Assembly (NCBI RefSeq): GCF_009882935.1
Contig: NZ_WTVA01000015.1
Coordinates: forward strand, 877,108-941,107
Length of the DNA: 64,000 nt
Source of the DNA: Sneathiella chungangensis
Lineage (GTDB): Bacteria > Pseudomonadota > Alphaproteobacteria > Sneathiellales > Sneathiellaceae
Direction of reading: 5' to 3'
The notes below the pieces were generated by a model that had not been told where the DNA came from, ran no database searches, and worked only from the letters and a program-made list of their open reading frames with translations. Numbering within the stretch: the first letter of the stretch is position 1; each line of letters starts with the position of its first letter. A program made the position numbers and the translations under genes. Below, one piece after another: positions 1 to 64,000 of the stretch.

Positions 1-2
1 AG

Positions 3-356
3 GATTTCGATCCGCATGAGGAATTCGCCGATGCAGAGATCTATGAGCCGGAGCCCTATACGGGCGGGCCGGAAGTCGTGTTACATGACCCGCCGCTGCG
101 CGAGGAAAATATCTTCATGACGAAGAAGGAAACCGCGGAGGAGGAAGAGGCCGCGGACGACGCGGAGCCCGACGAGACCGCCGCGGAGGCAGCGGATGAG
201 CCTGCTGAGGCGGACGAGCCCGGGACCGCGGAGGCAACCGACGACACGCCCGCCAAGGCCAAAAAAGACGCCGACGCGGATGATGCGGAGGATGAGGAAG
301 ACTATAACTACGACGACGAAATCAAAGGCGCCCTCGGCGACGCCCTGAAAGACTGA
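3..356 (+). CDS. C-terminal part of a highly acidic protein, function unknown (5' partial)
   Basis: The frame is open from the first bases of the window to a TGA at 354-356, so the true start lies upstream. The visible 117 residues are rich in Glu, Asp and Ala with a Lys patch near the end, and they close with a YNYDDEIKGALGDALKD tail. No catalytic motif is visible. The long E/A/D stretch looks disordered, so this is probably the flexible tail of a larger protein. An internal GTG at 78 has no good ribosome binding site and is unlikely to be the start. I do not recognise the family. Confidence 0.6.
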   Translation, partial: DFDPHEEFADAEIYEPEPYTGGPEVVLHDPPLREENIFMTKKETAEEEEAADDAEPDETAAEAADEPAEADEPGTAEATDDTPAKAKKDADADDAEDEEDYNYDDEIKGALGDALKD

Positions 357-384
357 TTCAATCATCAGTGGTTATTTTTCCCCC

Positions 385-1281
385 TCAATGTGGCAGGGGG
401 CGGAAATGTTCGACGAGGTAGTCGATAAAGACGCGGACCTTGGGCGAGAGGTTGCGCTTGTCGGAATAGACGGCGAAGATGTCTGACGCCTCCTCCTCAT
501 AATCCGGGAGCAGGGCGACAAGACGGCCGGCGGCGAGGTCGGGCTCCACCAGATAGGAGGACAGCTGCGCAATACCAAGCCCGGAGAGGGTCGCATGATA
601 GACCGCATCGGCGCTGTTGGCGTCGAAATTGCCCGTCGCGGTGAAGGTCCAGGTCTCGTCCCCGCGCCGGAAATGCCAGTCATTCCAATGCGATACCGTT
701 GAAATCCGGAGACAGTTGTGGTTCTTGAGATCATTCGGGCCGAGCGGCGCGCCATGGGCCTTGATATAGGCCGGCGACGCGCAGAGAATGCGCTTGCTGC
801 TCGCCAGCTTGCAGGCGACGAGGGAGGCATCGGTGATCTGCTCGGGAAAGCGGATGGCGAGATCGAATTCCGAATCCGACAGATCGATATGCCGGTCGGT
901 CAGCTCCAGCGCGACCTTGATCTCCGGATAGGCCTCGATAAAGGCGGACATGAGCGGCAATAGCCGCGCCTTGCCAAAGGCCACCGTCGCCGCAATCCGC
1001 AGATTTCCCTGCGGTTTGCCGCTCAACGTCTGCGCCAGTTCCTCCGCGCGGGTGACACCCGCCGATATCTCGGCGCAGCGTTCATAGAAGGACTGACCCT
1101 CCGCCGTCATCGAAATATGCCGGGTGGAGCGGTTCAAAAGCCGCACCCCGAGCCGGTCCTCGAGCTGGCTGATCTGCTTGCTGACCGCAGAGGGCGTCAG
1201 GCCGAGGCTGCGCGCCGTTGCCGAGAAACTGCCGTGATCGACCACATTGGCGAACAGGATCATCTGGCTGGCAATGTCCAT
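385..1281 (-). CDS. LysR family transcriptional regulator
   Basis: This 298-aa protein has the usual LysR length and layout. A winged helix-turn-helix occupies residues 1-60 (SFSATARSLGLTPSAVSKQI, then LEDRLGVRLLNRSTR), followed by a periplasmic-binding-protein-like effector domain from about residue 90. It belongs to the large subgroup in which such regulators control divergent genes. It is transcribed away from the small-protein/GNAT pair at 1434-2220, and the gap holds a long inverted repeat that could be its operator. The inducer cannot be read from sequence. Confidence 0.95.
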   Translation of the reverse strand: MDIASQMILFANVVDHGSFSATARSLGLTPSAVSKQISQLEDRLGVRLLNRSTRHISMTAEGQSFYERCAEISAGVTRAEELAQTLSGKPQGNLRIAATVAFGKARLLPLMSAFIEAYPEIKVALELTDRHIDLSDSEFDLAIRFPEQITDASLVACKLASSKRILCASPAYIKAHGAPLGPNDLKNHNCLRISTVSHWNDWHFRRGDETWTFTATGNFDANSADAVYHATLSGLGIAQLSSYLVEPDLAAGRLVALLPDYEEEASDIFAVYSDKRNLSPKVRVFIDYLVEHFRPLPH

Positions 1282-1346
1282 GGGACGTGAGTCTCCATCT
1301 ATTCCTGCAGGGCAAAGCTGTTATGAGCAATCTCACCCTTATTAAA

Positions 1347-1383
1347 ATGCTGCAATGCATCATATATTATTGCAATGCAGCAT
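1347..1383. promoter_or_regulatory. 13-bp-arm inverted repeat, candidate operator
   Basis: ATGCTGCAATGCA at 1347-1359 and TGCAATGCAGCAT at 1371-1383 form an inverted repeat with 11 bp between the arms and one mismatch. The core TGCAATGCA also occurs as a direct repeat 20 bp apart, about two helical turns. It lies between the LysR gene and the divergent 81-aa gene, so it is probably the operator controlling one or both. Confidence 0.55.
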
Positions 1384-1433
1384 AAATATGGCTGCAGACA
1401 CCAACTTTCGCAAGAGTAAAAGAGGAAAATCCG

Positions 1434-1679
1434 ATGAATGATCTGTTACAGAGCCACTCCATTGAGAAAATCTCGCTTGCGGACATAGAGAGCGGCATCC
1501 GGGAGGGCCGACGGATGAGGAGCGAAGAGCTCCGGAGGCTGTCGGGATGCGCAAGCGCATTTGTCCGCAAGGAATTTCTGGAACTCGGGCGGGTTGCCGC
1601 CAAGGCCGGCAAAGCGGCCCTGCACGGTCTGGAGGCCATGACCCTCCGGATGCAGCAGTCACGGGTGCATCATGACTAG
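1434..1679 (+). CDS. small basic alpha-helical protein, unknown function
   Basis: This 81-aa protein starts at an ATG preceded by an AGAGG ribosome binding site 8 bases upstream. It is rich in Arg, Glu, Ala and Leu (REGRRMRSEELRRLSG) and is probably all-helical, with no membrane segment or signal peptide. Its stop overlaps the start of the GNAT gene by 8 bp, so the two are translationally coupled. It resembles short DUF1127-like alphaproteobacterial proteins in size and charge, but I cannot assign it to a family. Confidence 0.7.
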   Translation: MNDLLQSHSIEKISLADIESGIREGRRMRSEELRRLSGCASAFVRKEFLELGRVAAKAGKAALHGLEAMTLRMQQSRVHHD

Positions 1680-2220
1680 GTCACAAAAGACGCTGGCGCC
1701 AGGGCTCCATCCGGGTCTGCTGCCGCCGGTCTACCGGGAACTGAGGCCGGCGGAACACCGCCTGCTGGAGCCGCATCTGATGCGCCTCAGCCCGGCCAGC
1801 CGGAACTTGCGCTTCGGTTCCGCGGTCTCGCTGGTGACGGTTCAACGCTACTGCCGGAATGACGGCAAACCGTTGCCGATCATCTGCGGGGCCTTTATCG
1901 GCGGCGTGCTTCGCGGCGTTGTCGAGATCCGTTTCGGCAAGGATGCGCCGACATCGCAGGCGGAAATCGCCATCAGCGTCGAGGATGACTGGCAGGATAT
2001 CGGGATCGGCAGCAAATTGATGGAACTCGCGCTTGAACGCGCCCGCGACCATCATATCACGCGGCTCGAGGTCGATTTCATGCCGCACAATATGCCGATG
2101 CGTCGGCTTGCCGAGAAATTCGGCGCGACTTTCTCCCACCAGAGGGGTCTGACGACGGGGATTTTTTCCCTCGCGGATCCAGGTTTTGCGGCTGACGCCG
2201 GGTCCAAACGGCCGCAATAA
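1672..2220 (+). CDS. GNAT family N-acetyltransferase
   Basis: This 182-aa protein carries the GNAT acetyl-CoA-binding signature in its second half: a beta strand (EIAISVEDDWQ) followed by the pyrophosphate loop QDIGIGSKL near residues 107-115 and then a helix. Such enzymes transfer the acetyl group of acetyl-CoA to an amine. The acceptor cannot be predicted. It overlaps and is coupled to the upstream 81-aa gene, and the LysR regulator is divergent. The N-terminal 40 residues (LRPAEHRLLEPHLMRLS) are typical of stand-alone GNATs. Confidence 0.9.
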   Translation: MTRSQKTLAPGLHPGLLPPVYRELRPAEHRLLEPHLMRLSPASRNLRFGSAVSLVTVQRYCRNDGKPLPIICGAFIGGVLRGVVEIRFGKDAPTSQAEIAISVEDDWQDIGIGSKLMELALERARDHHITRLEVDFMPHNMPMRRLAEKFGATFSHQRGLTTGIFSLADPGFAADAGSKRPQ

Positions 2221-2262
2221 CCCATCTCTGGTGACCCCGCCCGCCACTCAACCTGTCGTCCC

Positions 2263-2883
2263 CTAATAAAGGGAAGATTGCTGGCGGGCGGGGAGCTCGG
2301 CATCATAAGAAACGGCGTCGAAATCGGGCAGGGCGGCCTTGGTCATCTGTCCCGCCGTCGGAACATCGCCCCGGGCAAGCTGCGCCGCCGGATCCCAGAG
2401 CCCGGCCCGTTTCAGCGCCCGCGCACATTGGAAAAACACCGCGTCGATCTCAATGAGAAGAACCGACCGTGGCGTCGTGGCGCCAACCCTAAAGCTTTGA
2501 ATTAATTGATCTTCCGTCGTGATGCGGGCGCGGCCGTTGATCCGCAGCGTCTCCTCTATGCCGGGGATCAGGAAGAGAAGCGCGACGCGCGGATCCAGAA
2601 CGATATTGCGCAGGCTGTCGATGCGGTTATTGCCGCGCCGGTCGGGAAGGGCGATATGCCGGTCATCGAGAATGCGGAACAGCTGGCCCGCCGCATCGCC
2701 GCGCGGCGAACAGTCAAGCCCGCCGGGTCCAACCGTTGCCAGCGCCAGAAACGGCGCCTTTTCCAGCCAGCGGCGGTATTCCGCCGTCAGCGCCGGGGTT
2801 TCCTTGGCGAGCGACACGGGATTAACCGCCTCATACAGCGCCTCCAGCGCCTCGATCGTGGTGATGTCATGGGACTGTGTCAT
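2263..2883 (-). CDS. pyridoxamine 5'-phosphate oxidase family (FMN-binding split-barrel) protein
   Basis: This 206-aa protein has the FMN-binding split-barrel pattern: PFLALATVGPGGLDCSPRGD near residues 45-64, then LPDRRGNNRIDSLRNI and LLFLIPGIEETLRINGRA. This arrangement is characteristic of the MSMEG_1061-type subgroup, in which FMN or F420 is the usual cofactor. The substrate is unknown. The HxlR regulator gene lies 37 bp upstream on the same strand, so the two are probably cotranscribed and respond to the same signal. Confidence 0.88.
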   Translation of the reverse strand: MTQSHDITTIEALEALYEAVNPVSLAKETPALTAEYRRWLEKAPFLALATVGPGGLDCSPRGDAAGQLFRILDDRHIALPDRRGNNRIDSLRNIVLDPRVALLFLIPGIEETLRINGRARITTEDQLIQSFRVGATTPRSVLLIEIDAVFFQCARALKRAGLWDPAAQLARGDVPTAGQMTKAALPDFDAVSYDAELPARQQSSLY

Positions 2884-2920
2884 TCATTCTCCGTTTTCTA
2901 TCGGCGACCCTGCGCCAGCC

Positions 2921-3253
2921 TCAAGACTTGTCGAGGGATTGCGCCCAGTTTTCCGCCCAGCGGTCGAAGGTGGCAAGCTTTTTCGCCAAATCCGCGCCGA
3001 GCGCGGTATATCCATAGCCGTCCGTATCATGATCGACAAATCCGAGCTCCCGCAGCGTCTTGAGCCGGGCATTGAGGACCGTCGGCGAGATGTCGTCGCA
3101 GCGGCCGCGGAGATCGCGAAAATTAAGCCGGCCGTGGCGTAGCTCCCAGAGAATGCGCAATGTCCAGCGCTGTCCCAGCACATCGAACAGTACCATGACC
3201 GGCCGGCCGGTGGTCGATCCGCGCACTCTTGTTCCCGGCTTTTTCTGGTCCAT
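2921..3253 (-). CDS. HxlR family winged-helix transcriptional regulator
   Basis: This 110-aa protein matches the HxlR fold: LFDVLGQRWTLRILWELRHG, then LNFRDLRGRCDDISPTVLNA and the wing LKTLRELGFVDHD. Members sense aldehydes, quinones or redox state and bind inverted repeats. It is divergent from the carboxymuconolactone-decarboxylase-like gene at 3328, and the 74-bp gap contains an inverted repeat overlapping a promoter. The oxidoreductase at 2263-2883 follows on the same strand. A shared redox- or xenobiotic-response unit is my inference. Confidence 0.92.
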   Translation of the reverse strand: MDQKKPGTRVRGSTTGRPVMVLFDVLGQRWTLRILWELRHGRLNFRDLRGRCDDISPTVLNARLKTLRELGFVDHDTDGYGYTALGADLAKKLATFDRWAENWAQSLDKS

Positions 3254-3264
3254 CCCGTTTTCCC

Positions 3265-3299
3265 TTGACGCTACGGTTTTAGTAGCAGTATGTTGCTAC
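3265..3299 (+). promoter_or_regulatory. promoter with overlapping inverted repeat, probable HxlR operator
   Basis: TTGACG at 3265-3270 and TATGTT at 3289-3294 form a plausible -35/-10 pair with an 18-bp spacer reading toward the 3328 gene. The inverted repeat GTAGCA-N6-TGCTAC (3282-3299) covers the -10, as expected for a repressor site. Confidence 0.55.
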
Positions 3300-3327
3300 A
3301 AATTAAATAGCACAAAGGACGCCAGAA

Positions 3328-3873
3328 ATGAAGCATGTTCTGAAACCGATCGTGGAACCGTTTGCGCCGGAAATTGCCGCAATATTAAAAACTTACCCGC
3401 AGCGGAACGGCTATATCCTGAAACTCTTCCGCATTTTCGCAAACAGCGCCCGGTTCCTCAGAAAGGGCGTTTCCAACCTGCTGGACCGGGAGAGCCCGCT
3501 CTCCATGCGCGCGCGCGAGATCGTCATCCTCCGCGTTACCGCGAACCGGGATTGTGAATATGAATGGGGCGTGCATGTGGGCGCCTTCGCGGATCATGTG
3601 AATTTTAGCCCCGAACAGGTCCGCGCGACGCGGTTGGACGCTGCCGATGCGCCCTGCTGGCCGCCGGAGGAGGCGCTTCTCCTCCGCGTGGTCGATGAAA
3701 TCTGCGAGACGGGCAATTTGAGCGACGATACGCTCGAAAAGTTCCAGTCCGCCTGGACCCTCGATCAACAGCTCGAGATCATCGCCCTCTGCGGCGCCTA
3801 CCACACGGTCAGTTTCACCGCCAATATCGCGCGGATTGAGGGAGAGGATTTCGCCGCGAAGTTTCCGGAGTAA
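3328..3873 (+). CDS. carboxymuconolactone decarboxylase family protein
   Basis: This 181-aa protein has the CMD/AhpD-type core: MRAREIVILRVTANRDCEYEWGVH around residues 57-80. The usual CxxC is reduced to a single Cys followed by EYEW and a conserved His, as in the decarboxylase-like rather than the peroxidase-like branch. The last third (LIALCGAYHTVSFTANIARI-like) fits the family. Likely roles are a small-molecule decarboxylase or a detoxifying enzyme. The divergent HxlR gene probably controls it. Confidence 0.88.
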   Translation: MKHVLKPIVEPFAPEIAAILKTYPQRNGYILKLFRIFANSARFLRKGVSNLLDRESPLSMRAREIVILRVTANRDCEYEWGVHVGAFADHVNFSPEQVRATRLDAADAPCWPPEEALLLRVVDEICETGNLSDDTLEKFQSAWTLDQQLEIIALCGAYHTVSFTANIARIEGEDFAAKFPE

Positions 3874-3964
3874 TGAGGGTTAAAGACTGGAAAAGATGTA
3901 CAAATACATCTATATCGCGTAATTTTCTCGCATCAAAGCACGGATTAATCGGTGGCGAGGACGG

Positions 3965-4489
3965 ATGGGTATTTTAGATAGCTATGTTGACCCGTTTTTT
4001 AAGAAAGATGGCGATGGACGAACATTATATTTTCCGTGGGGGAATAGCGGATCGGCATATGTTATCGATTCCGATGAAACAGAACGGAAAATTCGAAACT
4101 TCGTCAAGCTGACCTATTTGGCGCTTTTCTTGGCGGCGATGGCCTGCATGATTTTATTCGGCGGCTGGTGGGGGCTTGCGATTGGCCCCATTTACGTGAT
4201 CTGGTTCATTCTTGGAATTCGCAAACTGACGAAGGGCCTCCCAAGATCTTCTGAAAAGCTCAATGTATCAGATATGAGGATCAAGCAAGCGCAATCCATA
4301 GGCTGGTTCTGGATCAGTTTGGCGGCGCTAAACACGATCTTTGTTTTGTGGGCCATCATTTGGTATTTTGCTGAAAGCTCTCAACCTTTCATGGGCATTA
4401 TACTTATAGCGGCTTCAATTTATCTCGCTGTGTTTTTATTCCGACTGGCGATGTTGAAAATAAGCCTCTCTAGAAACGCGAAGGACTAA
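3965..4489 (+). CDS. four-helix integral membrane protein, unknown function
   Basis: This 174-aa protein has four hydrophobic segments: two close together (LALFLAAMACMILFGG and LAIGPIYVIWFILGI) and two after a polar loop (WISLAALNTIFVLWAIIWYF and GIILIAASIYLAVFLFRLA). The gene is visibly more AT-rich than its neighbours, which suggests acquisition or relaxed selection. It stands alone and ends convergently, overlapping the HAD gene by 4 bp. No family recognised. Confidence 0.72.
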   Translation: MGILDSYVDPFFKKDGDGRTLYFPWGNSGSAYVIDSDETERKIRNFVKLTYLALFLAAMACMILFGGWWGLAIGPIYVIWFILGIRKLTKGLPRSSEKLNVSDMRIKQAQSIGWFWISLAALNTIFVLWAIIWYFAESSQPFMGIILIAASIYLAVFLFRLAMLKISLSRNAKD

Positions 4490-5133
4490 ACCCCCAGCAA
4501 ATCCGGTAACTCCCTCATATCCTTAAAAATTCTGGCCCCCACGGCGGCGAGGTCGGTGCCGCCCTCGTGCGGGGCGAAGCCGTAGCAGGGGATGCCGGCG
4601 CGCGCGGCGCCGGTTGCTCCAAGGGTGCTGTCCTCGATCACCACGGCGCGGGCAGGCGCCATCTTGAAGGCGGCAAGCGCGGCCTGAAACAGCGCCGGGT
4701 CGGGTTTTGAGGTGTTGAGGCTGTGGGCGGAGAACATCGCGCCTTGAAAGCGCGGGAGAAGGCCGGTCTGGCCCAAGGGGATCGCCATTTTCTCCTCGCT
4801 CCCGTTGGAGGCAACGCAGTAGGGAATGGCGGCCGCGTCCAGCCGGTCGAGGATCTCGGGAATGCCCGCCACCGGCGGAACGCCCTGCCGCAGGGCCTCG
4901 AACTCCTCCGCATAGACCGCGTCGATCCAGTTTTCGGGAAGCGTCGCGCCCAGGCAGATCGCCTCCGTCCTGACATTCGCCATGCTCCAGCCGGTGAACA
5001 TCGCCGTGCATTCCGCCGTCGAAAGGGCAAGCCCGTGACGGGTGAGATTGGCAGCAAGCACGGCGTTGGAGACCGGTTCCGTATCGACAAGCACGCCGTC
5101 GCAATCGAAAATGACGAGATCGGGCCGGGCCAT
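4486..5133 (-). CDS. HAD superfamily phosphatase (beta-phosphoglucomutase-like)
   Basis: This 215-aa protein has all HAD motifs: I (FDCDGVLVDTEP, nucleophile Asp9), II (CVASNGSEEKM), III Lys (TSKPDPALF) and IV (VVIEDSTLGATGAARAG). An alpha-helical cap lies between motifs I and II, which is subfamily I. It is expected to hydrolyse a sugar phosphate or similar. It lies 4 bp downstream of holA on the same strand and is probably cotranscribed with the leuS-lptE-holA group. Confidence 0.92.
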   Translation of the reverse strand: MARPDLVIFDCDGVLVDTEPVSNAVLAANLTRHGLALSTAECTAMFTGWSMANVRTEAICLGATLPENWIDAVYAEEFEALRQGVPPVAGIPEILDRLDAAAIPYCVASNGSEEKMAIPLGQTGLLPRFQGAMFSAHSLNTSKPDPALFQAALAAFKMAPARAVVIEDSTLGATGAARAGIPCYGFAPHEGGTDLAAVGARIFKDMRELPDLLGV

Positions 5134-5137
5134 GGTG

Positions 5138-6157
5138 CTAGCGCCGCCGGTTGGCCATGGCGAGGCGCATCAACGCCCGGCGGCAGATGGCTTCGTCGGG
5201 ATAGCCGGTCGACTTGCACTTGATTTCCGCTTCCAATGTGATCTCGAGGCTCGTCGCCATATGGGCGCTTGATTTTCCGCCGATCTGCGCCGCCGCTTTC
5301 TTCTGGTTGAAGTAGGGAATGCCGGCCTTGCGGATGGCATCTTCAGGCCGCGCGCCGGCATCGCGGAGCGCCGCCGCCTTATGCAGCTGCTTGAGCTGGT
5401 TCTGGATCATGCGCAGGAAGCCGATCGGGCTCTCGCCCGCCGAAAAGGCGCGGGTGAGGCGCCGTTCCAGCCCGTCCAGATCGCCAAGCAGCGTTGCATC
5501 GACCACGTCGAAGATGGTCTGGGCGCTGGAATCCCCGATATTCGCGCGCACATCCGCAAGCGTCATCGGCTCGGTCCGTCCGGCCATGTAGAGAACCAGC
5601 TTGTCGAGTTCCTGGCGCGATATGGCGCGGTCGCTGCCGAGATTTTCGCGCAAATAGTCGATGATTTCCCGGGACGGCGCGAGATTTGCCGCGCCCAGCA
5701 CCTCGTTGATCAGGCTGAGAATATCCTGCGCCTTGTCATGGGCGCAATGGGTCACGACGCCCTGGGGCGCCTTGCCGATCATCTTGACGAGCGCGCTGTC
5801 TTTACGGATATCGCCCGCCTCGATCACCAGGACGCAATCGGCAAGATCCATCTCGAGGAGCGGTTCAAGATAGCCCTTGGAATTGTTGCTCGCCCCGCGC
5901 AGGCGCACCGCCCGTTCCCCGCCCATCATGGAAATCGCCGTCACCTCATCCATCAGGCGGGCGGGATCGGCGGACAGGGCCCCGGCGTCGAGCTCGGCAA
6001 AGCGGAAGGGATCGTCCAGACTCCCCGCGACGGCAACGCAAAGGGCGCGGGACAGTTCCCGCACGAGCCCCTCATCGGGCCCGAAAACAAGAAAGATGCG
6101 GTGTTTCGGGTCGCGGGATTTGAGATAGGCCGGGAGTTTGCCGCTTGCGAGCTCCAC
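5138..6157 (-). CDS. holA: DNA polymerase III subunit delta
   Basis: This 339-aa protein is full length for HolA. It starts MELASGKLPAYL, has a degenerate AAA+ nucleotide region (VFGPDEGLVRELS) and ends with the helical collar domain (GESPIGFLRMIQNQLKQLHK). Delta opens the beta sliding clamp as part of the clamp loader. It follows lptE by 3 bp, the arrangement common in alphaproteobacteria (leuS-lptE-holA). No oddities. Confidence 0.93.
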   Translation of the reverse strand: MELASGKLPAYLKSRDPKHRIFLVFGPDEGLVRELSRALCVAVAGSLDDPFRFAELDAGALSADPARLMDEVTAISMMGGERAVRLRGASNNSKGYLEPLLEMDLADCVLVIEAGDIRKDSALVKMIGKAPQGVVTHCAHDKAQDILSLINEVLGAANLAPSREIIDYLRENLGSDRAISRQELDKLVLYMAGRTEPMTLADVRANIGDSSAQTIFDVVDATLLGDLDGLERRLTRAFSAGESPIGFLRMIQNQLKQLHKAAALRDAGARPEDAIRKAGIPYFNQKKAAAQIGGKSSAHMATSLEITLEAEIKCKSTGYPDEAICRRALMRLAMANRRR

Positions 6158-6160
6158 CGC

Positions 6161-6661
6161 TCAGCGTCCCGAGAAGAAAACGGCCAGCTGCTGGTTGATC
6201 TGCTGCGCCGCCACCAGGGCCGCCCGCTTCTCCGCATTGTTCGAGGCCGACAGGTTGGCGAATTCCGACTCGACCACGTTGTAGGAGGCGATATTCTGCG
6301 TCGAGCCATTATAGATCACCTGCCGGCTGGCGACGTCGGTCAGGCTGAACTTGCTGTTGAGCGTCAGGTTAAAGCGGGTTTTCGTATCGTCGTTCTGGAT
6401 GGCGAGGCCTTCGGACAGCACCTCGATCTGGATTTTCAGCCGGTAGGCGGGCGTTGCCGGAATCCCGCGCGGATTGGCGCGGTCGAGAAGCTCGTTGCGC
6501 AGGATCTGCCCGGTCCGCCCGCGGATCGGTTCAACATAGACCTGCGCCAGCTTTTCCTGGACATCGGCGCTGCGGGTCTGGCTGCCGTAGAGCGGCTGAA
6601 ACCCGCAGGCCGTCAGCAGGCTGAGGATCAGGAGAACAAGGCTGGTCCTAAATAACGACAT
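6161..6661 (-). CDS. lptE: LPS-assembly lipoprotein LptE
   Basis: This 166-aa protein has a lipoprotein signal peptide with lipobox LTAC (Cys19) and the family start CGFQPLYGS. LptE plugs and assists the LptD channel that delivers lipopolysaccharide to the outer membrane surface. The gene overlaps the 3' end of leuS by 14 bp, so translation is coupled, and holA follows. The very weak conservation outside the first 30 residues is normal for alphaproteobacterial LptE. Confidence 0.9.
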
Positions 6662-9206
6662 TGACGATCCGGTTCGGTACGACGATCACTTTTCGGATAG
6701 GGGCATCCCCAATCGCATTCTGGACTTTTTTCTCGGCCAGTGCAATTTCTTCAACGCGTTTGCTTTCCTCGTTGAGTGCAACCTCTATGGTGGCGCGCAG
6801 CTTGCCTTTGACCTGCACCGCCATGGTAATCCGGTCTTCCACGATCAGCACAGGGTCTGCCTTTGGCCAGGCCGTCTCCACCAGCATGGTGTCATGACCC
6901 AATGCCTGCCAGAGTTCCTCGGCGAGATGGGGCATCATCGGCGCGATGAGCTGGACGATAACCTCCATGCTTTCGCGCAGCGCCCATTTCCCATCCTCGC
7001 CCGCTTCGAATTTATACTCGCTGAGCGCCTTCATAAATTCATAGATGCGGGCGATGGCATTGTTGAAATGCAACTCCTCGATATTCTCGGTGACCTGGGT
7101 GATCGTTTTATGCGCCGCCTTGCGCAGTTTCATCGCCGCGTCGGAAAATTCACCGGGCATGGCCGTGCCGGGGGCGGCGGCCATGTCGCGATTTTCAAGG
7201 ATGTAGCGATGCAGCCGCTGCACGAAGCGCCAGGCGCCGGTCGCGCCGGCGTCGGTCCATTCCATGTCGCGATCGGGCGGGCTGTCGGACAGGACATACC
7301 AGCGCGCGGCATCGGCGCCGAATTTTTCGATAATCGCGCCGGGATCGACAACGTTTTTCTTCGATTTCGACATCTTCTCGACGCCGCCGACGGTGACCGG
7401 CTTGCCGGTCGCGATCTCGATCAGGTTCCCGGCGTCATTCTGGTCGACTTCGTCGGGGAGCAGCCATTCACCGGAGGCGGATTTATAGGTTTCATGGGTG
7501 ACCATGCCCTGCGTGAACAGCCCGGCGAAGGGTTCCTCCACATGGGACCAGCCGGTCTGCATCATCGCGCGGGAATAGAAGCGCGAATAGAGCAGATGCA
7601 GGATCGCATGCTCGATCCCGCCGATATACTGATCGACGGGCAGCCAGTAATCGACCTTGTCGCGCTCCACCGGCTTGTCGGCGCGGGGGGAACAGAAGCG
7701 CGCGAAATACCAGGAACTATCCACGAAGGTATCCATGGTATCGGTCTCGCGCGTCGCCTCGCCGCCGCATTCCGGGCAGTTGACATGCTTCCATGTCGGG
7801 TGATGGTCGAGCGGGTTGCCCGGCTTGTCAAACGTGACATCGTCGGGGAGCTTGACGGGCAGGTTTTCTTCGCGTTCCGCAACCGTGCCGCATTTTGCGC
7901 AATGGATCATCGGGATCGGGCAGCCCCAATAGCGCTGACGCGAGAGGCCCCAGTCGCGCAGGCGGTAATTGACCTTTTCCGCGCCCTTGCCCAATTCCTC
8001 CAGCCGGCGGATGACCTCGGCCTTCGCGGCCTCAACCTCCAGGCCGTTCAGGAAGTCCGAATTGATGATCCTGCCGGGGCCGACATATGCGGTATCCCCG
8101 ATTTCCGGGGTTTGATCATCCGGGGAGACAACGGGCGTGACGTCCAGGCCGTATTTCCGTGCAAAATCCAGATCGCGCTGGTCATGGGCCGGGCAGCCGA
8201 AGATCGCGCCGGTGCCATAGTCCATCAGCACGAAGTTGGCGACATAGACCGGCAGGGTCTTGCCCTTTATAAAGGGGTGGGCGACTTTCAGGCCCATATC
8301 GACGCCCTTTTTCTCCGCCTTTTCAATGGCTTCCTCGCTGGTACCCATGCGATGGCATTCGGCGACGAAGTCGCGGACGGCAGGGTTGTCTTTGGCCAGG
8401 CGCTGGGTCAGCGGGTGATCAGCCGATACCGCCATGAAGCTCGCCCCGAACAGGGTGTCCGGGCGCGTCGTATAGATATTGAGCGGGTCGTCCTCGCCGA
8501 TAATATCGAAGGCGATATGGGCGCCGGTCGAGCGGCCGATCCAGTTCTGCTGCATCAGGCGGACGCGGTCCGGCCAGCGGTCGAGCTTTTCAAGGGCGTT
8601 CAGCAGTTCCTCGCTGTAATCGGAAATGCGGAACATCCATTGATCCAGTTTCCGTTTCTCGACCACGGCGCCGGAGCGCCAGCCCTTGCCGTCAATCACC
8701 TGCTCGTTGGCGAGCACGGTCATGTCGATGGGATCCCAGTTGACCCAGCTTTCCTTGCGGTAGACGAGGCCCTTCTTGAAGAAATCCAGGAACAGCTTCT
8801 GCTGATGCCCGTAATAACCGGGGTGGCAGGTGGCGATTTCCTTGCTCCAGTCGAGGGAGAGGCCCATGCCCTTCAGCTCATCGCGCATATGGGCGATATT
8901 GGCATAGGTCCAGTCGGCGGGATGTACGCCCTTGTCGCGGGCGGCGTTCTCTGCCGGCAGGCCGAAGGCGTCCCAGCCCATGGGATGGAGGACATTAAAG
9001 CCCTGCGCCTTCTTATAGCGCGCGACGACATCGCCCATGGTGTAATTGCGGACATGGCCGATATGAATGCGTCCCGACGGATAGGGGAACATCTCCAGCA
9101 CATAGTATTTCGGGCGCGCCGGATCGGCCTCTACCTCGAAACTTTTATGCTCGGCCCAGCTGGCCTGCCATTTGGCTTCAACTTCTTTTGCATTATAGCG
9201 GGACAT
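6648..9206 (-). CDS. leuS: leucine--tRNA ligase
   Basis: This 852-aa class I aminoacyl-tRNA synthetase charges tRNA-Leu. It has the HIGH signature in [14 protein letters not shown] and the KMSKS loop in [12 protein letters not shown], with a CP1 editing domain between them. A zinc-type cysteine pair (CAKC and CPEC) lies in the editing region. An ATG 6 codons upstream (9224) exists, but the GGGA at spacing 7 favours the start [10 protein letters not shown] at 9206. It is first of the leuS-lptE-holA group. Confidence 0.97.
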
Positions 9207-9315
9207 CGCTTTTTCCCGTTTCATCTGGTCAATATTTACAAGGGTGGGCGGGGCCGGTCCTCTTTTCCGCTATGAGATGAGGGCCCGACGGCGCTCCGGC
9301 CCGGCTGTTATAGGG

Positions 9316-9879
9316 TTATTCGCCTTCGCGCGCCACCCGGAGTTCACGGGCCTTGGCAAGAATCGCGTTTTCCAGGTCGGTGGTGACTTTCGGCGCGAGC
9401 GGGACGGCGATCCACTGGTTCGCGGTATCGAGATTCTGCTTGAAGGCGGTGACGCGGACGCCATCGGCCCGCAGGCGCCGGTCGAGGATATAGACGGTCA
9501 CCTTGAACCGCTCGTTCGGCGAATCAGGGGAGGAATACCAGTCCGTGATGATCACCCCGCCGAAGGGGTCCGCCGAGGAGAGGGGCATGAAGGAGAGCGT
9601 ATCGAGCGAGGCGCGCCACAGATAGGCATTGACGCCAAGGCCGCCGCCCGAGCCGACGCCACTCTCCAGATCCTTGTCATCGCCGCCGAAAATGCCGCCC
9701 TTGCCGAAGATCGTATCGTTCGGGGCGTTCCCCGTCTGGTACACCTGTCCGCGGCTCGATGTCGGAAATGTGGAGTCCGTGCCAAGATCAGATTCACAAC
9801 CGGCCAGCAAAAGCGCCAGGCAGACCCCTCCCGCCAGGGCGTATATTTGTCTTCGCGTCATATCCGTCAAAATCCTCAT
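9316..9879 (-). CDS. DUF3576 family outer-membrane-associated lipoprotein
   Basis: The 187-aa product begins MRILTDMTRRQIY and has a hydrophobic segment ending in lipobox LLAGC. This is followed by a Gly/Ser-rich linker and the DUF3576 core (VNAYLWRASLDTLSFMPL, PFGGVIITDWYS). The family is typical of alphaproteobacteria and usually sits beside leuS/lptE, as here. Its role is not established, but an envelope function is likely. Starts at 9918 or 9861 are possible. I chose 9879 because a GGCGAG sequence precedes it. Confidence 0.88.
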   Translation of the reverse strand: MRILTDMTRRQIYALAGGVCLALLLAGCESDLGTDSTFPTSSRGQVYQTGNAPNDTIFGKGGIFGGDDKDLESGVGSGGGLGVNAYLWRASLDTLSFMPLSSADPFGGVIITDWYSSPDSPNERFKVTVYILDRRLRADGVRVTAFKQNLDTANQWIAVPLAPKVTTDLENAILAKARELRVAREGE

Positions 9880-10196
9880 GTTTCTCGCCACTAGACCCGC
9901 CAAATCGGGCGAAATCAAGATCGGTGAGTTTATGCCAGCTTTCTTGTCCCGACAACAGCAGAAAATTGCGGTATTGCCGTCTTTTCCGTCGGCGCGGCGA
10001 TTGGCCGCAAATCAAAACTGTGACCGGAATGTGACTTTTTCGGCACAGTCGGCTGATTTTGGTAAAAAGCCCATCGTCTTGCGCTTGACGGTGAGGCCAT
10101 TAACCTTCTTTACTCCGTCTTGACTAACAGGGCTCTTTGGCCTTGCGTCTGTATTTTAATCTAGTTCTCTGGCTTTCTGAGCAGAGGGGAGACAAA
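9880..10196. other. intergenic leader and promoter region of the porin gene
   Basis: This 317-bp gap lies between two divergent genes. A weak candidate promoter for the porin is TTGACG at 10085-10090 with TTTACT at 10109-10114 (18-bp spacer), leaving a long untranslated leader as is common for major porins. I see no RNA gene or strong palindrome. Confidence 0.35.
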
Positions 10197-11300
10197 ATGA
10201 AAAAAGCAATCTTGGGTACGACAGCGCTCGTTGCCGTTGGTGCACTGGCTGCAGCACCGGCTTCTGCCGCTGAAAAAATCAAGTTGGGTCTCGGCGGCTA
10301 CATGCAGTCGACCTATTACTTCGCTGACTACGACAATGATGGTGTGAACCCGACCGGTTCTTCCAACCACCTGAGCCGCATTGACGATCGTGTAACGCAG
10401 GAAGGTGAAATCTTCTTCACCGGCGAAACCACTCTCGACAACGGCCTGAAATTCGGTGTCAACGTTCAGCTTGAATCCTATGCAACGGCTGACCAGATCG
10501 ACGAAACCTACATCTATGTTGACGGTTCCTTCGGTCGTATCCTGTTCGGTTCAGAGGACTCCGCCGGTTACCTGATGCATTATGATGCACCGTCACCGGT
10601 TCCGATGTACTCCGCTGACTCACCGAACATCTATCCGATCGGCACGACGAACTCCACGCGTCCGACGATGTTCTCCGACACCGACAAGATCACCTACTTC
10701 ACGCCGCGTTTCGCTGGCTTCCAGTTGGGTGTTTCTTATGTTCCGGACGGATCTTCTGAAACCGGTCAGCATTCTGCATATGCTCCGACCCTGATCGAAG
10801 GTGGTCTGGATCGCGGTTACTCAGCAGCTGTCAACTATGTGAACAAGTTCGGTGGCGTTGACGTAGCGATTTCCGCTGGTTACCAGAGTGCAAACGTTGG
10901 TAGCACGCAGACAGCTCCGTCTGGTCCGGTTACGACCTTTGAAGATCAGTCCGAATACTCCTTCGGTACGCAGATCGGCTTCGCTGGCTTCACCATCGGT
11001 GGTGGCTATCGCAAGCAGAGCGATATCGGCGGCACGGCTGATAACGATGCGAAGACCTGGTCCGCTGGTCTTAAATACGGCATGGGTCCGTGGGCAGTTG
11101 GTGTTCAGTACTCCAAGCGCACGAACGAGCCGCCGGCCGGTGCTGAAACCGAACTCGAAAACTGGGTTATCGGTGGTCAGTACGCACTTGGCCCGGGTAT
11201 CACCGCATTCGGTGGTGTTGAACTTTATGACAACACGACGGGCGCTGGTATTGCTGGTGACTCCAACATCTACTTCATCGGTACGTCTCTCTCCTTCTAA
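10197..11300 (+). CDS. major outer-membrane porin (16-strand type, Gram-negative porin family)
   Basis: This 367-aa precursor has a clean signal peptide (MKKAILGTTALVAVG to ASA, cleavage before AEKIKLG) and then alternating beta-strand pattern up to a C-terminal Phe (TSLSF), the BAM recognition signal. Residues such as VDGSFGRILFGSEDSAG are typical of general porins of marine alphaproteobacteria. The start at 10197 is set by GAGGGGAGAC before ATGAAAAAAG. Codon use differs from neighbours (many T-ending codons), as in highly expressed genes. A strong terminator follows. Confidence 0.93.
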   Translation: MKKAILGTTALVAVGALAAAPASAAEKIKLGLGGYMQSTYYFADYDNDGVNPTGSSNHLSRIDDRVTQEGEIFFTGETTLDNGLKFGVNVQLESYATADQIDETYIYVDGSFGRILFGSEDSAGYLMHYDAPSPVPMYSADSPNIYPIGTTNSTRPTMFSDTDKITYFTPRFAGFQLGVSYVPDGSSETGQHSAYAPTLIEGGLDRGYSAAVNYVNKFGGVDVAISAGYQSANVGSTQTAPSGPVTTFEDQSEYSFGTQIGFAGFTIGGGYRKQSDIGGTADNDAKTWSAGLKYGMGPWAVGVQYSKRTNEPPAGAETELENWVIGGQYALGPGITAFGGVELYDNTTGAGIAGDSNIYFIGTSLSF

Positions 11301-11321
11301 TTTGAGAGAATTGCTAAACGG

Positions 11322-11349
11322 AAAAGGGCGGGATTTCCCGCCCTTTTTT
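11322..11349 (+). terminator. Rho-independent terminator of the porin gene
   Basis: AAAAGGGCGGG, a 4-base ATTT loop and CCCGCCCTTTT form an 11-bp stem that runs into a T tract, 21 bp after the porin stop codon. Confidence 0.93.
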
Positions 11350-11406
11350 GTTGTCCGTCGGGGAGGCATCCGCTAGGTTGGCAAAAAATTTTGACGGAAA
11401 GTAATC

Positions 11407-12258
11407 ATGGGCGGCATCATCTGGTTGGCATCCTATCCCAAATCGGGGAATACCTGGACGCGGACTTTCATCCATAATCTGTTCCTCAACCCGGAAAAGC
11501 CTGTCGATATCAATAGTATAGCGACATTCACCTTGGGCGATGGGGACAAGGCCTGGTACACGAAAGTCGCGGGTAAGCCCGTTGACCAGCTTTCCGCGCG
11601 GGAGATTGCCTGGCTGACGCCCAAGGTTCACAAGGCATTTACCGAGGCGCATCCGGACTCGGTATTCGTCAAGACCCATAGCGGCCTCGGAACCGCCTTC
11701 GGCATTCCGCTGATCACCATGGAATGCACCGCCGGCGCCATCTATATCGTCCGGAATCCGCTCGACGTGGTCATATCCCTTGCCGACCATTACGGTCTTA
11801 GCCTCGATGACGGCATAAGAATGCTGAATAACCCGAAAGGGTCGGCAAAAGGCGCGGAGAAAGGAGTTGAACATGGTACGATAGAGCAGGTCTTCGGCTC
11901 CTGGTCCGATCATGTCAGTTCCTGGCTGCTGTTTAACCGGCAGTATCTCTATCTGATGCGCTACGAGGATATGCTCGACAAGCCAGAACAAACTTTCGGT
12001 GGCCTGACACGGTTTCTCGGGCTTAATCCGCCGAAGGAACGTTTGGAAAAAGCAATCGAGTTTTCTTCCTTTGAAACTGTTCGCAAGCTGGAAGATGAAC
12101 AAGGATTTAGCGAGCGATCGCATAAAGCCAAAACCGGCCGTTTCTTCCGCGTTGGCAAGGCAGATCAATGGAAGGATGTCCTCAGCGACAAGCAGGTCGA
12201 TAAAATCGTTAAATGTCACCATGACATGATGAAACACTTCGACTACCTTCCGAAATAA
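11407..12258 (+). CDS. sulfotransferase family protein (tandem copy 1)
   Basis: This 283-aa protein starts MGGIIWLASYPKSGNTW, whose YPKSGNTW is the 5'-phosphosulfate loop that binds PAPS. The 3'-phosphate region is YIVRNPLDVVISLADHYG, and the C-terminal GKADQWKD matches the RKGxxGDWK-like motif. Cytosolic-type sulfotransferases of this sort move sulfate from PAPS to a hydroxyl or amine of a small molecule or glycan. It is the first of three adjacent paralogues on the same strand. The acceptor is unknown. Confidence 0.9.
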   Translation: MGGIIWLASYPKSGNTWTRTFIHNLFLNPEKPVDINSIATFTLGDGDKAWYTKVAGKPVDQLSAREIAWLTPKVHKAFTEAHPDSVFVKTHSGLGTAFGIPLITMECTAGAIYIVRNPLDVVISLADHYGLSLDDGIRMLNNPKGSAKGAEKGVEHGTIEQVFGSWSDHVSSWLLFNRQYLYLMRYEDMLDKPEQTFGGLTRFLGLNPPKERLEKAIEFSSFETVRKLEDEQGFSERSHKAKTGRFFRVGKADQWKDVLSDKQVDKIVKCHHDMMKHFDYLPK

Positions 12259-12286
12259 GATCCAGGATGAGGTTGGGACGACATTC

Positions 12287-13117
12287 ATGGGCGGAATAAT
12301 CTGGCTGGCTTCCTATCCGAAATCCGGCAATACCTGGGTACGCACCTTCCTGCATAATCTGTTGCTGAACGCGACGCGCCCTGCCGATCTCAACGAGCTC
12401 ACGAAATTCACCATTGGCGATGGCAACAAGTCCTGGTACGAGCATGTCACCGGAAAACCATTCGACAGCTTTAGCGCCGAGGAAATTGCGGCCCTGATCC
12501 CGAAGGTGCACCGGGCCTATGCGCAATCGCGGCCGGACTCGGTTTTCGTCAAGACGCATAACATGCTGGGCAAGGTCCACGGGGTTCCCCTGATCACGCC
12601 GGAATTTACGGCCGGCGCCATCTATATTGTCCGCAATCCCCTCGATGTGGTGATTTCACTGTCCGATCACTATGGCATGTCGATCGACGGCGGGGTTGTC
12701 ATGATGAATGACAAGGAAGCCTATAGCGCGGAGACGGACCGTAAGCTCCCCGATTACCTGAGCGACTGGTCCAGTCATATCACTTCCTGGCAGGCGATGG
12801 AAAAATCCCGGCTGCATCTCATGCGCTACGAGGATATGCTCTACAAGCCGGAGAAAACCTTCGGCGATCTCGCGAAATTTCTCGGGCTCAAGCCGCCAAA
12901 GGAACGGCTTAGACGGGCGATCAAATTTTCATCCTTTGATGAATCGCGCAAGCAGGAAGCCCAAAAGGGCTTCAGCGAACGCTCCGACAAGGCCGAAAAG
13001 TTCTTCCGCGTCGGCAAGGCCGGTCAGTGGAAAACCACACTGACGCCTGGCCAGGTCGAGGCAATTGTCGACGTGCATCATGACGTGATGAAAACTTTCG
13101 GGTATCTTCCAAAGTAA
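12287..13117 (+). CDS. sulfotransferase family protein (tandem copy 2)
   Basis: This 276-aa paralogue of its neighbours shares MGGIIWLASYPKSGNTW, YIVRNPLDVVISLSDHYG and HLMRYEDMLYKPEKTFGD. The PAPS-binding loop and 3'-phosphate motif are intact, so the enzyme is likely active. The middle segment between about residues 140 and 165 differs most among the three copies, which is where the acceptor would be contacted. It starts 28 bp after copy 1, suggesting one transcript. Confidence 0.9.
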   Translation: MGGIIWLASYPKSGNTWVRTFLHNLLLNATRPADLNELTKFTIGDGNKSWYEHVTGKPFDSFSAEEIAALIPKVHRAYAQSRPDSVFVKTHNMLGKVHGVPLITPEFTAGAIYIVRNPLDVVISLSDHYGMSIDGGVVMMNDKEAYSAETDRKLPDYLSDWSSHITSWQAMEKSRLHLMRYEDMLYKPEKTFGDLAKFLGLKPPKERLRRAIKFSSFDESRKQEAQKGFSERSDKAEKFFRVGKAGQWKTTLTPGQVEAIVDVHHDVMKTFGYLPK

Positions 13118-13149
13118 CCTTTTGCAGGACCTGTTCGGAAAGTAGAAAT

Positions 13150-13992
13150 ATGGGTGATATTGTCTGGCTCGCCTCCTACCCCAAGTCAGGGAATACCTGG
13201 GCGCGCATCTTTTTGCATAACCTGTTTCTCAATGGCGATGAGCCGGCGGATCTGAATTCGCTGACGAAGTTCACCATGGGGGACGGCAAGAAAAAATGGT
13301 TCGAGAGGGCGGCGGGCCGGAGCATCGATAATTTTTCCGAGGCCGAGATCACGGCGCTGATCCCGAAGGTGCATGAACTCTACACGCGGACAAGGTTCGA
13401 TACGGTTTTCGTCAAAACCCATAATGCGCTCCGGCTGATCAACGGCATCCCGCTGGTCACACCGACATATACGGCGGGCGCGATTTATTTCATCCGCAAT
13501 CCGCTCGATGTCGTCCTGTCGCTCGCCAATCATTTCGGCCAAAGCGTCGACGAGAGCATCGACATGATGAACAATCATAATGCCTCGACCGAAGGAACGG
13601 ATAAAAAAATCCCGGAATTTCTCTGCTCCTGGTCCGATCACGTAAATTCCTGGCTGCAGGAAGGGAATAAGTCCCGCGTGCATGTCATGCGCTACGAGGA
13701 TATGCTCTACAAGCCGGAAAAAACCTTCGGCGGGATGGCGAAATTTCTCGGCGTAAAGCCAAGCCGGGAGCATCTTCGCAAGGCGATCAAGTTTTCGTCC
13801 TTTGAAAAACTGAGAAAGCTTGAGGACACGAAAGGGTTCAATGAGCGGTCGGATAAGGCGGAAAGGTTTTTCCGCGTCGGCAAGGCGGGACAGTGGAAAA
13901 CGGCTCTGACACAGGAGCAGGTCGAGAAGATTGTCGCGGCGCATTACGATGTGATGAAGAAATTCAAGTATCTGCCGCCGGGATATAAATGA
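13150..13992 (+). CDS. sulfotransferase family protein (tandem copy 3)
   Basis: This 280-aa third paralogue has YPKSGNTW in the phosphosulfate loop, YFIRNPLDVVLSLANHFG in the 3'-phosphate site and FFRVGKAGQWK near the C terminus. It begins 32 bp after copy 2. Copies 2 and 3 look closer to each other than to copy 1. The set probably arose by repeated tandem duplication and may sulfate related acceptors. I see no glycosyltransferase or PAPS-synthesis gene beside it. Confidence 0.9.
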   Translation: MGDIVWLASYPKSGNTWARIFLHNLFLNGDEPADLNSLTKFTMGDGKKKWFERAAGRSIDNFSEAEITALIPKVHELYTRTRFDTVFVKTHNALRLINGIPLVTPTYTAGAIYFIRNPLDVVLSLANHFGQSVDESIDMMNNHNASTEGTDKKIPEFLCSWSDHVNSWLQEGNKSRVHVMRYEDMLYKPEKTFGGMAKFLGVKPSREHLRKAIKFSSFEKLRKLEDTKGFNERSDKAERFFRVGKAGQWKTALTQEQVEKIVAAHYDVMKKFKYLPPGYK

Positions 13993-14095
13993 GAAATTTA
14001 CACAAAATTAACCCTATAAATCCGGATTTCGCAGAAAAAAGCCTGTTAATTCGGCAAATTTGCAGATTTTCAATTTCATCGGGAGAATGGGACAG

Positions 14096-14791
14096 ATGAC
14101 AGGTGACGACACAGGGATCGCCCGTGATATCGCCGCCAATTTTGATGATATCCGGGCCCGCATCCAGAAGGCGGCGGAAAAATGGCAGCGCGATGCCGCG
14201 GCGGTCGACCTCATTGCCGTCAGCAAGCGCCAGCCGGTCGAGCTGATCGAGGCGGCGCTTGGCTATGGCCATCGGCATTTCGGCGAGAACCGGGTGCAGG
14301 AGGCGGCGGGTAAATGGCCGGCGCTGAAGCAGCAGTTTCCGGATATCGAACTGCATCTCATCGGCCCGCTGCAGACGAACAAGGCGAAGGATGCCGTGGC
14401 GCTCTTTGATGTGATCGAGACGGTGGACCGGCCCAAACTCGCCCGCGTTCTCGCCCGGGAAATGGCCGAGGCCGGGCGCGCCCTACCGGTCTATATCCAG
14501 GTCAATACGGGCAAGGAACCGCAGAAAGCCGGCGTTTTTCCCGAGGATGCCGATGCCTTCATCACGGAATGCCGCGACAATCTCGGCCTCGATGTTGTCG
14601 GGCTTATGTGCATCCCGCCGGTGGAAGAACAGCCCGCGCCGCATTTTGCGCTGCTCGCGAAAATCGCCGCGCGCAACGGCCTTTCCCGTCTCAGCATGGG
14701 GATGAGCGCGGATTTCGAGACGGCGGTGCAGTTCGGCGCGACGTCCGTGCGGGTCGGGACGGCGCTTTTCGGCGCGCGCGACGAGCTGTAA
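14096..14791 (+). CDS. YggS family pyridoxal phosphate homeostasis protein
   Basis: This 231-aa single-domain PLP-binding TIM-barrel protein carries the PLP lysine in LIAVSKRQP (about Lys44), FGENRVQEA, HLIGPLQTNK and a final GTALFGARD phosphate-binding loop. YggS/PROSC proteins buffer free PLP and affect amino acid and vitamin B6 balance. The GGGAGA box at spacing 9 favours this start over ATGs at 14060 and 14087. It ends back to back with the L,D-transpeptidase gene with no spacer. Confidence 0.92.
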   Translation: MTGDDTGIARDIAANFDDIRARIQKAAEKWQRDAAAVDLIAVSKRQPVELIEAALGYGHRHFGENRVQEAAGKWPALKQQFPDIELHLIGPLQTNKAKDAVALFDVIETVDRPKLARVLAREMAEAGRALPVYIQVNTGKEPQKAGVFPEDADAFITECRDNLGLDVVGLMCIPPVEEQPAPHFALLAKIAARNGLSRLSMGMSADFETAVQFGATSVRVGTALFGARDEL

Positions 14792-15304
14792 CTAGGGCGC
14801 CCGCACCTCCATCCGGGTGTCTTCCCCGATCGCCGCGAGAAGTGTCAGCAAATCCTCCTTTTTTAGGGCGACGCAGCCCTCCGTTCCCCGGTAGTCGCCA
14901 TGGGCGACATGCAGGAAAATGCAGCTTCCCGCGCCGGCAACGGGCGGATCGTCATTATGGCCAAGAACGACCACCAGATCATAGAGGGGGTCCTCGCGCC
15001 ACAGCCGCTCATGACGCGCGCCGAAGGGCAGGCGGACATATTTGTTATAGAGTTCATGGTCCGGATCGTCGCACCAGCCATCCAGAATGTCGATCTCGGC
15101 CGTCGGCAGGGCGCAGCGCGGGGCCGCCATCCGGTCGGCGCGGTAGAAAAGTTTGCGCAAGGGAAAGCGGCCGGCCGGCGTCGCATGATCGCCTTCGCGT
15201 TTTTCCGTGGTAATGCCCGATTTTCCAAGCGCGCAATCGACGTCAAGCGATCCGAACCGTAACCGGCCACGCGCCCCGTCGATGAGAGTTACAATGATGT
15301 CCAT
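14792..15304 (-). CDS. L,D-transpeptidase family (YkuD-like) protein
   Basis: The 170-aa product has the YkuD catalytic region, with His and Cys in LHVAHGDYRGTEGCVAL, and upstream substrate-shaping segments (LGKSGITTEKREGDHATPAG and FPLRKLFYR). The family cross-links peptidoglycan by L,D bonds or attaches proteins to it. No signal peptide is visible, which is common for this DUF-like cytosolic-looking subgroup. Start MDIIVTLIDG at 15304 is preferred over the ATG at 15340. Confidence 0.85.
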   Translation of the reverse strand: MDIIVTLIDGARGRLRFGSLDVDCALGKSGITTEKREGDHATPAGRFPLRKLFYRADRMAAPRCALPTAEIDILDGWCDDPDHELYNKYVRLPFGARHERLWREDPLYDLVVVLGHNDDPPVAGAGSCIFLHVAHGDYRGTEGCVALKKEDLLTLLAAIGEDTRMEVRAP

Positions 15305-15352
15305 GAGGCGGAGTTTAAGCGAGCCTTCCCGCCAAGTCACCTGTCCGATGGA

Positions 15353-16189
15353 TCAGGGTGCGGGTTTATCGAACAGATCGATACGCGAAGGGGCCGCCGG
15401 TCGCGCCTGTTCCATGGCGGTGGCGGTTTTCTGATAGGCGGCGCTGGCGGTTCCGGCGTTCACTGCGGGTTCGCTGGCGGCGGGGGGGTCGGCGCGGAAG
15501 CTCCGGAAGATGGCATGCAGCTGTTCTTCGCTGAGGTCCTGCGTCTTCGCCTGTTGCAGCTGCTGCAGTATGGCCGGCTTGTCCCCCTTCCATTCAAGGC
15601 CGATCGGCGTCGCCGCAAGTTCATCGTCAATGGTGGTCGTGCGCGGTTCGGCGCGCGGAACGGGGGCCGCCAGCGGTGCGGTGACAACGGGCGCCACGGC
15701 GCCAGGCGCCGCGGTTCCGGTCGCCAGCGGTGTTGTGGCGGCGGTTGCGTCCTCCGGTTTTGCGTCCGCCGGGGTGGCGGCGATCATTGCGCCTTCGGTG
15801 GTGTCGCCTTCGCCGCCGGAGAACAGCGCGATGACATTGCCGCCGATATCGAGGCCGGTCGCCTGTTCCACCGCGGAATTGAGAAGCGAGGCAACAAAGC
15901 CGATGCCGCCGCCATAGATGGTGCCGCCGATCATGCGGGCGCCGGGGCTCAGCTCGTCGCCGGTGATTTCGCGGTAAATTGAGGAAACGCCGGGAATATG
16001 CTGCAGGGGGTTGATGATATCGAGAAAATCGTCGAAGCCGAAGCCGTCCTCGCCGAAACCGTCTTCGCTGGCGATCATTTCGCCGTCCGCATTCACGCGT
16101 TCCTTGGGCACATACATCGCCACCGGGTCGTTCGGCAGGGCCCGGTTCAGATAGGCGTAAGGGTCATGTGTGACGGTATTGCTCAACAT
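15353..16189 (-). CDS. Ala/Pro-rich hypothetical protein
   Basis: The 278-aa product has two parts. Residues 1-130 look folded (YAYLNRALPNDPVAMYVPKE, then INPLQHIPGVSSIYREITGDELSPG and a Gly-rich hydrophobic stretch GGTIYGGGIGFVASLLNSAV). The rest is a low-complexity A/T/P/E linker with an amphipathic tail. AAGGAG stands 6 bases before the ATG at 16189, whereas it abuts the ATG at 16195, so 16189 is chosen. No signal peptide or known domain is recognised. Confidence 0.72.
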   Translation of the reverse strand: MLSNTVTHDPYAYLNRALPNDPVAMYVPKERVNADGEMIASEDGFGEDGFGFDDFLDIINPLQHIPGVSSIYREITGDELSPGARMIGGTIYGGGIGFVASLLNSAVEQATGLDIGGNVIALFSGGEGDTTEGAMIAATPADAKPEDATAATTPLATGTAAPGAVAPVVTAPLAAPVPRAEPRTTTIDDELAATPIGLEWKGDKPAILQQLQQAKTQDLSEEQLHAIFRSFRADPPAASEPAVNAGTASAAYQKTATAMEQARPAAPSRIDLFDKPAP

Positions 16190-16310
16190 ATTCATCTCCT
16201 TGCCTGAGTAAAAAGCAAGGAGCGTGCCAAAAGCAACCGCAGATTTACGGGGATTTCTGGGCGCCGGATCGGACAAGGAGGCAAAATCTGCCGGGCGCGG
16301 CCGGTTTTAC

Positions 16311-17432
16311 CTAAAGATAATGCCCACTCCGCTTTTTCTTCGTCGCCAGATAAAGCTCGTTATGGGTATTGGAGGGAAATGTATGCGACACCCGCTCGGC
16401 GATCTCGATCCCGTGCCGCTCCAGCCCCTCGACCTTCTCCGGATTGTTGGTCATCAGCCGGATTTTCCGGAACCCGAGCTGTTTCAGCATCTCGGCGGCG
16501 GGCTGGAACACGCGCTCATCCGCATCGAAACCGAGGCGTTCGTTGGCATCGATGGTATCGAAGCCCTGTTCCTGCAGCTTATAGGCCCGCAGCTTGTTGA
16601 TCAGCCCGATGCCGCGCCCTTCCTGGGCGAGATAGAGGAGAACGCCGCCGCCCTCCTCGGCGAGGGCCTTGAGCGCCCCGCGCAGTTGCTCGCCGCAATC
16701 GCATTTGAGCGAGCCGAGGAGATCGCCGGTGAAGCATTCCGAATGCAGCCGCGCCAGCACCGCCGCGCGCCGGTTCGGCTCGCCGACGACAATCGCCAGA
16801 TGCTCGATCCCGCCATCCTTGGGGCGAAAGGCGTAAAAGGTGGTGTTTTCCGCCGCCTGCAGCGGCACCCTGGCGGCCGCGACCTTGCGAAGCTGAAGCG
16901 CCGCCGTTTCCTCGAACGCCAGGATATCCGCGATATCGACGGCGGAAAGGTCGGCGCTTTCGGCAAGGCTGCCGGCTTTCTCAATCGGGATTGCCGAAGC
17001 CAGGACGGAGGGAAGGAGCCGCCCGAGCTTGACCAGCTTGATGGCCGCGGAAATACTGGGGGGCAAGCCTTCCTTCAGGCGGGTGAAGGGGCCGCGGAAC
17101 GGCTGATCGAGGTCATGCACCGCATCGGCGAGGGCGCGCATCAGCGGCGCATCCATCCAGTCCTCGATCACCAGGCGGACGACGTCATCGCCCGTCGGCG
17201 GGATATGCAGGACATTGGCGCGATGGGCGGTGAGCGCGAGGACCGGTGTCTCGCCGCTTTTTGCCGCCAGATCCTCCAGCTCCACGTCGAACGCCATTTC
17301 GGTGGCGAGAACGAGGGAGGCTTCCCCCTCTCCCCTGACGATGACACTCAGGCCCCGGCGCAAATCCGCAATGGCGCGGTCGACGGCGCGCAGCCGCTTG
17401 AGCTCGGTGTCTTTCTTGTTGCTTTTGCTCAT
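16311..17432 (-). CDS. ribA: GTP cyclohydrolase II (with degenerate N-terminal RibB-like domain)
   Basis: The C-terminal 200 residues are a complete GTP cyclohydrolase II: zinc cysteines in HSECFTGDLLGSLKCDCG, the YLAQEGRGIGLINKLRAY loop, and IDANERLGFDADER. The enzyme opens GTP for riboflavin synthesis. The N-terminal 170 residues occupy the place of a DHBP synthase domain but lack its recognisable catalytic motif, as in many alphaproteobacterial RibA proteins. The start at 17432 (MSKSNKKD) has AAGG upstream. The reading frame extends 67 codons further but looks non-coding. Confidence 0.93.
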   Translation of the reverse strand: MSKSNKKDTELKRLRAVDRAIADLRRGLSVIVRGEGEASLVLATEMAFDVELEDLAAKSGETPVLALTAHRANVLHIPPTGDDVVRLVIEDWMDAPLMRALADAVHDLDQPFRGPFTRLKEGLPPSISAAIKLVKLGRLLPSVLASAIPIEKAGSLAESADLSAVDIADILAFEETAALQLRKVAAARVPLQAAENTTFYAFRPKDGGIEHLAIVVGEPNRRAAVLARLHSECFTGDLLGSLKCDCGEQLRGALKALAEEGGGVLLYLAQEGRGIGLINKLRAYKLQEQGFDTIDANERLGFDADERVFQPAAEMLKQLGFRKIRLMTNNPEKVEGLERHGIEIAERVSHTFPSNTHNELYLATKKKRSGHYL

Positions 17433-17692
17433 GTTGCCTTGAATTCCGGTCGGCGATAATTGGTGATACAGCAAGACTATTAGCAGGCCCGGGCGCACCG
17501 CCGCAAATACTAAGTTGCCGCAGGCGCGCCGAAGCGGCCGAAAGACCGGATTTTCCTCAAGGAGCTTCACATTCGCGTGAAGGCAGGGCCCTTCGCGACC
17601 GGCTTGCCCTTGAATACCCCCATGTGCTACCAATTTTTAAGTCAGCGGGGCCGCCGGTCGGCGCGCGCGGACAATTATCGGGAAGGAAACAG

Positions 17693-18382
17693 ATGACGAG
17701 CGGGAAAAAGATTCTACTGGTCGATGACGATAACAGCCTTCGGGAAACACTGGCGGAACAGCTTGATCTGCATGAGGAATTTTTGACGCAGCAGGCGGAA
17801 ACGGCGTGCGAGGCCCTGGACAAGATCAAGAAAAGTCATTTCGATCTGATCCTGCTGGATGTCGGGCTGCCGGATATGGACGGGCGCGAGGCCTGCAAGC
17901 TGATCCGCAAATCCGGCAACAAGGCGCCGATCATCATGCTGACCGCGCAGGACAGCGACAGCGACCAGATTCTGGGCCTTGAATCCGGCGCCAACGATTA
18001 TGTGGCGAAGCCGTTTCGCATCGGCGTGCTGCTCGCGCGGATTCGCGCCCAGTTGCGCCAGCATGAACAGAGCGAGGATGCGGTCTTCACCATCGGTCCC
18101 TACAGTTTCCGCCCGGCGGCCAAGCTGATGCTGCATAAGGAAACCGCACAGAAGGTGCGCCTGACGGAGAAGGAAACGGCGATTTTGAAATATCTCTACC
18201 GGGCCGGTAACAAGGTGGTGACCCGCGATATCCTGCTCAACGAGGTCTGGGGATATAACGCCGGGGTGACGACCCATACGCTGGAGACACATATCTACCG
18301 GCTGCGCCAGAAAATCGAGACCGAACCGTCGGACGCCAAAATCCTGATCACCGAGCCGGGCGGTTATCGCCTCGTTCCGTAA
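17693..18382 (+). CDS. OmpR/PhoB-type response regulator
   Basis: This 229-aa protein has a receiver domain with the acidic pocket DDD at 11-13, the phospho-acceptor Asp56 in ILLDVGLPD, Thr/Ala switch residues in MLTAQD and the conserved Lys106 in YVAKPF. A winged-helix DNA-binding domain follows (LTEKETAILKYLYRAG, VTRDILLNEVWGYNAGVTTH, YRLRQKI). No histidine kinase gene is adjacent, so it is an orphan. The GGAAGGAAACAG ribosome binding site sets the start. The target genes are unknown. Confidence 0.94.
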   Translation: MTSGKKILLVDDDNSLRETLAEQLDLHEEFLTQQAETACEALDKIKKSHFDLILLDVGLPDMDGREACKLIRKSGNKAPIIMLTAQDSDSDQILGLESGANDYVAKPFRIGVLLARIRAQLRQHEQSEDAVFTIGPYSFRPAAKLMLHKETAQKVRLTEKETAILKYLYRAGNKVVTRDILLNEVWGYNAGVTTHTLETHIYRLRQKIETEPSDAKILITEPGGYRLVP

Positions 18383-18388
18383 CCTCGC

Positions 18389-19690
18389 TCATCCATTATC
18401 GCGGAGAATTTGCCCGGCAAGATAGAGACTGCCGGAGATCAGCAGGCGGCAGGGCTTTTCGCTGAGCGCAGGTTCCAACGCCGCCACCGCCGCCATCAGG
18501 GACGGCATTTCCGTCGCATCGAGGCCGCCGGCGCGGGCGAGATCGGTCAGCTCCGCCGCCGGTGTTGCCGCCGCTTCGCCCGGGATGGGGATGCAATGGC
18601 CCTTTTCGATCACCGGGGCAAGCTGCCGGAAAAATGACGTCCGGTCCTTGGTGTTCAGCATTCCGGCGATCAGGAAGGCGGGTTTCGCATCCTCTTGGTG
18701 CCAGCGGCGGAAGCTTTCCGCGATCTGCGCCGCCGCCGCCGGATTATGCCCGCCATCGAGCCAGATTTCGACATGACCGGGAAGCGCCTCGACAATCGGC
18801 CCTCTCGTCAGCCGCTGCATGCGGGCGGGCCATTCGACGGTGCGAAGCCCCTCGGCGATTGCCGTGTCGGGGACGCTAAAGTCCGACAGCCGGTCGAGAC
18901 AGGCGATGGCCGTCGCGGCATTGGCGATCTGGTGAACCCCGTGGAGCGCAGGCTCAGGAAAGGCGCGGATGCCCCCACGCCCCCGATAATGCCAGCCGCC
19001 GGCCTCCTCGGTGCAGGACCAGTCGTCGGCATATATATAAGCCGGAGAGCCCAGCTTTTCCGCCGTTTTCCGGAGGACATCGAGCACCACCCCCTCCTGC
19101 GGGCCGATAACGATCGGGGCGCCGGGTTTCATGATTCCGGCCTTTTCCCGCGCGATCCCGGCAAGATCCGTCCCGAGAAATTCCGCGTGATCCTGGGAGA
19201 TCGGCGTAATCGCGGTGAGTGCCGGATGTGCCACCACGTTGGTGGCGTCAAAGCGCCCGCCAAGCCCGGTTTCCAGAAGCAGAATATCGCCATCCGTCTC
19301 GGCGAAGGCCTTGAAGGCGGCGATGGTGGTAATCTCGAAATAGGTGATCGGGGTCTGGCCGTTGGCCGTCTCGCAGGCGAGCAAAAGCTCGCTCAACGCT
19401 TCCTCGTCGATGATTTTCCCGGCAAGACGGATGCGTTCGGCGAAGCGCACCAGATGCGGCGAGGTATAGACATGCACCCGGTATCCCGCCGCCTCCAGCA
19501 TCGCCCGGAGATAGGCGAGGAGGGAACCCTTGCCATTGGTGCCCGCGACATGGACGACCGGCGGCAGGCGCCGCTCCGGATGGTTGAGCTTTGCGAGGAG
19601 CGGCATCATGCGATCAAGCGTGAGGTCGATGATCTTCGGATGCAGCGTCATCATCCGCGCCAGAATCCGATCGCTGTCCTGTCCGGTCAT
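18389..19690 (-). CDS. folC: bifunctional folylpolyglutamate synthase/dihydrofolate synthase
   Basis: This 433-aa Mur-ligase-like protein has an ATP loop in HVAGTNGKGSLLAYL, the folate-binding LETGLGGRFDATNV and the DGGHNP motif. It adds L-glutamate to dihydropteroate and to tetrahydrofolates. It is the last gene of the trp-acc block and lies 10 bp after accD, the usual alphaproteobacterial order. Confidence 0.95.
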   Translation of the reverse strand: MTGQDSDRILARMMTLHPKIIDLTLDRMMPLLAKLNHPERRLPPVVHVAGTNGKGSLLAYLRAMLEAAGYRVHVYTSPHLVRFAERIRLAGKIIDEEALSELLLACETANGQTPITYFEITTIAAFKAFAETDGDILLLETGLGGRFDATNVVAHPALTAITPISQDHAEFLGTDLAGIAREKAGIMKPGAPIVIGPQEGVVLDVLRKTAEKLGSPAYIYADDWSCTEEAGGWHYRGRGGIRAFPEPALHGVHQIANAATAIACLDRLSDFSVPDTAIAEGLRTVEWPARMQRLTRGPIVEALPGHVEIWLDGGHNPAAAAQIAESFRRWHQEDAKPAFLIAGMLNTKDRTSFFRQLAPVIEKGHCIPIPGEAAATPAAELTDLARAGGLDATEMPSLMAAVAALEPALSEKPCRLLISGSLYLAGQILRDNG

Positions 19691-19700
19691 AGGGGTTTGT

Positions 19701-20618
19701 CTATTTCCCGGACGCGGCCTTTTCCGCCGCTTTCTTGCCGTTTGATTTGACCGGCACCGGCGCCAGTTTCAGCTTGCTGGAGAGCAGGCTGATGATGCGG
19801 CTCAGGGTTTCGCGCATCTCGCGGCGATGGACCACCATGTCGAGCATGCCATGGTCGAGCAGGAATTCCGCGCGCTGGAACCCGTCGGGCAGGGTTTCGC
19901 GGATCGTTTCCTCGATCACGCGGGGACCGGCAAAGCAGATCAGCGCGCCCGGCTCGGCAATCTGGATATCGCCCAGCATCGCATAGGAGGCCGTGACCCC
20001 GCCGGTGGTCGGATCGGTGAGCACGACGATAAAGGGCAGGCGGCTTTCCTTGAGGCGCTGGACCGCGACAGTGGTGCGCGGCATCTGCATCAGCGAGAGG
20101 ATACCTTCCTGCATGCGCGCGCCGCCGGCCGCGGAAAAGAGGATCAGCGGCGCTTTTTGCAAAATCGCGAGCTTGGTGGCGGCGACGATGGCCTCGCCGA
20201 CCGCGAGACCGAGCGATCCGCCCATGAAATCGAAATTCTGCACGGCGACCACCGCGGGATTTCCGTCCAGCTTGCCATGGGCGACCTTCATCGCATCGAC
20301 ATCGCCGGTCTTGTTGCGGGCATCCTTGAGCCGCTCGGTATAGCGTTTGGAATCGCGGAATTTGAGGGGGTCGAGCGGCACATTGGGCAGCTCGATCATG
20401 TCGTATTTCGCCTCATCAAAGAGCGCGTCGAAACGCTCCTTCGGGGTGACGCGCATGTGATAGTCGCAATGGGTGCAGACATTCTGGTTCGCTTGCAGGT
20501 CGTTATGGAACAGCATCTGACCGCAATCGGGGCATTTGACCCAGAGATTGTCAGGCGTATCCTGCTTTGCCGTGAGTTGCCGGAATTTCGGCAGGACCTT
20601 GTTCGTCAACCAGTTCAT
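19701..20618 (-). CDS. accD: acetyl-CoA carboxylase carboxyltransferase subunit beta
   Basis: This 305-aa protein has an N-terminal four-cysteine zinc ribbon (Cys29, 32, 48, 51) and the crotonase-like carboxyltransferase core with [11 protein letters not shown] and [12 protein letters not shown]. With AccA it transfers the carboxyl group from biotin to acetyl-CoA, the first step of fatty acid synthesis. The Lys/Ala tail is unremarkable. It is cotranscribed with trpA upstream and folC downstream. Confidence 0.97.
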
Positions 20619-20630
20619 ATTCGTGTCCTG

Positions 20631-21449
20631 TTACGTCTTTTTTACGCTTCGGATGCCCGCGGATATCTCCCGCGCGAGACCAAGCACCCGTTTTACCGCA
20701 TCCGCATTGTCGCTGCCAAGGGCGACCTGCTCGACCAGGGCGGTGCCGACAACGGCGCCATCGGCGATCTTTGCAATTTCCGCCGCCTGCGCCCCGGTAC
20801 GAAGCCCGAAACCGACCGCAATCGGCAGATCCGTCGTCTTGCGGATACGGGTGAGGGCGGTCGCCACGTCGCGCGGGCTTGGCGCCGCGGCGCCGGTCGT
20901 TCCGGCAATCGAGACATAATAAAGGAAGCCCGAGGAATTGGCGAGAACCTTCGGCAGGCGCTTGTCATCGGTGGTCGGCGTGGCAAGGCGGATGAAGTTA
21001 AGCCCGGCCGCACGCGCGGGCAGGCAAAGCTCCCTGTCCTCTTCCGACGGTAGGTCGACGACGATCAGGCCATCGACGCCGGCGGCCGTCGCATCGGAGA
21101 GAAACCGGTCGACGCCATAGCTGTAGATGGGATTGTAATAGCCCATCAGCACGATCGGCGTGTCGTCATCGTCCTCGCGGAACTCGGAAATCAGGTGCAG
21201 CGTCTTTTTCAGGGTCATGCCGCCGGCCAGCGCGCGCAAGCCCGCCTGCTGAATTGCCGGGCCGTCCGCCATCGGGTCGGTGAAGGGCAGGCCGACCTCG
21301 ATAATATCCGCACCGGCGGCGGGCAGGCCCCTGACGATCGCCAGCGCGGATTGATAATCGGGATCCCCCGCCATGACATAGGTGACGAAGGCGGCGCGCC
21401 CCTCGGCCTTCAGGGCCTTGAAGCGGCGGTCAATACGGGTCTCACTCAC
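20631..21449 (-). CDS. trpA: tryptophan synthase alpha chain
   Basis: This 272-aa TIM barrel has the catalytic Glu51 and Asp62 in [18 protein letters not shown]. It cleaves indole-3-glycerol phosphate to indole, which is channelled to TrpB. The start overlaps the trpB stop by 4 bp (ATGA type), ensuring balanced synthesis of the two partner subunits. [13 protein letters not shown]-like loops hold the phosphate. Confidence 0.97.
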
Positions 21450-22657
21450 AACTCAACTCCCAGTGCATTGGCAACGGTGAAAATGTCCTTGTCGCCGCGC
21501 CCGGACAGGTTGACGACGATGATATGATCCTTCGGCAGGCCCGGGGCGAGCGTTTCGAGATAGGCGAGCGCATGGGCGCTTTCGAGCGCGGGAATAATCC
21601 CCTCCAGCTTGCAGCAGAGCTGGAACGCCTCCAGCGCCTCGGCGTCCGTCGCATTCACATATTTGACCCGCCCGACATCGTTGAGCCAGGAATGCTCCGG
21701 CCCGATCCCGGGATAATCAAGCCCGGCGGAGATGGAATGGGCTTCCAGGATCTGGCCATCGTCATCCTGCAGCAGATAAGTGCGGTTGCCATGCAGCACG
21801 CCCGGCCGCCCGCCGTTCAGGGAGGCCGCATGCTTGTTCGTATCAATGCCAAGGCCCGCGGCCTCGACGCCGATAATCTCGACGCCCTCGTCATCGAGGA
21901 AGGGATGGAACAGGCCCATGGCGTTCGATCCGCCGCCGATGCAGGCAAGTAACGTGTCGGGAAGCCGTCCCTCCGCCGCCATCACCTGACGGCGGGTTTC
22001 CTCGCCGATCACGCATTGGAAATCACGGACAAGCTCCGGATAGGGATGCGGCCCGGCGACCGTGCCGATGATATAGAAGGTATCCTCGACATTGGTGACC
22101 CAGTCACGAAGCGCCTCGTTCATCGCGTCTTTGAGGGTGCGCGCGCCGGATTTCACGGGGATTACCTCCGCGCCCAGCAGTTTCATGCGAAAGACGTTGG
22201 GTTTCTGCCGCTCGATATCCGTCTCACCCATATAGATCGCGCATTTAAGGCCAAAGCGCGCGGCGACGGTGGCGGTGGCGACCCCATGCTGGCCCGCGCC
22301 GGTCTCGGCGATGATGCGTTTCTTGCCCATGCGGCGGGCGAGCAGGATCTGCCCCATGCAGTTGTTGATCTTGTGCGCGCCGGTATGGTTCAGATCCTCG
22401 CGCTTGAGATAGATTTTCGCGCCGCCGTAATGCTCGGTCAGCCGCTCGGCGAAATAGAGCGGGGATTCGCGTCCCACATAATGCTTGAGCAGCCCGGAAA
22501 GCTCTTTCGCGAATTCCGGATCCTTTTTCGAGGCCTCATAGGCGTCGTCCAGCTCGAGGATAAGCGGCATCAGGGTCTCGGCCACGAATTGTCCGCCGAA
22601 AATACCGAAATGGCCGGTTTCATCCGGACCCGTGCGATAGCTGTTCAGTTTCGCCAT
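21446..22657 (-). CDS. trpB: tryptophan synthase beta chain
   Basis: This 403-aa PLP enzyme has the Schiff-base lysine Lys96 in [10 protein letters not shown] and the PLP phosphate loop GGGSNAMG. It condenses indole with serine to give tryptophan. It is a TrpB1-type sequence, with the loops for contact with TrpA present. It lies 25 bp after trpF and overlaps trpA. Confidence 0.97.
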
Positions 22658-22682
22658 AATGTCTTACGCCTCAAGCTTCAAT

Positions 22683-23336
22683 TCAGGTTTCAATCGCGGC
22701 GACCGCCGCCAGAAAGGCCGCGATCTCCGCCGGGTTCTTGCGTCCGGGCTCAAATTCGACGCCGGAGGAGGTATCGACGATTTTCGCGCCCGAGATACGG
22801 ACCGCCTCGGCGACATTCCCCGATTGCAGCCCGCCTGCCAGCATCCAGGGGCTGTCGACCGTCGCGCCCGCCAGCAATTCCCAGTCAAAGGCCAGCCCGT
22901 TGCCGCCCGGAAGGGCATTTTTCATGGTTTTAGGCTCTTTTGCATCGAACAGCAACATATCCGCGACGCCGTCATAGCGGGCAATCTCCTCAAGCGAGGC
23001 GGCGCTGTCGATTTTCACCGCCTTCATCACCGGAAGACGGAATTTCTGCTTGATTTCGCGGACCCGGTCGGGGCTTTCCGAGCCGTGCAGCTGTATCATG
23101 TCAAGGGATACGGCGTTGAGTACGGCCTGGATCAGCCGGTCCTCCGGATCGACGAAGAGCCCGACCTTCCGGACATGGCGGGGAACGCGCGCGGCAAGCT
23201 CGGCGGCCGTTTGCGGGCTGACGTTGCGCGGACTGGGGCCATAAAAGACAAAGCCGACGAAGCGCGCGCCATGCTGGACGGCGGCGTCAACGGCGGCGGC
23301 GTCATTGAGGCCGCATATTTTCGCATCAATTGTCAT
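22683..23336 (-). CDS. trpF: phosphoribosylanthranilate isomerase
   Basis: This 217-aa TIM barrel has the general base Cys in KICGLND and the phosphate-binding WMLAGGLQSGNV, while Asp of the general acid lies in DTSSGVE. It converts phosphoribosyl anthranilate to CdRP in tryptophan synthesis. It abuts pyrF with no spacer and precedes trpBA. trpE, trpG, trpD and trpC are not in the window. Confidence 0.96.
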   Translation of the reverse strand: MTIDAKICGLNDAAAVDAAVQHGARFVGFVFYGPSPRNVSPQTAAELAARVPRHVRKVGLFVDPEDRLIQAVLNAVSLDMIQLHGSESPDRVREIKQKFRLPVMKAVKIDSAASLEEIARYDGVADMLLFDAKEPKTMKNALPGGNGLAFDWELLAGATVDSPWMLAGGLQSGNVAEAVRISGAKIVDTSSGVEFEPGRKNPAEIAAFLAAVAAIET

Positions 23337-24047
23337 TCAGGCCGCGATATCCCCGACAATGGCGCTGGCGGCGGCGGCGGGATCGGGCGCGCCCGTGATG
23401 GGGCGGCCAATGACGAGATAGCTGGCGCCGTCGGTGATCGCCTCGACCGGGGTCTTGACCCGCTTCTGATCGCCGTGATCGCTGCCCAGCGGGCGGATGC
23501 CCGGCACGACCAGCTTGAAATCGGGGCCGCAAGTCTGGCGGAGCGCCTGAATTTCGCGCGGCGAGCAGATGACGCCATCGGCGCCGTTCGCCTGCGCAAG
23601 TTCGGCAAGGCGCAGCACCTGTTCCTCCGCCGGGCTGTTCACGCCAACGGCCCTGAGGTCCGCATCGTCCATGCTGGTCAGCACGGTGACGCCGAGGATG
23701 AGGGGGCGTCCCTCCCCGAATTCCGCCGATGCGTCGGCGGCGGCGCGGATCATCGCGGGGCCGCCGCTTGCATGGATGGTCAGCATGCTCGGCTGCAGGA
23801 ATTTCGCGGCCGCCCGCACGCCGCCCGCCACCGTGTTCGGGATATCGTGGAACTTGAGATCGAGGAAGAGCGGCGTCCTGTCACCGGCCACCGCGAGCAC
23901 GCCCTGCGGCCCGTGGGAGGTGAAAAACTCCTTGCCGAGCTTGAGGCCGCCGGAGATGGGCGCCAGCGCGCGGCCGAGCGCAATCGCAGCCTCAAGATCG
24001 ATCGTATCGATGGCGGTGAAAACGGCATTTTGCGGCGGCAGTCTCAT
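23337..24047 (-). CDS. pyrF: orotidine 5'-phosphate decarboxylase
   Basis: This 236-aa TIM barrel has the catalytic Asp-Lys array in LDLKFHDIPNTV, preceded by the substrate Lys in GLKLGKEFF. It decarboxylates OMP to UMP, the last step of pyrimidine synthesis. Its placement directly in front of trpF, with zero spacing, links pyrimidine and tryptophan genes in one transcript, an arrangement seen in several alphaproteobacteria. Confidence 0.96.
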   Translation of the reverse strand: MRLPPQNAVFTAIDTIDLEAAIALGRALAPISGGLKLGKEFFTSHGPQGVLAVAGDRTPLFLDLKFHDIPNTVAGGVRAAAKFLQPSMLTIHASGGPAMIRAAADASAEFGEGRPLILGVTVLTSMDDADLRAVGVNSPAEEQVLRLAELAQANGADGVICSPREIQALRQTCGPDFKLVVPGIRPLGSDHGDQKRVKTPVEAITDGASYLVIGRPITGAPDPAAAASAIVGDIAA

Positions 24048-24158
24048 GTCCAGTCATCCTCAAGTTGGAGATATAGGCGGAATTAGCGGCGATAATAGAG
24101 GCTTTTGTCAAAATGAAAAGCGATAGACGCGTCTTTTGACGGAAAACCGCGCGAAAAA

Positions 24159-25097
24159 TCAGGGTGCGGCCTGATAGGCGAGAATGGCGGCGGCCAGGTC
24201 CTCGAGCGCCGCGCCGGTCGATTTGAAGAGGGTGATTTCATCTTCCGATGTGCGGCCCGGATGCGCGCGGCGGCAAAGATCGTAAAGATCGGCCCGAATA
24301 TCCGCCTCCGTGATGACGCCGGCGGCAAGCGGCTGGACGATATCGCCCGCCTCATGCAGGCCGCCTTCGCGGGTATCGACGAACAGCGACGCGATTTTCA
24401 CGGCGGCATCGTCGCTCTCGCGCATTCGCGGCGTGAAGGCGCCGACCAGATCGAGATGCGCCCCCGGTTTCAGCCAGTCCCCCTGGATCAGCGGCTCGGT
24501 GGAAAGGGTTGCGCAGGAAATAACATCGGCTTCGCGCGCGGCGGCCTCAAGATCCGTAACGGCGCGGGCGGGGATCCCTTCCCCGGTCAGCTCGGCGGCG
24601 AGTATTTCCGCTTTTTCCGGACGATGGTTCCAGATCGAGACCGTGGTGAAATCGCGGATCGCGGCATGGGCGCGGATCAGGCAGGGCGCCATGGCGCCAG
24701 CCCCCACCATCAGCAGGCTTGACGCGTCTTTTCGCGCAAGATAATCGGCCGCGAGGGCCGAGGCGGCGGCGGTCCGGCGGGTGGTGAGCTCGCCCGCGTC
24801 CATCAGGGCGAGCGCGCTGCCGTTCTCCGCATCGAACAGCAGATAGGTCCCCTGCACCGAGGGCAGGCCCTTCGTGCCATTTTCCGGCATCACCGTCACG
24901 GTTTTGAGACCAAGAAAGCCGCCCGATTGCCAGGCGGGCATGATCAGCAGGGTGCCTTTGCGCTCATTTTCCGGGTCGAGCGCGTGGTGATGGCGGAGCG
25001 GCTGGGTGCAGCCCTTGGCGAACATATCGCGCAACGCGGCAATCAGCGCCGGATAATGCAGCGCCGCCGCGATGTCGGAGGTTTCGATAATCCGCAT
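24159..25097 (-). CDS. ornithine cyclodeaminase/mu-crystallin family protein
   Basis: This 312-aa protein has the family NAD(P) fold (LLMVGAGAMAPCLIRAH) and the early RHHHAL and GLKTVTVMPEN segments that bind substrate. Members deaminate ornithine to proline or reduce ketimines or imino acids; which applies here cannot be told. It sits between lapA and pyrF, interrupting the usual order lapA-trpF. The 111-bp gap after it suggests a separate transcript for pyrF. Confidence 0.9.
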   Translation of the reverse strand: MRIIETSDIAAALHYPALIAALRDMFAKGCTQPLRHHHALDPENERKGTLLIMPAWQSGGFLGLKTVTVMPENGTKGLPSVQGTYLLFDAENGSALALMDAGELTTRRTAAASALAADYLARKDASSLLMVGAGAMAPCLIRAHAAIRDFTTVSIWNHRPEKAEILAAELTGEGIPARAVTDLEAAAREADVISCATLSTEPLIQGDWLKPGAHLDLVGAFTPRMRESDDAAVKIASLFVDTREGGLHEAGDIVQPLAAGVITEADIRADLYDLCRRAHPGRTSEDEITLFKSTGAALEDLAAAILAYQAAP

Positions 25098-25103
25098 CCG
25101 GCT

Positions 25104-25484
25104 CTACCGGCCTGCGCGATGTTCGATTCGCGGGGTGTCGGTGATCGGCGGGGCCAGCGCGTCCGGCGCGGGACCCGCGCTGTTGCGGGCTCTCGCCTCC
25201 TCCAGTTCGCGGGTGAGATTGAGGGTCTTGCCCTTGAGTTCTTCGACCTCGCGCTTGTGGAGGCGGTTCTCCTGACGCACCTTGTGGCCGCGCAGCCAGG
25301 TCCAAACCGATCCGGCAAGAATACCGAGGAAGCCCGCCGCGAGCAGCAGCCCGTAGAGCGGCAAATCAAAGGCGAAGGGCAGCGGATCGAGGGAAAAAGT
25401 CACGATCTCGCGGTTGGCGATACTGAGTGCCGCCACGACGAGGGCGATAGCAAGGAACAGGATCCAGGAGATAAATTTGAGCAT
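25104..25484 (-). CDS. lapA: LapA family (DUF1049) inner-membrane protein
   Basis: This 126-aa protein has two transmembrane helices (ISWILFLAIALVVAALSIA and YGLLLAAGFLGILAGSVW) followed by a cytoplasmic coiled coil with RxHKxRxEN and KREVEELKGKTLNLTRELEE. In enterobacteria LapA works with LapB in LPS assembly control. In alphaproteobacteria it regularly follows ihfB, as here. No lapB gene is adjacent. Confidence 0.88.
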   Translation of the reverse strand: MLKFISWILFLAIALVVAALSIANREIVTFSLDPLPFAFDLPLYGLLLAAGFLGILAGSVWTWLRGHKVRQENRLHKREVEELKGKTLNLTRELEEARARNSAGPAPDALAPPITDTPRIEHRAGR

Positions 25485-25553
25485 GAACGGCCTTCTGGTT
25501 CAGACAAGCGTTTCTGCCAGATTAACGATGTTACGGGTCAAAAGCGATCCCTA

Positions 25554-25838
25554 TTAAGCGTCGGCGTTCAACCTGTCGCGCAGGTCCTTGCCGCATTTGA
25601 AATAGGGAACGTATTTTTTCTCCACCTGCACAGCCTCCCCGGTGCGCGGATTGCGGCCGACGCGGGCGGCCCGTTCCTTGGTGGAAAAGGCCCCGAAGCC
25701 GCGCAATTCGACCCGGTCGCCGCGCGCAAGGGCATCGGAAATCTCGTCAAAAATCGTGGTTACGATACGCTCCACATCGCGCTGGTACAGATGGGGATTA
25801 TTCTCCGCGATGATTGCAATGAGTTCAGATTTTATCAT
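25554..25838 (-). CDS. ihfB: integration host factor subunit beta
   Basis: This 94-aa DNA-bending protein of the HU/IHF family has the signature [21 protein letters not shown], including the intercalating proline arm. It pairs with IhfA (not in the window). It is preceded by sppA and followed by lapA. A TGATAA-N4-TTATCA inverted repeat lies 18 bp upstream of its start. Confidence 0.96.
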
Positions 25839-25855
25839 TCGACTCTCCCCGTCAG

Positions 25856-25871
25856 TGATAATTTTTTATCA
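25856..25871. promoter_or_regulatory. inverted repeat upstream of ihfB
   Basis: TGATAA and TTATCA flank a 4-base T loop in the 55-bp gap between sppA and ihfB. The stem is too weak for a terminator; an operator or protein-binding site is possible. Confidence 0.3.
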
Positions 25872-25893
25872 TTTGTCTGGCATTTTCCCGAAT

Positions 25894-26799
25894 TCAGTCA
25901 GGTTGCCAAAGGGAAAGCAGTCCGTCAAGTGTAAGTCTTTCTGATAAAACAGTTTTCCCCATCATTTCTCCCAAAAGCCTCGCAATCAGAGGTTTTGGCT
26001 CGCTATAGTCGACGGTGCGAAGCGGAAGTCCGGCGGGAATCTGCTTCTCCGATTCCAGCCAGCTTTGCGCTTCGGTGAGGCCGCCGATTTCGTCAATCAG
26101 GCCGTTTTTCACGGCAACGAGACCGATCACGACCCGCCCGTCAGCAAGGGTGCGGACCTCGTTTTCCGCCAGCGGCCGCCGCGCGGTCACAAGGCCGACG
26201 AACCAGTCATAGGTGGCCGTGACCATGTCCTGGAGATTCTCCCGCCCCGCCTCGGAAATCGGCTTGAAGGGGGAAGGCTCGCCTTTCAGCGCGCCGGAGG
26301 TGATGGCGGTGGCGCTGACCCCGACCTTTTTCATCAATTCCGATATTTCGGTGAGCTGGACGATCACACCGATGGAGCCGACGATGGAAGATTCGCCGGC
26401 GAAGATGCGATCCCCGGCGAGCGCCGTCATATAGCCGCCGGACGCGCCGACCGTGCCGATCACCGCAACGACGGGCTTAGTTTCGGCAACCCGGCGGAGC
26501 GCCTTGTAGAGCCGCTCGCTGCCGTAGGTGGAGCCGCCGGGGCTGTTGATATAGACGATGAGCGCCTTGGCCGACGGATCGCTGATGATGTCATCGATGG
26601 CTTTTTCGCGGCGGTCATTCTCGACAATGATCTCGGTGATGTCGAGGCGGGCGATATGGTCCGCCACCTCGTCGCTCTCGAAATCGGCGAAAATCCAGAC
26701 GCCGATGCCGATCAGCAGCAGGATGGCGAAGACGCGCCAAAAAGTCAGGCGCCGCTTGAGACGGCGCCTGATCTGGTAGGAGTCGCTATCGACTGACAT
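25894..26799 (-). CDS. sppA: signal peptide peptidase SppA (short form)
   Basis: This 301-aa membrane-anchored serine protease has one transmembrane helix at residues 21-38, the nucleophile Ser120 in VGASGGYMT and a candidate general-base Lys172 in TSGALKGEPSP. It degrades released signal peptides. The length equals the single-domain SppA of most alphaproteobacteria rather than the double-length E. coli form. It lies between rpsA and ihfB on the same strand. Confidence 0.93.
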   Translation of the reverse strand: MSVDSDSYQIRRRLKRRLTFWRVFAILLLIGIGVWIFADFESDEVADHIARLDITEIIVENDRREKAIDDIISDPSAKALIVYINSPGGSTYGSERLYKALRRVAETKPVVAVIGTVGASGGYMTALAGDRIFAGESSIVGSIGVIVQLTEISELMKKVGVSATAITSGALKGEPSPFKPISEAGRENLQDMVTATYDWFVGLVTARRPLAENEVRTLADGRVVIGLVAVKNGLIDEIGGLTEAQSWLESEKQIPAGLPLRTVDYSEPKPLIARLLGEMMGKTVLSERLTLDGLLSLWQPD

Positions 26800-26849
26800 G
26801 TTCAGCCTTTCGGTCGAGCGGACGGTCGATAGCGGGTTTCATGGGCGGA

Positions 26850-28589
26850 TTACCCTTCGGTCTTGTCGTCAGGGCCGGCATCGCCGTCTTCCGACGCCTT
26901 GCGCATGGCCGCGCCAAGGATATCGCCAAGGGACGCGCCCGCATCGGACGAACCGTACTGCGCGACAGCCTCTTTCTCCTCGGCAACCTCGCGGGCCTTG
27001 ATGGAGAGAGTGACCTTGCGGGTCTTGCTGTCGATGGCCGTGATCTTCGCGTCGATCTTGTCACCGACCGCGAACCGGTCCGGACGCTGCTCGGCGCGAT
27101 CGCGGCTCAGCTCACCCTTGCGGATGAAGCCGACAACGCCTTCGCCGATTTCAACATCGAGGCCGGCATCCTGGATCTTGGAGACCGTGCAGGTGACGAC
27201 GGCGCCCTTCTTCAGTTCGGCCGCGCCGGCAAACGGATCCTCGCTCAACTGCTTGATGCCGAGGGAAACGCGTTCCTTCTCGACGTCGATGTCGAGAACC
27301 TTCGCCTTCACCGTATCGCCCTTCTTGTAGGCCTGGATGGCCTGCTCGCCGGGCTGGTTCCAGTCGATGTCGGACATATGGACCATGCCGTCGACGTCGT
27401 TTTCAAGGCCGACGAACAGACCGAATTCGGTGATGTTCTTGACCACGCCTTCAATCTCGGTGCCGACCGGAGTCGTCTGGGCGAAGCTGTCCCACGGATT
27501 ATCCATGCACTGCTTCAGGCCGAGGCTGATACGGCGGCGGGCCTGATCGACCTCGAGCACCATGACTTCCACTTCCTGCGAGGTGGAGACGATCTTGCCC
27601 GGATGCACGTTCTTCTTCGTCCAGCTCATCTCGGACACATGGACGAGGCCTTCCACACCGGCTTCAAGCTCAACAAAGGCGCCGTAGTCGGTGATGTTGG
27701 TGACACGACCCGTGAATTTGGCGCCGACCGGATATTTCGCTTCCAGCGATTCCCACGGATCTTCCTCAAGCTGTTTCATGCCGAGGCTGATACGCTGGGT
27801 GTCCTTGTTCAGGCGGATCACCTGGACCTTGACGGTTTCGCCGATGGTCAGGGCTTCCGACGGATGGTTGACGCGGCGCCAGGCGATATCGGTCACATGC
27901 AAGAGGCCATCGACACCACCCAGATCGACGAAGGCGCCGTAATCGGTGATATTCTTGACGACGCCTTCCAGCGTCTGGCCTTCTTCCAGCGTCCCGATCA
28001 GCTCGGAGCGGGCTTCGGCGCGGCTTTCTTCCAGAACGGCGCGGCGGGAAACAACGATGTTGCCGCGGCGGCGATCCATTTTCAGGATCTGGAAGGGCTG
28101 CGGAATACCGCGAAGCGGGCCGATGTCGCGGACCGGGCGAACGTCAACCTGGCTGCCGGGCAGGAAGGCCACGGCGCCGGAAAGGTCAACGGTAAAGCCG
28201 CCCTTGACGCGGCCGAAGATGATGCCGTCGACGCGTTCGTTCTTGTCGAAGGCGACTTCCAGTTTCTCCCAGGCTTCCTCGCGGCGGGCCTTGTCGCGGG
28301 AGAGAACCGCTTCACCGGCGGAATTTTCGATTCTTTCAAGAAAAACCTCGACCGTATCGCCGATTTTCAGGTCTGCGTCCTGGCCGGGGGCGGCGAATTC
28401 CTTCAGCGGAATGCGGCCTTCGGATTTGAGTCCGACATCAATGATGGCGAGATCGTTTTCGATATTGATAACGGTGCCCTTGATGACAGTGCCTTCAAGG
28501 CTGTCGCTGGCGCCATAGGATTCGTCGAGCAGCGCTGCGAAATCCTCGACAGCGGGCATGCCTTCTTCGGCAAGTGAATTATCTGACAT
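26850..28589 (-). CDS. rpsA: 30S ribosomal protein S1
   Basis: This 579-aa protein contains six S1 RNA-binding repeats with the typical ITDYGAFVDLGGVDGLLHV pattern (domains 3 and 4 being the clearest). It binds mRNA on the small ribosomal subunit for initiation. It follows cmk as in most proteobacteria and ends in an acidic tail. A 144-bp leader separates it from cmk and may hold the autogenous control site known for rpsA. Confidence 0.98.
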   Translation of the reverse strand: MSDNSLAEEGMPAVEDFAALLDESYGASDSLEGTVIKGTVINIENDLAIIDVGLKSEGRIPLKEFAAPGQDADLKIGDTVEVFLERIENSAGEAVLSRDKARREEAWEKLEVAFDKNERVDGIIFGRVKGGFTVDLSGAVAFLPGSQVDVRPVRDIGPLRGIPQPFQILKMDRRRGNIVVSRRAVLEESRAEARSELIGTLEEGQTLEGVVKNITDYGAFVDLGGVDGLLHVTDIAWRRVNHPSEALTIGETVKVQVIRLNKDTQRISLGMKQLEEDPWESLEAKYPVGAKFTGRVTNITDYGAFVELEAGVEGLVHVSEMSWTKKNVHPGKIVSTSQEVEVMVLEVDQARRRISLGLKQCMDNPWDSFAQTTPVGTEIEGVVKNITEFGLFVGLENDVDGMVHMSDIDWNQPGEQAIQAYKKGDTVKAKVLDIDVEKERVSLGIKQLSEDPFAGAAELKKGAVVTCTVSKIQDAGLDVEIGEGVVGFIRKGELSRDRAEQRPDRFAVGDKIDAKITAIDSKTRKVTLSIKAREVAEEKEAVAQYGSSDAGASLGDILGAAMRKASEDGDAGPDDKTEG

Positions 28590-28733
28590 ATTTGATTTCC
28601 TTCACGATCCTGGTATCAGGCCAAACCGGTCGTCCGGCGGATCAATGGCCACTGGCTTCTCCAAATCAGGATACGCACGCAAGAGAAGCGCTGTTCATAA
28701 AATTCCGGCGTGGTCGGAACATTCTCCTTCTAT

Positions 28734-29351
28734 TCAGGCGGCGTCGATAATCTTGCACGCCGCGTTAACAGCCGCCTCTATATCCAATTTTGAGGTATCA
28801 AGCAAGTGCGCATCCTCGGCTTTTTTAAGCGGGGCGCTGTCGCGGCCGGCGTCGCGGGCATCGCGGGCGTGCAAATCTTCCAGCACAGCTTCATAAGTTG
28901 TATCCGTTCCTTTGGCGATCAACTCGTCAAAGCGGCGGCGGGCCCGGACCTCGGCGCTGGCGGTCACGAACAGCTTCACGTCGGCCTCCGGGCAGACAAC
29001 CGTGCCGATGTCCCGTCCGTCGAGAACCGCGCCCTGCGGGCGTTTGGCGAAATCCCGCTGATATTGAAGAAGCGCCGCGCGCACCTCCTGATTGGCGGCG
29101 ACGATGGAGGCGGCCTCCCCCGTTGCCTCCTCCCGCAGCGCCGGATCGTCGAGCGCGACGTCGCCGACATGACGCGCCGCGTCAACCGCCGCCGCAGGAT
29201 CCTCCGGATCCCTACCGGCCCGCAGGATCTTCAGCCCGACCGCGCGGTAAAGCGCGCCGGTATCGAGATAATCCAGCTTATATATATGGGCGATTCGTCG
29301 GGCAAGGGTGCCTTTTCCGGCGGCGACGGGGCCATCGACGGCGATAATCAT
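28734..29351 (-). CDS. cmk: (d)CMP kinase
   Basis: This 205-aa P-loop kinase starts MIIAVDGPVAAGKGTLARRI and has the DTGALYRAVGL and DGRDIGTVVCPEADVKLF motifs that bind CMP. It phosphorylates CMP and dCMP. The start overlaps the aroA stop by 4 bp, so aroA and cmk are translationally coupled. The GPVAAGKGT loop is the alphaproteobacterial variant of the P-loop. Confidence 0.97.
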   Translation of the reverse strand: MIIAVDGPVAAGKGTLARRIAHIYKLDYLDTGALYRAVGLKILRAGRDPEDPAAAVDAARHVGDVALDDPALREEATGEAASIVAANQEVRAALLQYQRDFAKRPQGAVLDGRDIGTVVCPEADVKLFVTASAEVRARRRFDELIAKGTDTTYEAVLEDLHARDARDAGRDSAPLKKAEDAHLLDTSKLDIEAAVNAACKIIDAA

Positions 29352-30700
29352 CGGTGGTTGTCCGCTGTGATCTGGCCACCAAGTCCGCCCATCAGGTCGG
29401 CAAATCCCGGGAAGCTCGTCTCCATCACCCGGCCATCATCGACGGTGACCGGTTTCTCCGCGGCGAGGCCCATGACGAGGAAGGACATGGCGATGCGGTG
29501 GTCGAGATGGGTCTCGATCTTTCCGCCGCCCTTGGGCGCGCGGCCATTTCCCTCGATGATCAGGCCGTCGTCCAGCTCTTCGAATTTGACGCCGCAGGAT
29601 TTGAGCCCGGCGGCCATCGCCGCGATGCGGTCCGATTCCTTGACCCGGAGCTCATGCAGGCCGCGCATCACCGTTTTACCGGTGGCAAAAGACGCCGCGA
29701 CAAAGAGCACGGGAAACTCGTCGATCATCGTCGGCGCGCGCTCGGGCGGCACCTCGATCCCGTTAAGGCGGCTCGCCCGGACATGAAGATCGCCGACCCT
29801 CTCACCGGCTTCCTCGCGGAGGTTCATAATCTCGATATCCGCGCCCATCTCCTTGAGGGTAACGAAGATCCCGTCGCGCAAGGGGTTGAGCCCGACATTG
29901 GTAATGGTGACGTCGGAGCCCGGCAGGATCGCGGCGGCGACGGCGATAAAGGCGGCAGAGGAGGGATCGCCCGGCACGATAATATCGGCGGCGGTCAGTT
30001 CCTGCTGCCCCTGATAGTCTATCCTGCGTCCGCCCCCGTCGAGATCGGTCACGGTGACGGTCGCGCCGAAATGGCGCAGCATGTTTTCCGTATGATCGCG
30101 GGTCGGTTTGGGTTCGGTCACGCGGGTGAGGCCCGGGGTATCGAGCGCGGCGAGCAGAATGGCCGATTTCACCTGCGCCGAGGCGACGGGCAGCTCATAA
30201 TCGATCGGCATCAGGTCGCGCCCGGTGACGGCAAGCGGGAAGCGCCCGCCCGACCGGCTGGTGATCAACGCGCCCATTTCCTCAAGCGGAAGGCGCACCC
30301 GGCCCATGGGGCGCCGATGCAGGCTGGTGTCGCCCATGAAGAAGGTGGTGAAGGGGCAACTGGCGACCAGGCCCATCAACAGGCGCGCGGCGGTGCCGGA
30401 ATTTCCCATGTCGAGAACCGTATCCGGCTCGGCAAGCGCGCCGACGCCGTTGCCGCGTACCTGCCAACTGCCGTCCTCCATCTTCTCCACCTCCGCGCCG
30501 AGCTGGCGCATGGCGGCGGCGGTGCGCAGAACATCCTCCCCCTCCAGCAGGCCGGTGATGCGCGTCGTCCCGGCGGCGAGCGCGCCAAAGATCAGCGAGC
30601 GGTGCGAAATCGACTTGTCGCCGGGCACTTTTATCGTCCCGGCAAGCGGCCCGGTCCGGCGGGCGGTTACAGGAAGGGGAACAGAAGAATGTGTGGTCAT
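29348..30700 (-). CDS. aroA: 3-phosphoshikimate 1-carboxyvinyltransferase (EPSP synthase)
   Basis: This 450-aa protein has the phosphate and PEP-binding signatures PGDKSISHRSLIFGALAAG, NSGTAARLLMG and RVKESDRI. It joins PEP to shikimate 3-phosphate on the way to chorismate. The ALAAGTT sequence after ISHRS marks a class II-like enzyme (Ala where class I has Gly), the type known for natural glyphosate tolerance; this is an inference from that motif. It leads the aroA-cmk-rpsA block. Confidence 0.96.
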   Translation of the reverse strand: MTTHSSVPLPVTARRTGPLAGTIKVPGDKSISHRSLIFGALAAGTTRITGLLEGEDVLRTAAAMRQLGAEVEKMEDGSWQVRGNGVGALAEPDTVLDMGNSGTAARLLMGLVASCPFTTFFMGDTSLHRRPMGRVRLPLEEMGALITSRSGGRFPLAVTGRDLMPIDYELPVASAQVKSAILLAALDTPGLTRVTEPKPTRDHTENMLRHFGATVTVTDLDGGGRRIDYQGQQELTAADIIVPGDPSSAAFIAVAAAILPGSDVTITNVGLNPLRDGIFVTLKEMGADIEIMNLREEAGERVGDLHVRASRLNGIEVPPERAPTMIDEFPVLFVAASFATGKTVMRGLHELRVKESDRIAAMAAGLKSCGVKFEELDDGLIIEGNGRAPKGGGKIETHLDHRIAMSFLVMGLAAEKPVTVDDGRVMETSFPGFADLMGGLGGQITADNHR

Positions 30701-30898
30701 GGATAACTGGCCGGAATTTGCAATACGGGCATGAAAATACCGACGGTTTTAGCAAGCTTTTTCAGGGATGTCACATAAAGCTGCCGCCAAATGAAAGAAA
30801 CTTTTGACAGCGATCCGTTATTCTGGCAATTCACCCTCTCTAAAAGTGGGTTTGGGTGCCGTTTACTGGTCCGGCGCCAGCTTGAGAATGAGGTGACA

Positions 30899-31255
30899 AT
30901 GGCAAAAGCGGAATGGGGTGAAAAGCATCGCTGCAACGCGTGCGGCAAGCCCTTTTACGATATGAAGAAATCGCCGATCATCTGCCCGTCCTGCGGCACG
31001 GAACATGTCCCGGAGCGCTTGCTGAAGCCAAGGCGTCCTGCAAGCACCGGACCGACGGAGGCGGAAAAGAAGGCGGCGGCACTTAAAAAGAAGGCCGCGG
31101 AACTCGAGACAGAAGGTCTCGAGGATGATTTCGACGATGACATCGCCGACGATCTTGTCGATCCGGATACGGTCGATCTCGATGATGACGACGATGAGGA
31201 TGACGACGATCTTTCCGGAGTCATCAGCGCGCCGAAATCCGATGACGAAAGCTGA
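30899..31255 (+). CDS. TIGR02300 family zinc-ribbon protein
   Basis: This 118-aa protein starts MAKAEWGEKHRCNACGKPFY and contains two CxxC knuckles (CNAC and CPSC) separated by the conserved FYDMKKSPIICP, then a Lys-rich helix and a very acidic Asp tail. The family is confined to alphaproteobacteria, sits opposite aroA, and has no established function. GAGGTGACA before the ATG sets the start. The tRNA-Ala gene follows 86 bp later. Confidence 0.92.
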   Translation: MAKAEWGEKHRCNACGKPFYDMKKSPIICPSCGTEHVPERLLKPRRPASTGPTEAEKKAAALKKKAAELETEGLEDDFDDDIADDLVDPDTVDLDDDDDEDDDDLSGVISAPKSDDES

Positions 31256-31340
31256 ATCTGCCCAGCGTGCATTTTTGACTTGAATCTGAAAGGGCTTCGG
31301 CATAGGTTCCGAACCCGCGGCGGGCATGCCCGCCCTCCAT

Positions 31341-31416
<76 letters not shown>

Positions 31417-31424
31417 ATAATTTC

Positions 31425-31461
31425 AAGGGCTTAGCTGAAATACGCTAGGCCCTTCTTCTTT
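31425..31461 (+). terminator. element-supplied terminator for tRNA-Ala
   Basis: AAGGGCTTAGC and GCTAGGCCCTT form an 11-bp stem with one G-T pair around an 8-base loop, followed by CTTCTTT. It stands 9 bp after the tRNA, inside the element, and replaces the native terminator displaced to 55466. Confidence 0.7.
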
Positions 31462-31464
31462 CCA

Positions 31465-31487
31465 AGTGACCTATAAGTGACCGCCGG
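31465..31487 (+). repeat. left arm repeat, probable integrase/excisionase binding site
   Basis: AGTGACCTATAAGTGACC followed by GCCGG matches 55277-55299 in the same orientation with one difference. Each contains two AGTGACC units 11 bp apart, as expected of arm-type sites. Confidence 0.65.
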
Positions 31488-31542
31488 GAGTGATTTCAAG
31501 CCCCTTGACTCGCGCTTTAGCCGTCGTGTTATGAATCCGCTC

Positions 31543-31842
31543 ATGACGACACTTCGGGAGATAATTATCAAAGGGTACGGCATCGAGGTTATGTGCTGTG
31601 ACTGCGACCGGATAGCTGCGCCTCCCGTGGTCGATATCGTCAAGAGGCTGGAGCGACGGTTGAGGAAGCCGACAAACGACATTTGCGCCATGGCTGTTAA
31701 AGATATCGCCGCCCATATGGTTTGCGGCTGCGGATCAAAGAACGTGGCGACGGTCGCCCTGCCGCCAGTGAAGCAGAAACCCTCATGGAATCCCTACACG
31801 TCTCGGAAACAAAACTTCCGGCCTATCTCTATATGTGAGTGA
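31543..31842 (+). CDS. small protein with two cysteine knuckles, unknown function
   Basis: The 99-aa product starts MTTLREIIIKGYGIEVMCCDCDR and has a CxxC near residue 18 and a CGCGSKNVATVAL stretch after residue 60. Together these could bind one zinc ion, a pattern I associate with many alphaproteobacterial hypothetical proteins. The frame is open from a GTG at 31477, and no start has a convincing ribosome binding site. It is the first gene inside the left end of the element. Confidence 0.55.
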   Translation: MTTLREIIIKGYGIEVMCCDCDRIAAPPVVDIVKRLERRLRKPTNDICAMAVKDIAAHMVCGCGSKNVATVALPPVKQKPSWNPYTSRKQNFRPISICE

Positions 31843-31875
31843 GCGCAAAAGCTGTTTTAGGTGCGATAGCTATTC

Positions 31876-33072
31876 TTAAGTATCGTTACCTTTTAGAGAT
31901 TTCAGAAATTGACCAGACCGTACTGGGTCTATCTGATCTGCTTGTGCACTTGCCCAGTTCTTCCAAAGCATGATTTCTTCTGATGATATATCTACTTTAC
32001 CTCTTCCCCATAGCGTGAGAACGCTCTCTACATACTGCCTTATATCCGTAGCCTTGCGCATTGCGTCGGCGTCCGACAGCAAACGATCCATTCTAGCTTT
32101 ATCCAATGCAGCTTGCCGTTCTCGTTCTTTTTGCCCCGCCTCGGCCTTTTGCTTTTGAATTTCTGCAATGAGGTCTTTTTTTCGCTCAACCTCCCTCTCA
32201 TAGCACCACTGACAAATCTCGCGATATTGCTCTTCACCAGCAACTATTATGCTGACCACTATTTCCAATAGATATTTTTCAAGCCTATTGTCGCCCTTAC
32301 CATCTACCCAAGACCTTCGGACATCTCCGGTGACACCACCGCAAAAGACGGAGAAACGTAAATCGTCAGTTGTTCTCTGTGGGTTGGATGGCCGTCTCGG
32401 ATACCGCTCGGGTGTTACGGAAGCGCTCTCAAGCGAGATTTCTACGCGGGTATCATTAACTTGAACGGAAAGTTCGCTGGCGTCTCCCCCTCGAATATTC
32501 GGTTTCATCCCTGCTTTTTCAAGGGCCGTGAATACAGCGTTTAAAATCTTCAGCCGCCTTTTTTCAAAAGAATTATCGAATAGCGGTTTGTCAAAGAGAT
32601 ACGGGTAGGGTGATGCCAAACGCTTCTTTCGCTTCTCCTCATCTTTCTCAAGAAGCTTACGGATAGCGCGATGGGCTCTTTTCGGAAACACTGGCATCGT
32701 GACGCTCTTGATGTGTGCTTTTACCTTGGCCCTGACTTCTTCTATCGACACATCGAAGAAGTGAGGCGTCGGATCGACTGCGAGTATCTCATCATCCATC
32801 CGACGATAAAAATGAAGGTCGTATTGAGAGCCACCTATCGTAATGACATCGGACATACCAGGGCCGCGATCTGGTAACCCTTGTCGACGAACGTTTTTAC
32901 CGGCGGCAAGTTTTGCCCAAAAACCTCTTGGTGGCTTCGGGATGTTGGATCTCTTGCATACTTTTGCCATTCCGACGTCGGACAAGCCGAATTGCTCTGC
33001 CAGCGTTTTCATAGGCTCCGACCAAATAAGATCATAGAGCTCTTTACGGCTAAGAGTTTTGTTTTTGCTCAT
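31876..33072 (-). CDS. HTH plus coiled-coil protein, unknown function (cargo)
   Basis: The 398-aa product starts MSKNKTLSRKELYDLIWSEP after an AAAGAG ribosome binding site. Residues 8-55 form a helix-turn-helix-like unit (MKTLAEQFGLSDVGMAKVC, then NIPKPPRGFWAKLAAGK), a recurring architecture in uncharacterised proteins. A Lys-rich helix follows near residue 150, then a mixed alpha/beta region and a long coiled coil (EREVERKKDLIAEIQKQKAE). It is AT-rich and divergent, 74 bp from the DUF3800 gene, so the pair probably forms one cargo unit. Regulation or defence is plausible but unproven. Confidence 0.75.
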   Translation of the reverse strand: MSKNKTLSRKELYDLIWSEPMKTLAEQFGLSDVGMAKVCKRSNIPKPPRGFWAKLAAGKNVRRQGLPDRGPGMSDVITIGGSQYDLHFYRRMDDEILAVDPTPHFFDVSIEEVRAKVKAHIKSVTMPVFPKRAHRAIRKLLEKDEEKRKKRLASPYPYLFDKPLFDNSFEKRRLKILNAVFTALEKAGMKPNIRGGDASELSVQVNDTRVEISLESASVTPERYPRRPSNPQRTTDDLRFSVFCGGVTGDVRRSWVDGKGDNRLEKYLLEIVVSIIVAGEEQYREICQWCYEREVERKKDLIAEIQKQKAEAGQKERERQAALDKARMDRLLSDADAMRKATDIRQYVESVLTLWGRGKVDISSEEIMLWKNWASAQADQIDPVRSGQFLKSLKGNDT

Positions 33073-33146
33073 GGTATACTCTTTGGTCGTGCGCTGTTGT
33101 GTCCACTCATAGAGACAAATCAACAATATTCTATTATTCTTACAAA

Positions 33147-33884
33147 ATGGATTATAGCGATTTCATTATCTATGTGGACGAAAGCGGTGACCATGACCTT
33201 ACGCAGGTCAAATCACCGTACCCAATATTCTCTCTAGCATTCTGCATTTTTAACAAAAAAAGGTACGTTGACGAGGTGGTTCCCAGGCTGCAAGATTTGA
33301 AATTTCGCTGGTTTGGACACGATGCAATTGTGCTTCATGAGAGAGAAATTCGTAAACGCGAAAGGCCATTTGAAGTTCTTTACACCAAGGCGGCAAACGA
33401 TGCTTTTATGGCGGAGCTTGGAAAAATCGTTGCGGACGCACCCATGACGGTTATCTCAGCAGTTATTCATAAGGATAATCACAAAAGCCGATACGCGGTG
33501 CCTGCCAATCCATATGAACTTGCGCTTCGGTTTTGCATTGAGCGAGCCGTTTTATTCCTGAAAGACTTGGGACAAAGCGATAAACTCACACACATCATTG
33601 TAGAATGCAGGGGTAAAAATGAAGACGAAGGATTGGAGCTTGAGTTCCGCCGTATTTGTGACGGTCAAAACTTTGTTGGGAAAATTGATTGCTTAGACAT
33701 TTTATTTGTCGATAAAAAAGCAAATTCATCGGGCCTGCAGATAGCCGATCTCATTGCGCGTCCAATAGGTTTGAAAGCTCTCCGCCCCAATCAAACAAAT
33801 AGGGCCTATGAGGTTATTGAAACGAAATTCCGGCGAAGCCAACGAGGTAGTATCGAGGGCTATGGCATTAAAATCTTCCCATAA
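33147..33884 (+). CDS. DUF3800 domain protein
   Basis: This 245-aa protein has the DUF3800 hallmarks: the N-terminal strand DFIIYVDESGDHD with acidic residues, a middle FMAELGKIVADAP region and the C-terminal SSGLQIADLIARPIGL with the conserved Asp. The fold is predicted to be RNase H-like, so a nuclease is possible. DUF3800 genes recur on phages, islands and near defence genes. It is divergent from the HTH/coiled-coil gene. The start at 33147 is chosen over a GTG at 33099 because similarity to the family begins there. Confidence 0.85.
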   Translation: MDYSDFIIYVDESGDHDLTQVKSPYPIFSLAFCIFNKKRYVDEVVPRLQDLKFRWFGHDAIVLHEREIRKRERPFEVLYTKAANDAFMAELGKIVADAPMTVISAVIHKDNHKSRYAVPANPYELALRFCIERAVLFLKDLGQSDKLTHIIVECRGKNEDEGLELEFRRICDGQNFVGKIDCLDILFVDKKANSSGLQIADLIARPIGLKALRPNQTNRAYEVIETKFRRSQRGSIEGYGIKIFP

Positions 33885-34016
33885 TAAAGCGAAAGGCCCC
33901 GGAAAACCGAGGCCATAACGCCGACTGGGAATGCCCTGTCCATTTGGCAATAATATAGAACAATGATTACAAGTAGTCAAACTTTTGTCTGGGGATACAC
34001 CTTTGGCATCAGACAT

Positions 34017-34289
34017 TTATTCCGCCGGTGCCAAACCACTTTTTGCCACTCTTACCCCCGGCCCCGCCAGATCGTCCCCGGCGACGAATAATAGTCCCCG
34101 CTCCCGGAACACCTTGGCAAACGCCTGCATGGATGCCGCATGGGGTTTTGTTTGCTCATTCTCTATCCGGGTGACTGTGGTGGCATGAACGCCTGACAAT
34201 GCGCCAAGCTCCCTTACCGTCAATTTGAGGGCGGCACGGGCCATTCTTAACTGTGCCGGAGTTATTACCATTTCATTATATGTTGACAT
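34017..34289 (-). CDS. XRE family repressor-like HTH protein
   Basis: This 90-aa protein has a classic HTH at residues 10-55 (QLRMARAALKLTVRELGALS, then GVHATTVTRIENEQTKPHA). It resembles Cro/CI-type regulators of small islands. Its own promoter would place the +1 at or next to the ATG at 34289, implying a leaderless mRNA; the ATG at 34298 falls inside the -10. It is divergent from two exported-protein genes and probably represses them and itself through the inverted repeat at 34318-34341. Confidence 0.85.
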   Translation of the reverse strand: MSTYNEMVITPAQLRMARAALKLTVRELGALSGVHATTVTRIENEQTKPHAASMQAFAKVFRERGLLFVAGDDLAGPGVRVAKSGLAPAE

Positions 34290-34311
34290 GGTACGCATAA
34301 TAATCTAGTAT
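34283..34311 (+). promoter_or_regulatory. promoter for the Tat-exported protein genes
   Basis: A perfect TTGACA (34283-34288), a 17-bp spacer and TAGTAT (34306-34311) read toward the gene at 34414. Confidence 0.7.
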
Positions 34312-34325
34312 TGCGGATATTGCAA
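34297..34325 (-). promoter_or_regulatory. divergent promoter for the XRE gene
   Basis: On the minus strand, TTGCAA (34325-34320), a 17-bp spacer and TATTAT (34302-34297) overlap the opposite promoter. Transcription would begin about at the ATG at 34289. Confidence 0.55.
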
Positions 34326-34341
34326 GCGTAGAATTGCAATA
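34318..34341. promoter_or_regulatory. perfect inverted repeat, candidate XRE operator
   Basis: TATTGCAA-N8-TTGCAATA has perfect 8-bp arms and overlaps the -35 of the XRE promoter and the start region of the rightward transcript. A further TATTGC half-site lies at 34309-34314. Confidence 0.6.
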
Positions 34342-34413
34342 AAGCGGGCCGAGAAGGTGTCCTACCACCATCCCAGCCCTGACCACAACTGAAACTGCAA
34401 AGGAGTTTCAATC

Positions 34414-35013
34414 ATGGCTAACCTGTATATAGACTCTAAATCCCCCAAGTTCGATAGGCGTTCTGCACTAAAGGGCGCGGCGGCTTTATCACTCGCTGCC
34501 GTTCCAGCTTTTGCTGATACCGACCCGTCATTGCAGCTTTGGGCCAAGTATGAGGCGCAACAATCAATCGAAATTGAGGCGCTAAACCGGCTTGAGGAAG
34601 CGGCGGCATCCTTGCCCCGTGTTGAATATAAATTCCGCTATGGCGTTGTTGACAGTCACGAGGCTTTGCAAGATGTGCGCACCGCATGGGAAAAATTCAA
34701 CTCCGCGCGGGGCATTCAAGCCGACTTGAAAACCGAATTCGCCGCCTATCACAAGGGGCTTGATAAGGTTCTGGCAGGCCGGAGGCAAGCCGAGGCACGG
34801 CTTAACATTTCCGGACTGGCGGCAACCTATGAAGCCGAAGCCGCCAAGGGCAAGGCTCTGCTGATTGAATATCTGGATACAGACCCGACCACGGCGGAAG
34901 GGCTTGCCAGACGGGTAGAGGAATTGTTTTGTCTGGGCGAGGATTTCCAGCCAAGCGAACGCTGCGCGGACCTCGTAAGCCGCCTCCCCGCTCTTGTCAG
35001 GAGGGCAGCGTAA
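34414..35013 (+). CDS. Tat-exported protein of unknown function
   Basis: This 199-aa protein has a twin-arginine signal (FDRRSALKGAAALSLAAVPA, cleavage after AFA). The mature part is charged and helical (LQLWAKYEAQQSIEIEALNRLEEAA), with a Cys pair near the end (FCLGEDFQPSERC). It would be exported folded to the periplasm. It sits in a two-gene unit with the next gene, behind a strong promoter and the divergent XRE regulator. I do not recognise the mature domain. Confidence 0.75.
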   Translation: MANLYIDSKSPKFDRRSALKGAAALSLAAVPAFADTDPSLQLWAKYEAQQSIEIEALNRLEEAAASLPRVEYKFRYGVVDSHEALQDVRTAWEKFNSARGIQADLKTEFAAYHKGLDKVLAGRRQAEARLNISGLAATYEAEAAKGKALLIEYLDTDPTTAEGLARRVEELFCLGEDFQPSERCADLVSRLPALVRRAA

Positions 35014-35363
35014 TGGACAAGCGGACATTTCTCAAAACGATAGCCGCGCTTCCTGCGGTAGCTATTCCGACCGCCGCCGTTGCTGGCGATAATGACAGGC
35101 TTATTGCGGCAATGGTCGCCGAACATGCCCGGCTTTCTGATTGGGCTGGTAGTCCCGATTGTCAAACCGATGACGATTTAACCGCCGCCATGGAAGCCGC
35201 AAACAACGCGACCGCCACATTGCACGAAATCCCCGCCGATAGTTTGGCTGGTGTTCGGGAAAAGGTCCGTTGGCTTCGCCGCCCGGAAAACTTCAATAAC
35301 GGTTGCTTGGGCGGGTGTGATGTCCTGACAAGCATCTTTGAAGATGTCGAAAGGCTGGGATAA
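35013..35363 (+). CDS. small Tat-exported protein of unknown function
   Basis: This 116-aa protein has a short Tat-like signal (MDKRTFLKTIAALPAVAIPT, with KR in place of RR) and a mature helical part with a CLGGC motif. AGGAGG is 8 bases before the ATG, whose A is the last base of the previous stop codon, so the two genes are coupled. The shared design suggests the two proteins act together in the periplasm. Confidence 0.72.
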   Translation: MDKRTFLKTIAALPAVAIPTAAVAGDNDRLIAAMVAEHARLSDWAGSPDCQTDDDLTAAMEAANNATATLHEIPADSLAGVREKVRWLRRPENFNNGCLGGCDVLTSIFEDVERLG

Positions 35364-35389
35364 CAAGTTAAACGGTTTCTCCGGGAAGG

Positions 35390-35417
35390 GGGCGAGGGCT
35401 TCGGTTCTCGCCCTTAA
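35390..35417 (+). terminator. probable terminator of the Tat-protein pair
   Basis: GGGCGAG and CTCGCCC pair around a GC-rich 10-base loop containing TTCG, 26 bp after the stop. The T tract is short (TTAATT). Confidence 0.6.
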
Positions 35418-35470
35418 TTCATTCCGTAACAATTTGCAGTATTCCAAAATGAATTTTATTTCCTTCCGTC

Positions 35471-36025
35471 CTAAACTTGCTTCCCTTTCGATTTCCTACC
35501 GCGTAATCCAATAAATCCTATTAGAGCGAGTCCAGCGCCATAAAGAGGAAGAGCGGCAGGAAGTGGAACGGCAGACAAAGAAACATCCCAGGTTCCTCTG
35601 CCTGCATAAAATGGCCCGTTACCGTTGCTTACATCCCAATAATTTTGGGTATCTGACCAAAAACCGTGTCCCTCGAGACCGGCTGTATTGAACGAGACAT
35701 AACTAAACCCTATGAGATTGCCAAGCGGGTCTGTTGTCGCATAGGCGCACGTATCTGTACAAATATCCTCAATATCTTCGTGCCACGACACATGGACAGT
35801 CCCAATAACGGCATGGCCCTCATTGATTATATCAAGGCCCGAAGTACGATATAATCGCGCTTCAGTACCAAAATCGGCCTCAGCGATGTCAAATGAAATA
35901 GAAACACGGCAAGGATCGCCATTTGGGTGTGAGCCAATACAGCTTCCCGTGCCCGTTAGGTTATAGGTAGCAGAAAAAGCCGTAATCGGCAGCATGCAGC
36001 ATAAAAATGCAAGAATCCTTATCAT
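35471..36025 (-). CDS. VPLPA-CTERM sorting-domain protein
   Basis: The 184-aa product has a signal peptide (ILAFLCCMLPITAFSA) and a beta-rich body with four Cys. The C-terminal VPLPAALPLYGAGLALIG segment plus RGRKSKGK is a VPLPA/PEP-CTERM sorting signal: proline box, membrane helix, basic end. Such proteins are processed by an exosortase and anchored or released at the surface. No exosortase gene is in the window, so processing would depend on the host. Cargo of the element. Confidence 0.8.
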   Translation of the reverse strand: MIRILAFLCCMLPITAFSATYNLTGTGSCIGSHPNGDPCRVSISFDIAEADFGTEARLYRTSGLDIINEGHAVIGTVHVSWHEDIEDICTDTCAYATTDPLGNLIGFSYVSFNTAGLEGHGFWSDTQNYWDVSNGNGPFYAGRGTWDVSLSAVPLPAALPLYGAGLALIGFIGLRGRKSKGKQV

Positions 36026-36326
36026 AATAGACCCCCTTATTAGTTGTTTTTAGGTTTATTCATGAACGGGTGTAGAGTCAATTTTACATTAATTCGTGGT
36101 TAATATTCCAGTGGATTCTATTTAATGTCTGCTCGGAGCCGATTGGACAAATCACGTGTTAATGTGAACAATGACAAACCGCCTAATTTTCAAACGGATT
36201 GGCGAAGACGAATTTTGCTGGAGACAAGCAACATCACAATAGGACAAGAATGTTTCATCCTATTCTCCCTCCATTCATGGGAGGTTGAAATTCCCAGTTA
36301 AAGCAAGTTCGTGGCTTGCGTCAAAA

Positions 36327-36431
36327 CTAGGGTAAGTTAACTTCCCGTGCCCGCCGTCTATCGAATATCTCCCGCAACATCAACGCCTCACTAATCTGGT
36401 TGTGCGCCCACTCTTTCCGCTTCTGAATTGT
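36327..36431 (-). pseudogene. remnant duplicate of the 3' end of the 129-aa phage gene
   Basis: Translating the minus strand gives QKRKEWAHNQISEALMLREI then FDRRRAREVNLP and a stop. The intact gene at 36557-36946 ends QERREWVHNQISEILLAKEL then YERRLREVTAGEIS. The match covers only the last 35 codons and lacks a start, so this is a duplicated or recombined gene tail. Confidence 0.75.
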
Positions 36432-36460
36432 GCTCCCCGGTTCTAGAAAATTTTCGCCCC

Positions 36461-36525
36461 TGCCAAGCAATAGGCCATCAGGGTGCCCAAAACGCCTAGC
36501 GCCGCTGTACGGGCTTCTCTGGCCC
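36461..36525. repeat. dispersed imperfect repeat, copy A
   Basis: It begins TGCCAAGCAA and includes CGCTGTACGGGC. A similar 65-bp sequence with about two-thirds identity by eye lies at 45326-45390 in the same orientation. The two copies flank the virion gene block. Confidence 0.5.
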
Positions 36526-36556
36526 TTTTTACCGTGCCCAAAAATTCCGGCAATTG

Positions 36557-36946
36557 TTAAGAAATTTCGCCTGCGGTCACTTCCCTTAACCGCCGCTCGT
36601 ATAATTCCTTGGCGAGTAGAATTTCGCTAATCTGGTTATGCACCCATTCCCGCCGCTCCTGTTTCGGGCTGTCATTGGCGGGCAGGTTCTCGCGCGGAAA
36701 CTGCGGCCAGTTCGCCATGATGGATTCGGTCGCGATACTCCAAGCATCATCGAAATATTCATCACTCACGCAAGGGACGGCCAGCAGGTGACGCGCCGCC
36801 TCGCAGACTTCCGACAATCTGTCACCGCTTTTGACAATCGTTTCCGGCGTCATGCCGAGAATCTTGTATGTGACCTTTATCGGGTCCGCGAACGGAACAA
36901 ATTTATTCTTGACGTCGAAGCCGTAGTTTCCATGAACTGCCGTCAT
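36557..36946 (-). CDS. hypothetical phage-type protein
   Basis: This 129-aa mostly helical protein ends QERREWVHNQISEILLAKEL and so on. Its start overlaps the end of the 1474-aa gene by 4 bp, making it the last member of the coupled minus-strand virion operon. A diverged duplicate of its 3' end lies just downstream. No family recognised. Confidence 0.7.
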   Translation of the reverse strand: MTAVHGNYGFDVKNKFVPFADPIKVTYKILGMTPETIVKSGDRLSEVCEAARHLLAVPCVSDEYFDDAWSIATESIMANWPQFPRENLPANDSPKQERREWVHNQISEILLAKELYERRLREVTAGEIS

Positions 36947-39900
36947 TGTTCCTTAATCCCTTCCATGACCCGCTTGGCGTACTCGTTCCGGGCGGCAATG
37001 ATGTTATCCAGCAGGAAGGCTTTAAGCGCCCCCGCATCATTCCAGACACCTTCTTTCAGGGCGCGGCTTTGCAGTCTGCCCTCGCCGAGATTTTCCTGCT
37101 CCTTGGCAAGCTGGCGGGTTTCTTCCAGCCCCTTCGCGTTGTAAATCTTCTTGGTCTCGGAGTTATAGGCCTGCATGATTTTATTGGCCCGCGTGAGCGG
37201 CGTATAAAGCCTGTTCGCCTTCGAATGTTCCTGCTCCCGCGCCATGTCCTCGCGGTTGCTCCTGACAAGGCTGCTGATAGTCCGCCGCGTCTCTGTGGCT
37301 TCCTTGAGCATGTCGTAGAAATCGCCGACCGCCTTTGAATGACGGGAGGGGGATTGCTGGTAAAACCGCCGCAAGACCGGGTATTGGTCCGCCCGCAAGT
37401 CCGGGGCATCGTCAAACAGCGCAGCGTCGGAAAGCATCAGGCCGTAAGCCGCCCATGTGTTGAAATATCCCCTTATCAAATGCTGCGCCTGGACAGGGGA
37501 AATCTTGTTCAATCCGGGAATGTTCCTGACGGTCTCGCCTGCGGCCCGTAATGTCTGCGACGTGCCGTTGTTCGCCCGCGCCCAAGGCTGCACGGCTTCT
37601 TGCGCCATGCCCTCGACCGGTCTGCCCGTAAAGCGGTTTTTGTTGGCGTAAACCTCGTAGGCTGGGGCAATCGCCTGCGGCAGATACTCAACGCCGAAGG
37701 TGGTTGATATGACCTCGGCAATGTTCTTGAATGTCTCCGCCGGGGTGCCTTTCTCAATGCCTTCAAGAGTCCGCTCGGCAATGGAAGAAATCGCGCCGAC
37801 CTCCCAGATTTTCGGATAGCGAAGGTGAATATATCTTTCCTCCGGCGTGGCATCTATCGGGGCATCCAGCTTGGGAACAAAGAAATGCCAATGCCCGTCT
37901 TTATCCCAGTCCTCCAAATCCTGATAAAGCGGGTTGTCCTTGTTCATCAGGTAAAGCCCCATACTGGCAAGCGCCAGCAGGCCGGTCTTGGCGGCAATGG
38001 CTGCCCGGTTGGGGTCATGCACGAATCCGCGATAGGTCCGGTCTATACCGTTCGCCGCCGCCTTCAAAAAGATAACCGTGTCATACATGAAGCCCAGCCC
38101 CTCCGCCACGTCATCAAATTTGTCGTGCAGTTCATGGCCGCGCGGCAGTCCGCCGCCCCTCATGGCGAAATCTGTAGAGACTTCCCGCGCCAGATAGGCC
38201 GCATGGCGGGGGTGTTCGCCCTGCGCCATGGCCCTGCGGTACTCGCCCAGCCGGGTAGACATTTCGAAGGCGTCGGCAATCGTCTCAAGCCCATACAACA
38301 GCTTGGCCGGGGTGTTCAGGACGTTATGGGGATTAATGCCCTTCTTGGTGTAGAACTTCTCAAGATGCTTGGCAAAGGCTTCCTCATCGACAAGGTAAGA
38401 GGAAAAGCCGCCGCCATTGGCGATAAAATCCTTGTAGTTCTGGTCATGGGTTATGCGGGATTTCATGCCCCTGATACTGTCCACAACGGGCTTGAATCCG
38501 GTGCGCGATACGATACTGCCTAGCAGGGTGTCGCGGGCAATGTTCGCAACCATAAAATCAGGGGTGAGCGTAATGCTTGCCTGCCCCAGCCGTTTCGGGA
38601 TTGAGAGAACACGGGTAATCCAGCCCCGCGCCTCCCGGTTGAGGTTGGTCAGGGAGCGCAATAGAACCGGGTCCGCGACCTCGTAAAACTCCGGCTTGCC
38701 GCCATTGAGAACCGCGACCACATTGCCGCCCCGTGGGGCCTGCCCTCTTAGCAGGAAGGTGGTGAGCGGTCCAAGCCCGGTCGAGATATCGTCAACCGTG
38801 CTTTGAACGTGAATAGGAAGTTGCGTTTTCTTGTCCGCGCCAAGAGCCTTGACGATGGCGTCCTCAACCTGTCGGCTGTCGATGTCGATAGGAATCTGCT
38901 CTTTCGGGATCTTCGCCATGAAGTGAGCGCCGCGCTTGCCCCGTGCAAGTTTGGCAACCTCTAGCCGCGCCTCGTTGGTGAGTGCCACGTCAATCAGGGT
39001 GGCCGCGTTCTGGACAACATTTCGTGCAATGTCCTGCAAGTTCTCTGTGCCGCCCGTGAGCGCCTGTATGCCCTTCCAGTTGCCTTGCGTTCCCTTGGTG
39101 GCCTTCTGGCTTCCGCCGCCGACACGATAGAAGGGGAGATAGGCCGCGCGTTTCCATAGCTGGCGCACCTTGGGGTCAATCACGCCTTTGGCCTGCGCGA
39201 AATCAAGTATCTTGTTGTTCCAGACCTGATACTCCTGAAACGCCTTCTTGAATGCCGGGGTTTCCAGCTTGAGCATGGCGTCAACTTCGTTCTTGGTGAA
39301 TAGATGCTCCCGGCCCTGCCCCATCAATTCCTTGGCCGACCGTCCTACGGCATAGGTCCAGAAATCGTCTTGCCGGTTGGCGACGGGTTCCAATATCTGC
39401 TTTAAGCCCTTGCCGGTGAAACTATGCGAACCGTCCTCTTTCACGATAGGCGCACCGATTGTCATCGCGCCTTCGGTAATTGAATGCTTGGCACGGGTCA
39501 GTCTGGCGGTTTCATATGCGCCCCGTGGGGATAGCCCGCCGGTTAGTTCCTGCTCCATTTCCTTAATGCCCTGCAGGTCGTCAATGGTGGCCTGCCGCAA
39601 TCGACCGGCAAAGTTTGAAGGTAGCCCCTTCTCTGCCTCGCCTATCTTCGAGCGGGCACGTTTCAGCGCGTCTTGGTCAAACCATGCTGTCATGTCCTTG
39701 CGGGCTTTCAGGAGCGCCGGACCATATTCCGACCGGGCGACGAAATCCTCAAACCAAGCATTGAAGCGCGGGGCCAGTTCCGCCGCCTTCTCCGGTTGCG
39801 TCATCCAAAGCCGCTGAAACTCGGCGAAGCCCTCAAAGAGTTTCGTTCTGTCATAGGAAACACCGCGCAATTCCTCCTTGAAGGTTTTGTTTCCCTTGTA

Positions 39901-41367
39901 CTGCTTGGATAGTTCGGGCACCCGGTCATCCAGCAAATGCGCGATTTCATGGGCGGCGACCTCGATGTCGTTAAACTTCCTCAAGCGGACTTCCTCAATC
40001 CCCTTGCGATAGAAGCCAAGCACCTTCGATTGTTCGGGTATGCGGCCCTCGTAAATCGGAACACCAAGCGCCTTTGAAAAATCCCTGATAATGGTTTCCC
40101 GGCGTATCGGGTCGTTTAACTCCCGGCCTCCCGCTCCGGGGGTGTCCTGCCTCATGCCGGTGTAGTTTTCGCCCGGCTCCATGTTGGCGGTGTCGGGCAA
40201 GTCATCCTGAACCTTAACATTACTTAACAGGCCTTCTTGATTGTCAGGTTTTGCTAAGTCAGGGCCTGTCTCAATGGTTTTATCTAACTGGGGAATTTCC
40301 CCAGTTGATTCTAAGTTGTCGGGATCTGAAATATTTTCCTGAATGTGAGGTTTTGTCAGGTTCTCCGGCCTTCCCGTGCCCTCGTCGAATACATCGAACG
40401 GATTAGGTTGCTGCGCCTGATTAGCGTCTCCCTCGCGCACGTACTGGTCACGAAATGATTCTTGATTGTCTGCGGGGTTGCCCTCCATGGCTTTTGCGAA
40501 CTCCGGCACGTCCTCTTTTGCCCGCGTCAGTATCTCCGCATCCGTCATGCTGTCAGGAACAAGTTTAGCGCCGCGCACGGCGTCAATAACCTTCTTTGCG
40601 AGGATTCCGCCACCCGATAGAACACCGCCCAAAACGCCTGCCCCCATGGCTGATAGAACGGTATCGCGAATGTCGAATTTCTCGCGCTGCCCATGCTCAA
40701 CCTGTAGCCCCTGGACAACAGGGTCAATTGCCGCCTCTGCCGCCACGTTGCCGACTGACGCCTTGCCGATAGTCTTGGCGGTTGCCACTACCCCTTTGCC
40801 GACGGTGCGCACGCCTGCGGGGCCTATCAGGGATTCAGGGCTTGCCGCCGTGCCTGTCAGGGTGCCCGCGCCATAGGCGAGATAATCGCCGACGCCTTCG
40901 AATTCCTCCGGACTAACAGCCGTACTTTCCTCAAAACCCTTGCGCCATTTTTTATAGTCCGCCTGCTTCTCGGCGTATTCCTTGGCGAAGCGTTCTTTCT
41001 GCTCCGGGGTCAACGCCTCATATCTGGATTGAAAGCGTTTCTGCATGGCCGGGCTCATGCGGGTGATAGGCGCATCCTCTCCCGTCATGGCTTCAAAGTC
41101 CGGGTCGAACAGTTCCGGGCGGGCCTGCTCAAAGTTATAGGTATCCTTCGGCCCTCGGTCGATGTTCGGGGTCTGCTTCAATCGTTCCAGATTGTAAGGC
41201 TCTCCCGCCGTGATATGCTGAATGACCTGCCCGGCAAGCGTTTCATCCATAAAGCCGGATTTCGCCCCGCGCACAAACAGGGAAGATTTTTCTTTCTTCC
41301 CCGCGTCGAAACGGTCAAAGGCGTTCGCTTTCTTGGGTCCGTCGAATTGGTCGAAGGCGTTACTCAT
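36943..41367 (-). CDS. 1474-aa large polyvalent protein with metallopeptidase-like motif and LPD38-like C terminus
   Basis: The N terminus carries FDxFD repeats (NAFDQFDGPKK, NAFDRFDAGKK, later NPFDVFDEG) typical of proteins ejected from podovirus-like virions. Around residue 473 there is an HExxH motif (AAHEIAHLLDD) with a downstream Glu in FEGFAEF, a gluzincin-like zinc site. The last 600 residues (LTPDFMVANIARDTLLGS, YPKIWEVGAISSIAE, MSDAALFDDAPD-like) resemble the LPD38 domain of large polyvalent proteins. It probably enters the host cell with the DNA. It is coupled to the genes on either side. Confidence 0.82.
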   Translation of the reverse strand: MSNAFDQFDGPKKANAFDRFDAGKKEKSSLFVRGAKSGFMDETLAGQVIQHITAGEPYNLERLKQTPNIDRGPKDTYNFEQARPELFDPDFEAMTGEDAPITRMSPAMQKRFQSRYEALTPEQKERFAKEYAEKQADYKKWRKGFEESTAVSPEEFEGVGDYLAYGAGTLTGTAASPESLIGPAGVRTVGKGVVATAKTIGKASVGNVAAEAAIDPVVQGLQVEHGQREKFDIRDTVLSAMGAGVLGGVLSGGGILAKKVIDAVRGAKLVPDSMTDAEILTRAKEDVPEFAKAMEGNPADNQESFRDQYVREGDANQAQQPNPFDVFDEGTGRPENLTKPHIQENISDPDNLESTGEIPQLDKTIETGPDLAKPDNQEGLLSNVKVQDDLPDTANMEPGENYTGMRQDTPGAGGRELNDPIRRETIIRDFSKALGVPIYEGRIPEQSKVLGFYRKGIEEVRLRKFNDIEVAAHEIAHLLDDRVPELSKQYKGNKTFKEELRGVSYDRTKLFEGFAEFQRLWMTQPEKAAELAPRFNAWFEDFVARSEYGPALLKARKDMTAWFDQDALKRARSKIGEAEKGLPSNFAGRLRQATIDDLQGIKEMEQELTGGLSPRGAYETARLTRAKHSITEGAMTIGAPIVKEDGSHSFTGKGLKQILEPVANRQDDFWTYAVGRSAKELMGQGREHLFTKNEVDAMLKLETPAFKKAFQEYQVWNNKILDFAQAKGVIDPKVRQLWKRAAYLPFYRVGGGSQKATKGTQGNWKGIQALTGGTENLQDIARNVVQNAATLIDVALTNEARLEVAKLARGKRGAHFMAKIPKEQIPIDIDSRQVEDAIVKALGADKKTQLPIHVQSTVDDISTGLGPLTTFLLRGQAPRGGNVVAVLNGGKPEFYEVADPVLLRSLTNLNREARGWITRVLSIPKRLGQASITLTPDFMVANIARDTLLGSIVSRTGFKPVVDSIRGMKSRITHDQNYKDFIANGGGFSSYLVDEEAFAKHLEKFYTKKGINPHNVLNTPAKLLYGLETIADAFEMSTRLGEYRRAMAQGEHPRHAAYLAREVSTDFAMRGGGLPRGHELHDKFDDVAEGLGFMYDTVIFLKAAANGIDRTYRGFVHDPNRAAIAAKTGLLALASMGLYLMNKDNPLYQDLEDWDKDGHWHFFVPKLDAPIDATPEERYIHLRYPKIWEVGAISSIAERTLEGIEKGTPAETFKNIAEVISTTFGVEYLPQAIAPAYEVYANKNRFTGRPVEGMAQEAVQPWARANNGTSQTLRAAGETVRNIPGLNKISPVQAQHLIRGYFNTWAAYGLMLSDAALFDDAPDLRADQYPVLRRFYQQSPSRHSKAVGDFYDMLKEATETRRTISSLVRSNREDMAREQEHSKANRLYTPLTRANKIMQAYNSETKKIYNAKGLEETRQLAKEQENLGEGRLQSRALKEGVWNDAGALKAFLLDNIIAARNEYAKRVMEGIKEQ

Positions 41368-42365
41368 TCACCAAGAACAGCCTTAGCCGCCCCCTTCCCA
41401 TATTTGGCGTCGAAGTCTGCCGCAAGATTGGGGTTGGCTTTCAGATAGTCGATAGCGGCCTGCGGGGCTTCGATTTTCGGCTGCTGTTTCGGATTGTGCG
41501 GACCATGTGCCCCGGCAAATAGCTGTTGGAACCGGTCAAACTCCGGGTCGTCGCCGCGTTTCTTCTTGAGCGCGTTTTTAATCTGCTTCTCAAGCACGGG
41601 GTCATAATCCTTGTTGTCAAAGCCGGTGTCTGTGCTTTTCTGCGTTCGCCTTAACAATTCAGCCGGCGTCATGCCTTCCAGCTTTTGCAGCAATATCCGG
41701 CGGTCGTTATCAATCATGAAATCGTCGCGGGCCGACGTGCTGTTTTCATCCTTGAAGCGCGGGGCGTTTGATATGGTTTCCCATTGCCCGGTTGCGGTGT
41801 TGAATTCCTGCGTCTCGATGGCGTCGCCGGTTTTTAGTTCGCGCGTCTCGGCTGGGGTCTTTGGCTTGACCACACCCGGCAAGACACGCTTGCCCGTGTT
41901 GGCGTCATACTGGTAGCCGTCCGCGCCCTTGATGATATTAGGCTTGGCGGGGGCATTGCGTATCGCCTGATTGTCGGCAAGATATTTATACCCCTGCGCC
42001 GGGGCCATTTGCGCCGCCGCTGCAATCTCCGATTCCGGGGCGTTCGGGAATAGCTTGCGAATGGGCGCGGCGTCCTGCCCGGTCGGGGTTTTGAACATAT
42101 TGGCGTAGACTTCCGCCTTTTTCTGGTCGGCGTCGTACTGTGACTTTTGCAAGGCGGCCTGCTGTTGCCGCATCTGCATCATTTGCTCTTGCTGTTGTTT
42201 CTGCTGGGCAAACTGCGCGGCCTTCTGGTCAAACAACAAGCCTCTATACATGCCGTCAGAAAGTCCGGCATATCGGTTATTCGGCACCAAAGAGGGGCCG
42301 GATGCTGACAGAAGCCCCATGCCGCCCATCAGCATCGGCATATTTGCGTCGTCGAGAAGTCCCAT
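41364..42365 (-). CDS. internal virion/DNA ejection-type protein
   Basis: The 333-aa product begins MGLLDDANMPMLMGGMGLLS, followed by a Gln-rich coiled coil (FAQQKQQQEQMMQMRQQQAA) and a tail with FDRFQQLFAG and LKANPNLAADFDAKYG. This composition is typical of small virion proteins encoded just before the giant polyvalent protein in podovirus-like prophages. It overlaps the 1474-aa gene by 4 bp. Assignment rests on composition and position, not on a recognised domain. Confidence 0.7.
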   Translation of the reverse strand: MGLLDDANMPMLMGGMGLLSASGPSLVPNNRYAGLSDGMYRGLLFDQKAAQFAQQKQQQEQMMQMRQQQAALQKSQYDADQKKAEVYANMFKTPTGQDAAPIRKLFPNAPESEIAAAAQMAPAQGYKYLADNQAIRNAPAKPNIIKGADGYQYDANTGKRVLPGVVKPKTPAETRELKTGDAIETQEFNTATGQWETISNAPRFKDENSTSARDDFMIDNDRRILLQKLEGMTPAELLRRTQKSTDTGFDNKDYDPVLEKQIKNALKKKRGDDPEFDRFQQLFAGAHGPHNPKQQPKIEAPQAAIDYLKANPNLAADFDAKYGKGAAKAVLGE

Positions 42366-42368
42366 GAC

Positions 42369-43250
42369 TTAAACCCACCCTCTTAAATCTGATTGCCGTT
42401 TCCCTAATGCCTTGCAAAGCGGCAGGCCGATTTTCATCATTGCCCGGCCAAGGGGGTTATCTTCCTCAACCGCCCGCATCCTGAATGCCATATGTTCCGC
42501 CCAGGGCTTTGCTACAGTCCACGTAAGGCGGGTGGCTAGGCGGGACCGCTGCATTACCCTGACCCAAGGCTCCGCCCACCGGTGATAACCCTCTAGCGTT
42601 CTCGCATCGAGCGTTGCGCCGAACCTTTCATCCGCTTCCCAGATATGCTTTGGCATGTATCCTTGCCGGTAAAGTTCATTGCAAATGATTTTAGGGCCTG
42701 CGCCCGGTCCTGCAGTGTCATTGCCAGACAAGCTGCCCTGCCCATCCGCAGCAATGCCTGTCGGGGCGGGTTGTGGGTCGTTCGCGCTTTGGGTAGCTGC
42801 TTGGTTGCCCGCTACGCCAGTGCCGCCCCCTATGCCCGCATCGCCGCTCATGGAAATATCCGGCACACTGTCGTTTTCATTATCACTTCCGCCGAACATG
42901 GAGAAACCCTTACCGGCCAGCGATGCTATTGTCGCCGCGAGGGTTGGCCCACCAAGAAGGCCTACCACAGTGCCCGCCGCCTGTAAGCCCTTGCCTACGT
43001 CTGCCGCATTCAGGTTACCTTGACCGGAATAAGGTTCGCTTGGCCCGCTGCTATGTGTCGCGCTTGGCGACGGGTCTGCATTCCAAGGTTTGCTGACAAC
43101 CGGCGGCGCAACCGTTGGAGTTGATACCGGCGCATTAGGAGATGGCGCATAGATATTTGGATAGCTGTTTAAAATATAGTTTGGCTGCGTATTTAACGGC
43201 GGCATATTGAGCAGGCCGTATGGCATTTCATACTGATTGAGTAAATTCAC
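42369..43250 (-). CDS. virion-associated hypothetical protein
   Basis: The 293-aa product has a Pro/Ser/Asn-rich first half, a Gly-rich hydrophobic stretch (AAGTVVGLLGGPTLAATIAS) and a conserved C-terminal module: CNELYRQGYMPKHIWEADER, then a YHRWAEPWVRVMQRS segment. This module is common in tail-end genes of alphaproteobacterial prophages. Its role is probably in the tail or ejection apparatus. It overlaps the upstream 79-aa gene by 23 bp. Confidence 0.7.
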   Translation of the reverse strand: MNLLNQYEMPYGLLNMPPLNTQPNYILNSYPNIYAPSPNAPVSTPTVAPPVVSKPWNADPSPSATHSSGPSEPYSGQGNLNAADVGKGLQAAGTVVGLLGGPTLAATIASLAGKGFSMFGGSDNENDSVPDISMSGDAGIGGGTGVAGNQAATQSANDPQPAPTGIAADGQGSLSGNDTAGPGAGPKIICNELYRQGYMPKHIWEADERFGATLDARTLEGYHRWAEPWVRVMQRSRLATRLTWTVAKPWAEHMAFRMRAVEEDNPLGRAMMKIGLPLCKALGKRQSDLRGWV

Positions 43251-43467
43251 AATGTTCCCCCGTGTGCTGAATGAATTCTTCCAGCCTCGTTTGATATTTT
43301 CTGTCCTGATATGCGCCCCTGTCGGCCAGTGCGCCCCGGTGAAGGGCCTCTAGTGACCAGTAGGGCAAGGCGCTGCGAATTCGGCTGATTGCGTCCTCCG
43401 GCGTTTCTTCGTCCTCAATAATCCGCTTGATGAATAGCGGCAAAACTCCGGCCCTGTCGTACCTCAT
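43228..43467 (-). CDS. small phage-type protein, unknown function
   Basis: The 79-aa product starts MRYDRAGVLPLFIKRIIEDE, with SALPYWSLEALHRGALADRG in the middle. Its ATG overlaps the stop of the ribbon-helix-helix gene (ATGA), so the reading frame that extends upstream to 43587 is not the true start. Small helical proteins of this sort occur between fibre and ejection genes. Confidence 0.68.
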   Translation of the reverse strand: MRYDRAGVLPLFIKRIIEDEETPEDAISRIRSALPYWSLEALHRGALADRGAYQDRKYQTRLEEFIQHTGEHCEFTQSV

Positions 43468-43625
43468 GCGGCCTGCTCCGCGTTGTCCAGGTGTTGCCGG
43501 ATTGCCTGCCGGATAAACTCTGAAAGGCTCATATCCTGCCGTGCCGCGTGGCGCTGCGCCCGCTCTGCAAGCTGCGGGGTGAAACACAAGTGCATGTGCC
43601 TGTCAAATGTCGCTTTTTCCCTCAT
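43464..43625 (-). CDS. ribbon-helix-helix (CopG/Arc-like) small protein
   Basis: A 53-aa frame reads MREKATFDRHMHLCFTPQ, then LAERAQRHAARQ and DMSLSEFIRQAIRQHLDN. The strand, then helix A and helix B with SLSEFIRxAI, is the RHH pattern. Its ATG overlaps the stop of the 107-aa gene, and its TGA overlaps the start of the 79-aa gene (both ATGA), which strongly supports it as real. It may regulate the operon or be a structural RHH protein. Confidence 0.8.
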   Translation of the reverse strand: MREKATFDRHMHLCFTPQLAERAQRHAARQDMSLSEFIRQAIRQHLDNAEQAA

Positions 43626-43945
43626 GCCTTCCTCCGGTCGATTGCGGTCTTGAGTTTCTGAAAACTCGCGCTTGCCTTCACGTCAACGCTGGCCGGGTCA
43701 ATCGGCCCGCCTTCCCTGACAAGCCCCTTGTATAGTTCAACAAGAATGGTTGCCTGCGCCTCGGTGTCGGCAAGAGCATCCTTGTCTTGTTCCTCCTGCG
43801 GCCTTTCCGGGATATCGCCCCAGCCGTTATTCCATTTCTGGCCCGCATGTGCCGGGGCCGTATCAACGGGAATTCCGCCCTCCGGCGCAGAATTGAAAAT
43901 GCCGAGATAGTTCCCGTCTTTATCTACAAAGGGTGTTGGTTTCAT
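43622..43945 (-). CDS. tail-fibre-adjacent small protein
   Basis: The 107-aa product starts MKPTPFVDKDGNYLGIFNSA and has a KWNNGWGDIPERPQEEQ segment resembling short proteins encoded after tail fibres, some of which are fibre assembly chaperones. It overlaps the fibre gene by 4 bp and the RHH gene by 4 bp. The chaperone role is inferred from position. Confidence 0.65.
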   Translation of the reverse strand: MKPTPFVDKDGNYLGIFNSAPEGGIPVDTAPAHAGQKWNNGWGDIPERPQEEQDKDALADTEAQATILVELYKGLVREGGPIDPASVDVKASASFQKLKTAIDRRKA

Positions 43946-45084
43946 TGGATGGCTGCCCTCGCTTTAATTCGAAGTTTGGCAGACGAGTCCGTCATTCCCG
44001 TTGCGCCACCAGTGCTAAAATTCAGGAGATTAAAAACGGGCGAGTTTGTATTATATCTGCCGGTAATGGTGGTGGAGGAAACTACAAGGGCCGCACCACC
44101 GTTGACGGTCGCGCTAGAGAACATATTCGGCGGGATAGGGATTATCTGCCCGCTCGTATAGCCATCCTCATTCGTTTGCATAATCAGGGAGAGGCTAAGT
44201 TCTATGTCGTCGGTCCCAAGCGCGTGATTTAGTGATATTGGGCCGCCATTCGTTACCGTCAGGTCGCCGAACGTAACCTCGTTATATCCCCCAATCTCTA
44301 CCGGCACGTCGAGGAGATTGGCGCTTGAATCCGTTCTCACCCGCTTGATTTTGCGGTAGTAAACATAGTCTGCCGGAAGATCGCCTGACGGGTCCGTCAT
44401 TGAGGTATGCAGACCGAAATCCTGCGTTCCGTCCGCCTTCGCTATCACGTAAAGGGCGTAGTCCGTGCTGTTGGCAAGAGTACCGGTTAGCATCATGCCG
44501 TTCCCGTCGCCCGCGCTCCATGCGGCGTCCGCCCGCTTTGTCATGGCTGCAACGGTTATATTCACCGCGTTTGTGCTGTCCCTGACATATCCTGCGGTAA
44601 TGTCGAGATCGTGTTCGTCGTCTGTCCCGGCGGTAACAACGCAGCCTGATTTAAATTCGGGCGGGTAGGGAGCATCCGCCATAGTGGCCGTCGTCCCGTT
44701 TCCCATGAGAACCTTGCCGTCTGTGGAAACGTCAAGTTCAACCGGCCTGTCCGACGCCCCGCCGATAAGTATCGCGCCTTGCGATACGTCATCCATCTTG
44801 GCGAGCGTAACGGCGGCATCGCCTATCTTGGCCGTAGTCACCGCATCCGCTGCAAGTTCGTCGGTATCAATCACGCCTGCGGCAAGGGTCAGTGTTGCGC
44901 TTGATAAATCAAGGGCGCTGTCAAAGAACGAACCGTCCTCGATGTCATTCCGCAACTGCGCAAGGTCCGCCATTAATTGCCGGGCGCTGTTGTTCACCGT
45001 GCTGGCCTTCATCCCCTCCGGGAATCCGTTCGGCGGGGCGCTGTTGTTGTTTGCCGCCGTTGTACTCCAATCGCTATATGACAT
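43942..45084 (-). CDS. phage tail fibre protein
   Basis: The 380-aa product starts MSYSDWSTTAANNNSAPPNG with the MKASTVNNSARQLMADLAQ motif that anchors many fibres to podovirus-like tails. It continues with repeated IDTDELAADAVTTAKIGDAA (collagen-free fibre repeats) and a Gly/Ser/Thr-rich beta C terminus that would contact the receptor. It heads the coupled virion operon. No tail tube, adaptor or nozzle gene accompanies it. Confidence 0.85.
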   Translation of the reverse strand: MSYSDWSTTAANNNSAPPNGFPEGMKASTVNNSARQLMADLAQLRNDIEDGSFFDSALDLSSATLTLAAGVIDTDELAADAVTTAKIGDAAVTLAKMDDVSQGAILIGGASDRPVELDVSTDGKVLMGNGTTATMADAPYPPEFKSGCVVTAGTDDEHDLDITAGYVRDSTNAVNITVAAMTKRADAAWSAGDGNGMMLTGTLANSTDYALYVIAKADGTQDFGLHTSMTDPSGDLPADYVYYRKIKRVRTDSSANLLDVPVEIGGYNEVTFGDLTVTNGGPISLNHALGTDDIELSLSLIMQTNEDGYTSGQIIPIPPNMFSSATVNGGAALVVSSTTITGRYNTNSPVFNLLNFSTGGATGMTDSSAKLRIKARAAIQ

Positions 45085-45437
45085 TTCCTGCCCCTGTATA
45101 CCCTGAACACATCATGAACATTATGGGGAGAATTAGGCACAAATACGGCGCGGAGCGGTGATTTTCACGGCGAATTTGCCAATGTATTCATAAAGTTAAA
45201 GGGAAATAGCGGGGCGGAATTACTTGTGCTTTCGGGCCTGTTATTGCGGTCGGGGAATAATCGACCGGTAACTACATGCGTTTAATTGCTGTAAAAAGCC
45301 GCTGGGGGCCGCCAATTTTCCGCGTTGCCAAGCAATTCCTTAGCAGGGGTGCCAAAAACAGGCAAAACCGCTGTACGGGCGTTTATGGGCGTATAGTCTA
45401 TTTAAGTCTACTATAGGCTTTGCTGGCAGAATGCTTG
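45085..45437. other. 353-bp non-coding region upstream of the tail fibre operon
   Basis: It presumably holds the promoter of the virion operon. It contains copy B of the dispersed repeat (45326-45390) and a short GTCTATTTAAGTCTACTATAG motif near 45398. No open gene was seen. Confidence 0.5.
45326..45390. repeat. dispersed imperfect repeat, copy B
   Basis: It begins TGCCAAGCAA and shares CGCTGTACGGGC with copy A at 36461-36525, in the same orientation. It lies about 240 bp upstream of the tail fibre start. Confidence 0.5.
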
Positions 45438-45836
45438 TCAGGTGCGCTTGAGGTTAATTCTGTCAGTTGAGCAAACCGTTGTTTCCATCTTGCCGGTAGT
45501 GGTGCCGTCCTTGTGAAACTGGATAACCCCGGATACATCGGCAGGATACTTTCGAAGCTCCGGCACCAGTTCGCCGTTCTTGTTCAGATTGCCTACAAAA
45601 CTATCGGTGATGACATGCCCGTTGTTGTTTATCGCAATATCCCCGGAAGCGTGACCGTTCGTGATAGTTGTTTCTATCTCCACATCATGGCAACTTGTCC
45701 CGGTGCCCTTCCCCATACCTCCGGACCATACACCATCATAGGCCGTGCCCGCTGCTGTGGGGATACTGGTATCGACTGGCGTTGTGTTGCAGGCTGACAG
45801 TATAAGGGCTGTAATGGCTATGCTTGTGTATCTCAT
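45438..45836 (-). CDS. small secreted lipoprotein
   Basis: The 132-aa product has a signal peptide with lipobox LSAC (Cys16), then a beta-rich domain with WSGGMGKGTGTSCHDVEIET and a Cys pair likely to form a disulfide. Prophages and satellites often carry such envelope lipoproteins, some of which block superinfecting phages; that role is inference. It is a single gene between the virion and membrane-protein genes. Confidence 0.75.
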   Translation of the reverse strand: MRYTSIAITALILSACNTTPVDTSIPTAAGTAYDGVWSGGMGKGTGTSCHDVEIETTITNGHASGDIAINNNGHVITDSFVGNLNKNGELVPELRKYPADVSGVIQFHKDGTTTGKMETTVCSTDRINLKRT

Positions 45837-45997
45837 AAAGAATCTCCTTTTCGGCGACGCTCTCCATTCAAGAATATTTTAATATATAATCAATCTTGCA
45901 GAGAAACAACCGTGCGTATAGTGCCTCGGAAAAATCCTTTTCTTGCATCCCTGCTCAATGCTAGTGAGAATGCAATCAATAAATGGCCTCAGGAAGC

Positions 45998-47011
45998 TCA
46001 TTTGCTAAATAGAACGAACATTAAGGCACCAATTGCGAGGAAAATGGACGCATACAGACAGAGAGAGATTACCAACAGTTTCTCAAGTCCTTTGAAGAGA
46101 TTATAGCGATTAATAAAAGTTCGCCCCTCACTATCACGTCCGTTTTTCGTTCTGATTTCCTCCATATGAGCTAGCGCACTCTTAATATTATCTCCAAAGG
46201 CACTGCCAATGAACATTATTCCTACGAAGGTCCATCGAAGAACTTCAAACGTCAATTCAAGCACGTCTTTGTAGGCAATCAATATAAATCGCAAAGGATT
46301 CCAATAATTGTCTAATCCTATACTTTGTCGGATACCGGATACGGATATCATAGTAAAAAGTAAAAATATCCCACTAACAATAATCCAAAATCTAGTGTTC
46401 AGTCTCTTTTCTCCGAAGCGTGAAAATAATATTAGCATTGATACCAGAAAACAAAGGCAAGGAATTAAGGAGGTTGTTTGTTGTTGAACTACATATTGTA
46501 TCCACAACAACCCCATTGCAGTTGGACCCAATATCCAGACAATCACAAAAGAAACGATATTTATTATGTGCTGGGCGACCTTCGTCGGCAAAGCGATTTC
46601 CTGCAGACTTACATCAACCTGCGCCTCGGGGTCTTCACTCGCGTCGTTTGGGAAGTTGGAAAAAATCAAGAGCCAGGGGAAAAGGAGGTTTCTTGAGTCC
46701 GAAACCCACGATACCTCGAAATCCACCTGATCAAATACTCTCAGTTTTTCGGCAAGCTGATTCACGTAAATATGTAAATAGGTATATATTCCAAGCAAAA
46801 TAAGCGGCGCGCCCGCAAAGAAGAAATCTTTGGTAACTTTTACACCGACCGCAGGAAGAGTCAGTTCGGTTTCGTCTGACGGAGAATAAGCGGTAATTAA
46901 AATGTAAATGGAGCTAACAACTAACGCAAAAACCAGATTTCGAGAGTGTTTCGACACTTCTTCTATCGAGCTAACAAGGAGTTCGAATTCTTTTGCTTCG
47001 CATATTTTCAT
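45998..47011 (-). CDS. multi-pass membrane protein, unknown function (cargo)
   Basis: This 337-aa AT-rich protein has about seven hydrophobic segments (LVFALVVSSIYILITAYS, FFFAGAPLILLGIYTYLHI, IINIVSFVIVWILGPTAMGL and others). The LTLPAVGVKVTKDFFFAGAP segment recalls membrane modules fused to or encoded with prokaryotic immune-type proteins, but I cannot confirm this. The gene stands alone with its own upstream region. Its base composition differs from the phage-type genes nearby, so it was probably acquired separately. Confidence 0.75.
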   Translation of the reverse strand: MKICEAKEFELLVSSIEEVSKHSRNLVFALVVSSIYILITAYSPSDETELTLPAVGVKVTKDFFFAGAPLILLGIYTYLHIYVNQLAEKLRVFDQVDFEVSWVSDSRNLLFPWLLIFSNFPNDASEDPEAQVDVSLQEIALPTKVAQHIINIVSFVIVWILGPTAMGLLWIQYVVQQQTTSLIPCLCFLVSMLILFSRFGEKRLNTRFWIIVSGIFLLFTMISVSGIRQSIGLDNYWNPLRFILIAYKDVLELTFEVLRWTFVGIMFIGSAFGDNIKSALAHMEEIRTKNGRDSEGRTFINRYNLFKGLEKLLVISLCLYASIFLAIGALMFVLFSK

Positions 47012-47138
47012 AAAGTCTTCTCAAAAATCTGATTTGATTTCCTTTTAACAAAGCCTGCGACCAATAAACTACATTCAACTTAGTAGAATATAGTTTAAAC
47101 ATATTCATGTATAGAAAGTTAACCGACAATTTTTATAG

Positions 47139-48560
47139 TTACCCCGCCGCCACCATCAGTTGCTTGAAGGTTTCGGTAAACCAGTTGTCTAGGCTTGGGT
47201 CATCCAAGCGCCGGTGAAGCATATCAATATCGTCCTGAGTTGGCCGAAGGTCGTCCAGTACGATATCGGCGGGTTTCGATCGCTCGATATACTCCCTGTG
47301 GGCATACCCTTCCGCCGTAGTTGAGCAGGCGAAATAGAGGTGTGCCATTGAGACATTAAACGTCCGTACGGCTTCTTCCAGATCGGCCCGAAGGCTTGCT
47401 ATGAATGGCGAGAAGATGTCTATACCAACGGCCTCTGAAATCACTTCCAGTTGACTGGCCTTCAAAACAAAAGACTGTGCCGCCCTGCGGGCGCGTTCGT
47501 TGAGCTGGTCAAAGAGATTAGGGCCTGCCTTATCCAACGCTCTATGGAATGCCGATGCTTTGATCGCCACATCTGTCACACTTGGAATGAAATGCCCGTT
47601 TTCGTCTAAATGCCCGCCATTGTACGGCTCCTGAATTATCGCGACGGGGCGGCAATAGGGAAGGTCAGAAAGACTCTCCGCCTGGACATACTTCGCGATT
47701 ATCTCCTGCCACTCAGGGAGATCGTCTTTCAAGGCATAGAGTTGATGCCCCTGACAACCGCTAATCACATATTCGCCGTGCAGCGTCTCTAATGCCTCCC
47801 CTGTTTTCTCTCCCATCAGGGTATTCAAACAAAGCCAGCCTGCCTTTACATTGACGGCCTCATCCCCCTTTATCTCCGGCCACATTTCCAGCATGTCCTT
47901 TGTCGGCCCGCTTACCTCGAATACAAGCCTTTCGCTTTGTATCAGTGCCTTGATATGCTCTAACGCCGCCTCGCCAATTTTCCATGCTTTTTCCGGGAAT
48001 GCCTCTAGGTAACTCCACCACAGGGAGCTATCATATTCATTGGCCTTGATTTTCTTCCTCTCCGCTTCGGGAAGTAGTGCAAATGCCCTTTCGGTGAAGA
48101 TATCCTGTATGGAATACCAGCCATCCAGCCGCCTTTTTTTCTGCACCTCTACGCTGTCGATCCTGTATTTTTTCGCGGCCTCCTCCGTCATCGCCAATGG
48201 CTGAAAAAGCTCGTCGTCCTTGTGAAGAAACGCCAACTCACCAAGGTTCAGATATATTTGAATTCGGTTGATCGTCGCCTGTGCCTCAAGGCAAAACGAT
48301 AGACACAATGTCGCCTCTACCTGAAATTCGGCCCCCAACGACATCCACTTGCTGTAAAACCGCACTTTCTCTGGATTGCTCCTTAAGTTACGCCTTACAA
48401 TGTCCTCGATCTCGGACTCCGTGAATGCGGGGCTTTCCTCCCTGACGGCTGAGACATAGGCCCCCATTTTCAAACGGACTATCTCCAAGGCGGACAGGTT
48501 TCCCGTCATCGCCGCCCTCAATTTACGTGCACCAGCCAAATCAATTACTCCTTCTGTCAT
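47139..48560 (-). CDS. large hypothetical protein of the satellite-type module
   Basis: The 473-aa product is soluble and mainly helical (WYSIQDIFTERAFALLPEAE, LWWSYLEAFPEKAWKIGEAA, RAAQSFVLKASQLEVISEA). No nucleotide-binding or catalytic motif is seen. It overlaps the 68-aa gene by 4 bp and is the last member of the replication-type operon that starts near 53 kb. By position it could act in packaging or helper interference, but I do not recognise it. Confidence 0.72.
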   Translation of the reverse strand: MTEGVIDLAGARKLRAAMTGNLSALEIVRLKMGAYVSAVREESPAFTESEIEDIVRRNLRSNPEKVRFYSKWMSLGAEFQVEATLCLSFCLEAQATINRIQIYLNLGELAFLHKDDELFQPLAMTEEAAKKYRIDSVEVQKKRRLDGWYSIQDIFTERAFALLPEAERKKIKANEYDSSLWWSYLEAFPEKAWKIGEAALEHIKALIQSERLVFEVSGPTKDMLEMWPEIKGDEAVNVKAGWLCLNTLMGEKTGEALETLHGEYVISGCQGHQLYALKDDLPEWQEIIAKYVQAESLSDLPYCRPVAIIQEPYNGGHLDENGHFIPSVTDVAIKASAFHRALDKAGPNLFDQLNERARRAAQSFVLKASQLEVISEAVGIDIFSPFIASLRADLEEAVRTFNVSMAHLYFACSTTAEGYAHREYIERSKPADIVLDDLRPTQDDIDMLHRRLDDPSLDNWFTETFKQLMVAAG

Positions 48561-48763
48561 TTTCTATTCCCCATTGCGCTTTCAAGCGCCTCTATCTTCT
48601 TCTGTAGATCGGCAACGTCATAGGCCCGCAACATGGCGTTAAGTATGGCCGTCTCCTTGGTTGCCCGACCTTCTGAAATCAGGCCCGCCCGGAACTTCTG
48701 CAGTGTCCTGTTCAAGTCCTGCAAAATTGTCTCGCCGTTCACTTTCGTAGCAGCTTCGTTCAT
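48557..48763 (-). CDS. small helical protein
   Basis: The 68-aa product starts MNEAATKVNGETILQDLNRT and ends with a predicted coiled coil (VADLQKKIEALESAM). It is coupled by overlap to the 473-aa gene and lies 4 bp after the small-terminase-like gene. Function unknown. Confidence 0.68.
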   Translation of the reverse strand: MNEAATKVNGETILQDLNRTLQKFRAGLISEGRATKETAILNAMLRAYDVADLQKKIEALESAMGNRK

Positions 48764-48767
48764 GCTC

Positions 48768-49220
48768 TCACACTTTCAGGTTCTTCAATTTCTGGATTTC
48801 CGACGCCGGTAAGGGCCGCGCCTCTATGAACTCATCCTTCAAAGCCAGTGTGAGTTGCATGTGGGCCGCAATCAGCTTGTCAGTAGATAGTTCCGATAGA
48901 TCACGGTTTTTTAATTCCTCATCCAGTCGCTTCAACTGCTCGCCAAGAACCCGTATGCGCCGCTCCTTCGTCATGAAGAATTCTTCTTGCAGGGCATCTA
49001 GCTCGATGGCTTTGGCGGCGGCTATTTCTTCCTCAAGTTCAGCGTTCCAGTTTGATAGCGCCCCCTTCGAAACACCTAGCTCCGCCGATATTCGGCTGTA
49101 AGATTTTCCAACCGCCCGCATATGGACAAATGCTGACTTTTTTTCTTCCCGTCCTGCATCTTCCATATCAACCACAACTGCGTTCATTTTATTTTCTCCG
49201 ACTATCGACTTTCCAGCCAT
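48768..49220 (-). CDS. HTH protein resembling small terminase/transposase-type DNA binders
   Basis: The 150-aa product has a helix-turn-helix at about residues 38-60 (GKSYSRISAELGVSKGALSN) and a long helical region (EFFMTKERRIRVLGEQLKRL). This layout is seen in small terminase-like and island regulators. Its start overlaps the frame-shifted end of the Spo11-like gene by 19 bp. An internal start at 49187 is also possible. With no large terminase present it may redirect a helper's packaging, or regulate. Confidence 0.75.
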   Translation of the reverse strand: MAGKSIVGENKMNAVVVDMEDAGREEKKSAFVHMRAVGKSYSRISAELGVSKGALSNWNAELEEEIAAAKAIELDALQEEFFMTKERRIRVLGEQLKRLDEELKNRDLSELSTDKLIAAHMQLTLALKDEFIEARPLPASEIQKLKNLKV

Positions 49221-50063
49221 TCAACCACTCCTCTGCGCTCTGCCGCCTCACGCTGCAACAAGGCGTCATATATGCCGCCGTCCATCCTCGAAGTGACGGC
49301 ATCGATCACAATCTCTCTTAACCGCCTTGGCGGTATTGCCTCTGCCTGTGTTGTCAGGCCCGTCAAAGGATATTCTGTCAGTCTTCTTGGGTGGCGCTGT
49401 GGGCAGCCCCATGCTCTCGATCTGGGCTGGCGTCACGGCGATTCTGGTGAGGCTCGGGCGTCCGCGATAATGCTTTGAGAATGCGGCCAAATCTTCATAA
49501 AGCGAATTTGCAACATGGACGCCGCTCGGATCGTGATCGCCGATATGAAGAATCTCAACAAAATCATACTGCGCTATCGTTCGGGCCATATCGTGTTTTG
49601 CCGTCAGGCTGTCAAACCCTCCGGACGAATACACATTCACGCCGTAGTCATTGACGGCGCTCGCCAGTTGGGGAACCATGCCCTTGGCTTCGCACCAAAG
49701 CATCAGCCGTGTGCTCTGCCCTGTCTGCCTGTCCAGTCGGAAACTGGCGGCTGTCCGGCGAAAGCTGTCAAGGAGCATTCCGCTGTTTAGCCACCCATTC
49801 GCTTGCTCAACATGAAATCCATCGTCCCGGATTGCGTCCATATCGATCATACGGGCGCGGCGGGCCTGCCCTATCGCCTCCGTGAGCCGTTTGTAGGCGC
49901 GTTCATCCTTCTGGAATCCGCTTGTTACCAGCATGTAGAATATCTGCCGGATCGTCAGCGGAAGAATATCTTCATTATCCGCAAGGATAGAGTTTACCGC
50001 CTCGATCAGGGCCAGCCGTTCACCCTTGGGCCGGTAGCTATCAATAAATCCTCTAGCTCTCAT
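49202..50063 (-). pseudogene. Spo11/TopoVI-A-like (TOPRIM) protein, frameshifted near 49357
   Basis: The first 230 residues carry a winged-helix part (LTIRQIFYMLVTSGFQKDER) and a TOPRIM core with Glu in LMLWCEAKGM and Asp in LHIGDHDPSGVHV. After KKTDRISFDG the frame changes. The conserved tail (TTQAEAIPPRRLREIVIDAV, then REAAERRGVVEWLESR) is in the +1 frame and stops at 49202, overlapping the next gene as operon genes do. One extra base in the GGG at about 49357-49360 explains it. The unshifted frame ends at 49266 (265 aa). Confidence 0.78.
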
Positions 50064-50607
50064 TCCGGGCCTCCGTCAATTTCCAAGCCGGGACTCCACC
50101 CTGCGCCCGCCTGTGAAATGTCTGTGTCCGGTTGCCGGATATTTTGATCACCGCTTCACTCCCGGACATAGCAGCAACCTCATGCCCACTTAGGAGCCAT
50201 ATAAGCCCCGCTGAGTCCGGTCGGTGCGTTGGGGCCTCCGGGTGCAGGCCGAAGACATCGACGGCGGTCCAGCCAAGCGCGTGGGCCTTCTCCGCCCAAT
50301 CAGTCATGAAGCGTTCCACGTCCTCAATGAATTGCCGCCAGCGAGTGACGGTTATTCCTTTGGGAGCGGGCGACGATATCAGCCTGTCAAAACCGTCTCG
50401 CCATTCTTCCGGCTCGGATATTGTGTAGCGCGTTCCGTTTTTGTTTTCCTTGGTGTAAGAGGTGTAAGAGGTGTAAGAGCTCGGTTTTAGTTCCTTTTCG
50501 GGTAGCTCTTGCACCTGATACACCTTTTGCACAGGGGGAGCGGCTACATTGTCCGCCTCTTTCGTATCTGCTTCTAATGCCGCTGCCAGATACTTATTCA
50601 TGATCAT
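50053..50607 (-). CDS. hypothetical protein of the replication module
   Basis: The 184-aa product starts MIMNKYLAAALEADTKEAD, has a linker with a YTSYTSYT repeat encoded by three 9-bp units, and a folded C-terminal half (WRQFIEDVERFMTDWAEKA, AGLIWLLSGHEVAAMS). It overlaps both neighbours (DUF3987 and Spo11-like genes), so it belongs to one operon. The function is not recognised. Confidence 0.72.
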   Translation of the reverse strand: MIMNKYLAAALEADTKEADNVAAPPVQKVYQVQELPEKELKPSSYTSYTSYTKENKNGTRYTISEPEEWRDGFDRLISSPAPKGITVTRWRQFIEDVERFMTDWAEKAHALGWTAVDVFGLHPEAPTHRPDSAGLIWLLSGHEVAAMSGSEAVIKISGNRTQTFHRRAQGGVPAWKLTEARNES

Positions 50608-52108
50608 CTCCGTAGATTTCGGGGTTGACGATGTAGTCCAGCTTCAGCCGATTATCCTTATGTCTTTCCGTTGTTCTGGCGAGGACGCCGCATTCCTCTA
50701 GAACCGCTAGCGCCTCTGCTAAAGGCTCCTTTCGCGTGAGTCCCGGCAATTTCCAGAAGCGGAGCATTTCACTGACATTCACCACTGATGCACGTTCCCG
50801 TCTGATCCGCCTAGCAAGGATCGTCGCGGCTTTCTCCACTGGTGGAAGTGCTGCCTCTCCATAAACTCTCATAGCCATAGGGAAAAAATATTCATCAACC
50901 AGATAAATCGCGCGTCCAACCGCCGCTAGTCCAATCGCCTCTGGCTCCCGTCCACCCTCAAGGCACCAATGAAGGTATTCAAGCGTAATCGCCAATCGCA
51001 GAACCGTGCCGGGGAGTTTGCCGTTGTGGCTTCGCATTAAACCGTATACGTGACCTTCCGCCGCTGCGTTTTCCTCTCGCCACTCCTGAAACTTTGCGCT
51101 CGCTTCGTCCGTAAACATCATCACTCTTGGCGTTGGCTCCCCGTCTTCGTCTAACGCCATTTCAAGAGCCATAAGGTTGCGCAGGGCTGCCTCATAAGCA
51201 GAAGAGATGGGTGGGGAGGTTGGCCGCCTTGGCGGGATTGGGTTAGGCCAACTCATCAAGAAACGAGCGAGAAAACCGTCATCGGAACATTTGCCGATAA
51301 GTTCAGCCAGTTTCTCCGGCTGGATTCCGCCAACAAAACCGAGCGTCAGCCTCTTGATCTGGATTGGCGTAGCGTTCTTTACTCTGTCAACCGTATGCCG
51401 CCGCCCGCCGTACGCTTCTATGAAAAACCCCCGCTCACCACCGCCAGAATATCTGTCGAAGCTGGCGATCTGTGCTGACAATTCATCGCGTTTACAAAGC
51501 AGTCCTTTGGGGTGCCTCGATATCAACCCCCCTAGCGCCTCTGGCGTGGCATCTGAAACCATCAGGCGGGGCCTTACAGGCGGCTCCGGCTCTACTGCTT
51601 CCTCCGGCATTTCCAGCGGGCTACGACCAGAATTCACGGCCTCGCTAACATTCAATTTCCACTTTGCCCGCTCTGCACCAGCAATTTCTTTTTTCCGCTC
51701 ATAGTCCCGCAGTTCATCCGGGAAGCTTTCGGCCATTTCCATTTCAAACTTGCTGAGGATTTCAAATGTCACATCGAGTCCAGGGGATTTGTTGCTTGAT
51801 GGATCGCCAACCGCGCACAGCCACAATACCGGCGGCTCCTTCCAGCCATCCCATGGGCTTACCCATCGTGAATTGCCAATTAGGGTGCTGGCGGCTGCGA
51901 CAAGGCCAATAGCGGGATAATCAATAGGAGCGCCGCTTTTCTCCGACGCGGCTGATATCCATTCTGACCACCCTCTGAAAGCCTCCAAGGGTAACGGCGG
52001 TGGATCGCTTCGATTGCCGTTGAAAATACCCATATTTAGCGGTGCAAAAATTGGCGCTGCCTCATTGAGAGGAACGCCCTTCAAGGTTTGTACTGAACTA
52101 TGCTGCAT
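50594..52108 (-). CDS. DUF3987 primase/helicase-like protein
   Basis: The 504-aa product matches DUF3987 replication proteins of prophages and satellites: YPAIGLVAAASTLIGNSRWV, the P-loop-like VGDPSSNKSPGL, TPEALGGLISRHPKGLLCKR with DELSAQIASF as the Walker B region, and LGFVGGIQPEKLAELI. The P-loop reads SSNKS, with Asn where Gly is usual. It probably drives replication of the excised element, and the two flanking genes are coupled to it. Confidence 0.85.
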   Translation of the reverse strand: MQHSSVQTLKGVPLNEAAPIFAPLNMGIFNGNRSDPPPLPLEAFRGWSEWISAASEKSGAPIDYPAIGLVAAASTLIGNSRWVSPWDGWKEPPVLWLCAVGDPSSNKSPGLDVTFEILSKFEMEMAESFPDELRDYERKKEIAGAERAKWKLNVSEAVNSGRSPLEMPEEAVEPEPPVRPRLMVSDATPEALGGLISRHPKGLLCKRDELSAQIASFDRYSGGGERGFFIEAYGGRRHTVDRVKNATPIQIKRLTLGFVGGIQPEKLAELIGKCSDDGFLARFLMSWPNPIPPRRPTSPPISSAYEAALRNLMALEMALDEDGEPTPRVMMFTDEASAKFQEWREENAAAEGHVYGLMRSHNGKLPGTVLRLAITLEYLHWCLEGGREPEAIGLAAVGRAIYLVDEYFFPMAMRVYGEAALPPVEKAATILARRIRRERASVVNVSEMLRFWKLPGLTRKEPLAEALAVLEECGVLARTTERHKDNRLKLDYIVNPEIYGDDHE

Positions 52109-52643
52109 GGCGTGTCGTTCCTACTCTAATTTCCGGCAGTGATGTTTGCCTCTTGAGTGCTGTTTTCAGTTTTTGGCCTGTCATCGGGCAGGGGCAATAA
52201 AGATGCTCGATACTGCCAAACCAGAGAGGTAAATGAGCCTTCCAATCAACGATAACGATCCCCTCGCAACCAGCTTGTAGCCATGTCAATGGATCTGAAT
52301 GGACTGTTAGCTGCTCATTGAAGTGTGCGGCCTTCTCAAGGTTCCAAGCACCAAGGATTGAACCGTTGCCCGTGCGGAGCCACCATATGAGGGGATTTGC
52401 TGTCTGTAGTGCAACCAGATCAACGATACCTTTAAAGCTGCCGTCTGGCGTGACCGGGACAATCAGGGCCGGTTTCCCGGACTCCTCCGGCTGCCAATAC
52501 GTCTTACCGACTTCAACTTTTGCCGTGCCGACACATCCAGCCGCCGCGATTGTCTTGCCATCGACGCCAAGCCCTTGGAGGTTTCTAAGGTGCCAGTCCG
52601 TCATATTGCTGACGCACTGATCAAATTCGTCTACCAATATCAT
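52098..52643 (-). CDS. hypothetical protein preceding the DUF3987 gene
   Basis: The 181-aa product has an N-terminal TDWHLRNLQGLGVDGKTIAA unit and then an alpha/beta region (EGIVIVDWKAHLPLWFGSIE) resembling a small TOPRIM- or primase-associated domain. It overlaps the DUF3987 gene by 11 bp and the 53-aa gene by 4 bp. Similar proteins sit in front of DUF3987 genes in prophages, so a replication accessory role is inferred. Confidence 0.7.
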   Translation of the reverse strand: MILVDEFDQCVSNMTDWHLRNLQGLGVDGKTIAAAGCVGTAKVEVGKTYWQPEESGKPALIVPVTPDGSFKGIVDLVALQTANPLIWWLRTGNGSILGAWNLEKAAHFNEQLTVHSDPLTWLQAGCEGIVIVDWKAHLPLWFGSIEHLYCPCPMTGQKLKTALKRQTSLPEIRVGTTRHAA

Positions 52644-52801
52644 TCGCCGCCTCCGTAATGTTCCCGGTTAATTAAGCGGGCGAGGTTGGGCGATACGCCA
52701 AGGCGGTGCCGGACAAGCGATGCTGTTAGAGGTAGGTCGGGGTCATGATCGCCGACAACATACGGCTTGTGATTTTGGGGTTCATAGTTTATAATTTTCA
52801 T
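52640..52801 (-). CDS. 53-aa hypothetical protein
   Basis: The 53-aa product starts MKIINYEPQNHKPYVVGDHD, has a helical LTASLVRHRLGVSPNLARLI and ends HYGGGE. AAAGGA stands 10 bases before the ATG, which sets the start here rather than at 52840. The stop overlaps the next gene by 4 bp. The LGVSPNLARLI segment could be a minimal HTH. Confidence 0.7.
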   Translation of the reverse strand: MKIINYEPQNHKPYVVGDHDPDLPLTASLVRHRLGVSPNLARLINREHYGGGE

Positions 52802-52900
52802 TGTGAGTGTCCTTTGTGGTAAGGGATGAAAAGAAAGCACCTTGAGCGGCGTTGTCCAAAACTTGCTCGGGTGCTTTTTTATTGAGAAGCTGGGTAGTCA

Positions 52901-53173
52901 TTACGCGGCCTCGCCAGTGTCCGAAGTTGATTGCCGGAGCAGGCCGTCAGCCCATTCCTTTAAATCAATTCTTCGATACTTGATGCAGCGAGAAGATATG
53001 CGGACAAACCTAGGTCCACCGCCCCGTTGTCGTCTTGCTTGGAGGGTGCGAGGATCAAGGCCGACAAACTCTGCTCCCTTGTCCTCATTTATGAGGGCAA
53101 ACCAATAATCAGGATCGCCCTCGTCGGGGATATTCGGCCCTATGTCTGGCCTGTGGTTTTGTAGTGCGCTCAA
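52901..53173 (-). CDS. excisionase/AlpA-like HTH protein
   Basis: The 90-aa product contains a MerR-type helix-turn-helix seen in excisionases: AEFVGLDPRTLQARRQRGGG, then PRFVRISSRCIKYRRIDLKE with W at WADGLL. In satellites such proteins direct integrase toward excision and activate replication genes. It lies directly after the TTTATCGCG repeat array and heads the replication operon. Confidence 0.82.
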   Translation of the reverse strand: MSALQNHRPDIGPNIPDEGDPDYWFALINEDKGAEFVGLDPRTLQARRQRGGGPRFVRISSRCIKYRRIDLKEWADGLLRQSTSDTGEAA

Positions 53174-53257
53174 CGTCTATCTCCATAGTAGGATGTAGCA
53201 ATGAGCGTATTTTGCCCGGCTTTAAAACGCGAAAAAACAGCAATCGGCTTGCCGGGA

Positions 53258-53342
53258 TTTATCGCGCTTATTCAATATTTATCGCGCAATTTATCGCGTT
53301 TTTTGAGCTTATTGAGGGATATATCGCGTTGAATTTATCGCG
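53258..53342. repeat. array of five TTTATCGCG repeats (iterons or operators)
   Basis: Copies of TTTATCGCG occur at 53258-53266, 53278-53286, 53290-53298 and 53334-53342, with one variant TATATCGCG at 53320-53328. All are in the same direction. They fill the AT-rich gap upstream of the excisionase-like gene, the last copy touching the 3' end of the 250-aa gene. Confidence 0.8.
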
Positions 53343-54087
53343 TTTTTTTCTGGCGGCCTATTTCGTCGGCAATGGTTTTTGCTTTTGGCAGGCGTTTTTG
53401 ATGGTATCCCCCCTGGACTAATTCCTGAATTATAGAGTTTGCCATCTCTATATTGGTGGGCGAGGGCTCATCCTGTTCGTTTTCAAGTCCATCAACATAC
53501 TTTTTTACGAGAGGAAACCAATCATCCCTTATGCTTGGGCGTCCGGCGGATTTCTTTGCTTTCCCATCTTTTTTATTGCTGTTCCCAAGCGTCGGAAGAT
53601 CGTTTATCCAAGTTTGATTATAAATGCGCCTCTTTAGTTCTTTTGCAACGCGCTCTCTTAATTCATGTATCTCGTCCTTAATAAATCTTATCTGGTAGAT
53701 ATCCCCTATTCCGTTGTCGTAGTACCCTTTGCCCTCGCGCAACGCCAGACCGCCCGCAAGCTGTGCGTCTGGATCAATGCTTGTTGCTATAGTCGGGTCA
53801 AAACTAAATCTTTCAAATATGTATCGATCTAGGTCAATTTCACTATCACTAGCTTTTTGTGTTCCCCTGACATGCAGCTTTCCTGCGTATGCCACTTTTC
53901 TCAGGACATCAATTGCGTATAACTGATGTTTATAGAGCTCGCTTACCGGAAATTCGCGGCAGTGCTCTGCCTCCCATCCCGACACGAAATTCACATCTGC
54001 GTTTATTTCAGCCGAACCGTAGGCAATATAGCGGAACGCTTCGGGAAGTTCGTAGTGGTCGTCTAGGAACGAAAGCTCGTCAATCAT
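53335..54087 (-). CDS. hypothetical protein downstream of the integrase
   Basis: The 250-aa product has a helical N-terminal half (PEAFRYIAYGSAEINADVNF, HQLYAIDVLRKVAYAGKLHV), a Lys-rich linker, and a small C-terminal DNA-binding-like end with RPSIRDDWFPLVKKYVDGLE and KAKTIADEIGRQKKTR. It begins directly after the integrase stop with no spacer, so it is cotranscribed with it. Its stop lies in the iteron array. The position suggests a role in initiation or control. Confidence 0.7.
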   Translation of the reverse strand: MIDELSFLDDHYELPEAFRYIAYGSAEINADVNFVSGWEAEHCREFPVSELYKHQLYAIDVLRKVAYAGKLHVRGTQKASDSEIDLDRYIFERFSFDPTIATSIDPDAQLAGGLALREGKGYYDNGIGDIYQIRFIKDEIHELRERVAKELKRRIYNQTWINDLPTLGNSNKKDGKAKKSAGRPSIRDDWFPLVKKYVDGLENEQDEPSPTNIEMANSIIQELVQGGYHQKRLPKAKTIADEIGRQKKTR

Positions 54088-55272
54088 TCAAACGGCTCCT
54101 TTAGGACGGGCCTTCCCCGCCACGGTCATAATACTCTCGCCGTGCGCCTCCATTGCCGCGCGCGCAGGGTCATCGCCTAGGCGAGCATATGTCAGCGTCG
54201 TTGCAATGTTGGAATGCCGGAGGGCGGATTTAATGACATTCAGGTCAACACCGGTCTGTGTGAGCCAGCTTCCAACGGAGCGGCGGAGGTCGTGCAGGTG
54301 CAAATCGTCTATTCCTGCGGACGCACGAACGCGCCGCCAAGCTTTGTCGATATTGACGATATGTCTACCCTTGATTTTGCCGGGGAAGAGGTACGGGTTC
54401 TTTTGTTCTGCCGGGATTGCATTAATGATTGCCATTGCGGCGGCGCTCAGGGTTACTTCCTGCTCGTCGCCTGATTTCGTATCGGGGAGGCGAAGCATCT
54501 GCCGGGAATAATCTACCTCCGACCGCTTAACCCTCAATAGTTCATTCTTACGCAGCCCGGTCAGTAGATAAAGCCAGAGGGCCGAGCGCACATAAATGCT
54601 TTGCTCTTTGTCTATTGCCTTCGCCAGCTTGGGCAATTCCTCCCGTGTCACAAACCGCTTGCGCTTGTGTTCCCGGAATTTCTTGATACCCGTGGCCGGA
54701 TTCTCCGCCATGCTTTCAATGAAATACCAGCCCCGCGCCTTCTCGAAGATGACGCGCAATAAATCCAATGTCCGGTTGGCTTCATATGGAGCCGTGACGC
54801 CAATCTTGGCATGAAGCCCGCTAACGTCGTCGCGGTTTATTGTCGTAACAAGGCGGCTATTCCATGACGCGGGAATATGGCGTTCAAGCCTGCTCTCGTC
54901 TGTCTTCCACGTCTTCTTATGGGGCTTGGCATGATCCCGGATATACTTTTCGCTCAGTTCCTTGAAAGTTTTACCCTGTGAGAACTTCTTTCTTTCTTCC
55001 AGCGGGTCTTTGCCGTCGCGGACACTTACGCGGTGCGCCTTCGCCTTGTCCCGCGCTTCCTCTAGCGTCAAATCAGCGCCGAACCTGCCAAGCGTTAATA
55101 GCCGTTTGCGACCCTGTGCCCTGTATCGAAGAATGAAAGCCTTTTTGCCGGACGGATAAATGCGAAGCCCAAAGCCGGGGATACTCTCATCCCATCTTAC
55201 ATCCGTTCCGCCCCCATATTCGAAACTATCGATTAACCGCTTTGTGAGCCTGTATCTGCTATGAGTGACCAT
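54088..55272 (-). CDS. P4-type tyrosine recombinase/integrase
   Basis: The 394-aa product has an N-terminal DUF4102 arm-binding domain (RLTKRLIDSFEY, IPGFGLRIYPSGKKAFILRY) and the catalytic domain: Arg in LLTGLRKNELLRVKR, the His-x-x-Arg box in LHLHDLRRSVGSWL, and the final LRHSNIATTLTYARLG with nucleophilic Tyr. It recombines attP with the tRNA-Ala 3' end. The gene reads away from attR, and its first codons overlap AGTGACC repeats that probably bind the same protein, which would couple its expression to the state of the attachment site. Confidence 0.95.
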   Translation of the reverse strand: MVTHSRYRLTKRLIDSFEYGGGTDVRWDESIPGFGLRIYPSGKKAFILRYRAQGRKRLLTLGRFGADLTLEEARDKAKAHRVSVRDGKDPLEERKKFSQGKTFKELSEKYIRDHAKPHKKTWKTDESRLERHIPASWNSRLVTTINRDDVSGLHAKIGVTAPYEANRTLDLLRVIFEKARGWYFIESMAENPATGIKKFREHKRKRFVTREELPKLAKAIDKEQSIYVRSALWLYLLTGLRKNELLRVKRSEVDYSRQMLRLPDTKSGDEQEVTLSAAAMAIINAIPAEQKNPYLFPGKIKGRHIVNIDKAWRRVRASAGIDDLHLHDLRRSVGSWLTQTGVDLNVIKSALRHSNIATTLTYARLGDDPARAAMEAHGESIMTVAGKARPKGAV

Positions 55273-55276
55273 TCCG

Positions 55277-55299
55277 AGTGACCTATAAGTGACCTCCGG
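55277..55299 (+). repeat. right arm repeat, probable integrase binding site
   Basis: AGTGACCTATAAGTGACC followed by TCCGG matches 31465-31487 in the same orientation. A third AGTGACC at 55264-55270 overlaps the integrase start codon. Confidence 0.65.
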
Positions 55300-55409
55300 T
55301 TAAGGTAACATATGCGCCCATTGTAGTAAACGGCTCGTTATGATTTGCGGAAAACTCCTCAAAATAGCCGTTTTGCGATCTGTTGTGGTAAACGTCTCAT
55401 AACGGAACA

Positions 55410-55459
55410 CTTGAATGGCATTCAAGAGGTCGACGGTTCGATCCCGTTTGGCTCCACCA
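55410..55459 (+). repeat. attR core (3' half of tRNA-Ala)
   Basis: This is identical to 31367-31416 over 50 bp. It holds the anticodon arm, variable loop, T arm and CCA end but not the 5' half, so it cannot form a tRNA. Confidence 0.95.
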
Positions 55460-55465
55460 GAATCT

Positions 55466-55501
55466 AAAAAGGCCTCGCTTACCAAGCGGGGCCTTTTTTT
55501 G
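55466..55501 (+). terminator. native terminator of the tRNA-Ala locus, now beyond attR
   Basis: AAAAAGGCCTCGCTT and AAGCGGGGCCTTTTTTT pair around ACC with one mismatch and a strong T tract. On the other strand the A tract allows use as terminator of the convergent DEAD-box gene. Confidence 0.88.
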
Positions 55502-55526
55502 GTTTCACGCGCGATGCGGTGATTGG

Positions 55527-56870
55527 TTACGCCGCGGCGCGTTGCGGGCGGCGGTTGCGGTTGCGGGGCCTGCCCGATCCGGCGTTCTGGGGTTTCGGCG
55601 CGCCGGAGCGGCCGCCGCCGTTATTCTGCCGGCTGCCGGAAGCGGCGCCTGAGCGGCCATTTCCACCGCCACGGCGCCCGCGTCCGCCATTTGCGGGCTT
55701 GCTGTCCTCACCGGCCGGGGCATTGGCGATGCCTTCCGCATGAAAGGGGTGATCTTCCAGCACCGGGACGGGCTGGCGGATGCTCTTCTCGATATCCTTT
55801 AGGAATGCGCGTTCCTCATGATCACAGAAGGAGAGGGACGATCCGGTCGCACCGGCGCGGGCCGTGCGGCCGATCCGGTGGACATAGCTTTCGGGCTCGT
55901 TCGGAATCTCGAAATTGATCACATGGGTGACGCCGTCGACATCGATCCCGCGCGCCGCCACATCCGTCGCCACCAGGGCGCGGGTCTCACCGGCGCGGAA
56001 GGAGTTGAGCGCCTTCTGCCGGGCGTTCTGCGACTTGTTGCCGTGAATGGCGTCGGAGGAAATGCCGAGCTGCACGAGCTGGCGGGACACCTTGTTCGCG
56101 CCATGCTTGGTGCGGGTGAAGATGAGCACGCGGCTGAGACTCTCGTCCTTCAGCACATGGGCGAGCAGTTCGCGCTTGCGGCCCTTGGGCACCATCAGCA
56201 CATGCTGGTCAACCTTTTCCGCCGTCGTCGCCGCCGGGGCAACCTCGATACGGAGGGGATTGCGAAGAATGCTGTTCGCCAGCTTTTCAACGCTTGTCGG
56301 CATGGTCGCCGAGAACAGCAGGGTCTGGCGCGCGGTGGGAAGCTGCGCGATGATCTTCTGGATATCGCGGATAAAGCCCATATCGAGCATCCGGTCGGCC
56401 TCGTCCAGCACCAGATACTCGACCTTGCCGAGATTGACATGGCGCTGGTTCATGAGATCGAGCAGGCGGCCCGGGGTTGCGATCAGGATATCGACACCGG
56501 CGGTCATCGCCTTGATCTGCGGCTTGGCGCCGGCGCCGCCATAGATCAAGGTGGTCTTCAGATGCAGATATTTCGAATAGGCCTGGACATTTTCGGAAAT
56601 CTGGATGGCCAGCTCGCGGGTTGGCGCGAGGATCAGGGCGCGGGCGCCCTTCGGCGTGCGCTTGCCCTCTCCGGTCAATAGTTTCTGGATCAGCGGCAGC
56701 GAGAAGGCAGCGGTTTTGCCGGTGCCGGTCTGCGCGATCGCGATCAGGTCCTTGCCCTCCATCACGGCGGGAATCGCCTGCTTCTGGATGGGCGTCATGG
56801 TTTCATAGCCGCCCTCTTCGACAGCGCGAAGGACGGATTGGTTCAGACCGAGGTCTGTAAATTTGGTCAT
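55527..56870 (-). CDS. DEAD-box ATP-dependent RNA helicase (RhlE-like)
   Basis: The 447-aa product has all helicase motifs: Q motif (TPIQKQAIP), I (AQTGTGKTAAF), Ia (PTRELA), TPGR, II (LDEADRMLD), III (SAT), V and VI (HRIGRTARAG). The Gly/Arg-rich tail (GRGRRGGGNGRSG) binds RNA, as in RhlE. It unwinds RNA in ribosome assembly or decay. The start at 56870 (MTKFTDLGLNQSV) marks the start of homology. A 250-bp leader upstream is unusual and may carry cold or autoregulation. Confidence 0.94.
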   Translation of the reverse strand: MTKFTDLGLNQSVLRAVEEGGYETMTPIQKQAIPAVMEGKDLIAIAQTGTGKTAAFSLPLIQKLLTGEGKRTPKGARALILAPTRELAIQISENVQAYSKYLHLKTTLIYGGAGAKPQIKAMTAGVDILIATPGRLLDLMNQRHVNLGKVEYLVLDEADRMLDMGFIRDIQKIIAQLPTARQTLLFSATMPTSVEKLANSILRNPLRIEVAPAATTAEKVDQHVLMVPKGRKRELLAHVLKDESLSRVLIFTRTKHGANKVSRQLVQLGISSDAIHGNKSQNARQKALNSFRAGETRALVATDVAARGIDVDGVTHVINFEIPNEPESYVHRIGRTARAGATGSSLSFCDHEERAFLKDIEKSIRQPVPVLEDHPFHAEGIANAPAGEDSKPANGGRGRRGGGNGRSGAASGSRQNNGGGRSGAPKPQNAGSGRPRNRNRRPQRAAA

Positions 56871-57121
56871 TACTTTAGTTACTTTCCAGTTTTTATAAGG
56901 CCTGTTGCAGCGCAGACGCTTCCCGATCCAAACAAACACAAACGACCGGTCGAGTTTCTCGATCGATGCGGATGTTTTGCTGTTTCGGGGGTGGTTTCGA
57001 CGGCCTAATGAATAGAGATCGAAATTAGCGCCATGCGAAAAGCTGCAACGCGACACTCTACTGGTATCGCTTCGGCAATGGGGCGAGTTATACGCTAAAT
57101 TACCGGAATGTCAAACTTTCT

Positions 57122-58201
57122 CTATTTACCGGCCAGCGACTTCAGGCGTTTCTGGGCGTCCGACGCGAGGCTGCGGGTCAGCTCCCCGGCGTCCATATCG
57201 CGCGCCAGCGCCGCCGCCTGACCAGACCAGAGGGAGGTGAAATCGCCCGATCCGTCGGCTTCCGCCCGGGCTTTCAGGGGCGCCAGCGCGTTGCCGGCCG
57301 TCGGGAAGGGCGGGGTGTCGGTTGACATCGGCCCGACCTCGCGGATCACCCGGTTTATCATGCCGCGCGCGGGCTTGCCCGAGAAGACATTGGTGATGAC
57401 CGTCTGGTCATCCGCCGCCTGATGAAGGGCGGCGCGATGGAGATCGCTGATCAGGGATTGCGGTGTAAAGAGATACGCTGTTCCGATCTGCACACCGGCG
57501 GCGCCCAGGGCAAAGGCCGCGGCAATGGCCCGGCCATCGGCAATGCCGCCCGCGGCGATGACCGGCACGGTCACGGCATCGACCACCTGCGGCAGAAGCG
57601 CCATGCTGCCCGCCTGCGCGGTCACGTCCTTGGTCAGGAACATGCCGCGATGACCGCCCGCCTCGGAGCCTTGGGCGATAATCGCATCGCAGCCGTTTTC
57701 TTCCAGCCAACGCGCCTCCTTCACCGTTGTCGCGCTGGAAAGCACGCGGGTGCCCGTCGCCTTGACCTGCGCGAGCAGGGTGGCATCGGGCAGGCCGAAA
57801 TGAAAGCTGACCACATTCGGTTTGATATCCTCGACCAATGCGCACATGCCTTCATCAAAGGCGCGGCGGATGGCGGCCGGGGGAACGTCGGCCGGATCAA
57901 GGCCGTATTCGGCGTAGAAGGGCGCGAGCCGGTCTTTCCAGGCCGCCTGCTGCGCCGCCGTCGGCGTGGTGACGGTATGGCAGAAGAAATTCATGCTGAA
58001 CGGCTTGGCGGTTTGCTGGCGGATATTGCCCGCCTCGGCGCGCATCTTGTCCTCGTTCAACATGGCGCAGGGAAGGGACCCGAGGCCGCCCGCCTCGCTC
58101 ACCGCGATGGCCAGCGCCGATCCGTTGGCCCCGGCCATGGGCGCCTGGATTATCGGCACCTCGATTTGAAGCAGATCAAGCAGTCTCTCGTTCGGCCACA
58201 T
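57122..58201 (-). CDS. nitronate monooxygenase-like flavin enzyme
   Basis: The 359-aa FMN TIM barrel has PIIQAPMAGANG, SEAGGLGSLPCAML, VVSFHFGLPD and AQGSEAGGHRGMF, the flavin phosphate motifs of the NMO/2-nitropropane dioxygenase family. These enzymes oxidise nitronates such as toxic propionate-3-nitronate. The start at 58201 (MWPNERLLDLLQ) is preferred over an ATG 29 codons upstream. It is followed by a spacer and the DEAD-box leader. Function in this host is inferred from the family. Confidence 0.92.
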   Translation of the reverse strand: MWPNERLLDLLQIEVPIIQAPMAGANGSALAIAVSEAGGLGSLPCAMLNEDKMRAEAGNIRQQTAKPFSMNFFCHTVTTPTAAQQAAWKDRLAPFYAEYGLDPADVPPAAIRRAFDEGMCALVEDIKPNVVSFHFGLPDATLLAQVKATGTRVLSSATTVKEARWLEENGCDAIIAQGSEAGGHRGMFLTKDVTAQAGSMALLPQVVDAVTVPVIAAGGIADGRAIAAAFALGAAGVQIGTAYLFTPQSLISDLHRAALHQAADDQTVITNVFSGKPARGMINRVIREVGPMSTDTPPFPTAGNALAPLKARAEADGSGDFTSLWSGQAAALARDMDAGELTRSLASDAQKRLKSLAGK

Positions 58202-58284
58202 GGCAAATCCCCGTCTTTCATGAACCCTTGAACGTAAAGTGTAATAAACCGCGGCGGATTGCAAGGCGGCGGAGGTGGTCGTCG

Positions 58285-59181
58285 TCACACCTTCCGCGGT
58301 TTTCTGAAGAAAACGAGGATCCGCCCGTCGATCAGGGCGAGACCGGCAAAAATTATCGCCGTGCCGACCAGGGCGAGGGGGTGGATCGCCTCGTCAAGGA
58401 CGCCGACCCCGAGGAGGAGCGCGGTCACCGGGATCAGGAAAGTGACCAGCAACAGGTTGACCGCACCGGCGAGCGCGAGCAGCCGGAAATAGAAGATATA
58501 GGCGAGCGCGGTGCCAAAAATCGCGAGGGCGACGACAGCGGAGAGACTGATCCAGTCGGGGCTGGCCGCGAAGGGCTCATCGACAATCAGCGCCACCGGC
58601 AGCATGATGAAGCTGGAACAGGCGAGCATCCCGAAGGCGTTGACGAGCGCCGATGTCCCCTTCAGGCGCTTGCCCCAGATACCGGCGAAACCATAGGAAA
58701 GCGCCGCGCCAAGAATGGCGAGCTGGCCGATGCTTTCGAAATTGAACCCCTCCGCCATGCTCGGCTGCATCATCACCACCACGCCGCCGAACCCGATCAG
58801 CACGCCAAGCAACTTGTGGCGGTTGAGCGTCTCGTCCGTGGTGAGGAAATGCGCGAGGATGACCGCGAAAAGCGGCGTCGTCGCGTTCAGGATCGAGGCG
58901 ACGCTGCCCGTGATATGGGTCTGGCCCCAGACGATCAGGCTGAAGGGGATGATATTATTGAGCAGCCCCATCACCAGAAAGATGCCCCAGAGCCGCAGAT
59001 CGTGGGGGATCGCCTCGCCCTTCAGCTTGAGATAGCTGTAAAGCGCGAGCGCGGCGATGACGACGCGCAGGCAGACAATGGTAAAGGGGGTGAAATCCAC
59101 CAGCGCCAGCTCGATAAAGAAAAAGGTGCCGCCCCAGAGAAACGAAAGCAAAAGCAATATGACCCAGGCACGCAGCGACAT
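58285..59181 (-). CDS. DMT superfamily (EamA) transporter
   Basis: This 298-aa protein has ten hydrophobic segments in two EamA repeats, including SFLWGGTFFFIELALVDFTP and GAALSYGFAGIWGKRLKG. It starts MSLRAWVILLLLSFLWGGTF. Members export amino acids, nucleosides or other metabolites; the substrate cannot be deduced. It precedes the nitronate monooxygenase-like gene on the same strand but with an 83-bp gap. Confidence 0.93.
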   Translation of the reverse strand: MSLRAWVILLLLSFLWGGTFFFIELALVDFTPFTIVCLRVVIAALALYSYLKLKGEAIPHDLRLWGIFLVMGLLNNIIPFSLIVWGQTHITGSVASILNATTPLFAVILAHFLTTDETLNRHKLLGVLIGFGGVVVMMQPSMAEGFNFESIGQLAILGAALSYGFAGIWGKRLKGTSALVNAFGMLACSSFIMLPVALIVDEPFAASPDWISLSAVVALAIFGTALAYIFYFRLLALAGAVNLLLVTFLIPVTALLLGVGVLDEAIHPLALVGTAIIFAGLALIDGRILVFFRKPRKV

Positions 59182-59565
59182 TTTCTACCCTCAAAACCGG
59201 AAAACCCGATGGACGCACAATGCCATTTAATGCCGGCGCCGACTATCCGTTTTCTGTCGTCAAATTTGATGAGGCGTTACCGTCGCAATTTCAACCTGAC
59301 TGCATCATTCTCCGCCGCGATGATCCTCGGAAAAAGTGCCGTCAGGGTTTCTATAGGCACATCCGGCCGTGAATGAAATTGTGCCGATAATCGTCAATAG
59401 GAGAAAGATTTTGAAATAGTTTCGGATCATGATGCGTCCTTTCCTCTTGCACGGGCGATTCCGCTTTCGGGGGATATATTAAATTTATCTTATTTTCAAA
59501 AAACTTCAAACCGAAGGCCTGTGCCATGGACAAAAGCCGACGCCGCTGTTAATTTTCGCCGCGTT
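59182..59565. other. intergenic region containing a very small lipoprotein gene
   Basis: Of 384 bp, only the 41-aa frame at 59305-59430 looks coding. The remainder is AT-rich near 59470-59510 and shows no other structure that I can support. Confidence 0.5.
59305..59430 (-). CDS. 41-aa predicted lipoprotein
   Basis: The frame reads MIRNYFKIFLLLTIIGTISF, then TAGC at the lipobox and a polar tail of about 17 residues ending HRGGE. AGGAAAGGA stands 6 bases before the ATG, a strong ribosome binding site. The lipobox has Thr rather than Leu at -3, so lipidation is likely but not certain. The size recalls entericidin-like small lipoproteins. Confidence 0.62.
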   Translation of the reverse strand: MIRNYFKIFLLLTIIGTISFTAGCAYRNPDGTFSEDHRGGE

Positions 59566-59676
59566 TTAGGGGAGTAGTCCGCTCACATCCGGTGAGTGAG
59601 CCTGTCAACATACTCGAGCCCTCACGGCTTGTGGCTGGTTCGCGTGGCGCCATGGCGCCACGCCGACAAGACCTAA
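59566..59676 (+). ncRNA. yybP-ykoY manganese riboswitch
   Basis: P1 is TTAGG (59566-59570) with CCTAA (59672-59676). It contains the conserved GGGGAGTAG loop, the GTCAACATACTCGAG element and GACAAGACCT before the closing helix, matching the family's invariant parts. A GTGGCGCC/GGCGCCAC hairpin forms a variable arm. It stands 70 bp before the GDT1-type exporter gene, the usual target. Manganese binding would turn on exporter expression. Confidence 0.9.
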
Positions 59677-59685
59677 GGCAAATGA

Positions 59686-59716
59686 CGGCCCATCCGCGGG
59701 AGGCCGCTGTTTGTCT
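59686..59716 (+). terminator. possible expression-platform hairpin of the riboswitch
   Basis: CGGCC (59686-59690) and GGCCG (59702-59706) can pair and are followed by a T-rich run (CTGTTTGTCTTTGG). The stem is short, so translational control is an alternative. Confidence 0.35.
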
Positions 59717-59745
59717 TTGGTTTATCGTCCCGCCGGAAGAAAATC

Positions 59746-60312
59746 ATGGATGCGTTTCTTACTTCTGTTTTTACCGTTGCGCTGGCGGAAATTGGCGATA
59801 AAACCCAGCTTCTCTCGCTTTTTCTCATTACCCGTTTTAACAAACCCTGGAGTATCATCGCCGGGATATTGGTTGCGACCCTTCTCAATCACGCGGCGTC
59901 GGCGGGCGCCGGTGTCTGGCTTGGCCAGTTTCTTCAGAGCGAGACCGGGCGCTGGATTATCGGCGGCAGTTTCATTGCCGTCGGTCTCTGGCTGCTGACT
60001 CCGGACAAGGAGGATGCACCAACCTCGCGCTGGGATGGATATGGCGCGTTTCTGGTCTCGAGCCTTTTGTTCTTTCTCGCTGAAATCGGCGACAAGACGC
60101 AAATCGCCACGGTCCTGCTGGGTGCAAATTTCGGCGCGCCGATCATCGTTACCCTTGGCACGACCCTTGGCATGCTGATCGCCAATGTTCCCGTCGTCTT
60201 TCTGGGCGCGGCCCTGATGCAGCATATTCCCTTTCGCGTCGCCCGGATTGTCGCCGCCGTGGCGTTTATTGCAACCGGTTTGTATTCCCTCTGGTCCGGT
60301 TCGGTGCTTTAG
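59746..60312 (+). CDS. GDT1/TMEM165 (UPF0016) family manganese exporter
   Basis: This 188-aa protein has six hydrophobic segments in two repeats, each with the family motif EIGDKT (AEIGDKTQLL and AEIGDKTQIA) whose acidic residues bind the cation. Bacterial members export Mn2+, and the upstream yybP-ykoY riboswitch supports that role directly. ATG at 59746 is the family start (MDAFLTSVF). Confidence 0.93.
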   Translation: MDAFLTSVFTVALAEIGDKTQLLSLFLITRFNKPWSIIAGILVATLLNHAASAGAGVWLGQFLQSETGRWIIGGSFIAVGLWLLTPDKEDAPTSRWDGYGAFLVSSLLFFLAEIGDKTQIATVLLGANFGAPIIVTLGTTLGMLIANVPVVFLGAALMQHIPFRVARIVAAVAFIATGLYSLWSGSVL

Positions 60313-60414
60313 AGGGCAAACCCTTGAGAGTTGACGGCATTGATCCATATCAATGTGTATTGGCGGCAAAGGAAATAGTTTCGTCTGATTAGATGTTTTT
60401 CTGGAGGATGTGTC

Positions 60415-60765
60415 GTGGATATGAAAGCAGTCGAAACGCAGTTACGGGATAGGCTGGCGGAGGAAATTCGCCGCCTGGAAGCGATCGAGCAGAGATTGCG
60501 CGGCGCGCATAGCGCCTCCTTCGGGGAACAGGCGGTCGAGCGCGAGGGCGACCAGGTGGATGAGCGCCTCGAGGAAACCGTCATCCACGAGATCGAGATG
60601 ATCAAGGCGGCGCTGGACCGGATCGAGGCGGGCAATTACAAGAGCTGCGCCTCCTGCGGCAAGGAAATCAGGGCCGCGCGGCTGGAGGCCTTGCCCTATA
60701 CCACCCTCTGCATCGCCTGCGCGCAGGAAAGAAGCGGCAAGATCCTGACGGCCAACCGCCGCTGA
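60415..60765 (+). CDS. TraR/DksA family zinc-finger protein
   Basis: This 116-aa protein has an N-terminal coiled-coil hairpin (LRDRLAEEIRRLEAIEQRL) and a four-cysteine zinc finger, CASC-x17-CIAC, at residues about 80-104. Like DksA it probably binds RNA polymerase through the secondary channel. It lacks the typical DxxDxA tip pattern, so activity may differ. GGAGG at spacing 8 favours the GTG at 60415 over the ATG at 60421. Confidence 0.9.
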   Translation: MDMKAVETQLRDRLAEEIRRLEAIEQRLRGAHSASFGEQAVEREGDQVDERLEETVIHEIEMIKAALDRIEAGNYKSCASCGKEIRAARLEALPYTTLCIACAQERSGKILTANRR

Positions 60766-60768
60766 TCC

Positions 60769-61707
60769 CTAATCCGCGAGGCAGTCGGCGAGATTGCCGG
60801 CGAGGGTCCGCATCAGGATGAAATAGAGATCCGCCCCGGGTTCGAGTTCGCCGCCGAGCGGGTCGAGCGTGCCGATGTTGACGTCGAGCCCCTCGGCCGC
60901 CGTCCGCAGCAGCCGGTCGGAGAATTGCGGCTCGCGAAACAGGCAGCGGGCGCCCGTCGCCTCCAGCTTGTGGCGAATCTCCTTCAGCTTTTTCGCCGAG
61001 GCCGGGCTGTCCGGCTCCAGGGTCAGGGAGCCGACGGCGGTCAGGCTGTAGCGCGCCTCGAAATAGGGATAGGCGTCATGGAGTACCACAAAAGGCCGGT
61101 TCCGAACCGGGGCCAGCCGTCCGGCCAGCTCCTCATCGAGGGCGCCGAGCCGGGCGATAAGCCGGGCGGCATTCGCGGTGTAGAGCGCCGCATTTTCGGG
61201 ATAAATCCCGGCGAGCGTCTCATTGATGGCCCGCACCATCTTCACGGCATTGCGGGGATCGAGCCAGAGATGCATGTTATGGGCCTCGTCGCCATGCTCC
61301 TCTCCTGCATGGTGGGAATGGCCGCCGTGATGATCCTCCGCCTCCCAGGCGCCGCTGTCGCGCCGCTCAAGCAGAACGATCCCGTCGGCCTGCGATAGCC
61401 GCAGCTTTCGAACCGTGTCGGGCAGGGAATCCAGCGCGTTCTTGAGGAACGTCTCCATCGTCTCGTCGATATAGAAGACGACGGTTGCCGCCTGCAGCGC
61501 GCCAACCTGCGAGGGCTTGAGGGAAAAGCCGTGGGGCGAGGCCGTCCCCGTCACCAGAAGCGTTGCCTCCGCCGTGTCGCCCATCACCCCCTGAACCAGG
61601 GAATGCAAGGGCTTGACGGTGACGACGACACCCCCCGGAGCCTCGGCATGGGCGGAGGTTACAAGGAAAAAGACGGCGATCAGACTGGATAAAAAACGTA
61701 TTCGCAT
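60769..61707 (-). CDS. znuA: zinc ABC transporter substrate-binding protein ZnuA
   Basis: The 312-aa precursor has a signal peptide (SLIAVFFLVTSAHA) and the cluster A-I fold: PHGFSLKPSQ with the first zinc His, a His-rich loop (HHGGHSHHAGEEHGDEAH), HLWLDPRNAV, HDAYPYFEARY and the Asp of the C-terminal lobe. It scavenges periplasmic zinc for ZnuBC. It is divergent from zur-znuCB across the Zur box. The reading frame extends upstream to 62217, but the signal peptide fixes the start at 61707. Confidence 0.95.
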   Translation of the reverse strand: MRIRFLSSLIAVFFLVTSAHAEAPGGVVVTVKPLHSLVQGVMGDTAEATLLVTGTASPHGFSLKPSQVGALQAATVVFYIDETMETFLKNALDSLPDTVRKLRLSQADGIVLLERRDSGAWEAEDHHGGHSHHAGEEHGDEAHNMHLWLDPRNAVKMVRAINETLAGIYPENAALYTANAARLIARLGALDEELAGRLAPVRNRPFVVLHDAYPYFEARYSLTAVGSLTLEPDSPASAKKLKEIRHKLEATGARCLFREPQFSDRLLRTAAEGLDVNIGTLDPLGGELEPGADLYFILMRTLAGNLADCLAD

Positions 61708-61746
61708 GACGGCAGATATAAAGTTCTCGGTTGCGGAAGCGGCGAA

Positions 61747-61761
61747 TGTTATATTATAACA
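61747..61761. promoter_or_regulatory. Zur box in the znuA/zur intergenic region
   Basis: TGTTATATTATAACA is a 7-1-7 palindrome that matches the alphaproteobacterial Zur operator core GTTATATTATAAC. It stands 40 bp from znuA and 34 bp from zur, so it can repress both directions when zinc is sufficient. Confidence 0.92.
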
Positions 61762-61794
61762 TATCCATGTCAATCGCCTTTTCGGGAAATGACC

Positions 61795-62274
61795 ATGTAT
61801 AACTGCACGTCCCATAAAGACTGCATCGCCGATGCCCTGCATCAGGCGGAGGAAATCTGCGCGGCGCGGCATCTGCGCTTCACCGAAATCCGGCGCAAGG
61901 TGCTGGAGCTGGTCTGGCAGAACCATGGTCCGGTCAAGGCCTATGATATTCTCGACCGGCTGGACGGGCTCGATCACCGGATCGCCGCCATCAAGCCGCC
62001 GACGGTCTATCGCGCGCTCGATTTCCTGACCGAGAACGGCCTTGTCCACAAGATCAACAGCCTCAACGCCTTTGTCGGCTGCAGCCATCCGCTCAGGCAT
62101 AAGGAATGCTATTTCCTCATCTGCTCCGATTGCGGCGAGGCGAAGGAATGCTGCAATCCGGACATCATCGAGGCGATCTCGAAAACCAGCCAGCGGAACG
62201 AATTCCAGGCCGAGCATGTCACGCTGGAAATCACCGGTGAATGCAGCGATTGCCGCGGGTCCGCCGCCTCATGA
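61795..62274 (+). CDS. zur: zinc uptake regulator Zur (Fur family)
   Basis: The 159-aa product has a winged helix (HLRFTEIRRKVLELVWQNHG, PPTVYRALDFLTENGLVHKI) and a C-terminal metal domain with HPLRHKECYFLICSDCGEAKEC and a final ECSDC that form the structural zinc site. It represses zinc uptake with Zn2+ as corepressor. A start at 61789 is possible, but GGGAA is 6 bases before 61795. The gene ends overlapping znuC (ATGA). Confidence 0.94.
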   Translation: MYNCTSHKDCIADALHQAEEICAARHLRFTEIRRKVLELVWQNHGPVKAYDILDRLDGLDHRIAAIKPPTVYRALDFLTENGLVHKINSLNAFVGCSHPLRHKECYFLICSDCGEAKECCNPDIIEAISKTSQRNEFQAEHVTLEITGECSDCRGSAAS

Positions 62275-63044
62275 CCGACCTGCTTTCCGCCCGCCATGTC
62301 AGCGTCTATCGCGACGGCAAAACCATCCTCGAGGATGTCTCGCTCAGCATCGGCGAGAAGGACTTCATCACCATCATTGGGCCGAACGGCGCCGGGAAAT
62401 CCATGCTTCTCAAATGCATGATGGGCCTGTTCGACCCCTCGGAGGGCCGCATCGAGCGGCGGGCCAACCTTAAGATCGGCTATGTGCCGCAGCGGCTGGT
62501 CGCCGATCATACGGTGCCGATCCGCGTGCGCCGGTTTCTCAGCCTGCGAAAAAAGGCCGCGAAGGACGATTTGCAGCATGTCGCGGCGGAGACAGGCATT
62601 ACGGAATTTCTCGACAAGCCGCTTCATGTGCTCTCGGGCGGGGAATTGCAGCGGGTCCTGCTGGCGCGCGCGCTGCTCGATAATCCCGATCTTCTGGTGC
62701 TGGACGAGCCGGCGCAAAACCTTGATGTGACGGGCCAGCTCGCGTTCTACAAGCTGATCGAGAAGATCTATGCCGAGCGCGATGTCAGCATCCTGATGGT
62801 CTCGCACGACCTGCATCTGGTGATGTCGAGCACGCGGGAGGTTGTCTGCCTCTATCATCATATCTGCTGTCACGGGGAGCCGCATATGGTGACGCGCGAT
62901 CCGGAGTTCATCAGCCTGTTCGGCGATGACATGGCGCGGCTGATGGCGGTCTATAACCATAGTCACAACCATGATCATACCCATGATCATGCCCATCCGC
63001 ATGCGGACCATACCCACGATCAGATGGAAGAGCTTGATGGTTGA
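62271..63044 (+). CDS. znuC: zinc ABC transporter ATP-binding protein ZnuC
   Basis: The 257-aa product has Walker A (GPNGAGKSMLLK), the signature LSGGELQRVLLARALL, Walker B (LLVLDEPAQNLD) and the switch His (VSHDLHLVM). A C-terminal His-rich tail (NHDHTHDHAHPHADHTHD) is an extra zinc-binding stretch. Its ATG overlaps the zur stop and its end overlaps znuB, so the three genes are one coupled operon. Confidence 0.95.
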   Translation: MTDLLSARHVSVYRDGKTILEDVSLSIGEKDFITIIGPNGAGKSMLLKCMMGLFDPSEGRIERRANLKIGYVPQRLVADHTVPIRVRRFLSLRKKAAKDDLQHVAAETGITEFLDKPLHVLSGGELQRVLLARALLDNPDLLVLDEPAQNLDVTGQLAFYKLIEKIYAERDVSILMVSHDLHLVMSSTREVVCLYHHICCHGEPHMVTRDPEFISLFGDDMARLMAVYNHSHNHDHTHDHAHPHADHTHDQMEELDG

Positions 63045-63837
63045 CGATTTTATTCTCCGCGCGCTGGCGGCGGGGATCGGGGTCGCGCTGATCGCCGGCC
63101 CGCTCGGTTGTTTCGTCGTCTGGCGGCGGATGGCCTATTTCGGCGATTCCCTCGCCCACAGCGCCCTTCTCGGGATCGCCCTCGGGCTTTTGTACGGCAT
63201 CAATATCAACCTCGGCACGGTCATCGTCTGTACCCTGTTCGCCCTTCTGCTGGTCTGGCTGCAGCAGCGCCGGGTGCTGGCGACGGATACATTGCTCGGC
63301 ATTCTCGCCCATGCGGCGCTGTCCATCGGGATGGTCGCGATCAGCTTTCTCGATAACGTCAGCTTCGATCTCTACAGCTATCTGTTCGGCGATATCCTGA
63401 CCGTGCGGCAGATCGACCTTTACTGGATTTACGGCGGCGGGCTGGTGGTGATCGGGCTTCTGGTCTTCAACTGGTCGTCGCTGACCCTGATGACCATTCA
63501 TGAGGATCTGGCCCGCGCCGAGGGGGTCAATACGGTCTGGGCGAATATCCTGCTCATGCTGCTGATGACCATCGTCGTCGCGGTTTCCATCCGCATTGTC
63601 GGCATCCTGCTCATCACCTCGATGCTGATCATCCCGGCGGCGACGGCGCGCCAGCTCGTCTCCTCGCCCGAGAGCATGGCGATCTGGGCAGGGGTCTTCG
63701 GGATTATCGCGGTGATTGTCGGCATTTCCGGCTCGGTCGAGCTCGATACCCCCTCCGGTCCGAGCATCGTCACCGCCGCCGCCGTGATGTTCGCGCTTCT
63801 CTCCGTTGCCGCCGCGGTGGTCCGGCGGCGCGCCTGA
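63037..63837 (+). CDS. znuB: zinc ABC transporter permease ZnuB
   Basis: The 266-aa product has about eight transmembrane segments and starts MVDDFILRALAAGIGVALIA. The family motif GDSLAHSALLGIALGLLYGI and the ALVVSIRIVGILLITSMLII-like core are present. It forms the inner-membrane channel for zinc with ZnuC. It overlaps the znuC stop by 8 bp. Confidence 0.95.
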   Translation: MVDDFILRALAAGIGVALIAGPLGCFVVWRRMAYFGDSLAHSALLGIALGLLYGININLGTVIVCTLFALLLVWLQQRRVLATDTLLGILAHAALSIGMVAISFLDNVSFDLYSYLFGDILTVRQIDLYWIYGGGLVVIGLLVFNWSSLTLMTIHEDLARAEGVNTVWANILLMLLMTIVVAVSIRIVGILLITSMLIIPAATARQLVSSPESMAIWAGVFGIIAVIVGISGSVELDTPSGPSIVTAAAVMFALLSVAAAVVRRRA

Positions 63838-63939
63838 GCCCCCCGGAATTTTCCAAATGCCGAATCTTGTCATTGGTTTGACCGCGCAATCTGCTAGGAT
63901 CACGCATCCGCAGAACAAGGACAAAATCAAGAGGATGAA

Positions 63940-64000
63940 ATGCCGCAATCGCTGAAAGCAAGAACGGGCGGGCAGATACTCGCCGACCAACTCGCGTTGC
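63940..64000 (+). CDS. thiamine pyrophosphate-dependent enzyme, N-terminal fragment (3' partial)
   Basis: The first 20 codons read MPQSLKARTGGQILADQLAL and run off the window. TGGQILxDQL is the opening of acetolactate-synthase-like ThDP enzymes. GAGG five bases upstream sets the start. The specific enzyme cannot be told from this fragment. Confidence 0.65.
   Translation, partial: MPQSLKARTGGQILADQLAL

Follow-up and report, generated by a model that had tools for sequence, protein, structure and literature searches.

A tRNA-associated island of Sneathiella chungangensis with a podovirus-type ejection operon: a possible phage satellite

Introduction

Among phage-related elements, the P4-like satellites contain the morphogenesis and primase genes sid, psu, delta and alpha, and BstA-like genes are found as cargo. 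The phage-inducible chromosomal minimalist islands (PICMIs) of Vibrionaceae are described, in the cited part of PMC10803314, as islands of reduced gene content located beside fis. In the portions of the literature cited here, satellites remodel, redirect or replace the head or packaging, and about 20 kb is given in one paper as their usual upper size; the island described below is larger (24 kb).

The window, i.e. the whole stretch of DNA that was analysed (64,000 nucleotides), was taken from a contig of Sneathiella chungangensis (genome G000). An earlier note had described a candidate tail-fibre-carrying satellite in it. Two sister islands were found in genomes G019 and G022.

Results

Boundaries and general gene content

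The island was found to be 24,043 bp (24.04 kb) in length, counted from att copy end to att copy end (Table 1). A near-empty site was found in genome G002, where the right flank of the window lies about 130 bp after tRNA-Ala. Inner repeats comparable to the listed pair were also present in the G019 and G022 islands.

Table 1. Features of the island and its insertion site (positions are those of the window).
Feature	Position	Strand	Basis or remark
Whole island	31362..55459		direct repeat 31362-31416 / 55405-55459
tRNA-Ala(GGC), integration site	31341..31416	+	ARAGORN
att copy inside tRNA-Ala	31362..31416	+	direct repeat
Inner repeat, candidate integrase arm site	31460..31487	+	28 nt, 93%, partner 55272-55299
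416-aa island marker gene beside tRNA	31876..33126	-	in 3/3 islands
Repressor-like HTH_3 protein	34017..34298	-	79-80% identity in both sister islands
Last gene of operon, 129 aa	36557..36946	-	4-nt overlap with 1474-aa gene
1474-aa polyvalent ejection protein	36943..41367	-	LPD38 (PF18857) E=1.7e-36
333-aa ejection protein, Pam1 gp14 injectosome type	41364..42365	-	homology; 56% in G019
293-aa virion-type protein, GTG start	42369..43250	-	type found in 3/3 islands
79-aa protein	43228..43467	-	in 3/3 islands; 68% (G019), 45% (G022)
Ribbon-helix-helix (RHH) protein, 53 aa	43464..43625	-	translation, weak PHROG matches
Fibre-adjacent protein, 107 aa	43622..43945	-	overlaps both the fibre and the RHH gene by 4 nt
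Tail fibre, 380 aa	43942..45084	-	phrog_892 E=5.5e-4; N-terminus resembles podophage fibres
Candidate promoter/activator element upstream of operon	45347..45388	-	repeat D2, 74%
473-aa core gene common with G022	47139..48560	-	no family match; 54% identical
68-aa core gene common with G022	48557..48763	-	72% identical
HTH protein, core gene common with G022, putative small-terminase-like	48768..49220	-	HTH only; 71% in G022
Topoisomerase-like protein	49266..50063	-	phrog_6247 E=1.6e-35
DUF3987 replication protein, primase/helicase type	50594..52108	-	PF13148 E=2.3e-65
AlpA/excisionase-like HTH protein	52901..53173	-	HTH_17 and phrog_66, weak
Gene adjoining integrase, positional counterpart of PICMI iolg	53335..54087	-	ORF; 38% counterpart in G022
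Tyrosine integrase, Arm-DNA-bind_3 and Phage_integrase	54088..55272	-	86% identical copy in G022 island
Inner repeat partner	55272..55299	+	28 nt, 93%, pairs with 31460-31487
Second att copy, tRNA-Ala 3' end duplicated	55405..55459	+	direct repeat

The replication half had been called satellite-like in the earlier note, and this was found to be firm for the integrase (Phage_integrase E=1.6e-26, Arm-DNA-bind_3 E=6.6e-18), which we take to be of the P4-like type, and for the DUF3987 protein, which also matched the DNA helicase family phrog_2373 (E=1.4e-30). It was weak for the AlpA-like gene, the HTH_17 match of which (E=4.5e-4) was under the curated cut-off, followed by a match to the excisionase family phrog_66 (E=1.6e-4). 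The HTH protein of 150 aa was found to align with three putative TerS entries in the HTH alone (hhalign). The 473-aa gene, suggested as a terminase by its position after the HTH gene, was rejected as such, since Pfam, PHROGs and phage records gave no match to it; in a sample of 385 genomes of the class, the window copy alone was reported.

Large terminase, portal, capsid, scaffold and tail tube were absent from the Pfam matches of 27 element ORFs and from the PHROG matches of 26, in agreement with the absence of capsid, portal, large terminase and tail-tube genes noticed earlier. The podovirus prophage set of TerL, portal, coat and neck genes was likewise missing from the Pfam and PHROG matches of the island, and podovirus-type ejection proteins were present. 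The P4-type morphogenesis and primase genes were unmatched among the general Pfam matches of the 27 ORFs.

The ejection operon

The operon at 36557-45084 was found to contain eight genes on the minus strand with zero internal stops, and five neighbouring gene pairs were joined by 4-nt overlaps. The coordinates and genes given before were right. Of the three ejection-type proteins counted earlier, the 1474-aa and 333-aa proteins were well supported; the case is weaker for the 293-aa protein, which has a C-terminal domain in common with gp49 of HMO-2011 (a gene between portal and coat). This gp49-like domain was 65% identical in G019, and the identity in G022 was 39%. The 333-aa protein was found to be homologous to Pam1 gp14, a 'DNA/protein translocase of injectosome'. 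The 1474-aa protein contained LPD38, an HExxH...EGFAEF motif and FDxFD repeats near the N-terminus, the HExxH motif being present in 11 of the 13 proteins inspected. Neither this protein nor the fibre had a match among solved-structure sequences.

The fibre was assigned by its phrog_892 match and by the resemblance of its N-terminal part to podophage fibres; in L003/L004, the stretch that follows the LPD38 gene is 49% identical to its residues 6-74. The RHH protein showed weak Arc/CopG/HicB-type PHROG matches (E 4e-3 to 6e-3), two of which were shared with a G019 ORF of similar C-terminal sequence. For the 79-aa gene, the start of the listed 119-aa ORF was judged too early because the G019 homologue begins at the inner ATG.

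An imperfect D2 copy was found directly past the operon (36481-36522), and the 13-mer core of D2 was exact only in this repeat and in the upstream one within the window. The core was rejected as a shared late promoter, the best match in L010 of G019 having 2 mismatches; the 8 matches with at most 3 mismatches there were near chance (5.9 expected).

Sister islands and genus distribution

A search for the same truncated set with intact frames at tRNA sites elsewhere, as proposed in the earlier note, was found to recover it in G019, a sister species. This island is 25.04 kb in length at tRNA-Leu(CAA), with a perfect 55-nt att repeat, and contains an intact homologue 81% identical to the 1474-aa protein. 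Its integrase was just 30% identical to that of the window and its primase/helicase was also different. It was further found to contain a small-terminase-like gene (phrog_309, E=9.5e-17) and a 100-N gap near the cassette (C33:83552-83651).

The G022 island is 22.66 kb in length and lies at the same tRNA-Ala in a complete one-contig genome, with an 86%-identical integrase. It retains just two genes of the ejection block, the 1474-aa gene being missing, and contains a BstA-like gene (phrog_6287, E=5.3e-61). This abortive-infection gene fits a reading in which the ejection proteins are copies used as weapons, produced during infection and entering competing podovirus particles or blocking their assembly and so spoiling them, so that the host would be shielded rather than transfer aided. 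Tai systems of PICIs and P4-like elements are likewise reported, in the cited part of PMC11364771, to stop tail assembly. A coupled set with a 1474-aa HExxH protein and a fibre would, however, exceed the needs of a dominant-negative fragment, and PADLOC gave no match to the 1474-aa protein; we consider the reading improbable.

Apart from small-terminase-like matches, head genes were not found among the 17 G019 and 11 G022 island proteins, part of the ORFs of those islands, that were scanned with PHROGs. The settings without head genes were counted as two independent ones and not three because the right halves of the window and G022 islands are largely common. The large-terminase match of G019 was found on a different contig, that of G022 far from its island, and those of the source genome on other contigs than the island. 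A resident helper was considered for the two source-genome matches and rejected, portal and coat being seen by eye in neither ORF list; contig C12 contained a TerS-TerL-fibre-like remnant and contig C15 a TerL next to a recombinase-like gene.

Of the three islands, one has the fibre, two have both large ejection genes, and all have the 79-aa and 293-aa type genes. The fibre is therefore not family-defining, and of the label "tail-fibre-carrying satellite" the satellite part stands and the tail-fibre part is too narrow. The 416-aa marker gene was found in 3/24 genus genomes, exactly those with the three islands, and LPD38 in 2/24, both copies lying inside these islands.

Selection and phage relatives

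Between the window and G019, dN/dS of the LPD38 gene was 0.148 at dS 0.92, host gene stretches near the tRNA showing dS of 0.87, 0.87 and 0.52, and dN/dS across the three cassette genes measured was 0.15-0.28. The cassette is thus under purifying selection between the two islands, a signal that could partly stem from earlier time in full phages. About 3 stops were expected by a simple count in the eight window genes at 0.01 unselected substitutions per site, and none was observed. The two islands formed one clade in the tree (SH-aLRT 100).

The matching phage records numbered 52, all with less than 60% identity. The 60% identical contig L036 contained TerS (E=1.2e-39) and TerL (E=2.4e-23) directly after the LPD38 gene, and an upstream gene of the 46% identical contig L037 encoded a major head protein (phrog_334, E=1.4e-91); L037 also contained a fibre-like gene, two ejection genes, the LPD38 gene, tRNA-Ala and lysis genes (by eye). 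In podophage contigs, the LPD38 gene was flanked by ejection-type genes and a fibre-like gene (by eye). An Ottowia copy (49%) lies beside tRNA-Asn, broken into two ORFs and with IS elements further along; it was set aside as damaged, no second att repeat or integrase being present in the stretch fetched.

The main rival explanation, a prophage remnant, draws on these relatives: deletion would have stripped an L037-like ancestor of its genes for packaging, head and neck, the remainder decaying though not yet visibly. The head or packaging genes of L037 and L036, the broken Ottowia copy and another locus of the source genome that resembles a reduced prophage all fit this account. Against it stand the lack of recognised head genes in islands of two distinct right-half types, located at two tRNA genes, the intact frames with all five couplings retained and the low dN/dS. 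The nearest terminase- or head-bearing contigs are at 60% and 46% identity, the two islands at 81% to each other. Genes would have had to be lost twice independently, both times very recently, and we hold a remnant to be unlikely. A satellite had earlier been weighed against a freshly deleted prophage, and the former is supported by the intact set at a second tRNA and in a second species, by a third island without recognised head genes, and by the absence of a close full-length prophage among the 24 genus genomes.

No relative was found in viral contigs by single-protein scans of the 333-, 150-, 293- and 473-aa proteins, which reach close relatives only, and there is therefore no direct sign of encapsidated islands. 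No PLSDB plasmid matched the 1474-aa protein. Polyvalent proteins occur in conjugative elements too, and a non-satellite integrative element, moved by conjugative mobilisation or generalised transduction with the polyvalent protein as an intracellular effector, would agree with this, with a sub-threshold match of the 1474-aa protein to TIGR03779 (a conjugative-transposon protein; 16.4 bits versus a cut-off of 172) and with the missing helper. It is nevertheless very unlikely, since neither a relaxase nor a type IV secretion gene is among the Pfam matches of the 27 ORFs, plasmid matches are lacking and the neighbours of the 1474-aa gene are injectosome and fibre genes.

Discussion

A satellite bringing its own ejection cassette

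With its ejection genes intact and its shell genes unrecognised, and with two sister species harbouring shell-less kin at tRNA genes, the island looks like a phage parasite. We give a probability of roughly 0.48, just short of even, to its being a PICMI/PICI-like phage satellite that brings its own ejection cassette. The integrase, the DUF3987 protein and the weak AlpA-like gene, the set used to find PICMIs, speak for this, as does the BstA-like cargo gene of the G022 island; against it, neither a helper, a particle nor a packaging site was found.

Such a satellite would integrate at the tRNA gene by its own tyrosine integrase, probably be excised with the AlpA-like factor and be replicated by its DUF3987 protein. 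Head, portal, packaging motor and tail tube would be taken from a helper podovirus, whereas the operon would supply the parts for DNA entry, namely the ejected polyvalent protein, the injectosome protein and another virion-type protein, followed here by the fibre. We infer the helper, packaging, incorporation into particles and benefit at entry from gene content: the island-encoded parts would be built into helper particles loaded with island DNA, and the island would thereby control entry, i.e. passage of the envelope and HExxH/LPD38 action in the new cell, and in the window copy also the choice of receptor.

If this is true, the entry step too is open to satellite takeover, ejected polyvalent proteins could be tested without a full phage, and searches for phages or capsid-forming satellites that are based on head genes may overlook such islands.

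Comparison with known systems

The island resembles the PICMIs, as far as the cited passages describe them, in its integrase, AlpA-type regulator, DUF3987 primase, extra gene directly at the integrase and lack of head genes. The PICMI search combination of tyrosine integrase, AlpA and DUF3987/DUF5906 primase was found here, AlpA by the sub-threshold HTH_17 and phrog_66 matches. In those passages, PICMIs lie beside fis and are reduced, without structural genes, whereas these islands lie at tRNA-Ala or tRNA-Leu and are 22.7-25 kb in length with virion genes. The PICMI gene iolg is described there as overlapping int by 4 nt; compared by position alone, the G019 gene also overlaps int by 4 nt, whereas the window counterpart abuts it. 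Of the PICI means of redirection (TerS or capsid remodelling), a TerS-like gene was found in the G019 island, whereas the window HTH gene matched in the HTH alone.

Homologous gp14-type injectosome and/or polyvalent proteins are shared with podophages and podovirus prophages (Pam1, vB_ValP_FGH, BA3 and the marine contigs L003-L006, L036 and L037), and in marine contigs a fibre-like gene also adjoins the cassette, whereas the Pam1 and vB_ValP_FGH records contain head genes. The Streptomyces satellite MiniFlayer likewise has its own tail fibre, but MulchRoom and MiniFlayer are described in the cited part of PMC10690885 as encoding capsid, portal and terminase with no obvious replicase, whereas these islands contain a replication gene and lack those three.

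Like the capsid-forming PICIs, as presented in the cited parts of PMC10690885 and PMC11389934, the island would be a satellite with a partial virion set, the helper providing the rest. Those satellites are described there as making heads and packaging and taking tails, whereas in these islands head and packaging motor are unrecognised (no match to major capsid, portal or terminase in the 27 Pfam and 26 PHROG element ORFs), ejection genes are present and a fibre occurs once. The island is thus roughly the reverse of the capsid-forming PICIs, and it may tentatively, at somewhat less than even odds, be read as their mirror image.

Island boundaries and backbone genes

The island in the window was found to measure 24,043 bp and to be bounded by a direct repeat of the 3′ end of tRNA-Ala(GGC), with an inner repeat pair (coordinates in the table). 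In the congeneric genome G002, the right flank of the window was found ~130 bp after tRNA-Ala, an empty or nearly empty site, and contig C7 of G019, another genome of the genus, contained a tRNA-Ala copy followed by part of this flank 1.15 kb further on. These were two of the 22 loci compared outside the window's own genome (G000); the flank was not seen at the other 20 (~1.8-3.3 kb each, some of them other tRNA genes). The backbone was found to contain a tyrosine integrase with Arm-DNA-bind_3, a second gene abutting the integrase, an AlpA-like HTH gene scoring under the curated Pfam cut-off, a DUF3987 gene (E=2.3e-65) and a topoisomerase-like gene. Several ATTTATCGCG-like words were present in the stretch from the AlpA-like gene to the gene that follows the integrase, and these iteron- or operator-like words form a candidate origin or repressor site.

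Coordinates of features in the window (no prefix) and in the loci compared
Feature	Position	Remarks
tRNA-Ala(GGC) 3′ end, direct repeat	31362-31416 / 55405-55459
Inner repeat pair	31460-31487 / 55272-55299
DUF3800 protein	33099-33884	near tRNA end; E=7.9e-20
Secreted-looking protein	35471-36025	tail resembling PEP-CTERM (sub-threshold Pfam match, E=0.059); 28%-identical counterpart in G022 island
42-nt imperfect repeat	36481-36522 / 45347-45388	just after / just before virion operon
Virion operon	36557-45084	minus strand
RHH gene	43464-43625
ATTTATCGCG-like words	53257-53350
G019 island, repeat of tRNA-Leu(CAA)	C33: 66585-66639 / 91625-91679	55 nt, perfect; island ~25.04 kb
G019 island, gaps	75202-75211; 83552-83651	10 N; 100 N
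G022 island, att repeats	93031-93079 / 115687-115735	22.66 kb; no N
G022 BstA-like gene	L055:15067-15867	phrog_6287 E=5.3e-61; KilA-N domain
L024/L025	G000:C12:660830-663297	TerS-like, TerL, fibre-like gene
L103/L104	G000:C15:138010-143979	recombinase-like gene, TerL, short basic gene, 502-aa gene
Ottowia beijingensis L028-L029	C1:3977882-3998000	adjoins tRNA-Asn

The virion operon

The virion operon was found as the earlier note had described it. It comprised eight genes with zero internal stops. The RHH gene claimed there was also recovered, being shorter than the limit of the initial ORF listing, and its product gave weak PHROG matches of the Arc/CopG/HicB type. Overlaps of 4 nt were present in five adjacent pairs, namely fibre/107-aa (43622), 107-aa/RHH, RHH/79-aa (43228), 333-aa (41364)/1474-aa (36943) and 1474-aa/129-aa (36557). 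The 13-mer core of the 42-nt repeat flanking the operon was exact only at these two places within the window, a candidate promoter/activator site.

The 1474-aa protein contained LPD38 (Pfam, E=1.7e-36), FDxFD motifs (residues 4, 16 and 323) and HExxH (residue 473), the last marking it as a putative zinc peptidase. HExxH was conserved in 11 of the 13 homologous proteins looked at (window counted); it was absent from locus L008 and from L006, where the ORF begins within the protein. The 333-aa protein was found to be homologous to Pam1 gp14, annotated as an injectosome DNA/protein translocase (49% over 49 residues), and to genes immediately upstream of the LPD38 gene in loci L036 and L037, and the N-terminal part of the fibre resembled the stretch directly after the LPD38 gene in podophage contigs. 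From these homologies, the cassette is the predicted entry part of a podovirus particle.

Head and packaging genes

The earlier note had weighed a tail-fibre-carrying satellite against a deleted prophage, and its report of a capsid-less operon held: no large terminase, portal, coat, scaffold or tail tube match was found in the window island (27 ORFs in Pfam, 26 distinct ORFs in PHROGs). Searches of G000 with phrog_2 and PF03237 placed large terminases on contigs C12 and C15 only, with none in the island on C11. At the C12 locus, portal or coat was not seen nearby, and the locus resembles that of a reduced prophage or of a transfer agent; a longer phage-like cluster of G019 (L026/L027) was found adjoining transporter genes similar to those at C12. 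The C15 locus was a small phage-like unit in which portal or coat was not seen.

Related islands in the genus

The same truncated set had been proposed for a search at tRNA sites elsewhere, and the G019 island at tRNA-Leu(CAA) was found to contain a full-length, 81% identical relative of the 1474-aa protein within the genus. The tRNA-proximal half was common to both islands, with identities of 63% for the 416-aa gene and 80% for the HTH repressor, and it included the 1474-aa, 333-aa and 79-aa genes; of the 293-aa gene, only the C-terminal domain was shared, placed in G019 on the opposite side of the large gene. The G019 integrase was 30% identical to that of the window, and the replication gene was a DnaB/TOPRIM primase-helicase. 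A small-terminase-like gene was present (phrog_309 E=9.5e-17), no head gene beyond such matches was found (17 proteins in PHROGs, 6 in Pfam), and tblastn found no fibre homologue in the island. A caveat here is that the island sequence is interrupted by the two gaps of 10 N and 100 N. The G019 contig stops exactly at the second att repeat; an assembly might break in this way where the reads include the repeat or the island in excised form.

The one-contig genome G022 contained an island at the same tRNA-Ala, with an integrase 86% identical to that of the window and core genes 71% (48768), 72% (48557) and 54% (47139) identical. The truncated set recurred there only in part, with 79-aa (45%) and 293-aa type (39%) genes kept and the rest of the operon absent. 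BstA-like and dCTP-deaminase-like genes were present, no head gene was found (11 proteins in PHROGs, 3 in Pfam), and the sole PF03237 match in G022 lay 2.4 Mb from the island. Integrase matches at E<=1e-60 were found in 11 of the 24 genus genomes (G000 counted), the close match only in G022 and the other matches listed being 35-39% identical; the 416-aa gene was matched in three of the 24 (G000, G019 and G022).

Since the right half (integrase and core genes) was common to the window and G022 and the left half with the cassette to the window and G019, the lack of head genes extends over two distinct right-hand contexts and two tRNA genes. The cassette differed between the islands: two of the three contained the large ejection genes, and one contained the fibre. 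The pattern resembles a family whose virion cassette is modular more than a single deleted prophage.

Relatives in phages and other genomes

Among 50,697 phage records (tblastn), 52 matched the 1474-aa protein, every one below 60% identity, and none covered 80% of it in one place. Four IMG/VR podophage contigs matched at 31-33%. A major head protein was found at locus L003 (phrog_1328 E=2.2e-88), with a large terminase on the same contig; L004 and L005 contained coat-like ORFs (by eye), and L006 starts inside the LPD38 gene. A profile scan gave 14 loci. L035/L036, on short contigs, were 60% identical, with TerS and a 452-aa TerL after the LPD38 gene (L036: E=1.2e-39 and E=2.4e-23, respectively); L037 was 46% identical and contained fibre-like, ejection and lysis-like genes, tRNA-Ala and an upstream major head protein (phrog_334 E=1.4e-91).

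The one match in GTDB contigs was the Ottowia beijingensis cassette (49%), in which the large gene was two ORFs, with IS elements further on; a second att and an integrase were not seen at this locus, and the copy is either damaged or altered by sequencing errors. Matches were found in 7/385 genomes of the class sample (own counted; best other E=1.4e-17) and, at E<=1e-30, in 4/398 of the phylum sample (own counted), the other three frames being 2185-3051 aa. A tree was built with 19 rows; of the 20 hand-picked loci considered for it, two were without match. In this tree the two islands formed a clade (SH-aLRT 100) nearest to L036, Ottowia and L037, the order of L036 and Ottowia carrying support 7.

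Selection and age

Between the window and G019, dN/dS was 0.148 for the 1474-aa gene (dS 0.92), 0.23 for the 333-aa gene, 0.28 for the 79-aa gene, 0.09 for the 416-aa gene and 0.12 for the HTH gene. Frame decay across the operon, which the earlier note had named as a refutation, was not seen in the eight window genes. A simple nonsense-opportunity count, with equal mutation rates and no frameshifts, predicted ~3.1 stops for these genes and ~2.2 for three genes of G019 at 0.01 unselected substitutions per site; 0 were observed in either set. Between the two islands, the ejection cassette is under purifying selection.

Host dS near the tRNA was 0.87 for the FYDLN gene, 0.87 for ORF 29348-30700 and 0.52 for the DEAD-box gene (104 residues). 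A 54%-identity reading (dS 0.16), which lay on the strand opposite an 84%-identity reading and was probably out of frame, was set aside, as was a piece of 15 residues without change. Compared with these host values, the cassette dS suggests an age of the cassette close to that of the species split. The purifying selection could stem partly from earlier full phages; if it dates from them, head-gene loss would need to be very recent in both lineages.

Comparison with known satellites

The window contains a real mobile island with defined boundaries, from a family in which head genes were not recognised, and this island is best read as a podovirus satellite. In the most interesting reading compatible with the evidence, it may provide helper particles with entry proteins. 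No pertinent match for a satellite that encodes ejection proteins or internal virion proteins was found in the full-text literature within reach (bioRxiv and most subscription journals lay outside it), so absence is unproven. PICMIs are recognised by an integrase, AlpA and a DUF3987/DUF5906 primase adjoining fis (PMC10803314), Tai systems interfere with tail assembly (PMC11364771), and some satellites encode their own heads, MiniFlayer having its own head and fibre (PMC10690885).
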